DNA from: Artemia franciscana
Taxonomy: Eukaryota > Arthropoda > Branchiopoda > Anostraca > Artemiidae
Assembly: GCF_032884065.1 (NCBI RefSeq)
Contig: NC_088867.1
Coordinates: 55,324,968-55,388,967, forward strand
Reading direction: 5' to 3'
DNA: 64,000 bases
The stretch's first letter is position 1. Every line of letters starts with the position of its first letter. Positions 1 through 64,000 of this stretch are shown one piece after another. Under the pieces are notes generated by a model. That model was not told where the DNA came from. It was given only the letters and a program-made list of their open reading frames with translations, and did no database searches. Position numbers and translations under genes: made by a program.

Positions 1-290
1 ATACTAAAATTAAGGGAGAACTAAAAAAGAAAAAAAACTAAAATTAAGGGAAAACTAAAAAAAACTGAAACATAGAACAAACAAACAAAAGAAAAAAAAA
101 AAAAAAAAAAAAAAAATAAAAAAAAATAAAAAACGAAAAAAAAAAATAAACTAAAAAAAAGAAATAAACTAAAAAAAGAAAAACTAAAAAAAGAAAAACT
201 AAAAAAAAACTAAAATAAGAAAAACCAAAAAAAAAATATACTAAAAATGAAAAAAAAAACTGATTTATGTATTGCCAGGATCTGTTTTTT

Positions 291-323
<33 letters not shown>

Positions 324-345
324 CCAAAACATAAAATTAGACTAG
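1..345. repeat. A-rich then T-rich low-complexity tract
   Basis: Runs of A broken by 'aaactaaaa' motifs, then a poly-T run near 284-312 followed by a short (GT)n. The same 'aaaaactaaaaaagaaaa' style occurs inside Helitron derivatives at 26640-26850 and 27250-27440. This stretch may therefore be the inner part of another Helitron cut off by the window edge. No gene is credible here; an open frame on the minus strand is only poly-Phe/Lys. Confidence 0.85.
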
Positions 346-439
346 GAAAAAGGCATTTCAAACTAACGCTATTCAAGCGGTAGTTAATAAAAGTAACGAT
401 TTAACAAACTTGTTACTTGGTAAATTTAAAAACATTACG

Positions 440-700
440 CTATATATTATAAATGATAAACACACATTAAACAATCATAAATTTAAGTGCTGGTGGTTGG
501 CTTTTGCTAAAATTGTCAGCAATGAGCTGCTGTAGACCACAGCGGAATAAAGTAACCAAGCTTTTGGGTTCGCGAAGGTAAATGTCTCGGCCTTTTTTCA
601 GCCAGATTCACTACTAATGCTGCAGTATATATCCCACTCCAATTCCCACGACCCCCACGCCCAAATGTTGAGAGGGTGCGTGATTTTTGAAGAAAGATAA
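440..700 (+). repeat. Dispersed repeat, copy 1 (pairs with 63250-63520)
   Basis: This segment resembles 63250-63520 on the same strand: a 'ggtggt..ac.ttt.gctaa.att.tcagcaat' block, then a 'tttttcagc' run, then a C-rich block. Similarity is interrupted, which suggests old copies of one family. No coding potential was recognised. Confidence 0.6.
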
Positions 701-2284
701 ACAACAATTTTTTCAATATTTAGGGATGGCTTTTGGTAGCATTATAGATTAATCTCTGCTTGGCGATTTGGTTTTCCACTAAAATATTATGGAAACATGA
801 TAAATTAGTGGCAACTTAGCTATAGGATCATCAAATTTAAACTAAAATTTTAGGATGGGTTTTTTTATGCCGAATATTTGTCTTTCGTCAATAAAAACAA
901 AAGAAAAAAAGAAGATCAATGCAAATAAAGATAAATCAAGTGGGCAAGTAACGCAATAAAACAAATGTGTAGAAAATATCCAAAACACCAAAAAAGAAGC
1001 TCAAGATAGCTAGAAAAAAAAAGTATGAAATATAAAAAAAAACAAGTTCTAAATGAGGGCCTGGAAGATAATTGAGTTCGGTAAGTGAAACTTCCAAGAA
1101 TGAATCCGTGGCCTAAAATACACTCTGGGAAAGTGTTTTCTGTGGTGCTATAGTGTTGGAATTTGCTGTCTCTTTTTTTCCTTATTTCCAGCGCTTAGAA
1201 AACTGTATAGAAGACCTACCCAAATTTCTACAAAAAAATACCTTAATTTGGGGTTTTAGTCTCTTTTTCTTTGGCTCTTGTCTAGATTTTGAAACCTCAT
1301 AAATCAGGATCGAGCAGCCAAGTCAACTACTTTTCAAGATAACAAAAAGCTCCTCATCTAGAAATCTAACGATAAAAAGGACGTCAAAGAAAAGCAATTA
1401 TTACATAAAATTCAACTAATTTGATGGAGTAGGTGAGAGGACGTAAACCCCAATTGCAGTGGAGTTAAACTCTTGTTGTACCTTAAGCATAATATGTTGT
1501 GCTAAAACAGCCCAATATCCAACTTTTCACTGTAAAGTGAATAAGCCACAAGGGTGCTAATTCGGAGAGAGCGTTATTCTGCTCAGATTATTTTTTCCCC
1601 CTCCCTCGATTTTGATAAATTATTTTCTGGTATTTTTATATTTCTTTTTTTGGAAAGAAAATAACAAAATTGACCCCCCCCCCCTCCATAGTTTGAAGAA
1701 AAAAAAATCCTTCCCGACATTTTGTGAATTAGCACCCACTGATAAAGATATGCCCCCTACTAGGGGGTCTGTGGTCCCCCTAGCCATTAAAAGCCAGTCA
1801 GTACTTTTTTTTCTGAAAATTGGCATACTAACATTTTGGGGTTTGTAAAAATGATCTAGGTGCGTCACGACTTTTGGAAAATTCTTTTCTCTGTCCCAGC
1901 ACCTTTAATATATTTTTCAAAAATCTTCTGCTACCTGGAATTAGAGACCGTACCACCAAAAACAACTGCTAAACTGAAGATTGACAGTTGGACAAGGGTG
2001 AGTGAATAGCAATCACCGTTATTACTATTTGTAAACCTTCTGATATGGGTTATAACTGCATACAAGAGAATTCTCATATTATATTTTTTTGACGACTTTT
2101 TTTGCGGACAATTGTAATTTCAGCAGTGATTATTTTTCGGTGTGGAAGACAGGTCTCGAAATAGGGAAAATCCGGTTAGAGTCATAATCTTGGAGAGAAA
2201 AAAATTCATTTGAATTCGAAGAAACGCACATTCTAATATGTCGAGTTCGAATTTTCGTTAAGTTGGTGGAAAGGGGTTTTTAAA
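701..2284. other. AT-rich non-coding sequence, nothing recognised
   Basis: No exon, RNA gene or transposon terminus was recognised. There is a C-run near 1674-1685, and a short block around 1080-1120 resembles 62735-62775. Open frames at 1612-1868 run over low-complexity DNA on both strands and look like chance. Confidence 0.5.
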
Positions 2285-4026
2285 TCAAACAGTTCGTGGT
2301 AACGAACTGTAGTAAGGAGCGACCCGGCTCAATAGTAACCAAAACTCTAAAAAATTGAATTTTGATATCAATAGCTACATCAAAAGAATCGCATTTTAAT
2401 GCTGATTTTAAATATATAAGTTTCATCAAGTTTAGTCTTACCCATCAAAAGTTACGAGCCTGAGAAAATTTCCCTTATTTAGGAAAATAGGGGGAAACAC
2501 CCCCTAAAAGTCATAGGATCTTAACGAAAATGACACCATCAGATTCAGCGTATCAGAGAACCCTACTGTAGAAGTTTCAAGCTCCTATCTACAAAAATGT
2601 GGAATTTTGTATTTTTTGCCAGAAGACAAATCACGGGTGCGTGTTTATTTGTTTTTTTTTTGTTTTTTTTTTCCCCAGGGGTCATCGTATCGACCAAGTG
2701 GTCCTAGAATGTCGCAAGAGGGCTCATTGTAACGGAAATGAAAAGTTCTAGTGCCCTTTTTAAGTGACCAAAAAATTGGAGGGTATCTAGGCCCCCTCCC
2801 ACGCTCATTTTTTTCCCAAAGTCAACGGATCAAAATTTTGAGATAGCCATTTTGTTCAGCATAGTCGAAAACCATAGTAACTATGTCTTTGGGGATGACT
2901 TACTCCCCCACAATCCCTGGGGGAGGGGCTGCAAGTTACAAACTTTGACCAGTGTTTACATATAGTAATGGTTATTGGGAAGTGTACAGACGTTTTCAGG
3001 GGGATTTTATTTTGTTTGGGGGTGGGGCTGAGGAGAGGGGGCTATGTTGGAGGATCTTTCCTGGGAGGAATCTGTCATGGGGGAAGAAAAATTCAATGAC
3101 CAGGGCGCAGGATTCTCTAGCATTACTATAAGAAAACAATGAAAAATAAACATGAAAACGTTTTTCAAATGAAAGGAAGAAGTAGCACTGAAACTTAAAA
3201 CGAACATAAGATTATTACGCATATGAGGGGTTCTAAAAATACTTTAGCATAAAGAGCGAGGTATTTAGGAGGAGATAAATACCTTGCTCTTTATGCTAAA
3301 GTATTTTTAGTAATTTCAACTATTTATTCTACGGCCTTTCTGATTCAAGGTCATTCTTAAAGAATTGGGACGAAACTTATGATTTAGTGTAAAGAGCGAG
3401 GTATTAACGAGGGTACAAACCCCCTCGTATACATAATAAAAATATAAGGTTATGAAAGTTTGTTACGTAAGTTAATTCTTAAGTTACGTATATTTTTTAA
3501 TAATAAAAACGTTCGTTAAAAATTAAAAGTTCTAGTTGCCTTTTTAAGTAACCGAAAAATTGGAGGGCAACTAGGCCTCCTTCTCCACCCCTTATTTCTG
3601 AAAATAGTCTGATCAAAACTAAGAGAAAGCAATTTAGCCAAAAAAAGAATTAATATACAAATTTCATTTTAATAATTTATGTGTAGAGAGCCAAAACCAA
3701 ACATGCATTAATTCAAAAACGTTCAGAAATTAAATCAAAAAAACTAATTTTTTTAGCTGAAAGTGAGGAGCGACATTAAAACTTAAAACGAACAGAAATT
3801 ACTCCGTATATGAAATGAGTTGTCCCCTCCGCAATCCCTCGCTCTTTACGCTAAAGTTTGACTCTTTGCCACAATTCTACTTTTTAAAACAATTAAAAGC
3901 ATTAGCGTAAAGAGCGAGGGATTGCGGAGGGGACAACTCATTTCATATACGGAGTAATTTCTGCTCGTTTTAAGTTTTAATGTCGCTCCTTACTTTCAGC
4001 TAAAAAAATTAGTTTTTTTTATTTAA
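2285..4026 (+). mobile_element. 1.74-kb hairpin-rich repeat, copy A
   Basis: Starts TCAAACAG followed by the palindrome CAGTTCGTGGTAACGAACTG and ends ATTTAA, 1,742 bp in total. It is nearly colinear with 32879-34620, which has the same length. It holds a stem-loop at 3233-3310 (arms containing ctttagcataaagagcgagg) and a terminal foldback at about 3735-4022, with arms over 100 bp and a loop of about 50-60 bp. No long open frame exists, so it is non-autonomous. The TC start and frequent A/T flanks recall Helitrons, but there is no CTRR end; the class is unresolved. Confidence 0.85.
3735..4022. repeat. Terminal foldback of copy A
   Basis: The left arm begins about 3737 (…ttttagctgaaag…) and the right arm ends about 4020. 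The arms carry the sense and antisense forms of ctccgtatatgaaatgagtt and of ctcgctctttacgctaaag. A transcript through here would fold into a long near-perfect hairpin. Confidence 0.85.
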
Positions 4027-4635
4027 TATCAAATATGAGCGGGTTATTTTGATCAAGTCTCCATTTAGCTTTAAAATACTTTGTTTTTAGTTCCAAGTCA
4101 TGTTGAGGTATCGACAGCTCTTCAAATTTTATGGTTGTTTTCGAAATAATTCTGTTATGTTTTTAAAGCGCTCTTTTCATTCTCCCTTTCAAGTAAAGAG
4201 CATTTTGATTTTTATGTGGTATTTGGTACACTAACATTTTTTATTATGTTCATGTTTTTGGTAGTCTTCGAATGTGCACCATAGGTCTGATTGATTCTAT
4301 TAATTCTAAATATTAATAATGTATTAATTGTTCCTATTGTTGCACATTAATTCTAAAAAATATGGTTGTTGCTTTTTTTCAGGATTGCTATTTATTTTTT
4401 TAATATTTGAAAGTTCGCTCTCCAGTCCCTTCCTTCGAACTATTTCCTGTTTGCTTATATACAAGGGCTTAATTTATATTGATTACATTAGTTTTAACTT
4501 ATTCGTAATTTATTTTTTCTTATTCCTTTATTTTAACAGTTTTGGCTTACACTTCTTGATGCAAGGAGCTTTCTATTTTTGTGAATATCTAGAAATCATG
4601 CACTTTATTAAAACATACTCTTTCCTTCAAATCCC
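4027..4635. other. AT-rich spacer, nothing recognised
   Basis: No gene, RNA or mobile-element end was identified. The 104-codon open frame at 4328-4642 is Phe/Leu/Tyr-rich, has no recognisable domain and is probably chance in AT-rich DNA. Confidence 0.5.
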
Positions 4636-5190
4636 TAATTAGCTTATTTACCATTGATTAATATTTCGAATATGTGACTAGCTACGACTTTTCCTATAGA
4701 AAAATGTCGCCAAAATTTTTTTCAACTATGTTGTCTAGTTTGGTACTTTTTTAAATTACTCCTAAATATTCCATTGGCACGAAAAGGCTCAACCAGTATA
4801 AGAAATCAGCTCCCGTATGTATGTATATATATTTGATAGGGAAATGGGATACCCTTAGGAATTATCTCCTAGACAATTAATTAATTCTTTTCTATATATA
4901 ATTCAAAGACTCAGAAACTCATACACATTACTGAATGCTCCCAAACGTCTGTCTGAATTCTTGATTAGTTAATTTATCATTAATGAATCTTTAGAATCCG
5001 TGACTGTCTACGAATATGCCAGTAGAAAAACGTAGGCGAAAAATTTTTCAACCTTATCACCTAATGTTTTAAGTACTAAAATCAATACAAAAATTGTCTA
5101 ATGGTCCGAAAGGGCTTTACGATTATAAAGCTCCATTCCCGTGTATGAATATTTATTAATAAAATAAAAATGGCCTTCGTAATCAATTCT
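4636..5190. repeat. Diverged direct duplication, period about 328 bp
   Basis: Block 4639-4860 (tagcttatttaccatt … agaaaaatgtcgcc … aaaggctcaacc) recurs at 4967-5170 (tagttaatttatcatt … agaaaaacgtaggcg … aaagggctttacg). The two copies are clearly related but diverged. No coding signal is seen. Confidence 0.65.
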
Positions 5191-6200
5191 TTTCCCCAGG
5201 AACTTTATTTGCTTTAATTTACCTGATTTAGAGCTTTATTTAATTGATTTAACTAAATTTCTTTTTGTGATTTCTTTTTCAACTTGAACAAGTGGCTAGA
5301 CGAAATATTTTCCTCTGTGGTGCTATTTAAGTAATAAGCTTAGACTTTTTGAAAATTTAAGATATACAACCTGGGTACATCGGGAACTTGGGCTGGGGAG
5401 GAAGTTGTTCAAACGCAATAATTTTTCGTGGAAAAATCCTGGAAAAGGCTATGCCAGATTCGCCCTAAACTCAGACTATCTGTCTTGACTATTTGGCTTT
5501 TCTCCAATTAGCCATGACTTGATGGCAACTCGATTTTAATTCAAAATCAACACTCAGTCTCGGCCTTCGGCATCGGCATTGTTCTGCCTCTATCGGCCAT
5601 TAGGTTTTTGCATAAATTAATTCAATTTTCTTTCTTTTAATTTTCCTTTTTTAATTACAGTTAAAGAACTATTTTCAGGCAACGTAGTGTTTAGAGCCGT
5701 AACATCCCTCGGGAGACCACTCAAAATTGAGTTGCAGCTTCATATGAAACTGTTCTCCAATTATCAAAATTCGTCGTTTTTTTTTAATTTAGTAACAAAA
5801 TGCATCTGAATTCGATTCGGATATATTTGGAAAATGCTTTCCAAATACATATGTAATTATTTTGACTTTGCTAACAATTTTTTTGTTAAGCTGAAGTTTT
5901 TTTAAGTTTTTAAAAAAAGTTTTTTTTTTTTATTTGGTTCTATCACTCAAAACAGGCTAATTTCAAGAATTACTCAATTCGATTTCTTTTTCAGTTATTT
6001 TCGACACCTCGTTGTCCAGCCAATCATTCGGGTCTTTCGATCGTAATTAACTTATGAAAAGAAACAGCAAATGGAGTGTTCCTAGCAATATCATTTTATT
6101 TTTCTGCTTAATAAAACGTTCGTTACAGTTGATTTTTTCAAGTTGAACTTTTGTAGCTCTGTGAACAGCTATTTACGCACACTAACTGATGCGTCGTTAC
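5191..6200. other. AT-rich non-coding sequence, nothing recognised
   Basis: No coding exon, RNA gene or transposon end was recognised. Confidence 0.5.
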
Positions 6201-6423
6201 CAGGGTTGCCACCACGGTCAGTTCTTAAAGTGGTACAGTTGCCCAAATTTGCGTGTTACACAGCAATTTCGGTGCTATAGTCAAAAAATTGAATGTAATG
6301 ATGCTAAAATAGTGCTAGAATAGTACTTTCGTGCTACAGATGGCAACCCTGATCACGTGTCGCTGTGCTACACATAATGAAATAGCGCTAAAATAGCACT
6401 TGCGTCCAACAGTTAGCAACCCT
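6201..6423. mobile_element. hAT-like MITE, apparently compound
   Basis: CAGGGTTGCCA at 6201 is matched by the inverted end TGGCAACCCTG at 6341-6351. A further related inverted end, TTAGCAACCCTG, lies at 6412-6423. The interior repeats 'gctaaaatagtgct'-like phrases. CAGGGTTGCCA is typical of hAT-superfamily termini. No convincing 8-bp target duplication is visible, so the true outer boundary is uncertain. Confidence 0.6.
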
Positions 6424-6599
6424 GTTTGCAAAATTTCTGATGGTACTACTTATGCAGTTCATTTCTTAAATAATTTATTAGACCAAACTGCCATTCCATT
6501 TACAATTGAAACAAAAATATATTGAAAATGTTTAAATTTTTTTAATGAGGCAGTAAAAAAAAAACTTATTTATACAGAATTAATGGAAATAAACTTCGA

Positions 6600-7573
6600 C
6601 TTACTTGACTAAAGGACTTACTAGGAGTTTCTGAAACTTGTATCCCAGGGGTAAGAAGCTTGAAATTAGGTTATATAGAATTTATTGACTCAGGCAGGAA
6701 GGATAGGGTACATAGACAGGGACTAGGGTTCATAATGAATAAGGAAGCTACCAACTCTGGTTTAGGATGGGAAGGAATTAATAACATAATTCTAATCGCT
6801 CATTTTATGACTAAAAAGTTCAGGGTGTCAGTTATAGTAGTGGTATATGCCCCTGTTGAACCGGCTGATGGAGATACTAGTGACTTAGATAAATTTTAAT
6901 TACAGTTACAGGAGCAAATAGACAGGGCCCCAGGTAGATATCTGGTGTTTCTATTAGGAGATTTCAATTCCTAGGTCGGTAGAAATAGGGATAGATTGTA
7001 CCCTAGCCTAGGTAAATTTGGTGTAGGTAATTGAAACAGTAATGGCTACAGACTGCTGCAGTTTTGTGGTATACCATCTAGTCATAACTTATACGATATT
7101 TGATCATAAAATGGCCCAAAAGTTGACATGGTGTTCATGCGATGGTAAAACAGCAAACCTCATTGATTATGTTATTGTAAACCAAAGACTGGCAGCATCA
7201 ATACAAGATACTAGGGTATCGGAGTATAGGTATATAGGTTATAGGAGTGCTGTTATTAATGTTATAAGTAAAGGTCACAATCTAGTAGTGTCTATGGTTA
7301 ATTTAAAGCTGAAATTTTGGAAGGGTAACTTCCTCCCGGGAAGTATTGATGTTGGTAGACTCAATGATGAAAATTTGAGAGAAACTTTCGAGGAACAGTT
7401 GAATGCTAAATTGGAGAGTTAAAAGTCTTACAATGTGGAAGATAGATGGAATGATTTTAGGAAAACAATCTGTGAAGTTGCTTAGGGTATCTTAGGGAAG
7501 AAAGTTAAGAGCACAACTAGGAATATTAGTGAAAAAGCTTCTTGTTTAATAGACAGGAGAAGGGGTTTGTACA
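6600..7573 (+). pseudogene. LINE (non-LTR retrotransposon) 5' part: endonuclease domain, decayed
   Basis: This stretch encodes an apurinic/apyrimidinic-endonuclease-like domain of a non-LTR retrotransposon ORF2. Recognisable phrases in order are GRKDRVHRQGLGF, LGWEGINNIILIAHF, VVYAPVEPADGDTSD, the core motif GDFNS, and LTWCSCDGKTANLIDYVIVN with its catalytic-region Asp. The reading frame has stops after DGDTSDLDKF (6899), within the GDFNS/VGRN region and after LNAKLES (7422), plus frameshifts. The element is therefore dead. The frame reaches a RRGLY motif at 7556-7573, where a 2.4-kb insertion interrupts it; the same coding sequence resumes at about 10008. The product would have nicked target DNA for target-primed reverse transcription. 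Confidence 0.85.
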
Positions 7574-9996
7574 GGTGTACAAAGAATTCCAAAGCTGCCG
7601 ACACTTTAGCAAAACAACTTGCCTTTTGACAGCTGTGCTTTGAGCAGAAAGTATTTTTATGCTTACAAATTGCAGAAAAATAATAAATGTAATTTAGCTT
7701 AGCTTGGAATTAGGAATATCAATAGTTTTCTGAATCACAATTAATGATGTAAATCTAATTCAGTGACAAGCCACATACTAGCCATAAATATCATACTCCA
7801 TAATTTTATATGTACCACTTCATTAAAAGTATTGTATCATATTTGCTCTAATACTGCTAGTGGAGTATAGTACTCAAAGTCTGAAGAATAATGTATATAA
7901 CTTATTCGTCTTACTTTATGGATGGAGTTGTACAGCCCAATTTTATTATATAATTATAATAATGTATTATTTATAATTATGTATAATATGTTATAATATG
8001 TATCATAAAATAGTTATAATATGTATTATAAAATAAGGCATACCCAACTGAATGCTTGGTACTCATTCATCACTATACTATAACTAGAAAAAGCTCATTT
8101 GATTTGCAGCCTGTCTGTGAAGCTGTGATTAGGCCCTAATTTAACCGTTAGGGGCTAAGTTAGGCCCTAATTTAATCGCTAAAATAAATAGGAAATGGCT
8201 GCTACATTGTAGTGTTGGCTCTTTTAGGCTAATAATCTTCCACGTTCCAGTTTTCCCATTACCTGCTTTAACTGTATTTACACCTTAATAGCTACCAGCC
8301 CTTTTAAGACTCGTTCAACTGACGAATAAATAATTTTGAGAGAAATTGGCTATTTGTGCGAGATTTGGACAAATATTCACTTTCAGGTGGAGAAGTGGAG
8401 TAAGTAAAAACTTGTCCACAAGGACGAAAGATAACGATTTAAAAGTAACTTTTCACATACCCACGTTGAAACTCAATGAGCTTTTAGTTTGAACATATTA
8501 AAAAGCATCAGAGTGAGAAGAGATACATTTTTCTTGCAGAAGCGAAGAGATACATATATCTCGTGAGGAGAGATATTTCAGAGAAGATACATCTCCTGGT
8601 AACAACAAAAAAAAATGGCTCTTTTTGTTTTGTAGTGGCTCTTTTTTACAGTTTTGGCTCCTGTTGGGTCAAGTTACTTACAGTTGACCCAACCGTAACA
8701 TTTACATGAACTGATTGATCAAGTCTTCATATACAGATATCAGATAGCAGAGTAAAGTAAAACAGTTCAAAATAGGGATGATACCTTTTTATTAAAAGGA
8801 GGTGTCTAAATATATTAACACCCATAAGAGACACGCAAATGTTATTTTACTTTCGTAATGGAAAGGCAGTGTGGTCTTCGAAGTTATCTATAGATAGCAG
8901 AGTACGAAATAAATACCAACCGTTTGCAATAAAAATTCTGAAGATAAAATAAAACTTTACAGGAAAATAATCTGGATATAATAACCGAATTTTTGTTTTT
9001 TTTGATATTATGTTTTAGGATCGCTTCCGTTTTAATCAGCTATTCCCCGAGTTTGAATATGATTTGTAGCTTTTTTTCTCATTAAGAGGGGAGGGCTGCA
9101 ATTTCTATGGTAAAAAGATTATATTAACGAAAAAGTTTTGAATGACATATCGAATTCTACCACATTTTTTTTCAATTCTATTGTTTTTATCTCAGGATTA
9201 GACAGGTCTAATAGTTGCTCAAGTATTAGAAGCTGATGAGATAGGCTTAGGAATTCTAGCCCTAATTTGAGCAGAATATCTCAAATTATAGTAATGCCCT
9301 AATTTGAGCAGAATATATATCCGTAAAATTTCATTCACTTACTTAACAACTTTCCTAGACCGTAAAAAGATCCTAGACTACAGTTAATCCACTCAATCAA
9401 CCCTGGACGCCCACCAAAAATATTGCAGGGGGAAGGGCACCAGAGTAGCAATGGTGAGGGGAGGAGGAGGAGGGGATTATACTTGAAGATAAAAGATTAT
9501 ATGCAAAGTACAACTGTCAAGGAAAAAAGAAGTTCGGTTAATCCTAATGAAGAATACCCAAACATGATGAAAATATGGTACTTCAGAAAGAAATTTGAGC
9601 TATATACTTGCACATTAGAGGGTGGGAGGGATTTGGGGGGGGGGGGCAACTTGACCTAATCTAACCTACCCCCCCCCCCCCCTAGTGTGCAAATATATAG
9701 CCTAAGCTGTGAAATTTCAATATATTCTGTCACCCACCACTTGTTTTCTACTAAGTGTAAGCTAATAGTTTTTTAACACAGACAGATAAAACCGGAGAAC
9801 GAAAGGCAACCATGAACGAAAGAGGATTTTTGAGGAACCGATTTATTTTCGAGAAGACAGAGCTTTGGGGGAATCTCCAAAATTGGAGGATAGCGGAAGC
9901 ACTGGTATTTTCAGACAAAATCTGCCAACACATTTAACTAGGCCATGAAAACTGCCAGGTAGCATTGCTACTATGCTCCTCACTTTTTGCACGGCA
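7574..9996. mobile_element. 2.4-kb insertion in the LINE, flanked by an 11-bp direct repeat
   Basis: The LINE sequence gggtttgtaca stands immediately before (7563-7573) and after (9997-10007) this block. LINE coding sequence continues across when the block is removed. That is the signature of an insertion with target-site duplication. Ends are ggtgtacaaag… and …tttttgcacggca, with at most a weak terminal inverted repeat. No transposase was recognised. The interior is AT-rich, with palindromic AT runs around 7940-8040, and holds a nested foldback MITE at 9575-9731. Confidence 0.7.
9575..9731. mobile_element. Foldback MITE, copy 1 (pairs with 59330-59543)
   Basis: The left arm includes gctatatacttgcacattag (9599-9618) and the right arm ctagtgtgcaaatatatagc (9682-9701). 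The G-run and C-run at about 9635-9646 and 9668-9682 sit between them. The same arms and flanking words (tacttcagaa … tattctgtcac) recur at 59330-59543, so this is a mobile family and not a local palindrome. Confidence 0.75.
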
Positions 9997-10007
9997 GGGT
10001 TTGTACA

Positions 10008-11500
10008 AGACTTATCTCAGCTATTGATCATATGAAAACAAAAGGAATGAAAAGAAATCGGAGAAAGCATTAAAATATGAACTAAGAAGGTGTGAAGTGC
10101 AGACCATGGATAAAATTGCTGAGGATCTGGAAGGTGTAGCTAGACGGCATAATAGTAAAATATTGTACTGGCATGTTAATGAATTGAGGGACTAGTTAAT
10201 CCGGACTTGTCCCAGTTAAAGATAGGAACGGGGCCACAATTAGTGAAAAGGAAAGAGTTAAAGTTAGAAGGAGGGGGGGGGGCATTTTGAGATTTTGCTA
10301 AACCGAGATGGAGTAGCAGGAAAAGATATTGAGGGAAAGCTTTTTATACCGTGGAGGTGAAGGAAGATTTGTTCCGTGAGGAAGGCTTAGTGACCGTCCT
10401 GAAAAGACTTAACAATGATAAGAATCCAGATGCTGATAGTATTGTAAATGAGTTTCTTAAATATGGTAGCTCTGAGGTTGGAAATAAAATACTGAAGATT
10501 ATTAACAAGATTTTTGAGAAAAATGGAAGTACCTAGCAATTTTAGGAAAACCTTCATTAAAACACTATATAAGAAAGGTGATAAAAGTGAAAGTGTTAAT
10601 TATCGAGGCATTAGTCCGGTCTCTGTAAGTAGCAAATTACTTATTTATATGATACTTTTAGACTGAGAGATGCTGTAGACCAAGTTTTAAGAGAAGAACA
10701 GTGCGGTTTTAGAAAAGGTAGAGGGTGTGTCGATCAAATTTTCTCTTTTAGGTTAATAATTGAGAAGAGCCTGAGTTATCAAAAACATTTGGTCCTCAGT
10801 TTTATATATTATGAGCAAACTTTATATTCTGTTGATAGAAGTGCTTTAGCGACGATTTTATCCTTGTATGGTATATACATTAAAGTTATTAGTACTATGT
10901 ATGAGAATAACATTGCTGTGGTTAAGGTAGGAAATGAGGCTAGCAGGTGGTTTGATATAAGTCAGGAGTTAAGCAGGGTCGTTTTCTATCCCCTTTTATA
11001 TGGATCATTTTGATGGGTTTTGTCTTAACGAGAATGGGAAGGGCAATGGAAGACCACGGAACCATATGGGGAAGAAAACTCCCTTGGACTTAGATTATGC
11101 TGATGATTTAAGCATCCTAGATGAAATTTTGAGCAAAATGAATGAACTTTTAAAGGTTTTGCGTGTTGGGGATGCTAGAAATGGCTTAAAAAATTAATGC
11201 TAAAAAGACTAATTCACTAAGGATAGGAATAAGTACAGATGAAAAGGTGTCGTTGGGTAACGAAAAGACTGATCAGGTGGACAGCTTCACTTACCTTGTT
11301 AGTATTATTAGTATAGACGGTGGGAGCAGTGAAGATGTTATAAATAGAATAGCCAAGGCTCAGTGTGTTTTTTTTTTTCACAGTTACAAAGGTTTGGAAG
11401 AATAGGAAGATAAGTCTGCAAATTAAAATTAGAATTTTGGAAGCTACAGTGATGATAGTGGCAAATATGGCTTTGAAGCATGGGCGCAATGAATTAAATT
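10008..11500 (+). pseudogene. LINE 3' part: reverse transcriptase domain, decayed
   Basis: This continues the ORF2 of 6600-7573. Recognisable phrases in order are SYENKRN, ALKYELRRCEVQ, ARRHNSKILYWHVNELR, VKEDLFREEGLVTVLKRL, REEQCGFRKGRGCVDQI, LVLSFIYYEQTLYSVD, YIKVISTMYENN and LDLDYADDLSILDE. The catalytic YADD box is intact at about 11094-11105. The first catalytic aspartate box, normally of the form FIDYxxAFD, reads FIYYEQTLY, so the enzyme is dead. Stops and frameshifts separate the pieces. The sequence ends in GSEAWAL-like coding around 11480 and abuts a SINE 3' fragment. The C-terminal part is absent here, although another copy's C-terminus lies at 60440-60673. Confidence 0.87.
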
Positions 11501-11600
11501 CACATTGCACTTCCTGGCTGAAGGGTCAAGAAACGGAGATCAGCACCGCCGGTAGGGACTGTAAAGTCTAATGCCGTATTCTTTACCTATCTTACCTTTT
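11501..11600 (+). mobile_element. SINE 3' fragment
   Basis: About 95 bp match, in the opposite orientation, the 3' half of the SINE at 50222-50547. Both share cattgcacttcctggctgaa, cagcaccgccggta, gactgtaaagtctaatgccg and a cctttacctt-like tail. The tRNA-like head is missing: it is a 5'-truncated insertion, or a recombination product, at the broken LINE end. Confidence 0.8.
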
Positions 11601-11848
11601 TTTTATATAAATACTCGACGGTTTCCAGGGGCTATATTTATGCCCTACGGATCATTGACTAGTCCTTGGAGTTGTGTTTAATTTGTGTGTTTATATTCAA
11701 TAAAGTCAAAGTCACTTATAAACTATCGGACATCTCCCAAAAACGGCATATGGGAGCTCGATATCACCTCTTTCTTTCATTACATTTCTCAAGGAAATAC
11801 GACTCATCCTAGCTATCTTTCGGATTCACTAATATTATTAACGATACA
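11601..11848. other. Short non-coding stretch with AATAAA
   Basis: This is possible transposon 3'-UTR material, with an aataaa at 11698-11703. No further assignment could be made. Confidence 0.35.
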
Positions 11849-12257
11849 GTGAAAAGCCAATATGTTTTGTTGTGTTCCAAAGTTTTGGCTGCTGATAGTA
11901 TCAGGCCCGTTAAATTGAAACGGTACCTTGAATCTATTCATTCTGAATACGTTGGTAAGCACCAAGAGTTTGTTTTTGAAGAATATTGGATGAGATATCT
12001 AAAAACAAGCAAATTTTCAGAAAAAAACCTGTTCATGTTCCATCAAATGCATTACTAGCATCACAACTATTGTTGTACAAAATTGCGCAACGTAAAGAAC
12101 CCCAGACAATAGCAGAAACCTTAGATTTTCTAGCAGCTATTGATATGTCAAAACAACGTTTAGCCAATCTTATTCGAAACAGCTTCGAAAAATACCGCTT
12201 GCTGTTAATACAAGTGGCAGAAGAATTGATGATATATCTGGAAATCTTTGTAACCAA
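11849..12257 (+). pseudogene. hAT/ZBED-type transposase remnant
   Basis: Two overlapping frames read CSKVLAADSIRPVKLKRYL, IHSEYVGKHQEF, KNKQIFRKK, VPSNALLASQLLLYKIAQ and EPQTIAETLDFLAAIDM. These match the N-terminal BED-finger and following region of ZBED5/SCAND3/FAM200-type proteins, which derive from hAT transposases. The BED finger is damaged: one Cys and one His of the zinc ligands appear replaced (QYVLLC, KRYLESIH). A frameshift joins the two frames near 11986. The sequence stops abruptly at 12257, where copy B of the 1.74-kb repeat begins, so that insertion truncates it. It could derive from a domesticated gene instead of a transposon; either way it is not functional. Confidence 0.75.
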
Positions 12258-14007
12258 TTAAATAAAAAAAAAAACAAGTTTTTTTAACTGAAAGTAAGGA
12301 GCAACATTAAAACTTAAAACGAACAGAAATTACTTCGTATATGAAAGGGGCTGCTTCCTCATCAACGCCCCGCTCTTTACGCTAAAGTTTGACTCTTTCT
12401 CTCAATTCTTCTTTTTAAAACAGTAAAAAACTTTAGCGTAAAGAGCGGGGCGTTGATAAGGAAGCAGCCCCTTTCATATGCGAAGTAATTTCTGTTCGTT
12501 TTAAGTTTTAATGTCGCTCCTTACTTTCAGTTAAAAAAACTTGTTTGTCGCTCCTTACTTTCAGTTAAAAAAACTTGTTTTTTTATTTAATTTCTGAACG
12601 TTTTTGAATCAATGCATGTTTTGATTTTGGCTCTCCGCAGAGGAATAATTAAAACGAAATTTGCAATTTATTTTTTTTTGGCTAAATGGCTTTCTCATAA
12701 TTTGATCGAATGATTTTGAGAAAAAAAGAGCGGGGGAGGAAGCCTAGTTGCCCTCCGATTTTCGGTTAATTAAAAAGACAACTAGAACTTTTAATTTTTT
12801 ACGAATCTTTTTATTAGTAAAAGATATACGTAACTTATAAATTAGCTTACGTAAAGAACTTATGTATTCTCATGTTTTTATTACATATATGAGGGGGTTC
12901 GCCCCCTCGTCAGTACCTCGCTCTTTACACTAAAGCTTAAATTTTGTCCCAATTCATTAAGAATGAACCCTGAATCACAAAAGCCGCAAAATAAATAGTT
13001 GAAATTACTAAAAAAAAATTAGCGTAAAGAGCGAGGTATTAGGAGGAGGTGAGCCCCTCATATGGGTAATAATTTCTGTTCGTTTTAAGTTTTAATGCTG
13101 CTTTTTACTTCCAGCTGAAAAAAAACTTTTTCATATTTATTTTTTCATTGTTTTTTTTTAAAGTAATGCTAGTAAATCCTGCACTCCCTTCATGGAAATT
13201 TTCTTCCCCCATGACTAATTCCCCCATGGAAAGTTCCCCCAGCATATCCCCCTCTTCTCAACCCCCCCCCCTCCAACCAAAAAATCGTCGTGAAAACGCC
13301 TGTACACTTCCCAATAACCATTACTATATGTAAGCACTGGTCAAAGTTTGTAACTTGTAGCCCCTCCCACGGGGACTGTGGGGGAGTAAGTGGTCCCCAA
13401 AGACGTAGTTATAAAGTTTTTCGACTGCGCTGAATAAAATGGCTATCTCAGAATTTTCATCTGTTGACTTTGGGAAAATAATTAGCGTGGGAGGGGGCCT
13501 AGGTGCCCTCCAATTTTTTTGGTCACTTAAAAAGGGCACTAGAACTTTTCATTTCCGTTAGAATGAGCCCTCTCGCAACATTCTAGGACAAGTGGGTCGA
13601 TACGTTCACCCCTGGGAAAAAACAAACAAAAAAAAACCAAACAAATAAACACGCATGCGTGATCTGACTTCTGGCAAAAAATACAAAATTCCACATTTTT
13701 GTAGATAGGAGCTTGAAACTTCTTCAGTAGGGTTCTTTGATACGCTGAATCTGATGGTGTGATTTTTGTTAAGATCTTTGACTTTTAGGGGGTGTTTCCC
13801 CCTATTTTCTAAAATAACGCAAATTTTCTCAGGCTTGTAACTTTTGATAGGCAAGACTAAACTTGATGAAACTTATATATTTAAAATCAGCATTAAAACG
13901 CGATTCTTTTGATGTAGCTATTGGTATAAAAATTCTATTTTTTAGAGTTTTGGTTACTATTGAGCCGGGTCGCTCCTTACTATAGTTCGTTACCACGAAC
14001 TGTTTGA
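12258..14007 (-). mobile_element. 1.74-kb hairpin-rich repeat, copy B (minus)
   Basis: Full-length, reverse-oriented copy: the TCAAACAG start is at 14007 and the ATTTAA end at 12258. It includes the terminal foldback (about 12265-12590) and the poly-T/CCCC blocks. A tandem duplication of about 39 bp (gtcgctccttactttcagtt repeated at about 12512 and 12547) lies within the foldback arm. The left neighbour is the hAT remnant and the right neighbour a LINE 3' relic. Confidence 0.85.
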
Positions 14008-14350
14008 TTAGTTTCTCGGATGCTTTCTTCAAAATTCTCCATACAAGTAAATGAAGCTAATGATGTAGCTAATTTGTCATCCATTATCCGCCGAACACGC
14101 CCTAGCCATCTCAACCTTCCTCTCACTATAGCCCTAAAAAGCAGGATTGAACTTGTAAAGTGTCTACTTCTCTGTTAAATGTGACTTTTTCTCTGTGCTC
14201 TCTTCTTTGGAGTCTGATGGTAGCATTGGCTTCCAATATGGGGTTCCACCGGTGGAGGATGTAATGGTTGTGGTCCATAACCCTTAGCGGTAGGTTAACA
14301 ACCACCCCTCACATATACTCATCCTCCCAGCCTCCTTAGTAAATTTTATA
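14008..14350 (-). pseudogene. LINE C-terminal relic, minus strand
   Basis: Translated on the minus strand, about 14137-14081 reads AIVRGRLRWLGRVRRIMDD. This is the RLRWLGHVxRMxDD motif at the C-terminus of the same kind of LINE ORF2 as at 60440-60673. The rest (to about 14350) looks like degraded 3' sequence of the element. The copy-B repeat sits directly against it at 14007. Confidence 0.6.
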
Positions 14351-14615
14351 GGTCTTCTGCTCGTCAGCAGGCTACCACATCATCGAAGAGAGATCTTTGA
14401 TGGCTAATTTAAAAGCTATTGCTCATCTCTATGGGCTTTTTTTTTTATATTACAAATTCTACTATCGGTAAGTGCCATCATCTTGTAGCAGTAGCAGCAA
14501 TCTAGTAAAGAGCGAACCACAGTTAAAAGTAACCAAATATGGATAAAGGCATTTAAAAAAAAAATCTGCCTAATGAGGAAAATTTGTCTTCTGACACTCA
14601 CTCATTCAGGAATGA
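14351..14615. other. Non-coding spacer, nothing recognised
   Basis: Short AT-rich spacer before the Helitron leader; no gene was recognised. Confidence 0.45.
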
Positions 14616-14710
14616 CAACTATTATTTTGGTTAATCTTAGTAATTCGAAAACCTTAAAACAGATACTTAAAAATTTGAGGTTTATTATAAATTGTTGAGC
14701 TTTAGCAAGC

Positions 14711-15154
14711 TTGGCACGTGAAGATTTTTCCAACTGTCAATGTTATAGAATGTTACCAAAAAGCAAAACCAGGCTTGCGGTTCAAAGAGAAAGGGCCAGA
14801 TTAGGAATGTGCAATTTACGTCAACGAAGGCGTGTCGAGGAACTACCAGAGCAACGCGAAACCAGACTTGCTGCTGAAAGAGAAAGTAAAAAAAGAAGGC
14901 ATGTCGAGGAATCACAAGAGCAACGAGAAAACAGGCTTGCGGCTTCAAGAGATAATGCCAGATTAGGAATGTGCGATTTACGTCAACGAAGGCGTGTCGA
15001 GGAACTACCAGAGCAACGCGAAACCAGACTTGCTGCTAAAAGAGAAAGTGAAAAAAGAAGGCGTGTCGAGGAATCACAAGAGCAACGTGAAAACAGGCTT
15101 GCGGCTTCAAGAGATAATGCCAAAAGAAAGCGTGCCGAGGAATCACAAGAGTAA
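14711..15154 (+). pseudogene. Helitron Rep/helicase N-terminal charged repeats
   Basis: A 147-codon open frame built of Arg/Glu-rich repeats such as RLAAxRExxRxRxxEExxEQREN. At DNA level a 162-bp unit (gccagattaggaatgtgc at 14795 and 14957) is tandemly duplicated, keeping frame (54 codons). It is probably coiled-coil or DNA-binding. It ends at a premature TAA within another repeat (EESQE, stop, then REN-type sequence), after which translation of the same protein would continue out to 15226. Confidence 0.8.
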
Positions 15155-15225
15155 CGTGAAAATTATCGCCGGCATTCAGGTACAGCCCAGTCGATGATTA
15201 TAGTAGATGTGTTCAAATCGGGACT

Positions 15226-15717
15226 ATGTCTAAAATTTGTCCCTACTGCAAGGCTTTGAAATTTAATGGTGAAACAATGGGAATGTGTTGCGCCTCAGGA
15301 AAAGTTAAACTTCCTCAACTGGCTGCACCCCCAGAGCCATTGAAGACTTTGCTTACTGGAACTACGTCAGAATCTAAGCGTTTCTTATCAAACATCAGAA
15401 AATATAACTCATGTTTCCAAATGACGTCGTTTGTTGCCCAAATCGAAAATCAAGATCAATTTATGCCTACTTTCAAAGTAAAAGGGCAAATTTATCATAG
15501 AGCAGGGTCTCTTCTACCATTCTCAGATGAAGATCATAAATTTTTACAACTGTACTTCATCAGTGATAGCAATTCTGAATTGAATGCACGTTGCGAAATG
15601 TTTCCCGACGTTGAAAGGACTATCGTTTCCGAATTGCAACTTCTTTTCCACGAAAATAATGACTTAGTGCATCTGTTGAAAACAGCTGTCGATTTGATGC
15701 CTACTGAATTCGCATAA
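15226..15717 (+). pseudogene. Helitron-like N-terminal domain, part 1
   Basis: This frame contains CPYCKALKFNGETMGMCC, a Cys-rich zinc-binding motif common ahead of Helitron Rep domains. It is followed by SGKVKLPQL, QIYHRAGSLLP, FLQLYFISD and LFHENNDLVHLLKTAVDL. It is nearly colinear with the minus-strand copy at 29208-29753 (same QIYHRAGSLLPFS, LQLYFISD and LFHENN phrases). A frameshift at about 15715 separates it from the next piece (HKIVISADKTP). Confidence 0.85.
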
Positions 15718-15757
15718 AATTGTTATTTCTGCTGACAAAACGCCTACTGGCGAACAT

Positions 15758-16276
15758 GTGCGTAGATACAGTGCTCCAACTATCGACGAAGTGGCAATCG
15801 TTATGGTGGGTGATCAGTTTTTACCTCGAGATATTATTCTTCATAAGCGAAACGCTCAGTTGGTAAGAATTGCTGAAACTCATCGATGCTACGATGCCTT
15901 ACAATATCCTATCATTTTTTGGGATGGAGCCGACGGCTATCACTTTAATAATAAATTGATAGATCCATCCACTAATAAACAAACGGATAAGAAATGCAGC
16001 GCAATGAATTATTATTCCTATAGACTAATGATTCGTCACAATGAAGATAATTATATTTTAAAATGCCGTCAATTGTTTCACCAATACATCGTTGATATGT
16101 ATGCAAAGATTGAATCAGAACGTTTGCTATTTATCCGTCTGAATCAGACCAAGCTCCGCTGTGAACAATACATTCATTTGCGAGATGCAGTTGTAAATGA
16201 CAGTAATACCACTAACTTTGGAAGATTAACAATTTTTACCTTCGTCATATGCTGGCAGTCCCCGTCATATGCATGA
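15758..16276 (+). pseudogene. Helitron-like N-terminal domain, part 2
   Basis: Continues with RRYSAPTIDEVAIVMVGDQF, ALQYPIIFWDGADGYHF, SAMNYYSYRLMIR, CRQLFHQYIVDMYAKIE and RLLFIRLNQTKLRCEQYIHL. These are hallmark phrases of the Helitron_like_N domain that precedes the HUH nuclease. A frameshift near 16235-16255 shifts to the next frame. Confidence 0.88.
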
Positions 16277-16993
16277 ATATACTCAAGATGCTATTGAGTA
16301 TGTTCGTCTCTATGGTCGTCCAGATTTATTTGTTACATTTACATGTAATCAATCTTGGGACGAGATACAGCAGCTTTTACTTCAAGGAAGAATCGGCGAT
16401 TCATAGACAAGACATTACGGCCCGTGTCTTCCGGCAAAAGTTGAAATCACTGATAAACTACATAGTAAAACTTAAAGTTTTTGGGTCAGTGCGATGCTGG
16501 GTGTACTCAGTGGAATGGCAAAAACAAGGATTGCCACACGCACATATACTAATCTGGCTACATGATAAAATTACTTCTAATGAAATTCATGATGTGATTT
16601 CCGCTGAAATACCTGATGAAAATGTCGATGAGGGCTTATATGGTATTGTGGTAAAAAAAATATGATACACGGACCTTGCAGTGCACTGAACGAAAAATCA
16701 CTATGCATGGCCAAAGGAAGGTGCACAAAGCAATATACTCGACTTTTAGTACCCAACACAATTACCGGCAATGATGGTTACCCACAATATAGAAGAATAT
16801 CTACTGAAGACGGTGGTAAGATAGCAATAATAAAGAAGCGTAACAGTACCACCATCGAAGTAGATAACCAGTAGGTTGTTCCATATTCCCCTTTATTATC
16901 AAAAACATTTAATGCACACATAAACGTTGAATATTGTAACTCCGTGAAGGCAATCAAATAAATATGTAAATACGTCAACAAAGGCAGTGACAT
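16249..16993 (+). pseudogene. Helitron HUH Rep nuclease domain
   Basis: The Rep motif GLPHAHILIWL is at about 16530-16560, giving the two metal-binding His residues of the HUH endonuclease that nicks Helitron termini. Downstream are MIHGPCSALNEKS, CMAKGRCTKQY, GYPQYRR and, after a TGG-to-TAG nonsense change at 16872-16874, VVPYSPLLSKTFNAHINVEY and KYICKYVNKGSD. The catalytic Tyr region (YICKYxxKG) can still be read at about 16960-16990. Frameshifts near 16270 and 16665 and the nonsense codon inactivate it. Confidence 0.87.
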
Positions 16994-16999
16994 GGCAGT

Positions 17000-17565
17000 T
17001 TTTGGCTTGCAGTCCGAAATCAGTGATATCGATGAAATCGTACAATATCAGGCTGGAAGATACATAAGCAGTAATGAAGCTGTTTGGTGAATTCTTTCAT
17101 TTCCGATACATGAACGAAGTCCAGCTGTTGTTCACTTAGCGGTACATTTACAGAATGGTCAACGTCTTTATTTTTCGGAATCCAACGTGCAACAAAGAGC
17201 CCTGAATCCACCGGATACAACGTTAACTGCTTTCTTTCCGTTATGCCAAAATGATTCTTTTGCAAAAAAAATACTGTATACTGAAGTGCCTTCGTATTAC
17301 ACGTGGAATACTAAAAGTAAATCATTTGAACGTCGAAAACAGGCTAAGTCAGTCGAAAGCTAACCTACCATCTTCAAAGATACCACGATAGATACCAGGT
17401 TAGGTAGATACCAGGAAGACTCTACACCATTCACCCCAATCAACATGAATGCTTCTTTTTACGCCTGCTTTTGGTGAATATACCCGGTCCGACGTCCTTT
17501 GAGTATTTCAGAAATGTAAACGGTACTATGACACTTACCGTAGTGCATGCCAAGCCCTGAATTTA
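17000..17565 (+). pseudogene. Helitron linker between Rep and helicase, decayed
   Basis: Fragments of the Helitron linker are readable across shifting frames: ISDIDEIVQYQAGRYISS, RSPAVVHLAVHLQNGQR and KKILYTEVPSYYTWN. There are many stops. No separate gene is present. Confidence 0.7.
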
Positions 17566-19345
17566 TTGGAAAATGACCAACACTGGGATAACTGCATCAA
17601 TGACGCGTGCGAAACGTCAACTCCAAGTCAAATTTGTGCATTGTTTGGAATCATACTAACAACTTGCTCTCCTTCAGCTCCTACAGAGTTATGGGAAAAA
17701 TTTAAATCGAAAATGTCCGAAGATACACTCCATCGAAAACGGTTAGAGACGTCAGATATGACTTTTGATTTTACATCAGAAATTTATAACTACACTTTAG
17801 TTATTATTGAAGATTTGTGCTTATGTATGGCAAACAAACCTCTTCAGGATTTGGAAATGCCTTCACCTAATCGTACCGCTGCTGTTTCGACATGTGTAGA
17901 ATTGGATCGAAAACAAAGTTACAACACGAGTGATCTGTTGTCTTACGTACAAAATAATATTTCTAAATTAACGTCTGAGCTAAAAGACATTTATGATACG
18001 ATAATGCATTGTGTCGTTAACAACGCTGGAGAAATCTTCTTTTTGGATGCACCAGGTGGAACTGTTAAAACGTTTGTGATAAAACTGATTCTGGCATCAA
18101 TTCGATCAAAAGATGATATAGCGTTGGCAATTGCGTCGTCCGGAATAGATGCAATGTTGCTGCCTGGTGGAAGAACTGCTCATTCCGCTTTGAAATTGCC
18201 TCTGAATTTGCATTCTACAGAAACTCCCACGTGCAATATTTCAAAATCATCTGAGATGGGTAAAGTATTTCAGCAATGCAAACTTATTATTTGGTACGAG
18301 TGCACAATGGCACACAAAAAAATCGCTCGAGGCTCTGGAGCAATCATTGCGAGATTTGAGAGGAAATTCGAAACCCTTTGGCAGCACATTAATATTACTT
18401 GCGGGAGATTTCAGGCAAACATTACCTATAATACCTAGATCAAACCCTGCAGACGAAATGAATGCTTGCCTGAAAAATTCTAATTTATGGGCACACGTAA
18501 AGACATTAGAATTAACTACAAATATGCGTGTCCGGTTGCAAAACGATGACTCTGGTCAAACAGTTTCAGATCAATTGCTGGCAATTGGAAACGAGAAGCT
18601 CCCAGTACACTCAGTTTCAGTACGTATACAACTACCCGCTGAATTCTGTAATTTAGTGACGTCCAAAAATGAATTGGTTGAAAAAGTATTTCCGAATATT
18701 CTAACCAACTATAAAAATCATAAATGGCTAAGTGAACCAGCGATTCTGGCAGCCAAAAATAAAGACGTCCACGAAATCAACAATATTGTTTTGACCAAGA
18801 TTCGAGACCAGGCAGTCCTTTTCAAGTCAGTCGACACAGTTCTGGAACCAAATGGAGCGGTTAATCATCCATCTGAATTTTTAAATTCCCTGGATCTCCC
18901 AGGGTTTCCACCACACGTGCAAGAACTAAAAATAGGCGTACCAATAATATTGTTACGAAATATCAATCCACCAAAGCTTTGTAATGGCACGCGACTTGCC
19001 GTAAAAAAAAAACAATGGAAAATGTAATAGAGGCAACGGTCTTGACAGGGCCTTTTGAGGGTGAAGCTGTTCTTATTCCTCGCATTCCCATGATTCCAAC
19101 GGATCTGCCTTTTCAATTTAAAAGATTGCAATTCCCAATTCGATTAGCATTTGCAATCACCATCAACAAAGCTCAAGGTCAATCATTAGAAAAATGCGGT
19201 ATAGATCTTAATACAGATTGTTTTCCCATGGACAATTGTACGTTGCATGTTCGAGGGGCGGTAAACCTGACAATCTATTTATATGCACCGACAATGGGAC
19301 AGCGAAGAATGTTGTATATTCGCAAGTTTTACGTAGTTAATTTGT
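17566..19345 (+). pseudogene. Helitron Pif1-type helicase domain
   Basis: Reads WDNCINDACETSTPSQICAL, LFGIILTTCSPS and FFLDAPGGTVKTF; the Walker A should be GGTGKTF and has Gly to Val. It continues with IALAIASSGIDAMLL, GGRTAHSALKLPL, LAGDFRQTLPII, MRVRLQND, FPPHVQELKIGVPIILLRN, LCNGTRL and FAITINKAQGQSLEKCGIDL. Frameshifts lie near 18340, 19010 and 19245; the last converts the VACSRVGKPDN motif to another frame. The Walker-A change and frameshifts show an inactive copy. Confidence 0.9.
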
Positions 19346-19364
19346 ATATATCTATTTTTATCTA

Positions 19365-19731
19365 TCTATATATATATAAAATAATGTTGTTTGTCTGTCT
19401 GTCGACTGACGTCACTGTCCGCATATGACGTCTGAATTATTTCATCATATACCAATTCAAAAACAAATGGATTCAAGCCAAAGTAGCTTGAGTTGAGTTA
19501 CCAAGAGTTGGTAAAGCGTTATGTTCCAGGTTCGGTTAGTAATCACCATCAACAAAGCTCAAGGACAATCATTAGAATAATGAGGTATATATCTGAATAC
19601 GGATTGTTTTTCCCATGGACAATTATATGTTGCATGTTCAAGAGTCGGTAAACCTGACAATCTATTTATATGTACAGACAATGGGACAGTGAAGAATATT
19701 GTATATTCGCAAGTTTTACGTAGCTAAAAAC

Positions 19732-19798
<67 letters not shown>
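19365..19798 (+). mobile_element. Helitron fragment: 5' end plus 3' coding relic and (TA)n
   Basis: A typical 5' terminus (tctatatatatataaaat…gtttgtctgtctgtcgactg) at 19365-19415 is followed by a relic of the helicase C-terminus from about 19545 (aatcaccatcaacaaagctc …) to about 19725 (ttcgcaagttttacgtag). About 65 bp of (TA)n (19733-19798) follow. A second Helitron 5' end begins exactly at the end of the TA run. Confidence 0.75.
19733..19798. repeat. (TA)n microsatellite
   Basis: Pure TA dinucleotide run, with a Helitron 5' end (TC) directly following. Compare the identical arrangement at 31088-31181. Confidence 0.95.
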
Positions 19799-19801
<3 letters not shown>

Positions 19802-20596
19802 ATATATATAAAAATAAGTTGTCTGTCTGTCTGTGTGTCAGGTGACGTCATGTTTCTGTGTCGACTGACGTCATGAAGTTAGTTGTCGTCATTTTTGCTA
19901 TGACGGTGACGTCATTAACGGTATTTAAGACATTTGTTCACGGAAAAATGTTTAATTGTAAAATGACTGAAGAACCTACAATGGCAACAGCCGAGGAAGC
20001 TGCTCAAAGAGTTTATGCCAAAAACCTCAAAGAGAAATTACAGACTGGGACACCCGGACACAAATCACGACCGGGACACAGGGAATATAAGTGACGGCCG
20101 GGACACAGGGATTGTTCGAATAGAAATTACAGACCGGGACACCGGGACACAAATGACGACCGGGACACCGGGACACAGGGAATATAAATGACAACCGGGA
20201 CACTCAAAGAGAAATTACAAACTGGGACACCGGGACCCAAATGACGACCGGGACACAGGGAATATAAATGACGACCGGGACACAGGGACACATCATTAGA
20301 ATAATGAGGTATAGATCTGAATACGGATTGTTTTTCCCATGGACAATTATATGTTGCATGTTCAAGAGTCAGTAAACCTCACAATCTATTTATATGCACA
20401 GACAATGGGACAGCGAAGAATGTTGTATATTCGCATGTTTTACGTAGTTAAAAACATATATTTATATCTATCTATATTCACAGGTGGGACACAGGGACAC
20501 AACTACAATGGCGCGTAACTAATATGGCGCGTAACGACTTACGCGCGCGGGGGGGGGGGCTTGGGGGGGGCGCGAAGCGCCCCACCAACAAGCTAG
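19799..20596 (+). mobile_element. Short non-autonomous Helitron, 798 bp
   Basis: The 5' end tctatatatataaaaataag begins with TC at 19799. The 3' end has a hairpin, GGGGCGC-GAA-GCGCCCC (20567-20583), then CTAG at 20593-20596. It is flanked by A (19798) and T (20597), as expected for A/T Helitron insertion. The interior holds 'gacgaccgggacacaggg' minisatellite repeats (about 20045-20290) and the helicase C-terminal relic (about 20290-20450). A second 'acaagctagta' follows at 20604-20614, so the exact end may be either CTAG. Confidence 0.88.
20045..20290. repeat. GGGACAC minisatellite within Helitron
   Basis: Imperfect tandem repeats of gacgaccgggacacaggg and aatataaatgac. Homologous arrays lie at 30720-30880 and 31290-31640 in other Helitron derivatives. 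Confidence 0.9.
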
Positions 20597-20614
20597 TATA
20601 CCCACAAGCTAGTA

Positions 20615-21099
20615 TATATAATATTTACTTTACCTATTGTTGCTAAAGGGAGGGATATATTAATAGGATAAGCTTGTTTTGGTTTTACTTGGTTGTTTTA
20701 CATTTGCTGTTTTTTTTTTCATAGGCATGTATTTTGGGGGTGATACCTGACGCGGGGATGCCATGGATATTCTGTGGTAGCCACAACACTGTTCTGGGTA
20801 GAGAATTTAGAGTGGCGAAACCCTATATAGGCCAGTGTATTCTCCTGATGAGCCCTTATGTTGGGTGTTGCCTCTGAATTATTTGTCTATATTATTTTTT
20901 CTATTGTTCGGTAAATGACGACTTATACTTATTGACGACATGACTGCCTGTCCATGGATTATTCTTTATGGTTGATTGTGTGTGGCTATGCTGTTTGACC
21001 TATGTGATTGTATGGATGAGTAGGGTTAAGGCCTCATTCAAGTGCTGGTCTATATTAATCACTAATTTAGGAAAACAGTCTTCCTTTTCTCCTTCTGTC
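20615..21099. other. Spacer between Helitron ends, nothing recognised
   Basis: Moderately AT-rich; no gene seen. It could be captured or host DNA, because a Helitron 3' end follows at 21100-21225 without its own nearby 5' end. Confidence 0.4.
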
Positions 21100-21225
21100 T
21101 CTACAATGGCGCGTAACTACTACGGCTCGTAACGACTTACACGCGTAGGGGGCTTGGGGGGGGGTTGCCAAGCGCCTCCACCAACTAGGTGTTAGTGTGG
21201 CGCGAAGCGCCACATTAACAGCTAG
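21100..21225 (+). mobile_element. Helitron 3' terminus
   Basis: Carries the family's 3' words (acaatggcgcgtaact, gtaacgacttac, G-rich run), then 'accaactaggtgttag', the stem-loop GTTAGTGTGGCGC-GAA-GCGCCACATTAAC (one mismatch, 21191-21219) and CTAG at 21222-21225. Its 5' partner is not obvious. Confidence 0.85.
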
Positions 21226-21269
21226 TTTATGTTATAAATTAGATTTGCTTTAATAATCAAATATCTTCG

Positions 21270-22216
21270 AAAAAACTGCAATATGAAAAGACAGCAAATT
21301 GGCTGCAGTTAGAACACAAGGGACAATGAGAATTCATATATAGAAGCCTGCCGCGTGCCGCTATTTATCGTAAAAAATAAAAATATCATGGTCGTTTAGC
21401 TTTTACATTATATTCAAATTAAACTCGGGCAAATATTAATAATAAAAAAATAGTTAAAAGAAAAAACTGCAATATGAAAAGACAGCAAATTGGCTGCGGT
21501 TAGAATACAAGGGCAATGAGAATCCATATATTGAAGCCTGCTGCGTGCCGCTAAATATAGTAAAAAATAAAAATATCATGGCTGTTTTGCTTCTACATTA
21601 AATTTAAATTAAACTCGGGCAAAGATTAATAATAATAAAAAAGTTAAAAGAAAAAACTACAATATGAAAAGACAGCAAATTGGCTGCGGTTAGAATACAA
21701 GGGACAATGAGAATCCATATATAGAAGCCTGCCGCGTGCCGCTAAATATCGTAAAAAATAAAAATATCATGGCTGTTTTGTTTCTACATTAAATTTAAAT
21801 TAAACTCGGGCAAAGACTAATAATAAAAATAAAGTTAAAAGAAAAAACTGCAATATGAAAAGACAGCAAATTGGCTGCGGTTAGAATACAAGGGCAATGA
21901 GAATCCATATATTGAAGCCTGCTGCGTGCCGCTAAATATAGTAAAAAATAAAAATATCATGGCTGTTTTGCTTCTACATTAAATTCAAATTAAACTCGGG
22001 CAAATATTAATAATAAAAAAAAGTTAAAAGAAAAAACTGCAATATGAAAAGACAGCAAATTAGCTGCGGTTAGAATACAAGAGACAATGAGAATCCATAT
22101 ATTGAAGCCTGCTGCGTGCCGCTAAATATCGTAAAAAATAAAAATATCATGGCTGTTTTGCTTCTACATTAAATTTAAATTAAACTCGGGCAAAGATTAA
22201 TAATAATAAAAAAAGT
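21270..22216. repeat. Tandem array, 5 copies of about 190 bp
   Basis: Units start near 21270, 21461, 21651, 21842 and 22031, each with aactgcaatatgaaaagac, ttggctgcggttagaata, agcctgctgcgtgccgcta, atcatggctgttttgcttc and ttaaactcgggcaaa. Adjacent units differ by a few substitutions. No open frame runs through the units. The array abuts the left arm of the inverted-repeat element at 22261. Confidence 0.93.
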
Positions 22217-22260
22217 TTCTCTGAGGAAAATAAAGAAAAAAGCTGAAAATAAAAAAAGCG

Positions 22261-23352
22261 ATAATTATTGCTTCACAGTCTATATCGATAAGACTAGTGC
22301 AAACAAATATCAATAAGAATAGTGCAAATAAGTCAACTGATGATAGTTCCCTATTTTTATAAGATTATAGAAAACTAGTGCTCTACTGAAAACACAAAAT
22401 CCAAGCATAAGAAAAAAAAATACTGATTTAGGAGTCAAAAGTGAGTACATAGCCTCACACCAACAAACTAATCTACAGCGCTTTTCATGGTCTTACACTA
22501 GCTGCGATATTACTAATTTTTGGTATATAATTAAAATATCTTAAAAACAGAAGCAGAAAAATAAATCATATCAATAACTGCAAATTCATTGAACACTTCA
22601 CAAAAATATTGTGTTGATTTATCAGGTACCATCTTGGCAAGGGCAAAGCTAGGGTTTTGAGTTTGGGGGGGGGCAAAGAATGTGCCGACAAAATCGTCTA
22701 ATGTGTTGACAAATGCGGACACATAAGCTGAGTTAAGACACCCGAAGTTCCAAGACGTCCGTATTGCGTGGAGCGATATTGGAACTTTGTGGAGGGGGCA
22801 CCCCCCCCTTCTTAATTGCACCCATACATTTTGGTCTCGCCAGCTGTTATACCAATAGGGAGTAATATTCAATTGTAAATTGCGAAAAACACGCTTTAGT
22901 ATTATTCGAAATGAAGATGAAATAAAACATAATATGAACCCTAGAAATCCGGTTATTTCTCCCTATACAACGAAGAATTTAAAGCTGTGATACAAATTCT
23001 AAAGCTAATCTGTAGTCCTAATGCTATAAAGATGGCTTCATTTGACAAGCTAATCGTAAAATGTCCTTTTCAGAAACAAAACAAGATCCAATCATTGGAC
23101 TGAGCTCATTGTGCAGAAGTAATACCGAAGTAAACTAAAAAAGAGTAAAGCAACAATCCTAAGATGCTGTATTTTCTTCCAAAAGTGTTCTTAATCGGTT
23201 TGCTTTTATTGTACCAACAATTCTATATTTGTTTTATGTTTTCATTACAGTGCTAGTTTTCTATAATCATACAAACATAGGGAAATATTGTCAGTTGGTT
23301 CATTTGCACTAGTTCTATCGATATGTATTAGATAGACTGAGACACAATAATT
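22261..23352. mobile_element. Element with about 110-130-bp inverted repeats
   Basis: The left arm 22261-22393 and right arm 23240-23352 are inverted repeats (e.g. agattatagaaaactagtgc on the left; gctagttttctataatcat on the right). They enclose about 850 bp. No transposase frame was recognised, although the interior G-run at 22664-22672 sits in a 113-codon minus-strand frame with no known domain. It is probably a non-autonomous foldback-type element; target duplications are not evident. Confidence 0.65.
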
Positions 23353-24419
23353 TTGCTCATTTTAAGTTTCAACTTCCCTCTCAGTCAAACTTTTTTTTTT
23401 AGCTAATAAAATATAAAAAGGGAATGTTTCATCTTGGTTGTCCGAAAAGAATAAAGGTATTACATTGAAATCCCAGAGGGAATTAATAGGCGTAGGAGGG
23501 GGATGGTCAACCTCCAATCACTTTTGACACTTCAAAATGGGCACTAGAACTTTCAATTTCCAATCGAATGACCTCCTTTCGAAGTCTCTATGACAACTTC
23601 TATAAGAAGTGCCTTGGTGAAAAAGAAATAATTAAGAATACATAATGCCCACTTCTCCCTTTACTTACGCAGCGGTATTGCAATGCCTAGGAAAAAACGA
23701 ACTCTAGCCCCCCATTAATCGAAATATTAAAATAAAATGTTATTTTAGACAAAATTGAATCATCATAAGCATTTTTTGAAAAGTTGCTTCTCTACAGAAA
23801 CCAAGCTAATGCCTCTATAATAACCACACACACTCTTATAACCTTTTATTATAGCTGTTTAATTAAAGTTTTCATTATAGTTTTATTATAGCTGTTTAAT
23901 TAAAGTTGCACTTCTTTTTGGGGCATTCTGCAGATATGGTATAATTTTTAATCGGCGAAACACTAATAAGCTTTACCGTAGAGGTGGGACCCTGAAGCTG
24001 AGGGCAGGGCCATATCCAGTATTTTTTTCGTGGAGGGGGGAGTCACAAAAGGATTCTTTTCAGGGAGGTGTTTACAAAAAACAACTAAAAAAAAAGCATA
24101 AAAAATTTGTCAAATATTCATTTTTATTACGTTTTTACGAGTCGGAAAAACATTTCGCGGGGGGTTTCAAACCCCGTAGCTCCTCCCCCTAGATACGGCC
24201 TTGGCTGAAGGGGTGGTAAAACTCCTCATTTGCAGAATAAGTTTATGATTGCTTCATGTTCTAATGTCTCTCTTCACTTTCACTTTCAAAATTCACAATT
24301 TGAAAGAATGTGTTTTTCATTGTTTAAAAGTGAAAAGAATTTGCAGATCGCCTCTTCAACCATTCGATCTCCAAATCTCCAATCCGGAATTCAACCTTCA
24401 ATCTCCAAGCATCGTGTGA
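23353..24419. other. Non-coding, with a diverged fragment of the 1.74-kb family
   Basis: Positions 23470-23620 (gggcactagaactttcaattt, then aatgacctcc) resemble the 'gggcactagaacttttcattt … aatgagccctc' block of the 1.74-kb repeat in minus orientation, but are diverged. A tandem duplicate of tttattatagctgtttaatta lies at about 23845-23910. No gene is seen. Confidence 0.5.
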
Positions 24420-24890
24420 GCTTCAATAAAGTTAGTTCGTAAATGACTTAAAAAGGGTAAACTGTTTTTCATTCCGTAGCGTATTTCCTTAAGTCATATA
24501 CAAATCTGACACTTAATTGGTCGATTTGTGTGGTAATTTGACACGATGTTTACCTTCACTTGATAAGATAAGGGTAGAAGGTCCTCACGTACAGGGAAAT
24601 TGAACATGTAAACACAGCAAGTTTTAGCCATTGGGAAGAAAGCAACTTAAAACTCCAGACAATAAAATGCAGATATAGCGTTCCGATTTGCAATTTCTCA
24701 TATAAAAGTAAACGCAGAAATTCTCATCATATCAGAAACGTCTTTACTTTATCGAATAACAGTTTCATAGCAGTTTTCCTATTGCTCTTTATTTCCAGAC
24801 TTGAATTTTGCACAGAACTCTTGAACATTCCTCATTGAGCAGGTCTCTCAATGAAGTCTCTTGACTTCTCCGTGTTCCCTAAACCGTAAA
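24420..24890 (-). repeat. Dispersed repeat, inverted relative to 37380-37830
   Basis: The reverse complement of this block aligns through most of 37380-37830: shared gacttctc/gagaagtc ends, atcgaataacagtttcatag, gacacttaattggtcgattt, and the run tttaccctttt followed by acgaac.aact. The two copies lie about 13 kb apart in opposite orientation. No coding signal is seen. Confidence 0.7.
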
Positions 24891-25237
24891 AAGGTATCCC
24901 ATATTCAGCCATAAGAACCAAAAACACAAAAGCTTTCAAAAGCCACTGTCTATCATCAGCACTAAGTCCAGTACAACGAAGGAACTCAGAAGAATCAAAA
25001 TTTCAATTTCAACTTTAAATTCAAACATAGCTAAAACACTTCGTTAGCCAGTTTAATACTAGGAACGTTGCTTGAAATTCTTCACTATTGGTTGAAATCT
25101 TTTATGTTTTTTTTAGAAGAACTTTCAGCTCTTTAATATCACTCGTTTAAAAGCAGAATTTTAATAAACATAAAGTAACTCGAATATTCTAAGGCAGTTT
25201 AAGAAAATATAAACAGCAGACTGATGTGAATGGCGCT
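24891..25237. other. Putative 3' flank of ALYREF-like gene
   Basis: Non-coding; on the minus strand this is immediately downstream of the ALYREF stop codon, so it would include the 3' UTR. No clear canonical AATAAA was found on the minus strand close to the stop. Confidence 0.35.
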
Positions 25238-25906
25238 TTACGAAACGTCCATTTTGGTGTAGGAGTCGAGTTCTTTGTCCAACTGTTCAGCCGTGAGAGG
25301 CTTTCTTCCTCCACAACCGCCTCCCCAAGAATCTCGACCACGTAAATGAGCTCTGCCTCTTCCACCCATGTGCCTTTGACCTCTGTTGTCACTTCTATAT
25401 CCCCTAAATCGTCCAGATGAGATTATTAGAGATCCTAATCTCATAGTCCGTGCCACAGCAGATATCCCAGACAAGCTGATCTCAATTTTCATCTTTCGAC
25501 CATCAAGGGGGAAACCATTATACTGTTTCATAGCCTGTATAGCATCCATTCTTCGTTCGTAAATAACATTAGCTGTACCCAATGATCTTACACTCCTATC
25601 ATAGTGGACTGCTGCTGACTTTATTGGACCAAATTCTGAAAACAGCTCACGAATATCTTTGTCATTCACTCGAAAATCGAGATTAGATATGAATAGTTTT
25701 GTTCTGCCACCACCGAACTCTTCCCTTACAGATGGCCATCTTAACTCAGCTGACTGAAAGAATTTTCTCCTGCCACTTAGTCCACCTCGTTCACGCCAAC
25801 AACCTCTTCTCATGTGAAGATTTCTGCGCTTTATGACTGAACCACCACTAAATTTTCTTTCATTTAGTTTTCTGGCTTTAATAATCTCATCCAAGGACTG
25901 ATCCAT
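25238..25906 (-). CDS. ALYREF: ALYREF/THO4-type mRNA export adaptor, intronless
   Basis: Aly/REF proteins join the TREX complex, bind spliced mRNA in the nucleus and hand it to the NXF1 export receptor. The 222-residue frame starts MDQSLDEIIKARK, the conserved N-terminal UAP56-binding motif (xDxSLDDIIK). An Arg-rich linker follows, then one RRM at about residues 68-145: RNP2-like KLFISNLDF, FSEFGPIKSAAVHYDRS, LGTANVIYERRMDAIQAMKQ and YNGFPLDGRKMKIEI. Next is an RG-rich segment (RGRAHLRGRD) and the conserved C-terminal motif LTAEQLDKELDSYTKMDV. Domain order and length fit the family. The frame is complete and uninterrupted with no intron, so it is either a single-exon gene or a retrocopy that remained open. 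No poly(A) tract or target duplication was seen beside it. Surrounding DNA is repeat-rich. Confidence 0.88.
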   Translation of the reverse strand: MDQSLDEIIKARKLNERKFSGGSVIKRRNLHMRRGCWRERGGLSGRRKFFQSAELRWPSVREEFGGGRTKLFISNLDFRVNDKDIRELFSEFGPIKSAAVHYDRSVRSLGTANVIYERRMDAIQAMKQYNGFPLDGRKMKIEISLSGISAVARTMRLGSLIISSGRFRGYRSDNRGQRHMGGRGRAHLRGRDSWGGGCGGRKPLTAEQLDKELDSYTKMDVS

Positions 25907-26369
25907 TCTTAATTTTATAACTTCTGAGTTTTAAGTTCACACCAAAATGGCGTTGTACAGAATATATTGGTTGAAACCTTTACCTGGACTAAAAAAAAGT
26001 TATGTTTACCGATAAACAAAATTCTAAATTCGCAACTGGTCTTATCTAAGACAAATTTTTTTTTGCTATTTTAAAGTTGTAACAAGACCTTGGTAAATTG
26101 TCAAAACTACTTGGGACTAAGTTTAAAAGCTGGTTACCCAAAAACAGTAGTATGTCTACGTCATTTAGTATGTCCTTCGTAGAATGTTCTTGTACAATAT
26201 TATATGTTTCAATATCTTCTGTTTTGATATTCAATTGTCTTTGAATGATTGATTATAAGCAAACAAGAGTGTGTTCAGGTATCAAATTTCAAATCGAAGC
26301 TTACAAGTGGACATATTTTTAAGCTGAACGAGAAGTGTAAAAAAAGATTAATTCGTAAATTATTATCCT
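25907..26369. promoter_or_regulatory. 5' flank of ALYREF-like gene
   Basis: AT-rich. A ttataaaatt stretch (minus strand, about 25911-25921) lies directly ahead of the start codon but is too close to serve as a TATA box. No promoter motif is convincing; this is the region where the transcription start should lie if the gene is expressed. Confidence 0.3.
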
Positions 26370-26510
26370 ATTGAGTCTTACGATGACGCAGTGGCTTTGA
26401 CCTCAGCCTTATACCCCGAATTCGAACTAGAGTGTAGGAACAACAACGCTGCTGACGTAAGGACCTTTGTGGTCAAGACAAGTCGTTAATCCAATAAACA
26501 CACAAAAATA
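26370..26510 (+). mobile_element. tRNA-derived SINE-like element
   Basis: An A-box-like tgacgcagtgg (26384-26394) and a B-box-like gaattcgaac (26419-26428) are spaced as in a tRNA-derived polymerase III promoter. About 80 bp follow, ending in ccaataaacacac. The first Helitron 5' end begins just after it (26516). Confidence 0.55.
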
Positions 26511-26515
26511 TATCT

Positions 26516-27182
26516 TCTATATATATAAAAATAAGTTGTCTGTCCGTTACGCCAGATTATATCTTCTATATATATAAAAGAAAACAAACTAGAATGTAAA
26601 AACTGGAAATTGCATAAATATTTCGAAATATTTTGACAATAGATTAAAGTAATTCGAAAAAAGAAAAATGGTAAAAAACTAAAAAAAAAACTAAAAAGAA
26701 AAAACTAAAAAAAAATTAAAAAAATTAAAAAAATTAAAAAAAGAAAAAACCTAAAAAGAAAAAACGTAAAAAAATAAAAAAGATAAAAAACTAAAAAAAA
26801 AAGCTAAAAAACTAAAAAAAAAAGAAAAAACTAAAAAAAATGGGAATTGCACAAATATTTCAAAATATTTTGACAATAGATTAAAGTAATTCGAAAACCT
26901 TAAAACAGATACCCCAAATATTGAGTTAATATAAATTGTTGGAGCTTTAGCATGCTTGGCACGTAAAGATTTTTCCAAGTGTCAATGTTAGAATGAACAT
27001 TGACAAATTGAAGAAAACAAATCAATAAAAAGAAGAAACTAAAAAAAAGAAAAAACTAAAAGAGAAAAAAAACTAAAGAAGAAACTGTATCTATATATAT
27101 ATATAAATCTGTATATATAAAAATAAGTTGCCTGTCTTTTATGTTTGTTACACTATGTCTGTTACGCCAGATTATATCTTAT
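26516..27182 (+). mobile_element. Cluster of truncated Helitron 5' ends
   Basis: Helitron 5' termini of the tctatatatataaaaataag type start at about 26516, 26575 and 27108, with a fourth at 27182, all on the plus strand. Between them are A-rich tracts and the shared leader (ttggcacgtaaagatttttcc at about 26956-26976). They look like repeated insertions of one family into its own 5' region, each truncated by the next. Confidence 0.75.
26640..26850. repeat. A-rich low complexity in Helitron leader
   Basis: Runs of aaaaaactaaaaa-type sequence, the counterpart of 27250-27440 and, on the opposite strand, of 29850-30255. No coding content. Confidence 0.9.
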
Positions 27183-27535
27183 CTATATATAAAAATAAGT
27201 TGTATGTATTTTTGTATTGAGGGTTTGCATATGACGTCTGAAAAATAAAGAAGAAAAAGAAAATTGAAAAAAGAAAAATGGTAAAAAACTAAAAAAAAAA
27301 CTAAAAAAAAACTAAAAAATAAAAAAAAAGAAAAAAAGAAAAAACTTAAAAAGAAATAATGTAAAAAAAATAAAAAAATAAAAAGGTAAAAAACTAAAAA
27401 GAAAAAAACTAAAAAAAGCTAAACAACTAAAAAAAAACTAGGAATTGCACAAATATTTCAATATATTTTGATAAAAGATTAAGGTAATTCGAAAACCTTA
27501 AAACAGATACCCAAAATTTTGAGGTTTATTATATG
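27182..27535 (+). mobile_element. Helitron left part, split by a minus-strand Helitron
   Basis: Starts with the 5' terminus tctatatataaaaataag and runs through an A-rich tract to gaaaaccttaaaacagatac and gaggtttattat. The same family's continuation (attgctggagctttag, ttggcacgtaaag) resumes at 30523. The interval 27536-30522 is therefore a later insertion. Confidence 0.75.
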
Positions 27536-27839
27536 AACCTCAAAATTTTGAGTTGGTGGGGCGCTTCACGCCCCCCCCAAGCCCCCCCGCGCGCGTAAGT
27601 CGTTACGCGCCATATTAGTTATGCGCCATTGTAGTTGTGTCCCTGTGTCCCACCTGTGAATATAGATAGATTTATATATGCGTTTCAAACTACGCAAAAA
27701 TTGCGAATAAACAACATTCTTGGCTTTCCCATTGTCTGTGCATATGCAAAGCCGTATGTACTAATAATGACGTCATATACAAACGCTCTTTTTACAAACA
27801 AACAAACATGCATCCACATAACTCGTTTTTATATAGATA

Positions 27840-28700
27840 GATAGATAGATAGATACAATACAAATTAACTGCGTAAAACTTGCGAATAAACAACATTCTT
27901 CGCTGTCCAATTGTCGCTGCATATAAATACATTGTCAGGTTTACCGACCCTCGAACATGCAACGTACAATTGTCCATGGGAAAAACAATCAGGATTAAGA
28001 TCTATACCACATTTTTCTAATGATTGACCTTGAGCTTTGTTAATGGTGATTGCAAATACTAATCGAATTGGGAATTGCAATCTTTTAAATTGAAAAAGCA
28101 GATCCGTTGGAATCATGGGAATGCGAGGAATAAGAACAGCCTCACCCTCATAAGGCCCTGTCAAGATTGTGGCCTCTATTAGGTTTTCCGTTGTTTTTTT
28201 TACGGCAAGTCGCGTGCCATTGCAAAGCTTTGGTGGGTTGATATTTCTTAAAAGTATTATTGGTACGCCTATTTTTAGTTGTAGCACGTGTGGTGGAAAC
28301 CCTGAAGGATCTATGGAATTTAAAAATTCAGATGGATAATTAACCGCTTCATTTGGTTCCAAAACTGTGTCGACTGACTTGTAAAGGACTGCCTGGTCTC
28401 GAATCTTGTTCAAAACAATATTGTTGATTTCGTGGACGTCTATATTTTTGGGTGCGAGAATCGCTCTTTCACTTAGCCATTTATTATTTTTATAATTTTT
28501 TAGAATATTCGGAAATACTTTTTCAATCAATTCATTTTTGGACGTCACTAAATTACAGAAATCAGCAGGTAGTTGTATACGTCCTGAAATTGAGTCTACT
28601 GTTTGACCAGAGTCATCGTTTTGCAATCGGACACGCATATTTGTAGTTATTTTAATATTTTTACGTGTGCCTATAAATTAGAATTTTTTAGGCAAGCATT
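27840..28700 (-). pseudogene. Helitron helicase C-terminal part, repeat unit 2
   Basis: A long open frame (27865-28638) reads MRVRLQNDDSGQTVDS, FCNLVTSKNELIEKVF, FPPHVLQLKIGVPIILLRN, FAITINKAQGQSLEKCGIDL and VACSRVGKPDNVFI. This is the last third of the Pif1-type helicase, here with the VACSRVGKPDN motif in the correct frame, unlike the plus-strand copy at 19015-19428. It lacks the Walker A region. It is a tandem partner of 28850-29340, offset by about 1,017 bp. Confidence 0.88.
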
Positions 28701-28819
28701 CATTTCGTCTGCAGGAGTTAAACTACGTAAAAATTGCGAATATACAACATTCTTGGCTTTCCCATTGTCTCTGCATATACAAAGCCGTATGTACTAATAA
28801 TGACATCATATGCAAACGC

Positions 28820-29340
28820 TCTTTTTACAAACAAACAAACATGCATACATACAACTCGTTTTTATATAGATAGATAGATAGATAAAATACAAATTAACTG
28901 CGTAAAACTTGCGAATATACAACATTCTTCGCTGTCCAATTGTCGCTGCATATAAATAGATTGTCAGGTTTACCGACCCTCGAACATGCAACGTACAATT
29001 GTCAATGGGAAAAACAATCAGTATTAAGATCTATACCACATTTTTCTAATGATTGACCTTGAGCTTTGTTAATGGTGATTGCAAATGCTAATCGAATTGA
29101 GAATTGCAATCTTTTAAATTGAAAAGGCAGATCCGTTGGAATCTTGGGAATGCGAGGAATAAGAACAGCCTCACCCTCAAAAGGCCCTGTCAAGATTGTG
29201 GCCTCTATCAGGTTTTCCATTGTTTTTTTTTACGGCAAGTCGAGTGCCATAGCAAAGCTTTGGTGGGTTTATATTTCTTAAAAGTATTATTGGTAGGCCT
29301 ATTTTTAGTTGTAGCACGTGTGGTGGAAACCCTGAGAATA
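28820..29340 (-). pseudogene. Helitron helicase C-terminal part, repeat unit 1
   Basis: Same region as 27840-28340 (LLRNINPPKLC, RLAVKKN, IPKIPTDLPFQFKRLQF, FAITINKAQGQSLEKCGIDL), with a frameshift near 29220. Together with 27718-28700 it forms a direct duplication with a period of about 1,017 bp. The unit boundary near 28712 joins NPADEMNACLK coding (gcaagcattcatttcgtctg) directly to RKFYVV coding. Confidence 0.8.
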
Positions 29341-29760
29341 ATATCTCGAGGTAAAAACTGATCACCGACCATAACGATGGCCACTTCGTCGATAGTTGGA
29401 GCATTGTATCTACGCACATGTTGGCCAGGAGGCGTTTTGTCAGCGGAAATAACAATTTTATGCGTATAAGTAGGCGTCAAATCGATGGCTGTTTTGAACA
29501 GACGCACTAAATTATTATTTTCGTGGAAAAGATGTTGTAATTGGGAAACGATTGTCCTTTCAATGTTGGGAGAAATTTCGCAACGTGCATTCAATTCAGA
29601 ATTTCTATCACTGATGAAGTACAATTGTAAAAATTTATGATTTTCGCCTGAGAATGGTAGAAGAGACCCTGCTCTATGATAAATTTGCCCTTTTACTTTG
29701 AAAGTAGACATAAATTGATCTGGATTTTCAATTTGGGCTCCAAACGACGTCATTTGGAAA
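29325..29760 (-). pseudogene. Helitron N-terminal domain fused by deletion to helicase end
   Basis: Reads MTSFGAQIENPDQFMSTFKV, QIYHRAGSLLPFSGE, LQLYFISDRN, LFHENNNLVRLFKTAIDL, RRYNAPTIDEVAIVMVGDQF and LPRDIIL. At about 29340 it jumps straight into GFPPHVLQLKIG of the helicase C-terminus. The HUH Rep and helicase core (about 3 kb in the plus-strand copy) are deleted. This is a typical internal-deletion derivative and cannot transpose on its own. Confidence 0.88.
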
Positions 29761-29849
29761 CATGAGTTGTATTTTCTGATTCATTTATATTCCTTATGTC
29801 CCGGTGTCCCGGTCGTCATTTATATCCCCCTGTTTTATATCCCGCTTAT

Positions 29850-30255
29850 TTTTCAGTTTTTTCCTTTTTTTAGTTTTTTTTTACTTTTTTAGTTCTTTTA
29901 GTTTTTACCTTTTTTAGTTTTTTTTAGTTTTTTAGATGAAATTTTTTTTTTAGTTTTTTACCTTTTTTTCTTTTTAGTTTTTTATTGGTTTTTACCTTTT
30001 TTTAGCTTTTTATCTTTTTTATTTTTTTATTTTTATTTTTAATTTTATTAGTATTCTTTTTCTCTTCTATTTTTCATTTTTCCTTTTTTTTAGTTTTTTT
30101 TTAGTTTTTAGTTTTTTAAGTTTTTTCCTTTTTTTAGTTTCTTTAGTTTTTTTAGTTTTTCGGCTTTTTTATTTTTTTATTAGTTTTTATTTTTTTTTTG
30201 TAGTTTTTGCCTTTTTTTAGTTTTTTCAGTTTTTTTTAGTTTTTAGTTTTTTACC
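29850..30255. repeat. T-rich low-complexity tract
   Basis: Runs of 'tttttagttttt' with occasional cc/gc. It is the reverse-strand equivalent of the A-rich Helitron leader at 26640-26850. No gene. Confidence 0.92.
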
Positions 30256-30261
30256 TTTTTT

Positions 30262-30335
30262 AGCCTAACCAGGATTTGAACCTATGACCTTCATTCTCCG
30301 TTCTGACACCCTCTCTCACCGAGTGACTACTCCAG
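30262..30335 (-). ncRNA. tRNA-like (SINE head) sequence inside Helitron
   Basis: On the minus strand a perfect B box GGTTCAAATCC lies at about 30282-30272, and an A-box-like tagtcactcgg about 50 bp upstream. The size resembles a tRNA gene. The acceptor and T stems pair poorly, so it is more likely a tRNA-derived SINE head carried by the Helitron than a working tRNA gene. Confidence 0.45.
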
Positions 30336-30522
30336 CATGTTCATTTTGGTGTTTTAAATGGTATATTATTAACCAAATTAATGTGTTTTACAATATACTA
30401 AGCATCGTCATAACAAAAATGACGGCAACTAATTTCATGACGTCAGCAGAAACATGACGTCACCTGATCCACAGATCCACAGACCCACAGACAGACAGAC
30501 AACTTATTTTTATATATATAGA

Positions 30523-31085
30523 TTGCTGGAGCTTTAGCTTGCTTGGCACGTAAAGATTTTTCCAAGTGTCAATGTTAGAATGAACATTGACAAATTGAAG
30601 AAAACAAATCAATAAAAAGAAGAAACTTAAAAAAGAAAAACTAAAAAAGAAAAAAACTAAGAAAAGAAAAAACTAAAAAAGAAAAAAAACTGAAATGAAA
30701 CTGTATCTATATATCTATATAAAGGACGACCAGGACACTCAAAGAGAAATTACAGACTGGGATACCGGGACACAAATGACGACCGGGACACAGGGAATAT
30801 AAATGACGACCTGGACACAGGGACACAGCTACAACGGGGACGCCGGGGGCACAAGGGGGATATATAAATGACGACGGGGACACAGGGAATGTTCGATTAG
30901 CAATCACCATCAACAAAGCTCAAGGGCAATCGTTAGAAAAATGCGGTATAGATATGAATACGGATTGTTTTCCCATGGACAATTATTATGTTGCATGTTC
31001 AAGAGTTGGTAAACCTGACAATCTATTTATATAGACAGACAATAGGACAGCAAAGAATGTTGTATATTCGCAAGTTTTACGTAGT

Positions 31086-31181
<96 letters not shown>
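30523..31181 (+). mobile_element. Helitron right part with minisatellite, coding relic and (TA)n
   Basis: Continues the element interrupted at 27535 (leader ttggcacgtaaagatttttcc). A GGGACAC minisatellite (30720-30890), the helicase C-terminal relic (30900-31085: atcaccatcaacaaagctca … ttcgcaagttttacgtag) and about 95 bp of (TA)n (31088-31181) follow. The next Helitron starts directly at 31182. Confidence 0.75.
31088..31181. repeat. (TA)n microsatellite
   Basis: Pure TA run; the next Helitron 5' end (TC) begins at its last base. Confidence 0.95.
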
Positions 31182-31184
<3 letters not shown>

Positions 31185-32016
31185 ATATATATAAAAATAA
31201 GTTGTCTGTGTGTATGTGTGTCGAGTGACGTCATGTTTGTGTGTCGACTGACGTCATGTTTTTCGACTGACGAAATTAGAGACCGGGACATCGAGACGTA
31301 AATGAGGACCGGGACATAAGGAATATAAATGACGACCGGGACACTCAAAGAGAAAGCGACCGGGACACAAGGAATGTTCGATTAGCAATCACCATCAACA
31401 AAGCACCGGGACACAAATGACGACCGGGACACAGGGGATATAAATGACGACCAGGACACTCAAAGAGAAATTACAGACCGGGACACCGGAACACAAATGA
31501 CGACCGGGACACCAGGACACAGGGAATATAAATGACGACCGGGACACTCAAAGAGAAATTACAGACTGGGACACCGGGACACAGGGAAACAACAACAACG
31601 GGGACGCCGGGGGGCACAGGGGGATATATAAATGACGACGGGGACACAGGGAATGTTCGATTAGCAATCACCATCAACAAAGCTCAAGGGCAATCATTAG
31701 AATAATGAGGTATAGATCTGAATACAGATTATTTTTCCCATAGACAATTATATGTTTCATGTTCAAGAGTCGGTAAACCTGACAATCTATTTATATACAC
31801 AGACAATGGGACAGCCAAGAATGTTGTATATTCGCAAGTTTTACGTAGTTAAAAATATATGTATATATATATCTATATTCACAGATGGGACACAACTACA
31901 ATGGCGCGTAACTAATATGGCACGTAACGACTTACGCGCGCGGGGGGCTTGGGGGGGGCGAAGCGCCCCCACCAACTAGGTGTTGGGGTGGCGCGAAGCG
32001 CCACCCCAACAGCTAG
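31182..32016 (+). mobile_element. Complete-looking short Helitron, 835 bp
   Basis: The 5' end TCTATATATATAAAAATAAG is at 31182. The 3' end has a perfect 13-bp stem GTTGGGGTGGCGC / GCGCCACCCCAAC with a GAA loop (31982-32010), then CTAG at 32013-32016. Flanking bases are A and T. A second, weaker hairpin plus CTAG module (gcgccc…accaactag) precedes it at about 31955-31978. The interior holds GGGACAC minisatellite (31270-31640) and a helicase C-terminal relic (31640-31850). It is non-autonomous. Confidence 0.92.
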
Positions 32017-32029
32017 TATAGATATATAT

Positions 32030-32281
32030 ATCTTAAGCGTCTAGCTTGAATAGTTTAGGTGACAGGTTAACGGAAACAAAGTCTAACACGCATTTGATTT
32101 TACATATTGATTTATATTATTAGCGCATTTATGTTACATTTACTGCTAGTAATTGTTAGTGGATGATTAAACAATAATGAAGTTTTATCATAATAACCAA
32201 ATCTAGTTCACAATACGAAAATAAAAGGAATAGAGATTTTCATGGAATTTCGATCACCTTTGAAACTTACATTTACAAAAA
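32030..32281. other. AT-rich spacer, nothing recognised
   Basis: No gene or terminus was recognised. Confidence 0.4.
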
Positions 32282-32705
32282 ATAATAGCCTAGTGTCTGG
32301 CTTAACGCTTCTTGACAACACTGTCGACCTCTCAGAAGCTGAGATCGAAACCTATGGTCTCGTAGTGAAAAAATAATACTTTGTTATTCTATAAAATTTG
32401 AAAACAATACTAGGCTACCTAGAATTTAATAATGTGACAACACCGTCAGCCTCTCAGAAGATGGGATCGAAACCCCCCTAATCCTGGATTACAAAGAAGA
32501 GGAATAATAGTTTGTTATTCTCTAAAATTTGAAAACCGTACTTGGCTACCTAAAACTTAATAATGTAACAACATCGTCGGCCTCTCAGAAGCTGGGATCG
32601 AAACTCCCCTTAATCTCGTTTTCAAAGAAGAGGAATAATAGTTTGTTATTCTCTAAAATTTGATAATAATACTAGGCTACCTAAAATTTAACAATGTGAC
32701 AACTA
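32282..32705. repeat. Tandem array, about 3 copies of about 130 bp
   Basis: The phrase gacaacac.gtc..cctctcagaagctgggatcgaaac recurs at about 32314, 32437 and 32567, with gtttgttattctctaaaattt between and a partial fourth at about 32697. Spacing is 123-130 bp. Confidence 0.85.
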
Positions 32706-32878
32706 TTTTTCGAAAGATGACAGAATTTCTTTTAAAAACATTCAACTTAATTAAAATATAAAATCAGTTCAATTTTCCATGCACTTGTGTCTTCAATTTT
32801 AAAATCATATATGATCTTTCTTTGAATTGACGGCTAAATCAAGAAGAAAGGTCTTTTTGAACATTAATCGTCATATTG
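32706..32878. other. Left flank of copy C; start of the filled site
   Basis: AT-rich. The last about 38 bp (gaagaaaggtctttttgaac at 32843-32862, then attaatcgtcatatt) occur uninterrupted, in reverse complement, at about 35940-35985, with the sequence that follows copy C joined on. They mark the left side of the insertion site. Confidence 0.65.
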
Positions 32879-34620
32879 TCAAACAGTTCGTGGTAACGAA
32901 CTGTAGTAAGGAGCGACCCGGCTCAATAGTAACCAAAACTCTGAAAAATTGAATTTCGATATCAATAGCTACATCAAAAGAATCGCATTTTAATGCTGAT
33001 TTTAAATATATAATTTTCATCAAGTTTAGTCTTACCCATAAAAAGTTACGAGCCTGAGAAAATTTGCCTTATTTAAGAAAATAGGGGGAAACGCCCCCTA
33101 AAAGTAGTAGGATCTTAACGAAAATGACACCATCAGATTCAGCGTATCAGAGAACACTACTGTAGAAGTTTCAAGCTCCTATCTACAAAAATGTGGAATT
33201 TTGTATTTTTTGCCAGAAGACAATTCACGGGTGCGTGTTTATTTGTTTTTTTGTTGTTTTTTTTTCCAGGGATCATCGTATCGACCAAGTGGTCCTAGAA
33301 TGTCTCAAGAGGGCTCATTCTAACGGAAATGAAAAGTTCTAGTGCCCTTTTTAAGCGACCAAAAAAATTGGAGGGCATCTAGGCCCCCTCTCGCGCTCAT
33401 TTTTTTTCTCAAAGTCAACGGATCAAAATTTTGAGATAGCCATTTTGTTCAACATAGTCGAAAACCATAATAACTATGTCTTTGGGGATGTCTTACTCCC
33501 CCACAATTCCCTGGGGGAGGGGCTGCAAGTTACAAACTTTGGCCAGTGTTTACATATAGTAATGGTTATTGGGAAGTGTACAGACGTTTTCAGGGGGATT
33601 TTATTTTGTTTGGGGGTGGGGCTGAGGAGAGAGGGCTATGTTGGAGAATCTTTCCTTGGAGGAATCTGTCATGGGGGATGAAAAATCAAATGAAAAGGGC
33701 GCAGGATTCTCTAGCATTACTATAAGAAAACAATGAAAAATAAACATGAAAACTTTTTTTCAAATGAAAGGAAGAAGTAGCATTGAAACTTAAAACGAAC
33801 AGAGATTATTACGCATATGAGGGGTTCTAAAAATACTTTAGCATAAAGAGCGATGTATTTAGGAGGAGATAAATAGCTTGCTCTTTATGCTAAAGTGTTT
33901 TTAGTAATTTCAACTATTTATTCTACGGCCTTTCTGATTCAGGGGTCATTCTTAAAGAATTGGGAGAAAAGTTAAGATTTAGTGTAAAGAGCTAGGTATT
34001 AACGAGGGTAAAAACCCCCTCGTATACATAATAAAAATATAAGGTTATGAAAGTTTGTTACGTAAGTTAATTCTTAAGTTACGTATATTTTTTACTGATA
34101 AAAGTGTTAAAAATTAAAAGTTCTAGTAGCCTTTTTAAGTAACCGGAAAATTGGAGGGCAACTAGGCCTCCTTCTCCACCCCTTATTTCTCAAAATCGTC
34201 TGATCAAAACTATGAGAAAGCCATTTAGCCAAAAAAGAATTAATATACAAATTTCATTTTAATAGTTTATGTGCGGAGAGCCAAAACCAAACATGCAGTA
34301 ATTCAAAAACGTTCAGAAATTAAATAAAAAAAAAACTGATTTTTTTAGCTGAAAGTAAGGAGCGACATTAAAACTTAAAACGAACAGAAATTACTCCGTA
34401 TATGAAATGGGTTGTCCCCTCTGCAATCCCTCGCTCTTTACGCTAAAGTTTGACTCTTTGCCACAATTCTACTTTTTAAAACAATTAAAAGCTTTAGCGT
34501 AAAGAGCGAGGGATTGCAGAGGGGACAACCCATTTCATATACAGAGTAATTTCTGTTCGTTTTAAGTTTTAATGTCGCTCCTTACTTTCAGCTAAAAAAA
34601 TCAGTTTTTTTTTTATTTAA
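32879..34620 (+). mobile_element. 1.74-kb hairpin-rich repeat, copy C
   Basis: TCAAACAG at 32879 to ATTTAA at 34620, 1,742 bp, the same length as copy A and near-identical along its length. The terminal foldback is at about 34330-34615. Its outer junctions can be checked against a related unoccupied sequence at 35690-35985 (reverse complement). Confidence 0.88.
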
Positions 34621-34865
34621 TTGCATACGATAGCGTCATAGCGAAAACAATGCTGATGATTCGCTCAAAACATTTCATCTTGAATGTCATACCTCATTTT
34701 GGCTATTTATCTCCTATCCTCCAAGGATAATACATATTTGCTGCGGTAGCTGCAGCCTAGCAAAACACAAACACGGCTCATATTTAATGAAAGAGACAAG
34801 GCAATACAAGTCAATTAAAACTTGTGAAATTTCACAAATTTCAAAAGAGTCTAGAAGAGCGTAAA
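34621..34865. repeat. Right flank of copy C, inverted repeat of 35690-35960
   Basis: ttgcatacgatagcgtcata … ccaaggataatac … agtctagaagagc aligns with the reverse complement of 35690-35955. This and 32840-32878 are the two halves of one locus split by copy C. Confidence 0.75.
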
Positions 34866-35265
34866 GTTCGAAATTAGATTCGGACAGCAAAATCTGCGGT
34901 TAAAAGACAAACGACAGTGAGGATCAATTCGAATCGCAAAAAATAACGCACAACAAGCGAGAATCACAACGAAGTGCAAACGAAAAACTGAATTATGTCA
35001 ATAAGATAATTATAATAATAAGTAATTATTGGGGAAATCTGGAAACGATGAATAAGGATCGACCCTCGTCAACAACAACGAGTCAATAGCGATTCTTGAT
35101 AATAGTATCAAATCGTAAATAAAGTGTAATCTAACTTAAGAGAGACAAACGGTAAGTAAGCAGTCATCCCTTGAGAGTAACAAATCGTGACTGTTAAGGT
35201 AGCAGCAACCTAAAGACGAACGCGGCCGATAGTAACACAAAGTAGACTGAAACCCGAAAAATGGA
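34866..35265. other. Non-coding, nothing recognised
   Basis: No gene or mobile-element end was recognised. Confidence 0.4.
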
Positions 35266-36290
35266 GTTGAACCGAATGGCATATTACATCATTGGAATCA
35301 TCTTGTCCAAAAACCCAACCCAGGAAACTTACAGTCCTTTGGCTTGAACAACAAGGAAAATCCATAGGCTTGAACAAGAAGCAAAATCATTTTCTTGCAG
35401 GGGAAGCATCTTTTTTTCCTTTTTTCCACAGTTAACGGGACACTGGAACATCATAGAGAGCTGCTCTAAGGTTACTGAAAGGAAATTGGTACATCTATGT
35501 GCTTTTATAATTAATAGAACACATTATTTAAAATAAATCACTTTTGAATCAAAAACTGCATTTTTGTATTCAAAATGATGATATATTTTAAAGAGTATCT
35601 CAGGTAATGGCAATAACCACGTAGTTCATTTTTTACTAGTTCCTGCTAGTAAAAAAGGCAATCTGAAATCTGACTGAGAATTTTGAATCTCTTGATGACG
35701 GTCTCCCATCAGTCTTTTGGCTCTTCTAGTTTCTTTCGAAATTTGTGTATTGACTTAAATTACCTGGCCTTTTTCATTAAGTATGGGCTATATTCATCTT
35801 TTACTAGATTGCAGGTGCCACCACAAATTTGTATTGTTCTCGGAGGGTAATGAAAAATAGCCAAAACGAGTTATGGCATTCAAGATCAAATATATTGACT
35901 CAGTAATCGGCATTGTTATCACTATGACGTTACCATATGCAATAATATGAAGATCAATGTTCAAAAAGACCTTTCTTCTCATTTTGCCTTTATCTGGGTT
36001 GCAGCAATAGCTAGTCACCTAGTAAGAGACGATAGCATTCCATATTATGTAAGATCAAAAGTCAAAGCATAATATTAAAACCACCTTGTCTGAAACTCCT
36101 ATAAATGAAACTTACAGCCCCTTGGCTCGAACAAAAAGGAAAATCCACTGGCTTGAAAAACTACAAAAATGGCTGTAGCAACGATAATTCGCATCGACAG
36201 CATATCTGTTATTTTTTCTTCCCATTTTTTCTCTAGAGATAGCGGGACACTGGCACATAAAAGAGAATGACTTTGGGTAACTTAAGGAAA
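35266..36290. repeat. Direct duplication (35310-35475 and 36105-36285) around an inverted segment
   Basis: Block 35310-35475 (gaaacttacagtcctttggc, ggaaaatccataggcttgaa, gcgggac-like gttaacgggacactggaaca) recurs at 36105-36285 (gaaacttacagccccttggc, ggaaaatccactggcttgaa, gatagcgggacactggcaca). The interval 35690-35985 is the inverted partner of the flanks of copy C. Confidence 0.75.
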
Positions 36291-37373
36291 AAATGAGCGT
36301 GGAGGGGGCCTAGTTGCCCTCCATTTTTTTGGTCTCTTAAAAAGCATACTAGAACTTTTAATTTCCGTTCGAATGAGCCCTTTCACGAGATTCTTGGACG
36401 ACTGGGTCGATACGATCAATACTGGGAAAAAAAAAAACAAATAAACACGCACCCGTGATTTGTCTTCTGGCAAAAAATACAAAATTCCACAATTTGTAGA
36501 TAGGAGCTTGAAACTTCTACGGTAGGGTTCTCTGATACGCTGAATCTGACGGTGTTATTTTCATAAGATTCTAAGACTTTTAGGGGATGTTTCCCCCTTT
36601 TTCCGAAAACGAGGCAAATTTTCTCAGCCTCGTAACTTTTGATAAGTAAGACTAAACTAGGTAGAACTTATATATATGAAATCAGCATAAAAATTTGATT
36701 CTTTTGATGTACCTATTGGTGTCAAAATTCCGTGTTTTAGAGTTTTGGTTACTATAGAGCCAGGAAGCTCCTTACTTACAGTTCGTTAACACGAGCTGCT
36801 TGATTTTATATAGATTAAGTATACGAGGGGGTTCTCCCCCTCTTCAATACCACGCTCTTTACGATTAAGTTCAGATTTTGTTCCAACTCTTTAAGAATGA
36901 CCCCTGAGTCACAAAGGCCGTTTAATAAGAATAAATTTGAAAGTACTAAGAAAAACTTAGCGTGAAGAGCGAGGTATTGACGAGGGGGCGAACCCCCTTC
37001 TATGCGTAGTAATTTCTGATCGTTTGGAGCTTTAATGTTGCTCCTTACTTTCAGTTGAAAAACTTGTTTAAGTTTTATTTAATTTCTGATCGTTTTTTAA
37101 ATAATGCTGGGAAATCCGACGCCCCCTTCAAGGAAAAATCATATTCCCCAATAAAAAATTGCTCCATGGAGATACCCTTCTACGTAATTTTCTCAGGCTC
37201 GTAACTTTTGATAGGTAACATTAAAATTGATGAAACTTATATATTTGAAATCAGCATAAAAATTCGATTCTTTTGATGTATCTATTGGTAAACAAAAATT
37301 ATGTTTTATGAAGTTTCAGTTGCTATTGAGTCGGGTTGCTCCTTACTTACAGTTCGTTACCACGAATGTTTGA
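36276..37373 (-). mobile_element. 1.74-kb repeat, copy D (minus, mosaic)
   Basis: Two 5'-type ends are present: a mutated one at about 36805 (agttcgttaacacgagctgc) and another at 37373 (gttcgttaccacgaatgttt). Internal blocks (gaggtattgacgaggg, tcgctctttac-type motifs) lie between. It is made of at least two partial minus-oriented copies, more diverged than A, B, C, E and F. Confidence 0.75.
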
Positions 37374-37379
37374 TTCAGG

Positions 37380-37830
37380 CAACAAGGAGAAGTCAAGAGA
37401 AATTGACCTGCTCAATGAGTTCTGCACAAAATGCGAAATGAAATGAATCGCGAAATGAAAATGAATGAAATTCACGAAATGAAGAGCAACAGGAAAACTG
37501 CTATGAAACTGTTATTCGATAAGTCAAAGAAATTGCTCATACAGCAAGAATTTCCGCTTATGCGTTGCTTTCCTCCCAATGGTTCATAAAACTAGCTGCG
37601 TTTAGATGTTTGAGTTCCCTGTACACGAAAACCTTCTACCCCTATATTAGCACTAGTTCAGGCGAAGGTAAAAACCGTGCCAAATTACCAGAAAATCGAC
37701 CAATTAAGTGTCAAATCCATAACTGACTGAGGAAAATAAGCAGATAAAAAAACTGAATGAAAAACATTTTACCCTTTCTCGACTATTTTCAAGACATTTT
37801 CGAACCAACTTAGTACTGCTTACTATTTAA
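37380..37830 (+). repeat. Dispersed repeat, inverted partner of 24420-24890
   Basis: See 24420-24890; shared words include actgttattcgataagtc, cgaccaattaagtgtcaaat and ttaccctttctcg. It begins directly at the 5' end of copy D. Confidence 0.7.
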
Positions 37831-38429
37831 AATTAGTACCACATACGGATTAGCAGGCTAGTCTTCCTCCAACGTCTTTATATTCATCAATAATCACCAA
37901 TTTCTATTAAATGCTATACTTTACAGCAATTAGTTTGAGAAATATTGATTTTTCATTCAGCATATTTCGATTCTGTAACTTTTACACGATATATTTGTCC
38001 TATGACACATTAATTTTCTTACCTTGTCCTCCAAGGAGAAAACGTACACCTAGACCTTTATATAGCGCCGCAGACTTGAATCACATTATTTCAAGGAAGG
38101 TCACATTACTATTTTCAAAGATTTTTTAAAACCGTAATGATGACCATGAAAAATGTACTAAAAGAAATCAATCCACCAAATTTGACACAAGACTAAGTTA
38201 ATTTTTTACAAAATTGCAACAAATGTCATCTATAGTATCTTTATAGTAAACAATACAACAATAAAATAAGAAACAATACACAGTACACAACAAACAACAA
38301 GTGAAGAAAAATAGAGATGAATTTCATTAATAGCAGACCAAAGCACGATAGGATTTGGGAAAAAACCCCTGACATGAATGTATTTGCCCTCTCGTCCTAA
38401 CGGAGGCGTTGTTTAGAAGGGGCAAGGGG
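37831..38429. other. Non-coding, nothing recognised
   Basis: AT-rich; a 72-codon open frame at 37911-38129 has no recognisable domain. Confidence 0.4.
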
Positions 38430-38560
38430 GAGGCAGCTGCCCCACCAATAATTTGAAGAAAAAACTATTGTATAGCCCATGCCTCTTGACTATCCAGATA
38501 TAGACCCCTCTTGCAAACCCCCTCCCAGAAGAAATGCTGGAGTTACGCCCCTGCCTCATA
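38430..38560 (+). repeat. Dispersed repeat (pairs with 57365-57490)
   Basis: Shares ccaataatttgaagaaaaa, tagcccatgcctcttgacta and the phrase 'accctcttg..' with 57365-57490 in the same orientation. Confidence 0.75.
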
Positions 38561-40011
38561 CATTCCTGATTCAGCTGGATCTTCCCCCGACTAACAAATT
38601 ACACTTCTACTAGATATTATGTTCCTGACAATAATTAATAGTTATTATGGCATGCCATTTTCTTGCTAAATTATCGTTCAAATTGATTAGTAAAAATGAA
38701 CAAATTAAGACAAAGTGCCTTTTGCCGACCTGTTAGATTTTCAATAGTACAATATTATTAAAATTTAAGAATAGTTCGTTCTAACAACTATTTATTGACC
38801 CCCTCCCCTTCTTTGTGCAGATATGCCTCTGTCTAAATAGTTTAAAAATGTAAAATTTTATCATTCTTCCAACATGCCCTCCCTTCCTCACAAACTTTTA
38901 TCGATGGGCAGAGTTTCTTATCAAAAATCTGCCCATGCCGGCACCTTTCCTGGAGTTTCTTATCAAAATTCTAGAGGAGGTGCCGGTTGAAGGTTTACTC
39001 ATGATATCTGTTCTATCAATCAAAACAAAATAGATGGCGATACCGTTTACATTAAAGTTATAAATTTTCTAAATTGACGGTTTATGCACTTTACAATTGT
39101 ACATTTCTGAACTTTTAGCATACTGTAACTCAAAATATGTTCATTTAAAGTCAAATCATGCTTTTACTAGCGGGTAGATGGTAAATAACCTAATTCTCTA
39201 TAGTCGACTCACATGGCGTTCAAATACCTTACTCACACGGTGTTAATAAAGTGTATGTCCCTTTATTAACGCCAGCTCACATGGCGTTAACGAAGGGAAC
39301 CTCAGTTTATTGAAAGCTGAGAAAAAAAAACGAATCCCTCCAGCGAACAGTACAAATACAGGGCAAATTAAGACAAATTGAACTAGTGAACTAAAAAGCA
39401 CTACTTTGGTCCCACACCCAGTACCTCGGAAAATTATCCTAATGATGACTTTTCCTGAGAGGAGGGGGATTTGTTTACTCCATGGAATTCTCTTGTAGAA
39501 CAGAATAATAGTCCCTCTGCAAGCAGTGGAAGAATAGGACTTCTAAATAACTAGTAGTCCTCTTTGTCAAGACTTGTCCTATTTGGTATCCAGGTCTAAC
39601 TGCTATTCAAACGGACAAGCTTGAAAATATTCAGAAGCAGATTTTTGTCATATGATATTTAGCTGCGTACCTTTTCAGCTAATCGTTGACTTTGTTGAGT
39701 TTATATAGAAGGTTAACAAAGCTCAGCTTCTTCCCAAAAGCCCCAGAGTAATTTAAGAAAGTGTCTCAAAAACTGTTTTCTAAAAGAGCTGAAAAATTTA
39801 TGGAATTCGATTTAACAAAGCACTTTATCTTTCCAACTACCTCGTAATATTTTGTTTGATGTTCAAATAAAATGTAGGAACATCTTTATGCACCTTAATA
39901 ACACCATGTGAGGGGCCAATTAAAACTAAATAAAATACACAAAATGACTAATTAAACACGAAAGACTAGCATTCTATAATTTTTGTTTTCACCCAATCAC
40001 GGAATAGTAGC
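38561..40011. other. Downstream flank of Cdk5 (minus strand 3' side)
   Basis: The Cdk5 3' UTR should lie in the right part of this region. Minus-strand AATAAA candidates (tttatt on the plus strand) occur at about 39262 and 39307, but neither is decisive. A short inverted repeat, ccggcacctt / aggtgccgg, lies at 38939-38990. No other gene was recognised. Confidence 0.4.
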
Positions 40012-40110
40012 TCAACCACTTCTACTGTTTGCACCATAATCGTCAAAATAGGAATGTTGCATAGCCTCTTCGGCAGAAATACGATGCGAAGGGTTGCACA
40101 CAAGGAGCCT
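40012..40110 (-). CDS. Cdk5: Cdk5 terminal coding exon
   Basis: 99 bp including TGA. Acceptor …ttattattatag. It encodes [20 protein letters not shown] and [12 protein letters not shown], then stop. The C-terminal tail differs from and is about four residues longer than the usual …YFxDFCPP. The array 40215-41870 in the intron just upstream is homologous to this exon. Confidence 0.95.
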   Translation of the reverse strand, partial: RLLVCNPSHRISAEEAMQHSYFDDYGANSRSG

Positions 40111-43100
40111 CTATAATAATAAATAGGATAACTAAAATGTTGACTAGCAACTATTGAGCTACACGAAGTGAGTTTTCAGATACCTGAAAGGGTTACGGTT
40201 TGATTTACACAATCATCAGCCAAATAAAATTGCTGCATAACCATTAGGGTGAAGTGCTGCACAAAAGCAGCTTTTATAGCATCAATTATATTAACTAAAA
40301 ATTAATTACAAATATTGAGGAGCAGCTACAGAGCTAGACAAATTGAATTATGAGTTACTTGAGCGATTTATGGTTTGACTTGCACAATAATCAGCCAAAT
40401 AGGACTGCTGCATAGCCTTTTCAGGGGTAATACATCGTGAAGTACTGCGCAAAAGTAGATTTTATGACACGGAATATATTAGGTAAAACAATAATTAAAA
40501 ACACTGAGTAGCAACTATTGAGCGGGATGAATTGAGTTATGAGTTACTTGAGAGATTAATGGTTTGATTTGTACAATAATCATCCAAATAGAACTGCTGC
40601 GCAGACTTTTCGGTGATAATACGACGTAAAGTGCAGCAAAAAAGCTGCTTTTATAACGTTTATTAAATAAATTAAAAAAATAATTAAAAATACTGAGTAG
40701 CAAATCTTGAGCCGGATGAATTGAGTTATGAGTTACTTGAGAGATTTAAGGTTTGACTTGTAGAATAATCATCCAAATAGAACTGCTGCATAGACTTTTC
40801 GGTGGTAATACGACGTAAAGTGCAGCAAAAAAGCAGCTTTTATAACGTTTATTAAATAAATTAAAAAATAATTAAAAATACTGAGTAGCAACTCTTGAGC
40901 CGGATGAATTGAGTTATGAGTTACTTGAGAGATTTAAGGTTTGACTTGTAGAATAATCATCCAAATAGAACTGCTGCATAGACTTTTCGGTGGTAATACG
41001 ACGTAAAGTGCAGCAAAAAAGCAGCTTTTATAACGTTTATTAAATAAATTAAAAAATAATTAAAAATACTGAGTAGCAACTCTTGAGCCGGATGAATTGA
41101 GTTATGAGTTACTTGAGAGATTTAAGGTTTGACTTGTAGAATAATCATCCAAATAGAACTGCTGCACAGCCTTTTTGTTGGTGGACGCGAAGTGTTGCAT
41201 AAAAGCAGCTTTTATAGCGTTCATTATATAAATTATAACAATAATTTAAAATATTGAGTAGCAACTATTGAGCTGGACAAATTGATTTATGAGTTACTTG
41301 AGACATTAATGGTTTAATTTGTACAATGATCAGCAAAATAGAACTGCTGCATAGCCTTTCGGTGGTAATACGACGTGAAATGCAGCACAAAAGCAGCTTT
41401 TATAACGTTTATTATATAAACTAAAACAATGATTAAAAATACTAAGTAGCAACTATTGAGCAGGATGAATTGAGTTATGAATTACTTGAGCAATTTATGG
41501 TTTGATATGTACAATAATCAGCCAAATAAAACTGCTGCACAGCCTTTTTGGTGGTAATGCGACATGAGCTGATGCAAAAAAAGCAGCTTTTATAACATAA
41601 ATTATATAACTAAAACAATAATTTGAAATACTAACTAATGAGATAGACAAATGAATTACGAGTTACTTAGTAGATTTATGATTTGGTTTGTACAGTAATC
41701 AGCCAAATAGAACTGCTGCACAGCCTTTTCGGTGGTAATACGACATGAAGTGATACATAAAAGCAGCTTTCATAGCACAAAACATATTCACCAAAAGAAT
41801 TGCTGCATAGCAATTACGGATCATATCACAAAAACTGCTTTTGTAGCACAAAATATTAAGTGAAACAATAAAATATAGAGTAGCAACTATTGAGTCGGAC
41901 AAATAGAGTTATGAGTTATCTGAGAGATTTATGGTTCGATTTGCACAATAATAAATCAAATAATAATTCAAATTGTATGCATTATTATTCTGCTGCTTGT
42001 ATTATTATCAGTGAAAAAAAGATTTTTTGGGTTGTTTTCTACTGTCTTATTGTTTAAATACTATACCCGTTTTTCTATAATTTTTAATTTGTTTTAGATT
42101 TTTTGGGTTGTTTTCTACTGTCTTATTTTTTAAATACTATACCCGTTTTTCTATAATTTTTAATCTGTTTTAGATTTTTTGGGTTGTTTTCTACTGTCTT
42201 ATTTTTAAATACTATCCCCGTTTTTCTATAATTTTTAATTTGTTTTAGATTTTTTGGGTTGTTTTCTACTGTCTTATGTTTTAAATACTATACCCGTTTT
42301 TCTATAATTTTTAATTTGTTTTATTTATAAATAGAAAAGAAGTGTTGTCTAAGAAAACAATAACTTTGTACTTTAATTAGAAATCTGCCAAGGTTTCTTT
42401 CTTTTTTTTTTTTTTTGACTCAACTGAATCTTAACCTTTTTTTATTATTTTCATCAAAAAATGCCTAATTTTGGTATTTTTGTTACAAAATTCAAAATAC
42501 GACAAATTTACCTCCCGCCCTTTAAACTTTGAAAAATGAATTCTGCCCCTACTCTTATATTTTAGTGAATTGACACCAGTGGTTATATCAGGCAAAAAAT
42601 GAAAACATAGGGGTTGCTTTTAATTCATGGCAAGACAAAGGCAATCCAAATAAAATATTATTACACATTGCAGTCAAAGTGGAATATTTTTTTGAGAGGC
42701 TACTGACATTCTTCCAAGTTAGTTTTGAGTTATCAAATAGCATACGAACATAATTTTCTCAATAGTATTGAGCAAGGACACCAGTTGGAGGGGGCGGGTA
42801 GGAAAAATTCCCCCATCCCCACCTGATCTTAAAAATACAATCTTAAAACAAAATTAAAAGAATCTTAAAAATTACAGCATCATACTGCAGTCAAAGTGGA
42901 ATATTTTTTTGAGAGGCTACTGGCATTCTTCCAAGTTAGTTTTGAGTTATCAAATAGCATACGAACATAATTTTCTCTAAAGTATTGAGCAAGGACACCA
43001 GTTGGAGGGGGCGGGTAGGCAACAATTCGTCCATCCCACAGCAACAACGTAGGCTACAAATTCGGCCTGTGAGAATTTCAGTCAAAAGTGCAGTGAGTTT

Positions 43101-46100
43101 GTATCGTCTCATTTTCAGATAAAAAAAAAACAAAAAAAAAGTTTAACTATGTTCATAAGTAGTAATGGAAGATCAATAATAACTGTCAATTCCTCTTGCT
43201 CAATAATCTGAATTTTAAACATCTGATTTTTAATGAGACTATTAAAACAAAGAAAACAAGCACAATCATATGAGAGCCGACCATAAGAACCATAAACTAA
43301 ACTAATCAAGGGGCATAATGAATATATTAAGTCGGGAAAAGCGTCTTAGGAAAAAGCTAGAAATTTCGACATAGTACCTGTAATAGATCTCGGCCTTTGG
43401 GTCCAAGTTTAGGGACAACTTGACTAAGACTTGGAGCCGGAGGGTACATTGAAAATTGTTTGTATTCTGGTAGTTGAGCGTGGCCAGGCCAAGTTTCTTC
43501 CGTAGGAGTGCCTAAAAGCTTAAATATCCGTTTCAATTGATCATCAACATCAGAGCCCGGGAACAGTGGGCGACCCGCATTTGCTAATTCTAAAATTAAA
43601 ATCTATTCAAAATCTGGGATCTGAAACTCATAAATAGGATTAGAATTCAGAATTAGACCCGAAACTATATAACAGGTGGCCTAAATAATACCGGAGGTTG
43701 GAAATAATTATATACTTTAATTTAATTATGTATTCTTGAGATAAAAAACCGAATGAGAATTCGAATTAGGGATGGAAGCAAAATTCTAATTTTGACCCAG
43801 AATACATACAAGCTGGCTCAAATAAGACTGAAGAGTTAAAATAACTGTTTTTATTATAACGGAATAACTAACTCACGTAAGCTTTGCAACCAAGTATGAA
43901 ACATGACATCTCTAAAATGGTTCCCAATGTCTTGCTGACACATATAGACATTTTTCTAGAGCATTTTCCATTACTTAGCCGTTGAAATGACGTTATACAT
44001 CATTAAAAGACGACCATTTTTCGTTGAGTTGACATAAATATTGGCTCTTTCAAGAGCATTTTCAACTAGTAAATCATTCAAATGTTGTTTCCTACCATTA
44101 AATGACGTTTTCCGTCACTAAAAGCATAACCATAATTTCGTTTAGTTGTGATAAATATTGGTTCTTTCTAAAACATTTTCCATTATTTCGTCATTGAAAT
44201 AACGTTTTCCTTCATTAAAATATCACTTTCCTTCATTAAAAGGACGACGACAATTTCGTTTAGTTGCGATCAATATTAGCTCTTAGAGGAGCATATTCTA
44301 TTACTCGGGCATAAAAATGACGTTTTCCTTCATTAAAAGGACGACGACAATTTCGTTTAGTTGCGATCAATATTAGCTCTTAGAGGAGTATATTGTATTA
44401 CTCGGGCATAAAAATGACGTTTTCTGATGTTAAAATGACGCTTTCCCTTCGTTAAACGGACCCAACCGTGATTACTTTTAGCTGAGATAAAAAGTGGGCT
44501 CTTCCAAGAGCGTTTTCAATTGCTCCAGCGTTTACCGTCATTAAAGTGACTATTTCCGTCATTAAAAGGAAGACAGTTTTGTTGAGTTGACATAAATATT
44601 GGCTCTTTCAAGACCCATTTTCCATTACTCCACCACTGAAACGACATTTTCTGGCACAAAAATGAAATTTTCCATCAGTATAAGGACGACAGTAATTTTA
44701 TTGAGTTGAAATAAATAATATTCTCTTCCTAGAGCACTTCCAATTACTATGACAATTACAAATCAAATTTCAACTAAAATTACATTTTCAATCATAAAAC
44801 GGTCGGCATCCTTCATTAAAAGGACAAAAGTAATTTTGTTGAATTGACATAAGTACTGCAGTCTATCAAGAGCATTTTTGACGAACCATAATTTCGTTTA
44901 CTTGGGGTAAGTATTGACTCTTTCGAGACAATTTTTCATTACTCCGGCATAATTATGGCGATTTTTATCATTAGATAAGATAATATTTATTTACAAAAGA
45001 CTATCACAAGCTCTATAGAGCCGAATTCGCTATTATATGTCAGTAAAAGTTAAGAAAAAAAAAATTCAAATAAGTAAATTAAGTCAAGCACTTTAAATTA
45101 AAAAGTCAAAATCATCAAAGATAAAGGGCAAATCATAAAACTTGACAATTAAATTACAAAAACGTTACAATAAATTAAAAAATAAAACGGCAATAGGGGA
45201 AAAGGGGAATTTGGCAAGTACATAATCACGAATTATTATTAAGGTGTTCCAGAATAAAGGGGATAAAACTTTTACGAAACCTCTCTGTAACAGCATGGAT
45301 CGGAGAGTAAGTTGGGATTGCTAAGGAGGTTGACCGGGGGAGTCGGAGTCTAGTGGGATTGTGAAAATCAGGGAGTAAGTCCTCAGTACGGGAATTAGAA
45401 ATGACTGATTTAACGAAAAGCAGGCAAATTTTTTCCCTCCTTTCTTTTAAGGTGGTAATGCGTGCAGCTTTAAGGAGGAAGGAGTAGATTAAAAAGTAGA
45501 TTACTTAAAATGTCATTAAAATGGATGATCTTAATTTCTTTAGTTGCGATAAATATTGTGCTCTTCCAAGAGCATTTTCAATTACTATATCATTAAAGTG
45601 ACGTTTTCCGTCATAGAAATGAAGTTCTCCTTCATCAACAGCTAAACGTAATTACGTTCAGCTGAGATAAATATTGGCTTTTTCAAGAGCATTTCTTCAA
45701 AAGGACGATCATAGTTCCATTGGGCTGATATAAATATTGGCTCTTTCAAGCGCATTTTCAACTAATAAATTATTTAAAAGACGTTTTCCAACATTAAATG
45801 TATGCTATAGCGTGCTGAGCATTAAATATTACTATTATTTTTCTGTCTATTATTTTTTTTCTCTTTGTCCTTTCTTTGATCGATTATCGATATATTTCGT
45901 GATTTATTACTTTAGTTGTTTTATCTGTTCACAAAATGAACTTGTCTCTCTGCCAGATGTTGGTATACTTAGTATGTTACCTATACATGATTGAAAAATA
46001 AATCAATCTGAGCCTGAACCAAAAATTTCTATTTTAAGCTCGCATTTTGCCATCTTGAAACGCATTTTTGTTATACGAAAGAACCTCAATTTTCACCACA

Positions 46101-48977
46101 TGTTCAAGTTCAAAATTGAATGAAAAAAAACTAACAAGGCCCTAACGGTTTCGTTCTTCTATCGTGTGTTTAAAAGAAGGGCATAGCTACACTTAAATGT
46201 AGAAAAAATAATCGTTTTTTCTTGGGAAAATGGGGCTTCTTTATTGGTATTTTTCACCAAATCCCCATAATACTTAGGGCAATTTTTGACCTTTTGGAGT
46301 GGGCAAGTATCCCTAAGACCACCCCCTAGATCAACCCCCGATTTATTACTTCATGTATTTACTAATTGTTATTTTTTGTTACAAATTGTTGTTACTAATT
46401 GTTATTTAATTGTTACTAATTCTTACTTACTAATCACTCTCGCTTGCCTCATTCTAGCGACAGAAAGTTTTGAAACCAGAATTATTTCCACAAAAATGTC
46501 TTTTTTACACAATTTAAAACACAATAAGATATTACAAGAATTTATGAATTCGAAGGAAGTATCAAAAAACGAAATTGTAGAAAACAGGTTTTTTTTACAG
46601 TTTGGGTACACTAGAAATTAGCATCGAAATCATTTTTCGGTTTCTTGTTAATATTATAATTAAAAGAGTTTTCGGTTATTGCTTCCATGAAAAAAAGGAA
46701 GCAAAATCAAGAATTATACATACCAGCGAATATGCAGCCCGCCGACCACATATCAATAGATGTCGTGTAGAGCTTCGCTCCAAAAAGGACATCTGGTGGT
46801 CGATACCAAAGCGTCACAACTTCGGCTGAATAACAACGGACAGGTATACCATAGGCTCTTGCTAATCCAAAATCAGCTAACTTTAAATCTCCATTCTGTA
46901 GATTAAAATAGATTGACAAAAAAAGGTGAAAAGTCCATAGAAAAAACAAATTCGGTTCAGAGTGCAAGGACATCATAAAATTGGCATCGCCTCTTCCCCC
47001 AAGAAAAATGATTAATTTTTTCTTCATGCTAGATTTTTTTTTCTACATTTTAGCTGTATTTTACGTGTGTTAGGTGGTTCAATTAGTGGTTTTTATAGTC
47101 CACTGAGACAACGAAAATAACAAAGTTTTTCCGAGGCTCCTAGCTTTAGACATACCTTACAATGGGGTTGCCAAATGAATTTTTAAGGTGACTATTTCAA
47201 GACAATATTTATCAGGTTGAGATTCTGAAATACTTGGTTGGTCATATTTTTATTTTTTAGTTATTTTCAAGAAAAAAAAAATCGGAGTCAAATTATGAGG
47301 GTTGTTTATCATCAATTATACTCTTTTTCGGATGATTTCTTATATTTTCCATGTAATTCACCCCTTTTTACGTAGTTTATACCCAAATTAAAACGTCAAT
47401 CCCAGTGAAGCGTGTTTTGTTCATAAGCCTGAAGTCAGTTGACTGTTTATTCACATAATGTTAGGGTCTTCAAAAAATTTTCGTTTACTTATTGTTCTAG
47501 ATGAATCAAATAGGAGGACCAACTGGAGGAGGGAGCAAGAGGATGCATCAGGGGGCTAATTATTTTTTGAATTTCGCTATTTAGATTTTGAAAATATCTT
47601 CTCTTCAATATTTTTCATTAGAAAACAAGAGCTAAGACTTCATATGGCACTTCTGACAAGGTCGGAAGAATCATGAGCTCATATGGCATGAGCTCTAGCA
47701 AACTCTAAGAGTCAATAGATTAATTTAAAAGATAAATCAGAGGCTTAATGCCGGTCGGGATTCAAAATAAGAGCTCTGAGACACGAGAAGACACCTTCTA
47801 AACATCAAAATTCATTAAGATCCGATCACCCACTCGTAAGTTAAAAATACCTCATTTTTTCTAATTTTTCCTCTCCCTTCAGCCCCCAGATGGTCGAATT
47901 GGGGAAAAGGACTTCATCAAATCAATTTGTGCAGATCCCTGACACACCTACCAATTTTCATCGTCCTAGCAAGTCCAGAAGCACCGAACTCGCCAAAGCA
48001 CTGGACCCCCTAACTCCCCAGAGAGAGTGGACCCAGTCCGGTTACGTCAATCACGTATCTACGACATTTGCTTATTCTTCCCACCAAGTTTCATCCTGAT
48101 CTCTCCACTCTAAGCATTTTTCAAGTTTTCCGGTTCCCCCTACTCCCCCCACTGCCACGGGATCCAGCCGGGATTTAAAATAAGAGCTCTGAGACACGAT
48201 ATCCTTCTAAATATCAAATTTCATTAAGATCCGATCACCCGTTCGTAAGTTAAAAATACCTAATTCTTTCAGAATTAACACCCCTCCAACTCCCCCAAAG
48301 AGAGTGGATTCAGTCTGGTTATGTCACTTATCTAGGAGTTCCGCTTATTCTTCCCACCAAGTTTCATCCTAATCTCTCCACTCTAAGCGTTTTCCAAGAT
48401 TTCCGGTCCCCCCCCCCAACTCCCCCAAAAACACTGGATCCAGTCGGGATTTAAAATAAAAGATCTGAGTTACGAGGTCCTTCTAAAAATGAAATTTAAT
48501 TAAGATCCGATCACTCCTTCGTAAGTTAAAAATACCTCTTTTTTCTAATTTTTCAGAATTAACCCTCCCACCAACTCCTCCAAACAGAGCGAATCCATTC
48601 CGGTTATGTCAATTACGTATTTAGGACTTGTGCTTATTTTTCCCACCAAGTTTCACCCCGATCCCTCCACTCTAAGCGTTTTCCATGATTTTAGGTTTTC
48701 CCCTCCAACTCCCCAAATATCAATGGATCCGGTTGGAATTTAATATAAGAGCTCTTACTCATCTTACTTAGAGGAAAAGAGCATCATAATAACTGTCACT
48801 AGGGGTGTGACTCGAACCCGAAAAGCTATCCGAGCGTACGTATTTGTCCTTATTTGGGGGGTTTTCCTGGCAACCCCCCTTCACCTCGTACAAAAGATTT
48901 GTCATTGTAGCCAAAGCTTGCAAAATAAAGAAAAGTACAAGAGAAACTACTAATATATACATACATATACATATATA

Positions 48978-49065
<88 letters not shown>

Positions 49066-52000
49066 TACATATACATATATATGTATTGCATTTATTTTCT
49101 GGCATCATGGTTGTAGCAGCTGCTGCAGCTTAGTATAAAGAACGAACGCCATTTCAGAGCAATCGATAATCTAAAACATATTTTGAAAAATGAACTATCA
49201 AGCGACGATTAAACACCATTTGAAGCTGACTCAGCAAAGGATAACCGTTATTTCAGCAAACCTTAACAGCGAAATTTTATTGCAAAAACAAATGCATCGC
49301 ACAGAATAACCTGAAACCCCCCATAAACTGGTGTCAAATGGAAATAAAAGCTGTACCATTAGAATCACCATGGTCAAAAATCCCACACATAGAAGAAACC
49401 CCATTTTATACAACAAGGAAAATCACTTTTTCCCAAGGAAAGCAGTTATGTGTTTCCATTTTTTAAATCTGTTTTTCTACGAGTGATCGTACTGAAGCAG
49501 TGGTCATAGAATGTTGAGGGATGACTCATTTGAAAGGAAATCCCTATATCCAGGTTCTGTTTTAAGTAATAAAATTTAATATTAAAAATAAATACAATTT
49601 TTGACACTGAAGGCAAAATCCATTCCCAACTTACCTTCAATCAAATTCCACAGAGTATATTTAATGCTCACACTTTATGGAACTAGGGTAATTCAGGCTC
49701 AAGGGACTTCCTACAAGGGACAAATTCCTTCCCCTAGGTATGTGCCTGCATCATGGAAGACGACTGAAATCGAACATCTTACTGACCAAAAGCCTCATCA
49801 TTAGTAAGTTGGCTTGTTACAAAAGAATATTTTGGAGTTTCAAATATCTCTGAAAGACAGAGCGATACTGGCAATTTCTAAATCGTCTAAGCAGCGAGAA
49901 TATAAAAGAAACCACTTCGATAAGGGATTCACCAATGAAAATCTCTGCGTTAAAGCCATGTAATAACCAAAAAAAAATTTATGACACCACCTACCAAAAA
50001 AGGGCTACAATTTCAGCAATCATTTTGCATTTCTGAATTCATTTTAAATTTATACCAGTTCCAAAATTAATTGAGTCGAAATAGAAATTTCTCCCCTGGG
50101 GACGTGTCTCCGTCACAGACAACATTTTAAACTCCAATTAAAAAAAAAAATTATCAAGGAGAAGCTAACGAGAAGCTTTAAATCTCTCTGAAAGACAGCA
50201 CGTCAGTTGATTCTGATTGTAAAAGGTAAGGTAAAGGTAAAGGATACGGCATTAGACTTTACAGTCCGTACCGGCGGTGCTGATCTCCGTTTCTTGGCCC
50301 TTCAGCCAGGAAGTGCAATGGGGGGTTGGGGGCCAGCCATCCTGTGCTTTCGCACACCCTTCCTGTTTACCTTCCCCAGATTTCTCCAGGTACCCATTTA
50401 GAGCTGGGTCGACTCTGGCTAAGCTTGCAGAGTCACACCACTGACCCCGTCCCAAACTGAAGAATTGGGTACACTGGAATTCGAACCCGCGTCCTCTCAG
50501 ACAAGGGATCCCGAATCCAGGGCACTAACCCACTCGGCCAGGACGGCTTCTGATTGTAGCTACTGTTCCAACCATAATTTTAAATGATGGGAAGGCAGTG
50601 TGGTCTTCGTCAGTATTTAAGAAGAAAAGCATCATTGATAGTAAGCTACCTTGTTAATAAGAAGATTTTGAGGTTTCAAATCTCTGTGAAGAACATTGTG
50701 ATTATGGCAATATGCCAATCCTCTAAGCAGCTGGTACATAAAAGAAGCCACAACATCTGGATCTATTTCTCCATTTAAGCTGTCGAAGTACTTCTTTAGA
50801 TCTTGGTCACAGTGCTCAAATACCAAAGTCAATTTCTTTTCACTATGTAGCACATCATGCAACCTCACAATATTTTTATGCTTGAGCTCCTTTAAGAGGC
50901 AAATTTCTCTTAGTGCTGACGAGGGTACTCCCTGAAAGGAAAATCAAAGTCAAATTGTTTAGTGTTATTAATACAAATACTAAAAGCTTACAATGCATAT
51001 GATTAATCACTATACTGAATAACATGTTCAATACATCATATCTTATAAAAAGAACAATAGGTAAGTACGGTATAAGCATATTTATAAATTTATCTGTAAC
51101 TTTTCTCAAAAATGTTTTTTTTTTCCTGGAAACTGCCATACTACCATTTTCCGATGTGAAAAAATGATATAGATAGGTCACAACTTCGGAAAAATTCGTT
51201 TAGAGCCTTAATTTTGGAAAAACATTTTTCATATGAATTATCTCACAAATACTTTAGAGTAGTTATAATAAATTTTGTTAAAGATGAGTGCTGTGCTGAA
51301 TATTCTAAAAACTGCAATACAATTTCATTCGATTGTCAATAATATAGAATAACAAGTCGGTATAAATATACGAAAACATTTGCAGAATAAAATAAAATGT
51401 AATTAAAGTTGTTCTTTACAGAGGGAGAAGCTCCGTCCCCTGGTACTTCTATTATGTGAATATTACACCCTATGTTAAAATAGTAGACATTTCGTAAATA
51501 CTACATTCATTTATATTATCAACGCACTACAAAGTATTTCACTAAACTAGAAAAGTCAAAATAATACACAAATACAAGGAAAATTGTATTTATTTATTTA
51601 ACCACCTGAAGGGTAGAAGAAATTTCATTGATTAAAAAGCAACCAAAGAAGCAGATCATACGAATTTCAATATACGACTAAAAATATAGGGGAGGAAGAG
51701 GAATATAAAGGAGGAGGAAGAGGAGGGACGTAATTTCTCTGAGTTTCAACCGTAGGATTTGACATATAAAGGAGGAAGAGGAGGAGGACTGTAATTTTTC
51801 TGACTTTCAACCCTAGGGTTTGACTTATAAAGGAGGAAGAGGAATATAAAGGAGGAAGAGGAGAAGGAATGTAATCTCTCTGACTTTCAACCCTAGGGTT
51901 TGACTTGACCATTGATTAGAACCAGAGGGAGGCGACTTTAAGCTAAAGAAAATGTTAGTTTAGGCTGAAGATTTTGTCCTTGAGTAGGGGGGGGGTCCTT

Positions 52001-55000
52001 TATTCCTTCCAGTACGGGTCTGGGCTTCAAATTTGAAGTCATCTTGAGCATTCGAAAGAAATAATTACCATATGCATGAAAAAGTACACCTTGATTAGGT
52101 AATAAAGGCATTGTTACTCACTAATAGGCATGTTACTCACTAATAATATTAAGTAATTAAATGCTATTTTGTTTATTTTGAAATGATTCATGAAATAAAA
52201 CTATATTTACAAACAGCAGTATTGATTTAGTTTCCATTATTGGAGTCATTAAAACACAAACACAAATCCCTATAAAACCACCCAAGTTCCTGTTTATTAG
52301 CCAAGCGGGCGCTGACTTGCCACCCCCTGGTACAAGCCTGCATCTCAAAAGGCAACGTGTGCCACAGAATTCCGTCGAGTTTGGCACACCTCTCAAAACG
52401 CTTAGCACGGCTCCGCCACGCTGGGCACACGCCACCTGTTGTATATGATTTCTGATAGAGAGCAACTCTTCACTATTAGCATTAATAATCTCTTTCATTT
52501 CTCTTTCATACATCTTTTAAGCAGCTGCGTTGCTGTGTTTTCATGTGACCGTGTTCCTGGTCCTACTTGCTTTTGGTCACAAAAAAAAAAACGAAAAAAA
52601 AATCTTAAAAATGAAATTTGAGGTACTTGAGAATGCGACTTGGAAAGCTTTTTCTCTTTACCATTTCATAAAAACTGAACAAGTTGTATAATAATTTATT
52701 TGTAAATATTATTTATTTCCTTACTTTATAAATATTTTGTGTATTTAATTGTTATTCCAATTTATTTGATTAGTGTGGCATTTAGAGGCAGGAGACCACT
52801 CGACTTGGAAAGCTTTTAAGGGGTTCACTGCTAAAATAATTAAGTTCAAAAAAGTTTAAAATTTACGTTACCAAAATTGATCTCGTAGTTTTGGTTATGA
52901 ATGGATACAATATCAAACAGTTCGTGGTAACGAACTGCAGTAAGGAGCGACCCGGCTCAATAGTAAACGAAACTCTAAAAAGCGGATGCTAAAAGATACA
53001 TCAAAAGAATCGAATTTTCATGCTGATTCTAAATATATAAGTTTCATCAAATTTAATCTTTGTCATCAAAAGTTACGAGCCTGAGAAAATTTGCCTTATT
53101 TAGGAAAATAGGGGAAACACCCCATAAACGTCAAAGAATCTTAACGAAAATCACACCATTGCGTTCAGCGCATCAGAGAACCCATGGCAAAAAATTTCAA
53201 GCTCCTATCTACAAAAATGTGGAATTTCATATTTTTTGCCAGAAGAGAGATCACGGGTGCGTGTTTATTTGTTTGTTTTTGTTTTTGTTTTTTTTCCCAG
53301 GGGTCATCGTATCGACCAAGTGGTCCTAGAATCTCGCAAGAGGGCTCATTCTAACGGAAATGAAAAGTTCTAGTGCCCTTTTTAAGTGACCAAAAAAACT
53401 GGAGGGCACCTAGGCCACCTCCCACGCTCATGTTTTTCCCAAAGTCAACAGATCCAAATTTTGAGATAGCCATTTTGTTCCGCATAGTCGAAAACCAATA
53501 ACTTTGTCTTTGGAGTGACTCACTCACCCACAGTCCCTGGGGGAGGGGCTGCAAGTTACAAACTTTGTCCAGTGTTTACACACAGCAATGGTTATTGGGA
53601 AGTGTACAGAAGTTTTCAGTGGAATTTTCTTGGTTTGAGTGCTGTTGAGGGGAGGGGGCTATGTGGGAGGATCTTCTCTTGGAGGAATATGTCATGGGGG
53701 AAGAGAAATTCAATGAAAAGGGCGCGGGATTTTCTAGCATTACTATAAAAAAAACAATGAAAAAATAAAAACGAAAAAGTTTTTCAACTGAAAGTAAGGA
53801 GTAGCATTAAAACTTAAAACGAACAGAGATTATTACGCATATGAGGGGTTCTAAAAATACTTTAGCATAAAGAGCGAGGTATTTAGGAGGAGATAAATAC
53901 CTTGCTCTTTATGCTAAAGTATTTTTAGTAATTTCAACTATTTATTCCACGGCCTTTCTGATTCAGGAGTCATTCGTAAAGAATTGGGACAAAACTTAAG
54001 ATTTAGTGTAAAAGGCGAGGCATTAACGAGGGGACAAACCCCCTCATATACATAATAAAAAATATAAAAGTTTAAAAGAGTATAAAAGTTTGTTACGTAA
54101 GTTAATTCTTAAGTTACGTATATTTTTTACTAATACAAACGTTCGTTAAAAATTAAAATTTCTAGTTGCCTTTTTAAGTAACCGAAAAATTGGAGGACAA
54201 CTAGGCCTGCTTCCCCGCCCCTTATTTCTCAAAATTGTCTGATCAAACTAAGAGCAAGCCGTTTAGCCAAAAAAAAATTAATAAGCAAATTTTATTTTAA
54301 TAATAAATGTGCGGAGAGCCAAAATCAAAAATGCATTAATTCAAAAACGTTCAGAAATTAAATAAAAAAACTAGTTTTTTAAACTGAAAGTAAGGAGCGA
54401 TATCAAAACTTAAAACGAACAGAAATTACTCCGTATATAAAATGGGTTGTCCCCTCCGCAATACCTTGCTCTTTACGCTAAAGTTTGATTCTTTGCCACA
54501 ATTCTACCTTTTAAAACAATTAAAAACTTTAGCATAAAGAGCGAGGGATTGCGGAGGGGACAACCCATTTCATATACGGAGTAATTTCTGTTCGTTTCAA
54601 GTTTTGATATCACTCCTTACTTTCAGTTTAAAAATATTTTTTTTTATTTAATCAAACAGTTCGTGGTAACGAACTGTAGTAAGGAGCGACCCGGCTCAAT
54701 AGTAAACGAAACTCTAAAAAACGGAATTTTGATGCTAAAAGATACATCAAAAGAATCGAATTTTCATGCTGATTCTAAATATATAAGTTTCATCAAATTT
54801 AATCTTTGTCATCAAAAGTTACGAGCCTGAGAAAATTTGCCTTATTTTGGAAAATAGGAGGAAACACCCCCTAAAAGTCAAAGAATTTTAACGAAAATCA
54901 CACCATCGCATTCAGCGTATCAGAGAACCCTGTAGCAAAAATTTCAAGCTCCTATCTATAAAAATATGGAATTTCGTATTTTTTGCCAGAAGACAGATCA

Positions 55001-58000
55001 CGGTTGCGTGTTGATTTGTTTGTTTGCTTTTTTTTTCCAGAGGTCATCGTATCGACCAAGTGGTCCTAAAATATCGCAAGAGGACTCAAGCTAACGGAAA
55101 TAAAAAATTCTGGTGCCCTTTTTAAGTAACCAAAAAAATTGGAGGGCACCTAGGCCCCCTCCTATGCTCATTTTTTTCCCAAAGTCAACGGATCAAAATT
55201 TTGAGATAGCCATTTTCTTCCACATAGTCGAAAACCATAATAACTATGTCTTTGGAATGATTCACTCCCCCAAAGTCCCTGGGGGAGGGGCTGCAAGTTA
55301 CAAACTTTGTCCAGTGTTTACATACAGTAATGGTTATTGGGAAGTGTACAGACGTTTTCAGGGAGATTTTTTTGGTATGGGGTGGGGTTGAGGAGAGAGG
55401 GCTATGTGGGAGGATCTTACCTTGGAGGAATATGTCATGGGGGAAGAGAAATTCAATGAAAAGGGCGCGGGATTTTCTAGCATTAATATAAAAAAAAAAA
55501 CAATGAAAAAATAAACCAGAAAAACTTTTTTCAACTGAAAGTAAGGAGTAGAATTAAAACTTAAAATGAACAGAGATTATTACGCATATGAGGGGTTCTA
55601 AAAATACTTTAGCATAAAGAGCGAGGTATGTAGGAGGAGATAAATACCTTGCTCTTTAAGCTAAAGTATTTTTAGTAATTTCAAATATTTATTCTACGGC
55701 CTTTCTGATTCAGGTGTCATTCTTAAAGAATTGGGACAAAACTTAAGATTTAGTGTCAAGAGCGAGGCATTAACGAGGGGACAAACCCCCTCATATACAT
55801 AATCAAAAATATAAGAATATAAGAGTTTATTACGTAAGTTATTTCTTAAGTTACGTATAGTTTTTACTAATAAAAACGTTCGTTAAAAATTAAAAGGTCT
55901 TGTTGTCTTTTTGAGTAATCAAAAATTGGAGGGCAACTAGGCCTCCTTCCCCATCCCTTATTTCTCAAAATCGACTGATCAAAACTAAGAGAAAGCCATT
56001 TAGCCAAAAAAGAATTAATATGAAAATTTCATTTTAATAATTTATGCGCGGAGAGACGAAATCAAAAATGCATTAATTCAAAAACGTTCAGAAATTAAAT
56101 AAAAAAACTAGTTTTTTAAACTGAAAGTAAGGAGCGATATTAAAACTTAAAACGAACAGAAATTACTCCGTATAAGAAACGGGTTGTCCCCTCCGCAATC
56201 CCTCGCTCTTTACGCTAAAGTTTAACTCTTTGCCACAATTCTGCTTTTTAAAACAAATAAAAGCTTTAGCGTAAAGAGCGAGGGATTGCGGAGGGGACAA
56301 CCCGTTTCATATACGGAGTCTTGTTGCCTTTTTAAGTAGCCGAAAATTGGAGGGCAACTAGGCCTCCTTCCCCATCCTTTATTTCTCAAAATCGCCTGAT
56401 CAAAACTAAGAGAAAGCCATTTAGCCAAAAAAGAATTAATATTAAAATTTCATTTGAATAATTTATGCGCAGAGAGCCAAAATCAAAAATGCATTAATTC
56501 AAAAACGTTCAGAAATTAAATAAAAAAAAATAGTTTTTTAAACTGAAAGAAAGGAGCGACATTAATACTTAAAACGAACAGAAATTACTCCGTATAAGAA
56601 ACGGGTTGTCCCCTCCGCAATCCCTCGCTCTTTACGCTAAAGTTTAACTCTTTGCCACAATTCTGCTTTTTAAAACAAATAAAAGCTTTAGCGTAAAGAG
56701 CGAGGGATTGCGGAGGGGACAACCCGTTTCATATACGGAGTCTTGTTGCCTTTTTAAGTAGCCGAAAATTGGAGGGCAACTAGGCCTCCTTCCCCATCCT
56801 TTATTTCTCAAAATCGCCTGATCAAAACTAAGAGAAAGCCATTTAGCCAAAAAAGAATTAATATTAAAATTTCATTTGAATAATTTATGCGCAGAGAGCC
56901 AAAATCAAAAATGCATTAATTCAAAAACGTTCAGAAATTAAATAAAAAAAAATAGTTTTTTAAACTGAAAGAAAGGAGCGACATTAATACTTAAAACGAA
57001 CAGAAATTACTCCGTATATGAAACGGGTTGTCCCCTCCGCAATCCCTCGCTCTTTACGCTAAAGTTTGACTCTTTGCCACAATTCTGCTTTTTAAAACAA
57101 TTAAAAGCTTTAGCGTAAAGAGCGAGGGATTGCGGAGGGGACAACCCGTTTCATATACGGAGTAATTTCTGTTCGTTTTAAGTTTTAATGTCGCTCCTTA
57201 CTTTCAGTTTAAAAGACTAGTTTTTTATTTAATTCAGTTCAAAGACCACTATGTAGTGATAAGCCTACCATTTTTTCAACTACTGAAATATCTTGGTCAA
57301 TACACTAATTTAGAACTTATTGCCTGAGCTCATTGAATAATGCTTCTTTTTAGCTATGTTAGGGCATTTTCAGAAGGGTCAGTTGCCCTCCAATAATTCG
57401 GAGAAAAAATTATTATGTAGCCCATGCCCCTTGACTATCTGACTATGGAACCCTCTTGTCCCTCCAATAAAAAAGCTGGATCTAAGCCCTGGATATTTTT
57501 ACACTGTATTTTGGGCAATGGTCCTTTGTAAATGCCAAAAAGAGAATGGATCAACTTCAATAGTTACCAAACGCTTTCAAAGTGAAAATAATTAAACTTT
57601 GCTGGTATCTATACCCAAATCCATATTATTCACGACAGTCATCGCAAACAAGCACATCTACCAAACCTGTTTCGCAATTTTTTGTAAGCAAAATCGTAAT
57701 AAAATCTAGAAACTCCATATAGCCCTACTTGAAGTAAAAAAGTTGTCCTAAAGTGCCAAAAATAGCTGAAAGGGAATCCCATTGCTTGAATTAGTTAAGT
57801 GGATATTACACAACCATGTACATTTCTAAAATTAGGAAAAATTAAACTTTTAATTGAAAACACATTCGTATGCAGTTTTTGGTGGCAGTGGGTGCCAAAA
57901 AAATGTGGGAGAAAAATCAGCAGAAAATCAGCTAAAAATTATCAAAGTGAAGAAAGAAAGTTAAGCTTTCCTTTGAGGGTGTAGTTGTATTTGGGAAACA

Positions 58001-59146
58001 AAAAGTAGTTAATGTTTGATGTTTATGTTAATGTTTCTTATGCAAAGTTTTTTTTTAAGTTTGAATAATCAGTTTTGCTTTTTGATTTTCACAGTTTAAC
58101 GTGGCAACACTGACAAGAATACGAAGCTACCCAAAAATTTCATAACATGGGAAATTTTTTTTTTAGAAAATCGCAGTTTTCATGTATGGATAGACTGGGA
58201 TGGGTCCAAAGGTATAAAATATATATTTTGATGTCCATGGTGCTTGAGGGCAAATAACTATACATCAAAGTTATTCCTTGGAATTTCGAGGGTTAATCTC
58301 AGTCTCCTGCTTTGGCCTGAACGAAAATCCAAGGGTAGAATAAAAATCGTCGATTCTATGAAAGAAGATTCTCCATCTTCTTTTAGGAAATCCTCACAAG
58401 CGGTATTATAAATGAATTAACTATCCCTTTTTGTTCTTTTTCAATCGTTGATCTGGTGTTTTTATCTACCAAAAAACTGCTAATCGATAATTGACGACAA
58501 TTTACACGTTTGAACTTGTAGGATAAAAATAATGCACATAGGGTTGTCTATAATTTAATTTGTGTTGTATTAAACCCAAAAGTTTCAAATTCAACTCTCC
58601 GTTTAGGGCGTGTTATTTCATTGCAATGTTGTATTACATTGAGTGGAGTAGATACATTCATTCATTCATTCAGCAATGGAGAGTAAGGTGTGGTCCCTCC
58701 TAGCCGTCTTATACATGAATTACGACAAAGAGAAAGAGATATACAAAGACAAAGAGAAATAAAAAATCCTTACAACCCTTATATCACCAATTAGGACAGG
58801 GCTTCAGAGACATTATTCCACAGAGGATGTGTGTGACGCTGAAAGACACAGATTCATAAGAGTCCAGCCCTTTGGGAGGGGGTTGTCCTAGGATTTTTCG
58901 TTGGAGAGTGTCAAAAAGCCACACAAAATTTTTAGGGCCCTGTTCTGAAGATTCATTGGTTGTCATTGCGAGTGGTCTTTATGAAGAGATGGGGTTCCTA
59001 ATCGCCCTCCCTAGTGTGTGGACAGGACTTACAAATAGTTTCATAAACATGTATTACCTCATCATCGTCATCTAAACGCACGCGTTTCAAAGCAACAATT
59101 TCATGTGTTTCTCGATTTTTAGCTTTAAAGACAGTCCCATAAGTAC
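40012..59146 (-). CDS. Cdk5: Cdk5, cyclin-dependent kinase 5 (five exons; first exon outside window)
   Basis: CDK5 is a proline-directed Ser/Thr kinase activated by p35/p39-type partners, best known in neurons. Spliced coding blocks are 59146-59058, 50931-50650, 46895-46724, 43589-43378 and 40110-40012 (minus strand). All have AG acceptors and GT donors and join in frame (phases 0, 0, 1, 0). They give about 284 residues, against 292 in vertebrates once the roughly 12 first codons are added. Diagnostic features are GTYG with the inhibitory Tyr, the catalytic Lys in VALKRV, the PSSALRE helix (the CDK5 form of PSTAIRE), [11 protein letters not shown] and the activation loop [16 protein letters not shown], with Ser where cell-cycle CDKs have Thr. 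The exon for the start methionine was not found between 59147 and 64000. Introns of 3.1-8.1 kb are packed with repeats. All coding pieces look intact. Confidence 0.96.
40215..41870 (-). repeat. About 10-copy 188-bp array homologous to Cdk5 terminal exon
   Basis: Copies of the exon core (plus strand: aaatagaactgctgcatag followed by an ttttcggtggtaatacgacg-like segment and aaaagcagcttttat) are anchored at about 40227, 40402, 40591, 40780, 40968, 41156, 41341, 41529, 41710 and 41798. Spacing is mostly 181-189 bp; the three at 40780-41156 are exactly 188 apart and almost identical. The real exon, at 40052 in the same register, aligns with the unit including its upstream intron bases (tatag, agcaactattgagc). 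On the minus strand several units read [17 protein letters not shown]-like against the exon's [17 protein letters not shown]. The acceptor AG immediately before the exon is 'aa' in the copies I read. Confidence 0.88.
41871..42020. other. Right edge of exon-derived array and spacer
   Basis: Still contains the array's flank phrase (agcaactattgag, gttatgagttatctgagaga), then AT-rich sequence up to the 76-bp array. Confidence 0.5.
42021..42323. repeat. Tandem array, 4 copies of about 76 bp
   Basis: gattttttgggttgttttct starts at 42021, 42097, 42173 and 42248, each followed by actgtctta … tacccgtttttctataattt. Copies are almost identical. It lies in the last intron of Cdk5. Confidence 0.96.
42660..43020. 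repeat. Direct duplication, period 217 bp, in Cdk5 intron
   Basis: cagtcaaagtggaatatttt at 42671 and again at 42888, followed by about 130 nearly identical bases to ccagttggagggggcgggta. It is a recent duplication in the last intron. Confidence 0.93.
43378..43589 (-). CDS. Cdk5: Cdk5 exon: C-lobe
   Basis: 212 bp. Acceptor …ttttaattttag, donor gtactat; phase 1 in, phase 0 out. It encodes (E)[53 protein letters not shown] and PKGRDLLQ. Confidence 0.97.
43890..44960. repeat. Degenerate about 105-120-bp repeat array, left block
   Basis: The phrase aaatattggctctttcaagagcatttt recurs in varied form about every 105-120 bp (near 44041, 44158, 44275, 44380, 44497, 44600, 44720, 44925), alternating with cattaaaatgacgttttcc and aaaaggacgac. 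It lies in the Cdk5 intron between the DFG and C-lobe exons. Confidence 0.85.
44965..45505 (-). mobile_element. Insertion splitting the 105-120-bp array; possible LINE 3' end
   Basis: Array units stop at about 44965 and resume at about 45510. Read on the minus strand, the block ends 'ttttgtaaataaatattatcttatc', which resembles the 3' tail of some non-LTR retrotransposons. No coding part was recognised, so class is tentative. Confidence 0.45.
45506..45795. repeat. Degenerate about 105-120-bp repeat array, right block
   Basis: Same units as 43890-44960 (attgtgctcttccaagagca, ttggctttttcaagagcatt, ttggctctttcaagcgcatt). Confidence 0.8.
45796..46723. other. Cdk5 intron, nothing recognised
   Basis: AT-rich intronic sequence with short 'ttgttactaatt' repeats at 46360-46430. 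No additional exon was seen. Confidence 0.5.
46724..46895 (-). CDS. Cdk5: Cdk5 exon: DFG and activation loop
   Basis: 172 bp. Acceptor …taatctacag, donor gtatgta; phase 0 in, phase 1 out (Glu codon split G/AA). It encodes [36 protein letters not shown] and [12 protein letters not shown]. Confidence 0.97.
46896..47756. other. Cdk5 intron, nothing recognised
   Basis: AT-rich intronic sequence; no exon or element end was recognised. Confidence 0.5.
47757..48760. repeat. Tandem repeat array, about 280-bp unit (first spacing 414)
   Basis: gggatttaaaataagagctc occurs at 47757 (variant), 48171, 48451 and 48735 (partial). Each is followed by atcaaatttcattaagatcc, gatcacccgttcgtaagtta, tcccaccaagtttcatcc and ctccactctaagcgtttt. 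The C-rich tracts vary between units. An open frame at 47890-48099 falls inside a unit and is not a gene. Confidence 0.9.
48951..49085. repeat. (TA)n / (TACA)n microsatellite
   Basis: Palindromic 'tatatacatacatatacatatatatg' ends enclose a long TA run. Confidence 0.95.
49086..49620. other. Cdk5 intron, nothing recognised
   Basis: Intronic; no exon or mobile element was recognised. Confidence 0.45.
49621..50210 (-). repeat. Degenerate duplicates of the Cdk5 PSSALRE-HRD exon 3' half
   Basis: Block 49797-49935 (plus: agtaagttggcttgttacaa, gtttcaaatatctctg, ctggcaatttctaaatcgtc, taagcagcgagaatataaaa) aligns with exon positions 50640-50760 (agtaagctaccttgttaata, gtttcaaatctctgtg, atggcaatatgccaatcctc, taagcagctggtacataaaa), including the donor side. 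A second, shorter copy lies at about 50155-50205 (aagctaacgagaagctttaa, atctctctgaaagacag). Related C-rich flanks (ttccttcccctaggtatgtg; tttctcccctggggacgtgt) suggest a unit of roughly 355 bp. Stops and indels make these non-coding. Confidence 0.75.
50222..50547 (-). mobile_element. tRNA-derived SINE with 11-bp target duplication
   Basis: Flanked by ttctgattgta on both sides (50211-50221 and 50548-50558). On the minus strand it starts gccgtcctggccgagtgg, an A-box region typical of a Ser/Leu-type tRNA. It carries the B box ggttcgaattcc about 50 bp on, continues with a tRNA-unrelated body, and ends in a simple 'cctttacctt' tail. Length is 326 bp. It interrupts the second exon-derived block in the Cdk5 intron. 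A 3' fragment of the same family is at 11501-11600. Confidence 0.93.
50650..50931 (-). CDS. Cdk5: Cdk5 exon: PSSALRE helix to HRDLKPQN loop
   Basis: 282 bp, 94 codons, phase 0 at both ends. Acceptor …tcctttcag, donor gtagcttac. It contains [51 protein letters not shown] and [12 protein letters not shown]. Degenerate copies of its 3' half lie further along the next intron (49797-49935 and about 50150-50210). Confidence 0.97.
50932..51685. other. Cdk5 intron, nothing recognised
   Basis: AT-rich intronic sequence; no exon was recognised. Confidence 0.5.
51686..51905. repeat. Tandem repeat, 3 purine-rich copies
   Basis: Units of about 60-90 bp made of 'ataaaggaggaagagga' followed by 'gtaatttctctgactttcaa' and 'ccctagggtttgac'. 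The unit varies by inserted aggagga words. It lies in the Cdk5 intron. Confidence 0.9.
51906..52912. other. Cdk5 intron with a GC-richer block at 52270-52440
   Basis: The minus strand of 52200-52445 has two overlapping open frames (e.g. [17 protein letters not shown]) and is GC-richer than its surroundings. It resembles no family I can name and might be a transposon 3' end or an unannotated exon. The rest is AT-rich. Confidence 0.35.
52913..54651 (+). mobile_element. 1.74-kb hairpin-rich repeat, copy E
   Basis: TCAAACAG at 52913 to ATTTAA at 54651 (1,739 bp), with the internal stem-loop at about 53859-53932 and a terminal foldback at about 54365-54645. Copy F begins at the very next base. 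It lies in the large Cdk5 intron. Confidence 0.88.
54652..57232 (+). mobile_element. 1.74-kb hairpin-rich repeat, copy F, expanded by an internal triplication
   Basis: Starts TCAAACAG immediately after copy E's ATTTAA and ends ATTTAA at 57232. It is 2,581 bp, about 840 bp longer than its relatives. The excess equals two extra 422-bp units (see 55898-57163). Confidence 0.88.
55898..57163. repeat. 422-bp unit, three tandem copies within copy F
   Basis: Repeats such as cttgttgcctttttaagtag (about 56321 and 56743) and tttaactctttgccacaatt (56221 and 56643) are exactly 422 bp apart. The second and third units are nearly identical; the first (from about 55898) is slightly more diverged. Each unit carries one arm-loop-arm of the terminal foldback. 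Confidence 0.93.
57233..59057. other. Cdk5 intron; dispersed repeat at 57365-57490
   Basis: 57365-57490 matches 38430-38560 (ccaataattcggagaaaaa, tagcccatgccccttgacta). The rest is AT-rich intron with (cattcatt)n at about 58657-58672. No extra exon was seen. Confidence 0.55.
59058..59146 (-). CDS. Cdk5: Cdk5 exon: glycine-loop end and catalytic lysine
   Basis: 89 bp. Acceptor …ttttctag, then GTACTTATGGG; donor gtaatac. It encodes (G)[20 protein letters not shown] and RVRLDDDDE. The first two bases complete the Gly codon split with the missing exon 1. It carries the inhibitory Tyr of the glycine loop and the ATP-anchoring Lys. Confidence 0.95.
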
Positions 59147-59329
59147 CTAGAAAAGAAAAAAATTACACATATTAATATTTATGCAAATATAATGCAATTA
59201 TACTATTTATGCAAATATATTAATATTTATACAAAGTTAACTTAAAGGGGTTCGAGACAGGTACTTGTGTGATAAAACCCAAACCACTCAAAAAGTGACG
59301 CTAGGTTAATCCTAAGTATGATAAAATGT

Positions 59330-59543
59330 AATACTTTAGAAACGAATTTGGGCTATATATTTGCACATTAGGGAGTGGGGGTAAAGTAGAGGGGGTCTGC
59401 ATGCAAAATGAGTTAGCTGCAAACATTCTGAATATTATGAAGTAAGAATTGTTTTCTGACTTCATACTGTCCAAATACTTTACCCCCATCCCCTAATGTT
59501 CAAATATATAGCCCAAACTGTATATTTTCCAACTATTCTGTCG
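59330..59543. mobile_element. Foldback MITE, copy 2
   Basis: Left arm 59345-59384 (gggctatatatttgcacatt, agggagtgggggtaaagta), right arm 59477-59520 (tactttacccccatccccta, atgttcaaatatatagccc). Inner spacer about 90 bp. Same family as 9575-9731, with matching outer words (tactttagaa, tattctgtcgc). It lies upstream of the first Cdk5 exon in the window, in the probable first intron. Confidence 0.8.
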
Positions 59544-60439
59544 CTTCTTTTTGTCTTTTCTCACGCTAAGTTGAAAGAAAATAGCAAAAGAAACCGGTTT
59601 GCAGCGCGTCAATGCATGAACAACTTGAGCGGTGGGGGGTATATCATATAAGTACCTTGAGACATTAAAGGATAACACAATCTTGTCCATTATAAATCTT
59701 CTCAGTTTGGGTTTAAGCTCCCTCAAGAAGAAGTGCAATCTTGACGAAAATTCAACATGCATGAGAACACTAAGCCCATATTTTCAAATTTACTATGATT
59801 ATTTCTTTAAACTGACTGAATAAATACTCGAATGGCTACAGATTCAAAAGGTTCTCTTCATTCATGGATGAGGGAGTGACAGATCCCCTCTTGCTGCAAA
59901 GACATGTGTTTTTATGGAAAATTATACTTTATTCTGAAAAGCCCACAAGGTGAACTCTTTGTCTCAAAGCACATTTCTGCAAAAAATACATTTTATGTAA
60001 AGGATGGAGTTTGAAGGGGTAGTAGCCCTCCTTATACTTTGAATAACCCTGGATACAGTATTAAAATGACCAAAAATTATATAACAAAAGTAAGTTATTT
60101 TCTAGTGAAAGCAAACTGCAGCATTAAGGCTTGAAACATATGTAAGGGATTATGTCTTCTCCTGGACCCTGCTCTTGCTAAAACTTGAACTATTCCCTCC
60201 CCCCCCCCCCAATGTTTCAAGAATGAATGCTCAAACACAGATCAATCAGAAGCAGATAAAATAATTTTTCACGATTGCCCAAGAATGGAAGAGCTTACTG
60301 ATTTACATTTGCTTTAAACAGTATCATTTTCTGTTCATATATTTTAAACAGCAATTGATAAATAAAAAAAAGGAAGTTACCCATTAATTATATTTTTTGT
60401 AGTCATAAGTGCTTTCAATAAAGCCTTTCTGGGGCTATA
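59544..60439. other. Non-coding, probable Cdk5 first intron
   Basis: AT-rich with a C-run at about 60198-60210. No gene, and no sequence resembling the missing Cdk5 exon 1 (MQKYEKLEKIGEG-type) was seen. Confidence 0.45.
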
Positions 60440-60673
60440 ATGAAAGAAAGGTTGAGATTGCTAGGCCTCGTTCTACGGATGAAGGATGACAGATTACCGA
60501 AGATTGTCCTTTTTGGCCAACCGTCTGGGGCTACACGGAAAGCAGGTCGTCCTTGTCTGGGTTGGGAGGATGTCATAAATAAAGATTTAAAGGAAATGGG
60601 AACTTCCTGGGAGGGTGTGAAGAGGGAGGCTTTAAATAGATTAGGCTGGAGGAGGAGCTTGGTGCTGCAGTGA
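60440..60673 (+). pseudogene. LINE ORF2 C-terminal fragment
   Basis: A 77-codon frame reads RLRLLGLVLRMKDDRLPKIV, LFGQPSGATRKAGRPCLGWE, DVINKDLKEMGTSWEGVKRE and ALNRLGWRR. This is the conserved C-terminal tail of the LINE family whose endonuclease and reverse transcriptase lie at 6600-11500. It is 5'-truncated as usual for LINE insertions. It ends 'gcagtgagttattagtagca' with a short (agt)n and no poly(A). Confidence 0.87.
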
Positions 60674-63249
60674 GTTATTAGTAGCAGTAGTAGTACTATT
60701 GTACTTTACATAAATGTAACTAGTGCAACTAGTTTCATGAATATTACAAATACAACTAATGTAACTAATTTAAAAAAAGCAATATTGTACTTTAGAATAA
60801 ATACAGGGAGTTGAGGAATGGGCAACCCACCTCATATATGAAATACTGCCTGTTTGTTTTAAATTTCAATGTTGCTCTTTATATTTGTTTGAAAAAGATA
60901 GTTTTATCACTTAATTCAATGCTTAAAAACACAAAATAAACAGCTGAAGGTAAATAATGACTGACAAATCAACAGTAGGTCAACTGGTCACAGATTTATT
61001 GAAGAAAATGACAGCATGAATGTAACTAATGCACTAATGGAGTGACACATTTTTACCATCACTATATTAGGATATTAATGTCTAACATAACACATGAATG
61101 CTATGGATTGTTATCAATTGATTAGGGGGTGCTGATAGATGAGTCACTAATGTTATTTTCTTCTGGGGCAATTAAAAATTAGACAGTGTTAGCCCTGCTT
61201 GTATTTAGCAGTTGTATTTTCAAAATGTACATTATGCTAGTTTCATTACAGTATACATATACTCCTTAAGGTCTATTCTAGATATTTGGCTTCAGCAGCA
61301 GATCCATAGGGTAGTTTAGCGGCATATGTTCCCCAGAAGGTAAAATATTTGTATTAATTACAGGGTTCGAGGGGCAAAAGTACTGATAGGAGAGCTAAAT
61401 CTTTATTAGGGTTCCCTCCAATATTAATTCTGGATCCACCCCTGTCTGGGTTTGTTCATTTATTTTTAAGAGCTTGATCTGACATATTTTCTTACAGTTC
61501 ATGTATAGCCCAATTCTTATTGAGGGACTATTAAGTTTTCTTTCTGCAAGATTGGAAAATCTTATCAGCCTTACAAAATCAAGGCAAAAAAAAAATCAAC
61601 TCAAAAATCCATTTTCCAAAAACCTTACAGGACACTTTTCACCCCTTAAGGATAGGGGCGTAACTTACTATGGGGCAGGGGGAGGGTTGGTAACTGTCCC
61701 TCCGAGACCTCAGTTTTCCCCCAGACCCAAGTTTGCCCCCCCCAGATTAAATCTAGTTTTTTCAACAATATTTTCAAAACTAAGATAAGTCTGCATAATT
61801 TAAGCATCAACAGAAACGGATCAGTATATGTTTACCTTTATATTACTATATAGCATCTTTATAGTATTTTTATAGTACTGTATAATACCTTTATTGTACC
61901 AAATGGCTCATTTTCCAGCTTTTACTGCCATTTTGTTTGGGAAAATTGTCTCCAACTTGCCCCCCCCAAGGATTTGAACGAAATTATGCCACTCCTTAAG
62001 GATTTCTTTGAAATTGTACACATGTCTTTTTACCTCAGTTTAATTGTAAAATTTTAAAAAGCTGGAACAGAAAAAAACTTATAGCAAAATTAAAGACTTA
62101 AAAATTAAATTAAAGTTAAAATTAAATTAATTAAAGTCAAAATTAAAATTAAAGACAAAATTAATAGCAAAAGTAATTAAATTGGGTGAGCAAACTTTCC
62201 GAAATGGGCCCAGCACCTTAATCGTGATCTAGAAAGGTGTTCTCAAAGCCTTATTTCTTTTTCTTCCAATTATTTAAGGCTCAGAAGATTATAAAGAAAA
62301 GCAGTCTTAACTTAAAAAAAAACTCTATTTTGAAAAAAAACTAGTCCCTATTTTTGAATTGAGTTGGCTCTTCCTTGACTTTGGGTTATAAAGCTCAGGG
62401 ATCAATTCAACATTTAAACAGAATTTTAAGCCATATTAAATTTTTTTGAATCGAAGATATTTTTTGAAAAACTATTTGAAACCTAATAAAATCAAGATTT
62501 AGCACAAGTAAAAGGCCCAAAACGCTCTTAGGTCTTCTTTTTGCTATACATCTATTTCTTAAAGTTTTATTTTGTAAAACAAAAATTGGCAAAGGTCAGT
62601 ACCATTTGAAGAGGGTGGGAGTACAGAGGTAGACAATTCAAGTGATCATAGAGAGGGAATAATCAAGTCATTGGATCAATCCTAGAATTTCCAAATTAGG
62701 AAATTTTTGCTATTTGAAAAATTAGAAGTTAGGAAAGTGAAACTTTCAGGAATGAATCTAGAGTCTGAGTTACACCCTAGTGAGATCTTGTTTACTGGTA
62801 TGCCTTAAAGACTGACATTGGTAATTATTTTAGAATTTTTAAATTAGTCTCCAGAATCTTATAGCATGCTCTTCTAAATACCAAACATCCTCAATACATA
62901 GAGTAGCACCTCGCCTGAAGGAGACTCACTAAAACAAAAAGAGAGGCACTTTTAGGTGACTAATTTTACACTCTTTGTTATGGTTAAAGCCACGTTTGTC
63001 CACCAATCATCTCACTCCTCCCCCCTGATGGCTCTATATATACCCCTAGGTTATATACAAAACTAGCATAAAATAAAAATGGGGTCATTAAATTCTTAAT
63101 TGTATACTGTTTTTCTACATAATACTTGCTACCAGGGGCATAGTGCTACCAGCATTTTTATTGGGGGGGGGGAGTGAGAATTGCATTTTAGCACTACTGA
63201 AGAAAAGTTACCATTTACTGAAGATGCTACTAGATTAAATCCAAAATAT
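60674..63249. other. Non-coding sequence, nothing firmly recognised
   Basis: AT-rich. It includes a simple attaaa-type repeat at 62090-62175, a 'ggggcgtaacttactatggg' dispersed-type block at 61655-61740, and a segment near 62735-62775 resembling 1080-1120. No gene was recognised. Confidence 0.45.
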
Positions 63250-63520
63250 TACACAATACATAATAAACAAACATTAAGTAAACATAAAATCAAGTAATGG
63301 TGGTCAACCTTTTACTAAGATTATCAGCAATAAGTGACTACAGATGACAGTAGTATAGTTCAAAAAAATCGTTTGGGTGGGCTAAGGTGTAATTCATATA
63401 TATTCTGCTTTTTTTCAGCAGGCTTCATCACTAATATTGCAGAACCTATTCCCCCTCCCCAACCTCCCATCCTAACACAAATGTTCATTTTATAGTTGAA
63501 TCAAGCACCCTTCTAACAGT
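63250..63520 (+). repeat. Dispersed repeat, copy 2 (pairs with 440-700)
   Basis: Same order of words as 440-700: aataaacaaacattaa, gtggtcaaccttttactaag, tatcagcaataag, tttttttcagcaggcttcat, then a C-rich block and acaaatgttca. The similarity is interrupted by small gaps. Confidence 0.6.
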
Positions 63521-64000
63521 CCCATCTATTGAGCTATTCAGTTGCCTATGATTTTAAACAGATTTTGACTCTGTAAGATTAAATTTGTAGTGCTAAACTT
63601 TTGCTATGCATGATTCATTGAAATATTACTTATGATTTTTTATTAAATTGATTTGGTAGTCGATTTGCTGATTTATATTAATAGACAGCATTGAAATAAG
63701 TGGGTCACATAAAGCAAAAGCAAAAATAATCTCATCCAAGTCTAATCTCATATTGTAACATGAACCTTATAATACTTCAAAATTAGATGAATGCACATAT
63801 AAAATAAACACACAGACTTGTTACACAAATTGTAGTTGTCCATGTTTTTCTATATTAAATTCATTTTATCACTTTATCAAGGTCAATTTATACTTTCCTT
63901 TCAATTGCCAACAGAGCAAGTGAAGATGATCTTTCTTACTTTGTGGTGTTGTAGCAGAATATCTTCAACCATCAAAGTCAAGAAGAAGATCTTACACACA
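63521..64000. other. Non-coding to window end, nothing recognised
   Basis: AT-rich; no gene or repeat terminus was recognised. Confidence 0.45.

Follow-up and report, generated by a model that had tools for sequence, protein, structure and literature searches.

A satellite-like array in the last intron of Cdk5 of Artemia franciscana, very probably derived from the gene's own terminal exon and now decayed

Introduction

The last intron of the Cdk5 gene of Artemia franciscana carries tandem units that resemble the terminal coding exon of the same gene, some of them open in the exon's frame. The locus poses a plain question: are these units a dead satellite made of exon DNA, or a bank of alternative terminal exons giving CDK5 different C-termini? 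Both answers were offered by a sequence-only reading of the 64,000-nucleotide stretch analysed here (the window). The first proves the better half of that pair and is supported: the array is very probably a local satellite, which arose when the terminal Cdk5 exon and neighbouring intron were duplicated in tandem, and which has since decayed. Mutually exclusive exon clusters, such as those of Dscam1, keep splice sites, frames and protein constraint. Tandem exon duplications are reported in PMC9013439, where human, fly and worm genes contain homologues of their own exons, including unannotated ones in introns.

The host gene

Located on the minus strand. Exons were matched by human CDK5 (tblastn) and their boundaries read off the DNA (Table 1); the first coding exon was not found in the window by comparison with human CDK5. 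Protein joined from the exons found matches solved CDK5 chains at about 3e-162, and the next kinase behind these chains stands at 2e-109 (best 60 of 101 matches). As judged from its sequence, the gene is Cdk5. The junction from the donor at 43377 to the terminal exon is of phase 0. Taken alone, the terminal exon gives a weak Pfam match to the end of Pkinase (E 0.11). It is the only copy with the original AG acceptor. The G+C content of the window is 34.9%; an Artemia assembly is described with a G+C content of 34.7–34.9% and 8.81% of Helitrons (PMC11492255).

Table 1. Positions of the Cdk5 exons, the units of the array and the copy of exon 3 within the window
Feature	Position	Strand	Evidence	Remarks
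Cdk5 exon	59146-59058	minus	human CDK5 match	
Cdk5 exon 3	50931-50650	minus	human CDK5 match	source of decayed copy at 49788-49915
Decayed partial copy of exon 3, in the following intron	49788..49915	minus	blastn 75.8%, E 8.8e-20	exon end and donor region
Cdk5 exon	46895-46724	minus	human CDK5 match	
Penultimate Cdk5 exon (E5)	43589-43378	minus	human CDK5 match	donor GT at 43377-43376
5'-most fragment	41870..41961	minus	nhmmer E 7e-11	end of exon part and following intron part; array start
U01	41770..41870 (about)	minus	alignment	short degenerate exon-part copy; stop in exon's frame
U02	41590..41769	minus	alignment	open in exon's frame
U03	41400..41589	minus	alignment	1-nt insertion in T run (frameshift)
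U04	41212..41399	minus	alignment	1-nt deletion (frameshift)
U05	41028..41211	minus	alignment	4-nt gap (frameshift); intron part same as U06 (0/113)
U06	40840..41027	minus	alignment	open in exon's frame
U07	40651..40839	minus	alignment	open; exon part identical to U06
U08	40461..40650	minus	alignment	open in exon's frame
U09	40275..40460	minus	alignment	open in exon's frame; no AG at +3
U10	40111..40274	minus	alignment	exon-part copy with 13-nt deletion, and working intron just upstream of real exon
Cdk5 terminal coding exon	40110-40012	minus	tblastn with human CDK5, E 7e-07	
Repeated part of terminal exon	40028..40110	minus	blastn	

Description of the array

Tandem array in the last Cdk5 intron, extending from 40111 to about 41961, with a period of about 188 bp and units in gene orientation. 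TRF delimits it at 40249-41774 (period 188, 8.2 copies). Contains nine near-complete units (U02–U10), one short degenerate exon-part copy (U01) and one 5' fragment. With a unit profile, nhmmer (E up to 10) recovers the nine near-complete copies, the fragment at 41870-41961 and the exon itself, and no unit copy elsewhere in the 64-kb window.

In each near-complete unit about 83 nt (less indels) come from the exon, and about 100 nt of intron origin follow. Units are homologous to exon part 40028-40110 and to about 95 bp of adjoining intron, on one strand and in one register. The exon region with its flank matches the array at up to E 8e-26, and the 99-nt exon alone matches the best unit at E 4e-10 (blastn within the window). 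Aligned to the unit consensus, the exon attains a score of 67 and the reverse strand 14; among 2000 dinucleotide shuffles the highest score is 27, and none reaches that of the exon. About ten units of about 188 bp, homologous to the terminal exon and its intron in the same strand and register, had been proposed at the outset, and the self-comparison suggested as a check places this homology far above chance. The units had been aligned with the whole exon (40012-40110); this stands for 40028-40110, where the homology begins (blastn), and not for the last 16 or so coding nucleotides of the exon, to the end of the stop codon, which are absent from the units. The homology is collinear over exon and flanking intron, on the same strand, as in a decayed tandem exon duplication.

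Reading frames and coding constraint

Frame-breaking indels occur in four of the nine near-complete units; five are open and share one stop. The sequence-only reading was right in that the exon's frame is intact in the four units at 40402, 40780, 40968 and 41710 and shifted in the unit at 41156 (U05); the unit at about 40590 (U08) is open as well, and additional frame breaks lie in U03, U04, U10 and U01 (Table 1). Simulated 25-codon copies remain without substitution stops in 51–78% of cases at 5–15% divergence from the unit consensus, so that selection is not needed to account for open frames in five of nine units.

With 25 codons available, the coding tests have low power. Changes over codon positions 1, 2 and 3 number 17, 16 and 19 on the tree of the nine units, i.e. 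are flat. On the same tree the exon part has 52 changes in 75 columns (0.69) against 91 in 114 (0.80) for the intron part, not a significant slowing (P 0.24, one-sided permutation). The dN/dS comparison that had been proposed, among units and against the exon, is also subject to the 25-codon length. Pooled dN/dS among eight units (U07 omitted, its exon part being equal to that of U06) is 0.63 in the exon's frame (bootstrap 0.33–1.20) and much the same, 0.60 and 0.67, in the two other frames; that of four open units (U02, U06, U08 and U09) is 0.71 (bootstrap 0.32–1.64). Units differ from the exon at 19–26 of 62–75 sites, with dN/dS of 0.49 in frame against 1.07 and 1.36 off frame (bootstrap 0.18–1.41, which includes 1); the lower in-frame value would fit selection on the working exon's own branch. 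Pairwise difference among units is 5–26% in the exon part, identical U06/U07 apart. The exon part is the more similar of the two in some pairs (U06–U08, 4/75 against 18/113 in the intron part); the reverse is found in U05–U06 (10/71 against 0/113).

Residues shared by the exon and human CDK5 (15–17 readable) are changed at 6–9 sites in each of seven units (U07 omitted as a copy of U06, U10 because of its deletion), and the P of CNP is lost in 7/7 of these units. Summed over the seven, 55 of 116 shared residues are changed against 31 of 49 others, an apparent slight lean toward keeping of the shared residues, which would speak against the units being dead. Constraint on the units was sought in codon positions, three-frame dN/dS, exon/intron rate, stop simulation and shared residues, and no clear signal emerged from the 25 codons. 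The pattern of change among units agrees with neutrality, within the low power of 25 codons.

Splice signals

As alternative terminal exons, the open units would be spliced to the donor at 43377 through an AG that lies three bases past the old acceptor, would give CDK5 new last 36 residues ending in SNS and a stop, and would draw on poly(A) signals of the array. The exon's own AG is kept in 0/9 near-complete units: the AA read at this place beforehand is correct for eight, and U02 has GA instead. The in-frame AG at +3, likewise read beforehand, is present in 8/9 units and lost in U09. It occurs together with an open 36-codon frame in 4/9 units (U02, U06, U07 and U08, with U06 and U07 encoding an identical tail), which favours splicing into these four, yet its context is AAAAG in seven units and GAAAG in one, and the 16 bases upstream hold 7–10 pyrimidines in units against 8–13 in five real acceptors of Cdk5, ranges that overlap (real E5, 8). 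AATAAA stands on the gene strand at 40664, 40853, 41041 and 41413, in keeping with a use as poly(A) signal, but would be expected at 32% G+C. The SNS-stop tail, first described as shared and new, aligns to intron at about 40160-40205, adjoining the real exon; it is intron DNA and not an evolved C-terminus, and results from the position of the duplication junction. The NP of the CDK5 end is gone from the open units, and no coding signal was detected in units over the 25 codons. A role of the open units as alternative terminal exons is, on these grounds, highly improbable.

Splicing of U02, U06/U07 and U08 at a low level or in one tissue, with a 36-residue C-terminus that is partly former intron, would be scarcely more than a slim chance; if true, the satellite would feed CDK5 protein variation. 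Use of the open units as alternative endings appears unlikely, and rare splicing into units may be possible, with no reason to expect it. The units are presumably absent from mRNA. Nothing supports a bank of alternative terminal exons: frames that are still open are to be expected of copies drifting from an open ancestor. For the dead exon satellite speak the flat codon positions, dN/dS like that of the off-frames, frames broken in 4/9, acceptors lost in 9/9 and 6–9 changed shared residues.

Origin

The decayed satellite would have started from a segment of about 180–190 bp, reaching from intron to a breakpoint that falls some 16 nt short of the exon's stop codon, that was duplicated head to tail into the intron. 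Inner copies would have been freed from selection, with decay of their acceptor, and the downstream-most copy would have remained the working exon. Unequal exchange or slippage would have yielded multiplied, partly homogenised copies.

Intron parts (113 nt) of U05, U06 and U07 differ at 0–1 positions, which argues for recent exchange. U05 and U06 together form a mosaic as expected of unequal exchange or conversion, since their intron parts are the same and their exon parts differ; unequal exchange is probably the motor. Head-to-tail units with homogenised neighbours (TRF period 188; U05–U07 block) are those of a satellite or minisatellite.

Microhomology at the first duplication junction was considered. 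The 5'-most fragment reads TTATTGTGCAAA, which is similar to the exon end, ATTATGGTGCAAA; no claim is made, because this fragment may itself be the remnant of a unit, as 28 nt spanning the exon end match the unit consensus (a match without shuffle control).

It is barely conceivable that the exon arose from an older satellite, or that the array is an artefact of assembly. The exon encodes a CDK5 end common to human and the units have drifted from the exon; no point in support of a satellite-first origin was found. Collapsed or expanded arrays are a usual risk of assembly, here in U05–U07, but the array is not one mis-assembled copy, because exon parts other than those of U06/U07 differ by 5–26% pairwise.

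Comparison with known systems

The array shares with tandem exon duplications, as these appear in PMC9013439, head-to-tail exon-like copies in an intron of the same gene. It differs from what is described there in having about ten copies, satellite-like homogenisation and no sign of maintained coding, and in lacking the original acceptor in 9/9 near-complete units. Exon's AG lost in 9/9 and frame broken in 4/9 are features of a decayed tandem exon duplication.

With mutually exclusive exon clusters of the Dscam1 type it has in common a tandem array of exon homologues; the Cdk5 units differ in lost acceptors and in frames broken in 4/9. Loss of the exon's AG from every near-complete unit and an intact frame in just 5/9 do not agree with alternative or mutually exclusive exons.

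Similar to intronic satellite and minisatellite arrays in the period of about 188 bp, near-identical neighbours, A+T-rich composition, one orientation and one locus within the window. Differs from them in that part of a coding exon of the host gene can be recognised in the unit. Literature on exon-derived satellites, tandem exon duplication, Artemia repeats and CDK5 isoforms gave no match to the locus or to such a satellite among the papers listed. A 1986 paper on Artemia satellite DNA is cited in PMC8406910.

As a product of local duplication the array is ordinary, though instructive. The passage of coding DNA into satellite DNA, next to a parent that still works, can be read here cleanly, and the gene carries another decayed exon copy. 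The case cautions that in-frame repeats near exons are not to be taken for alternative exons. Its importance would be much greater if any unit occurred in mRNA.

Further repeats of the window

The second decayed copy derives from exon 3 (128 bp; source 50625-50751; about 76% identical). Its alignment score is 129, the highest of 1000 shuffles being 45, and tblastn with human CDK5 gives E 0.003. Donor GT lost; HRD reads QRY; frame uninterrupted across the 32 residues of the tblastn match. A third exon-3-like piece at about 50151-50197 is unproven, as 12 of 1000 shuffles do equally well.

TRF arrays of period 60 or more occupy 7067 bases (11%) of the window, the exon-derived array included. Further arrays in Cdk5 introns lie at 42020-42323, 42669-43037, 43953-45800 and 47751-48755. 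These bear on the idea that the exon-derived array acts in a non-coding manner at the DNA or RNA level, e.g. by slowing splicing or transcription of the last intron. Location in the last intron and near-identical units, a sign of recent turnover, are compatible with such a role, but nothing points to it directly and other local arrays occur across the window, other Cdk5 introns included; it is considered improbable.

The array at 42020-42323 comprises four near-identical 76-bp tandem units and, in gene direction, immediately precedes the exon-derived array. The last Cdk5 intron also holds a 152-bp direct duplication (42669-42819 and 42886-43037, 95% identical). Reading frames at 14699-19428 and 27865-29780 are taken to be Helitron-like; the set at 27865-29780 is a related, interrupted, minus-strand copy of the other. 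A minus-strand reading frame at 25238-25930 presumably resembles the ALYREF/THO complex subunit 4 protein. A dispersed element of about 1.75 kb occurs at 2277-4027, 12255-14009, 32879-34621 and 52912-57234, with copies 79–95% identical, and a 422-bp tandem array (55897-57163) is located at the last of these copies.
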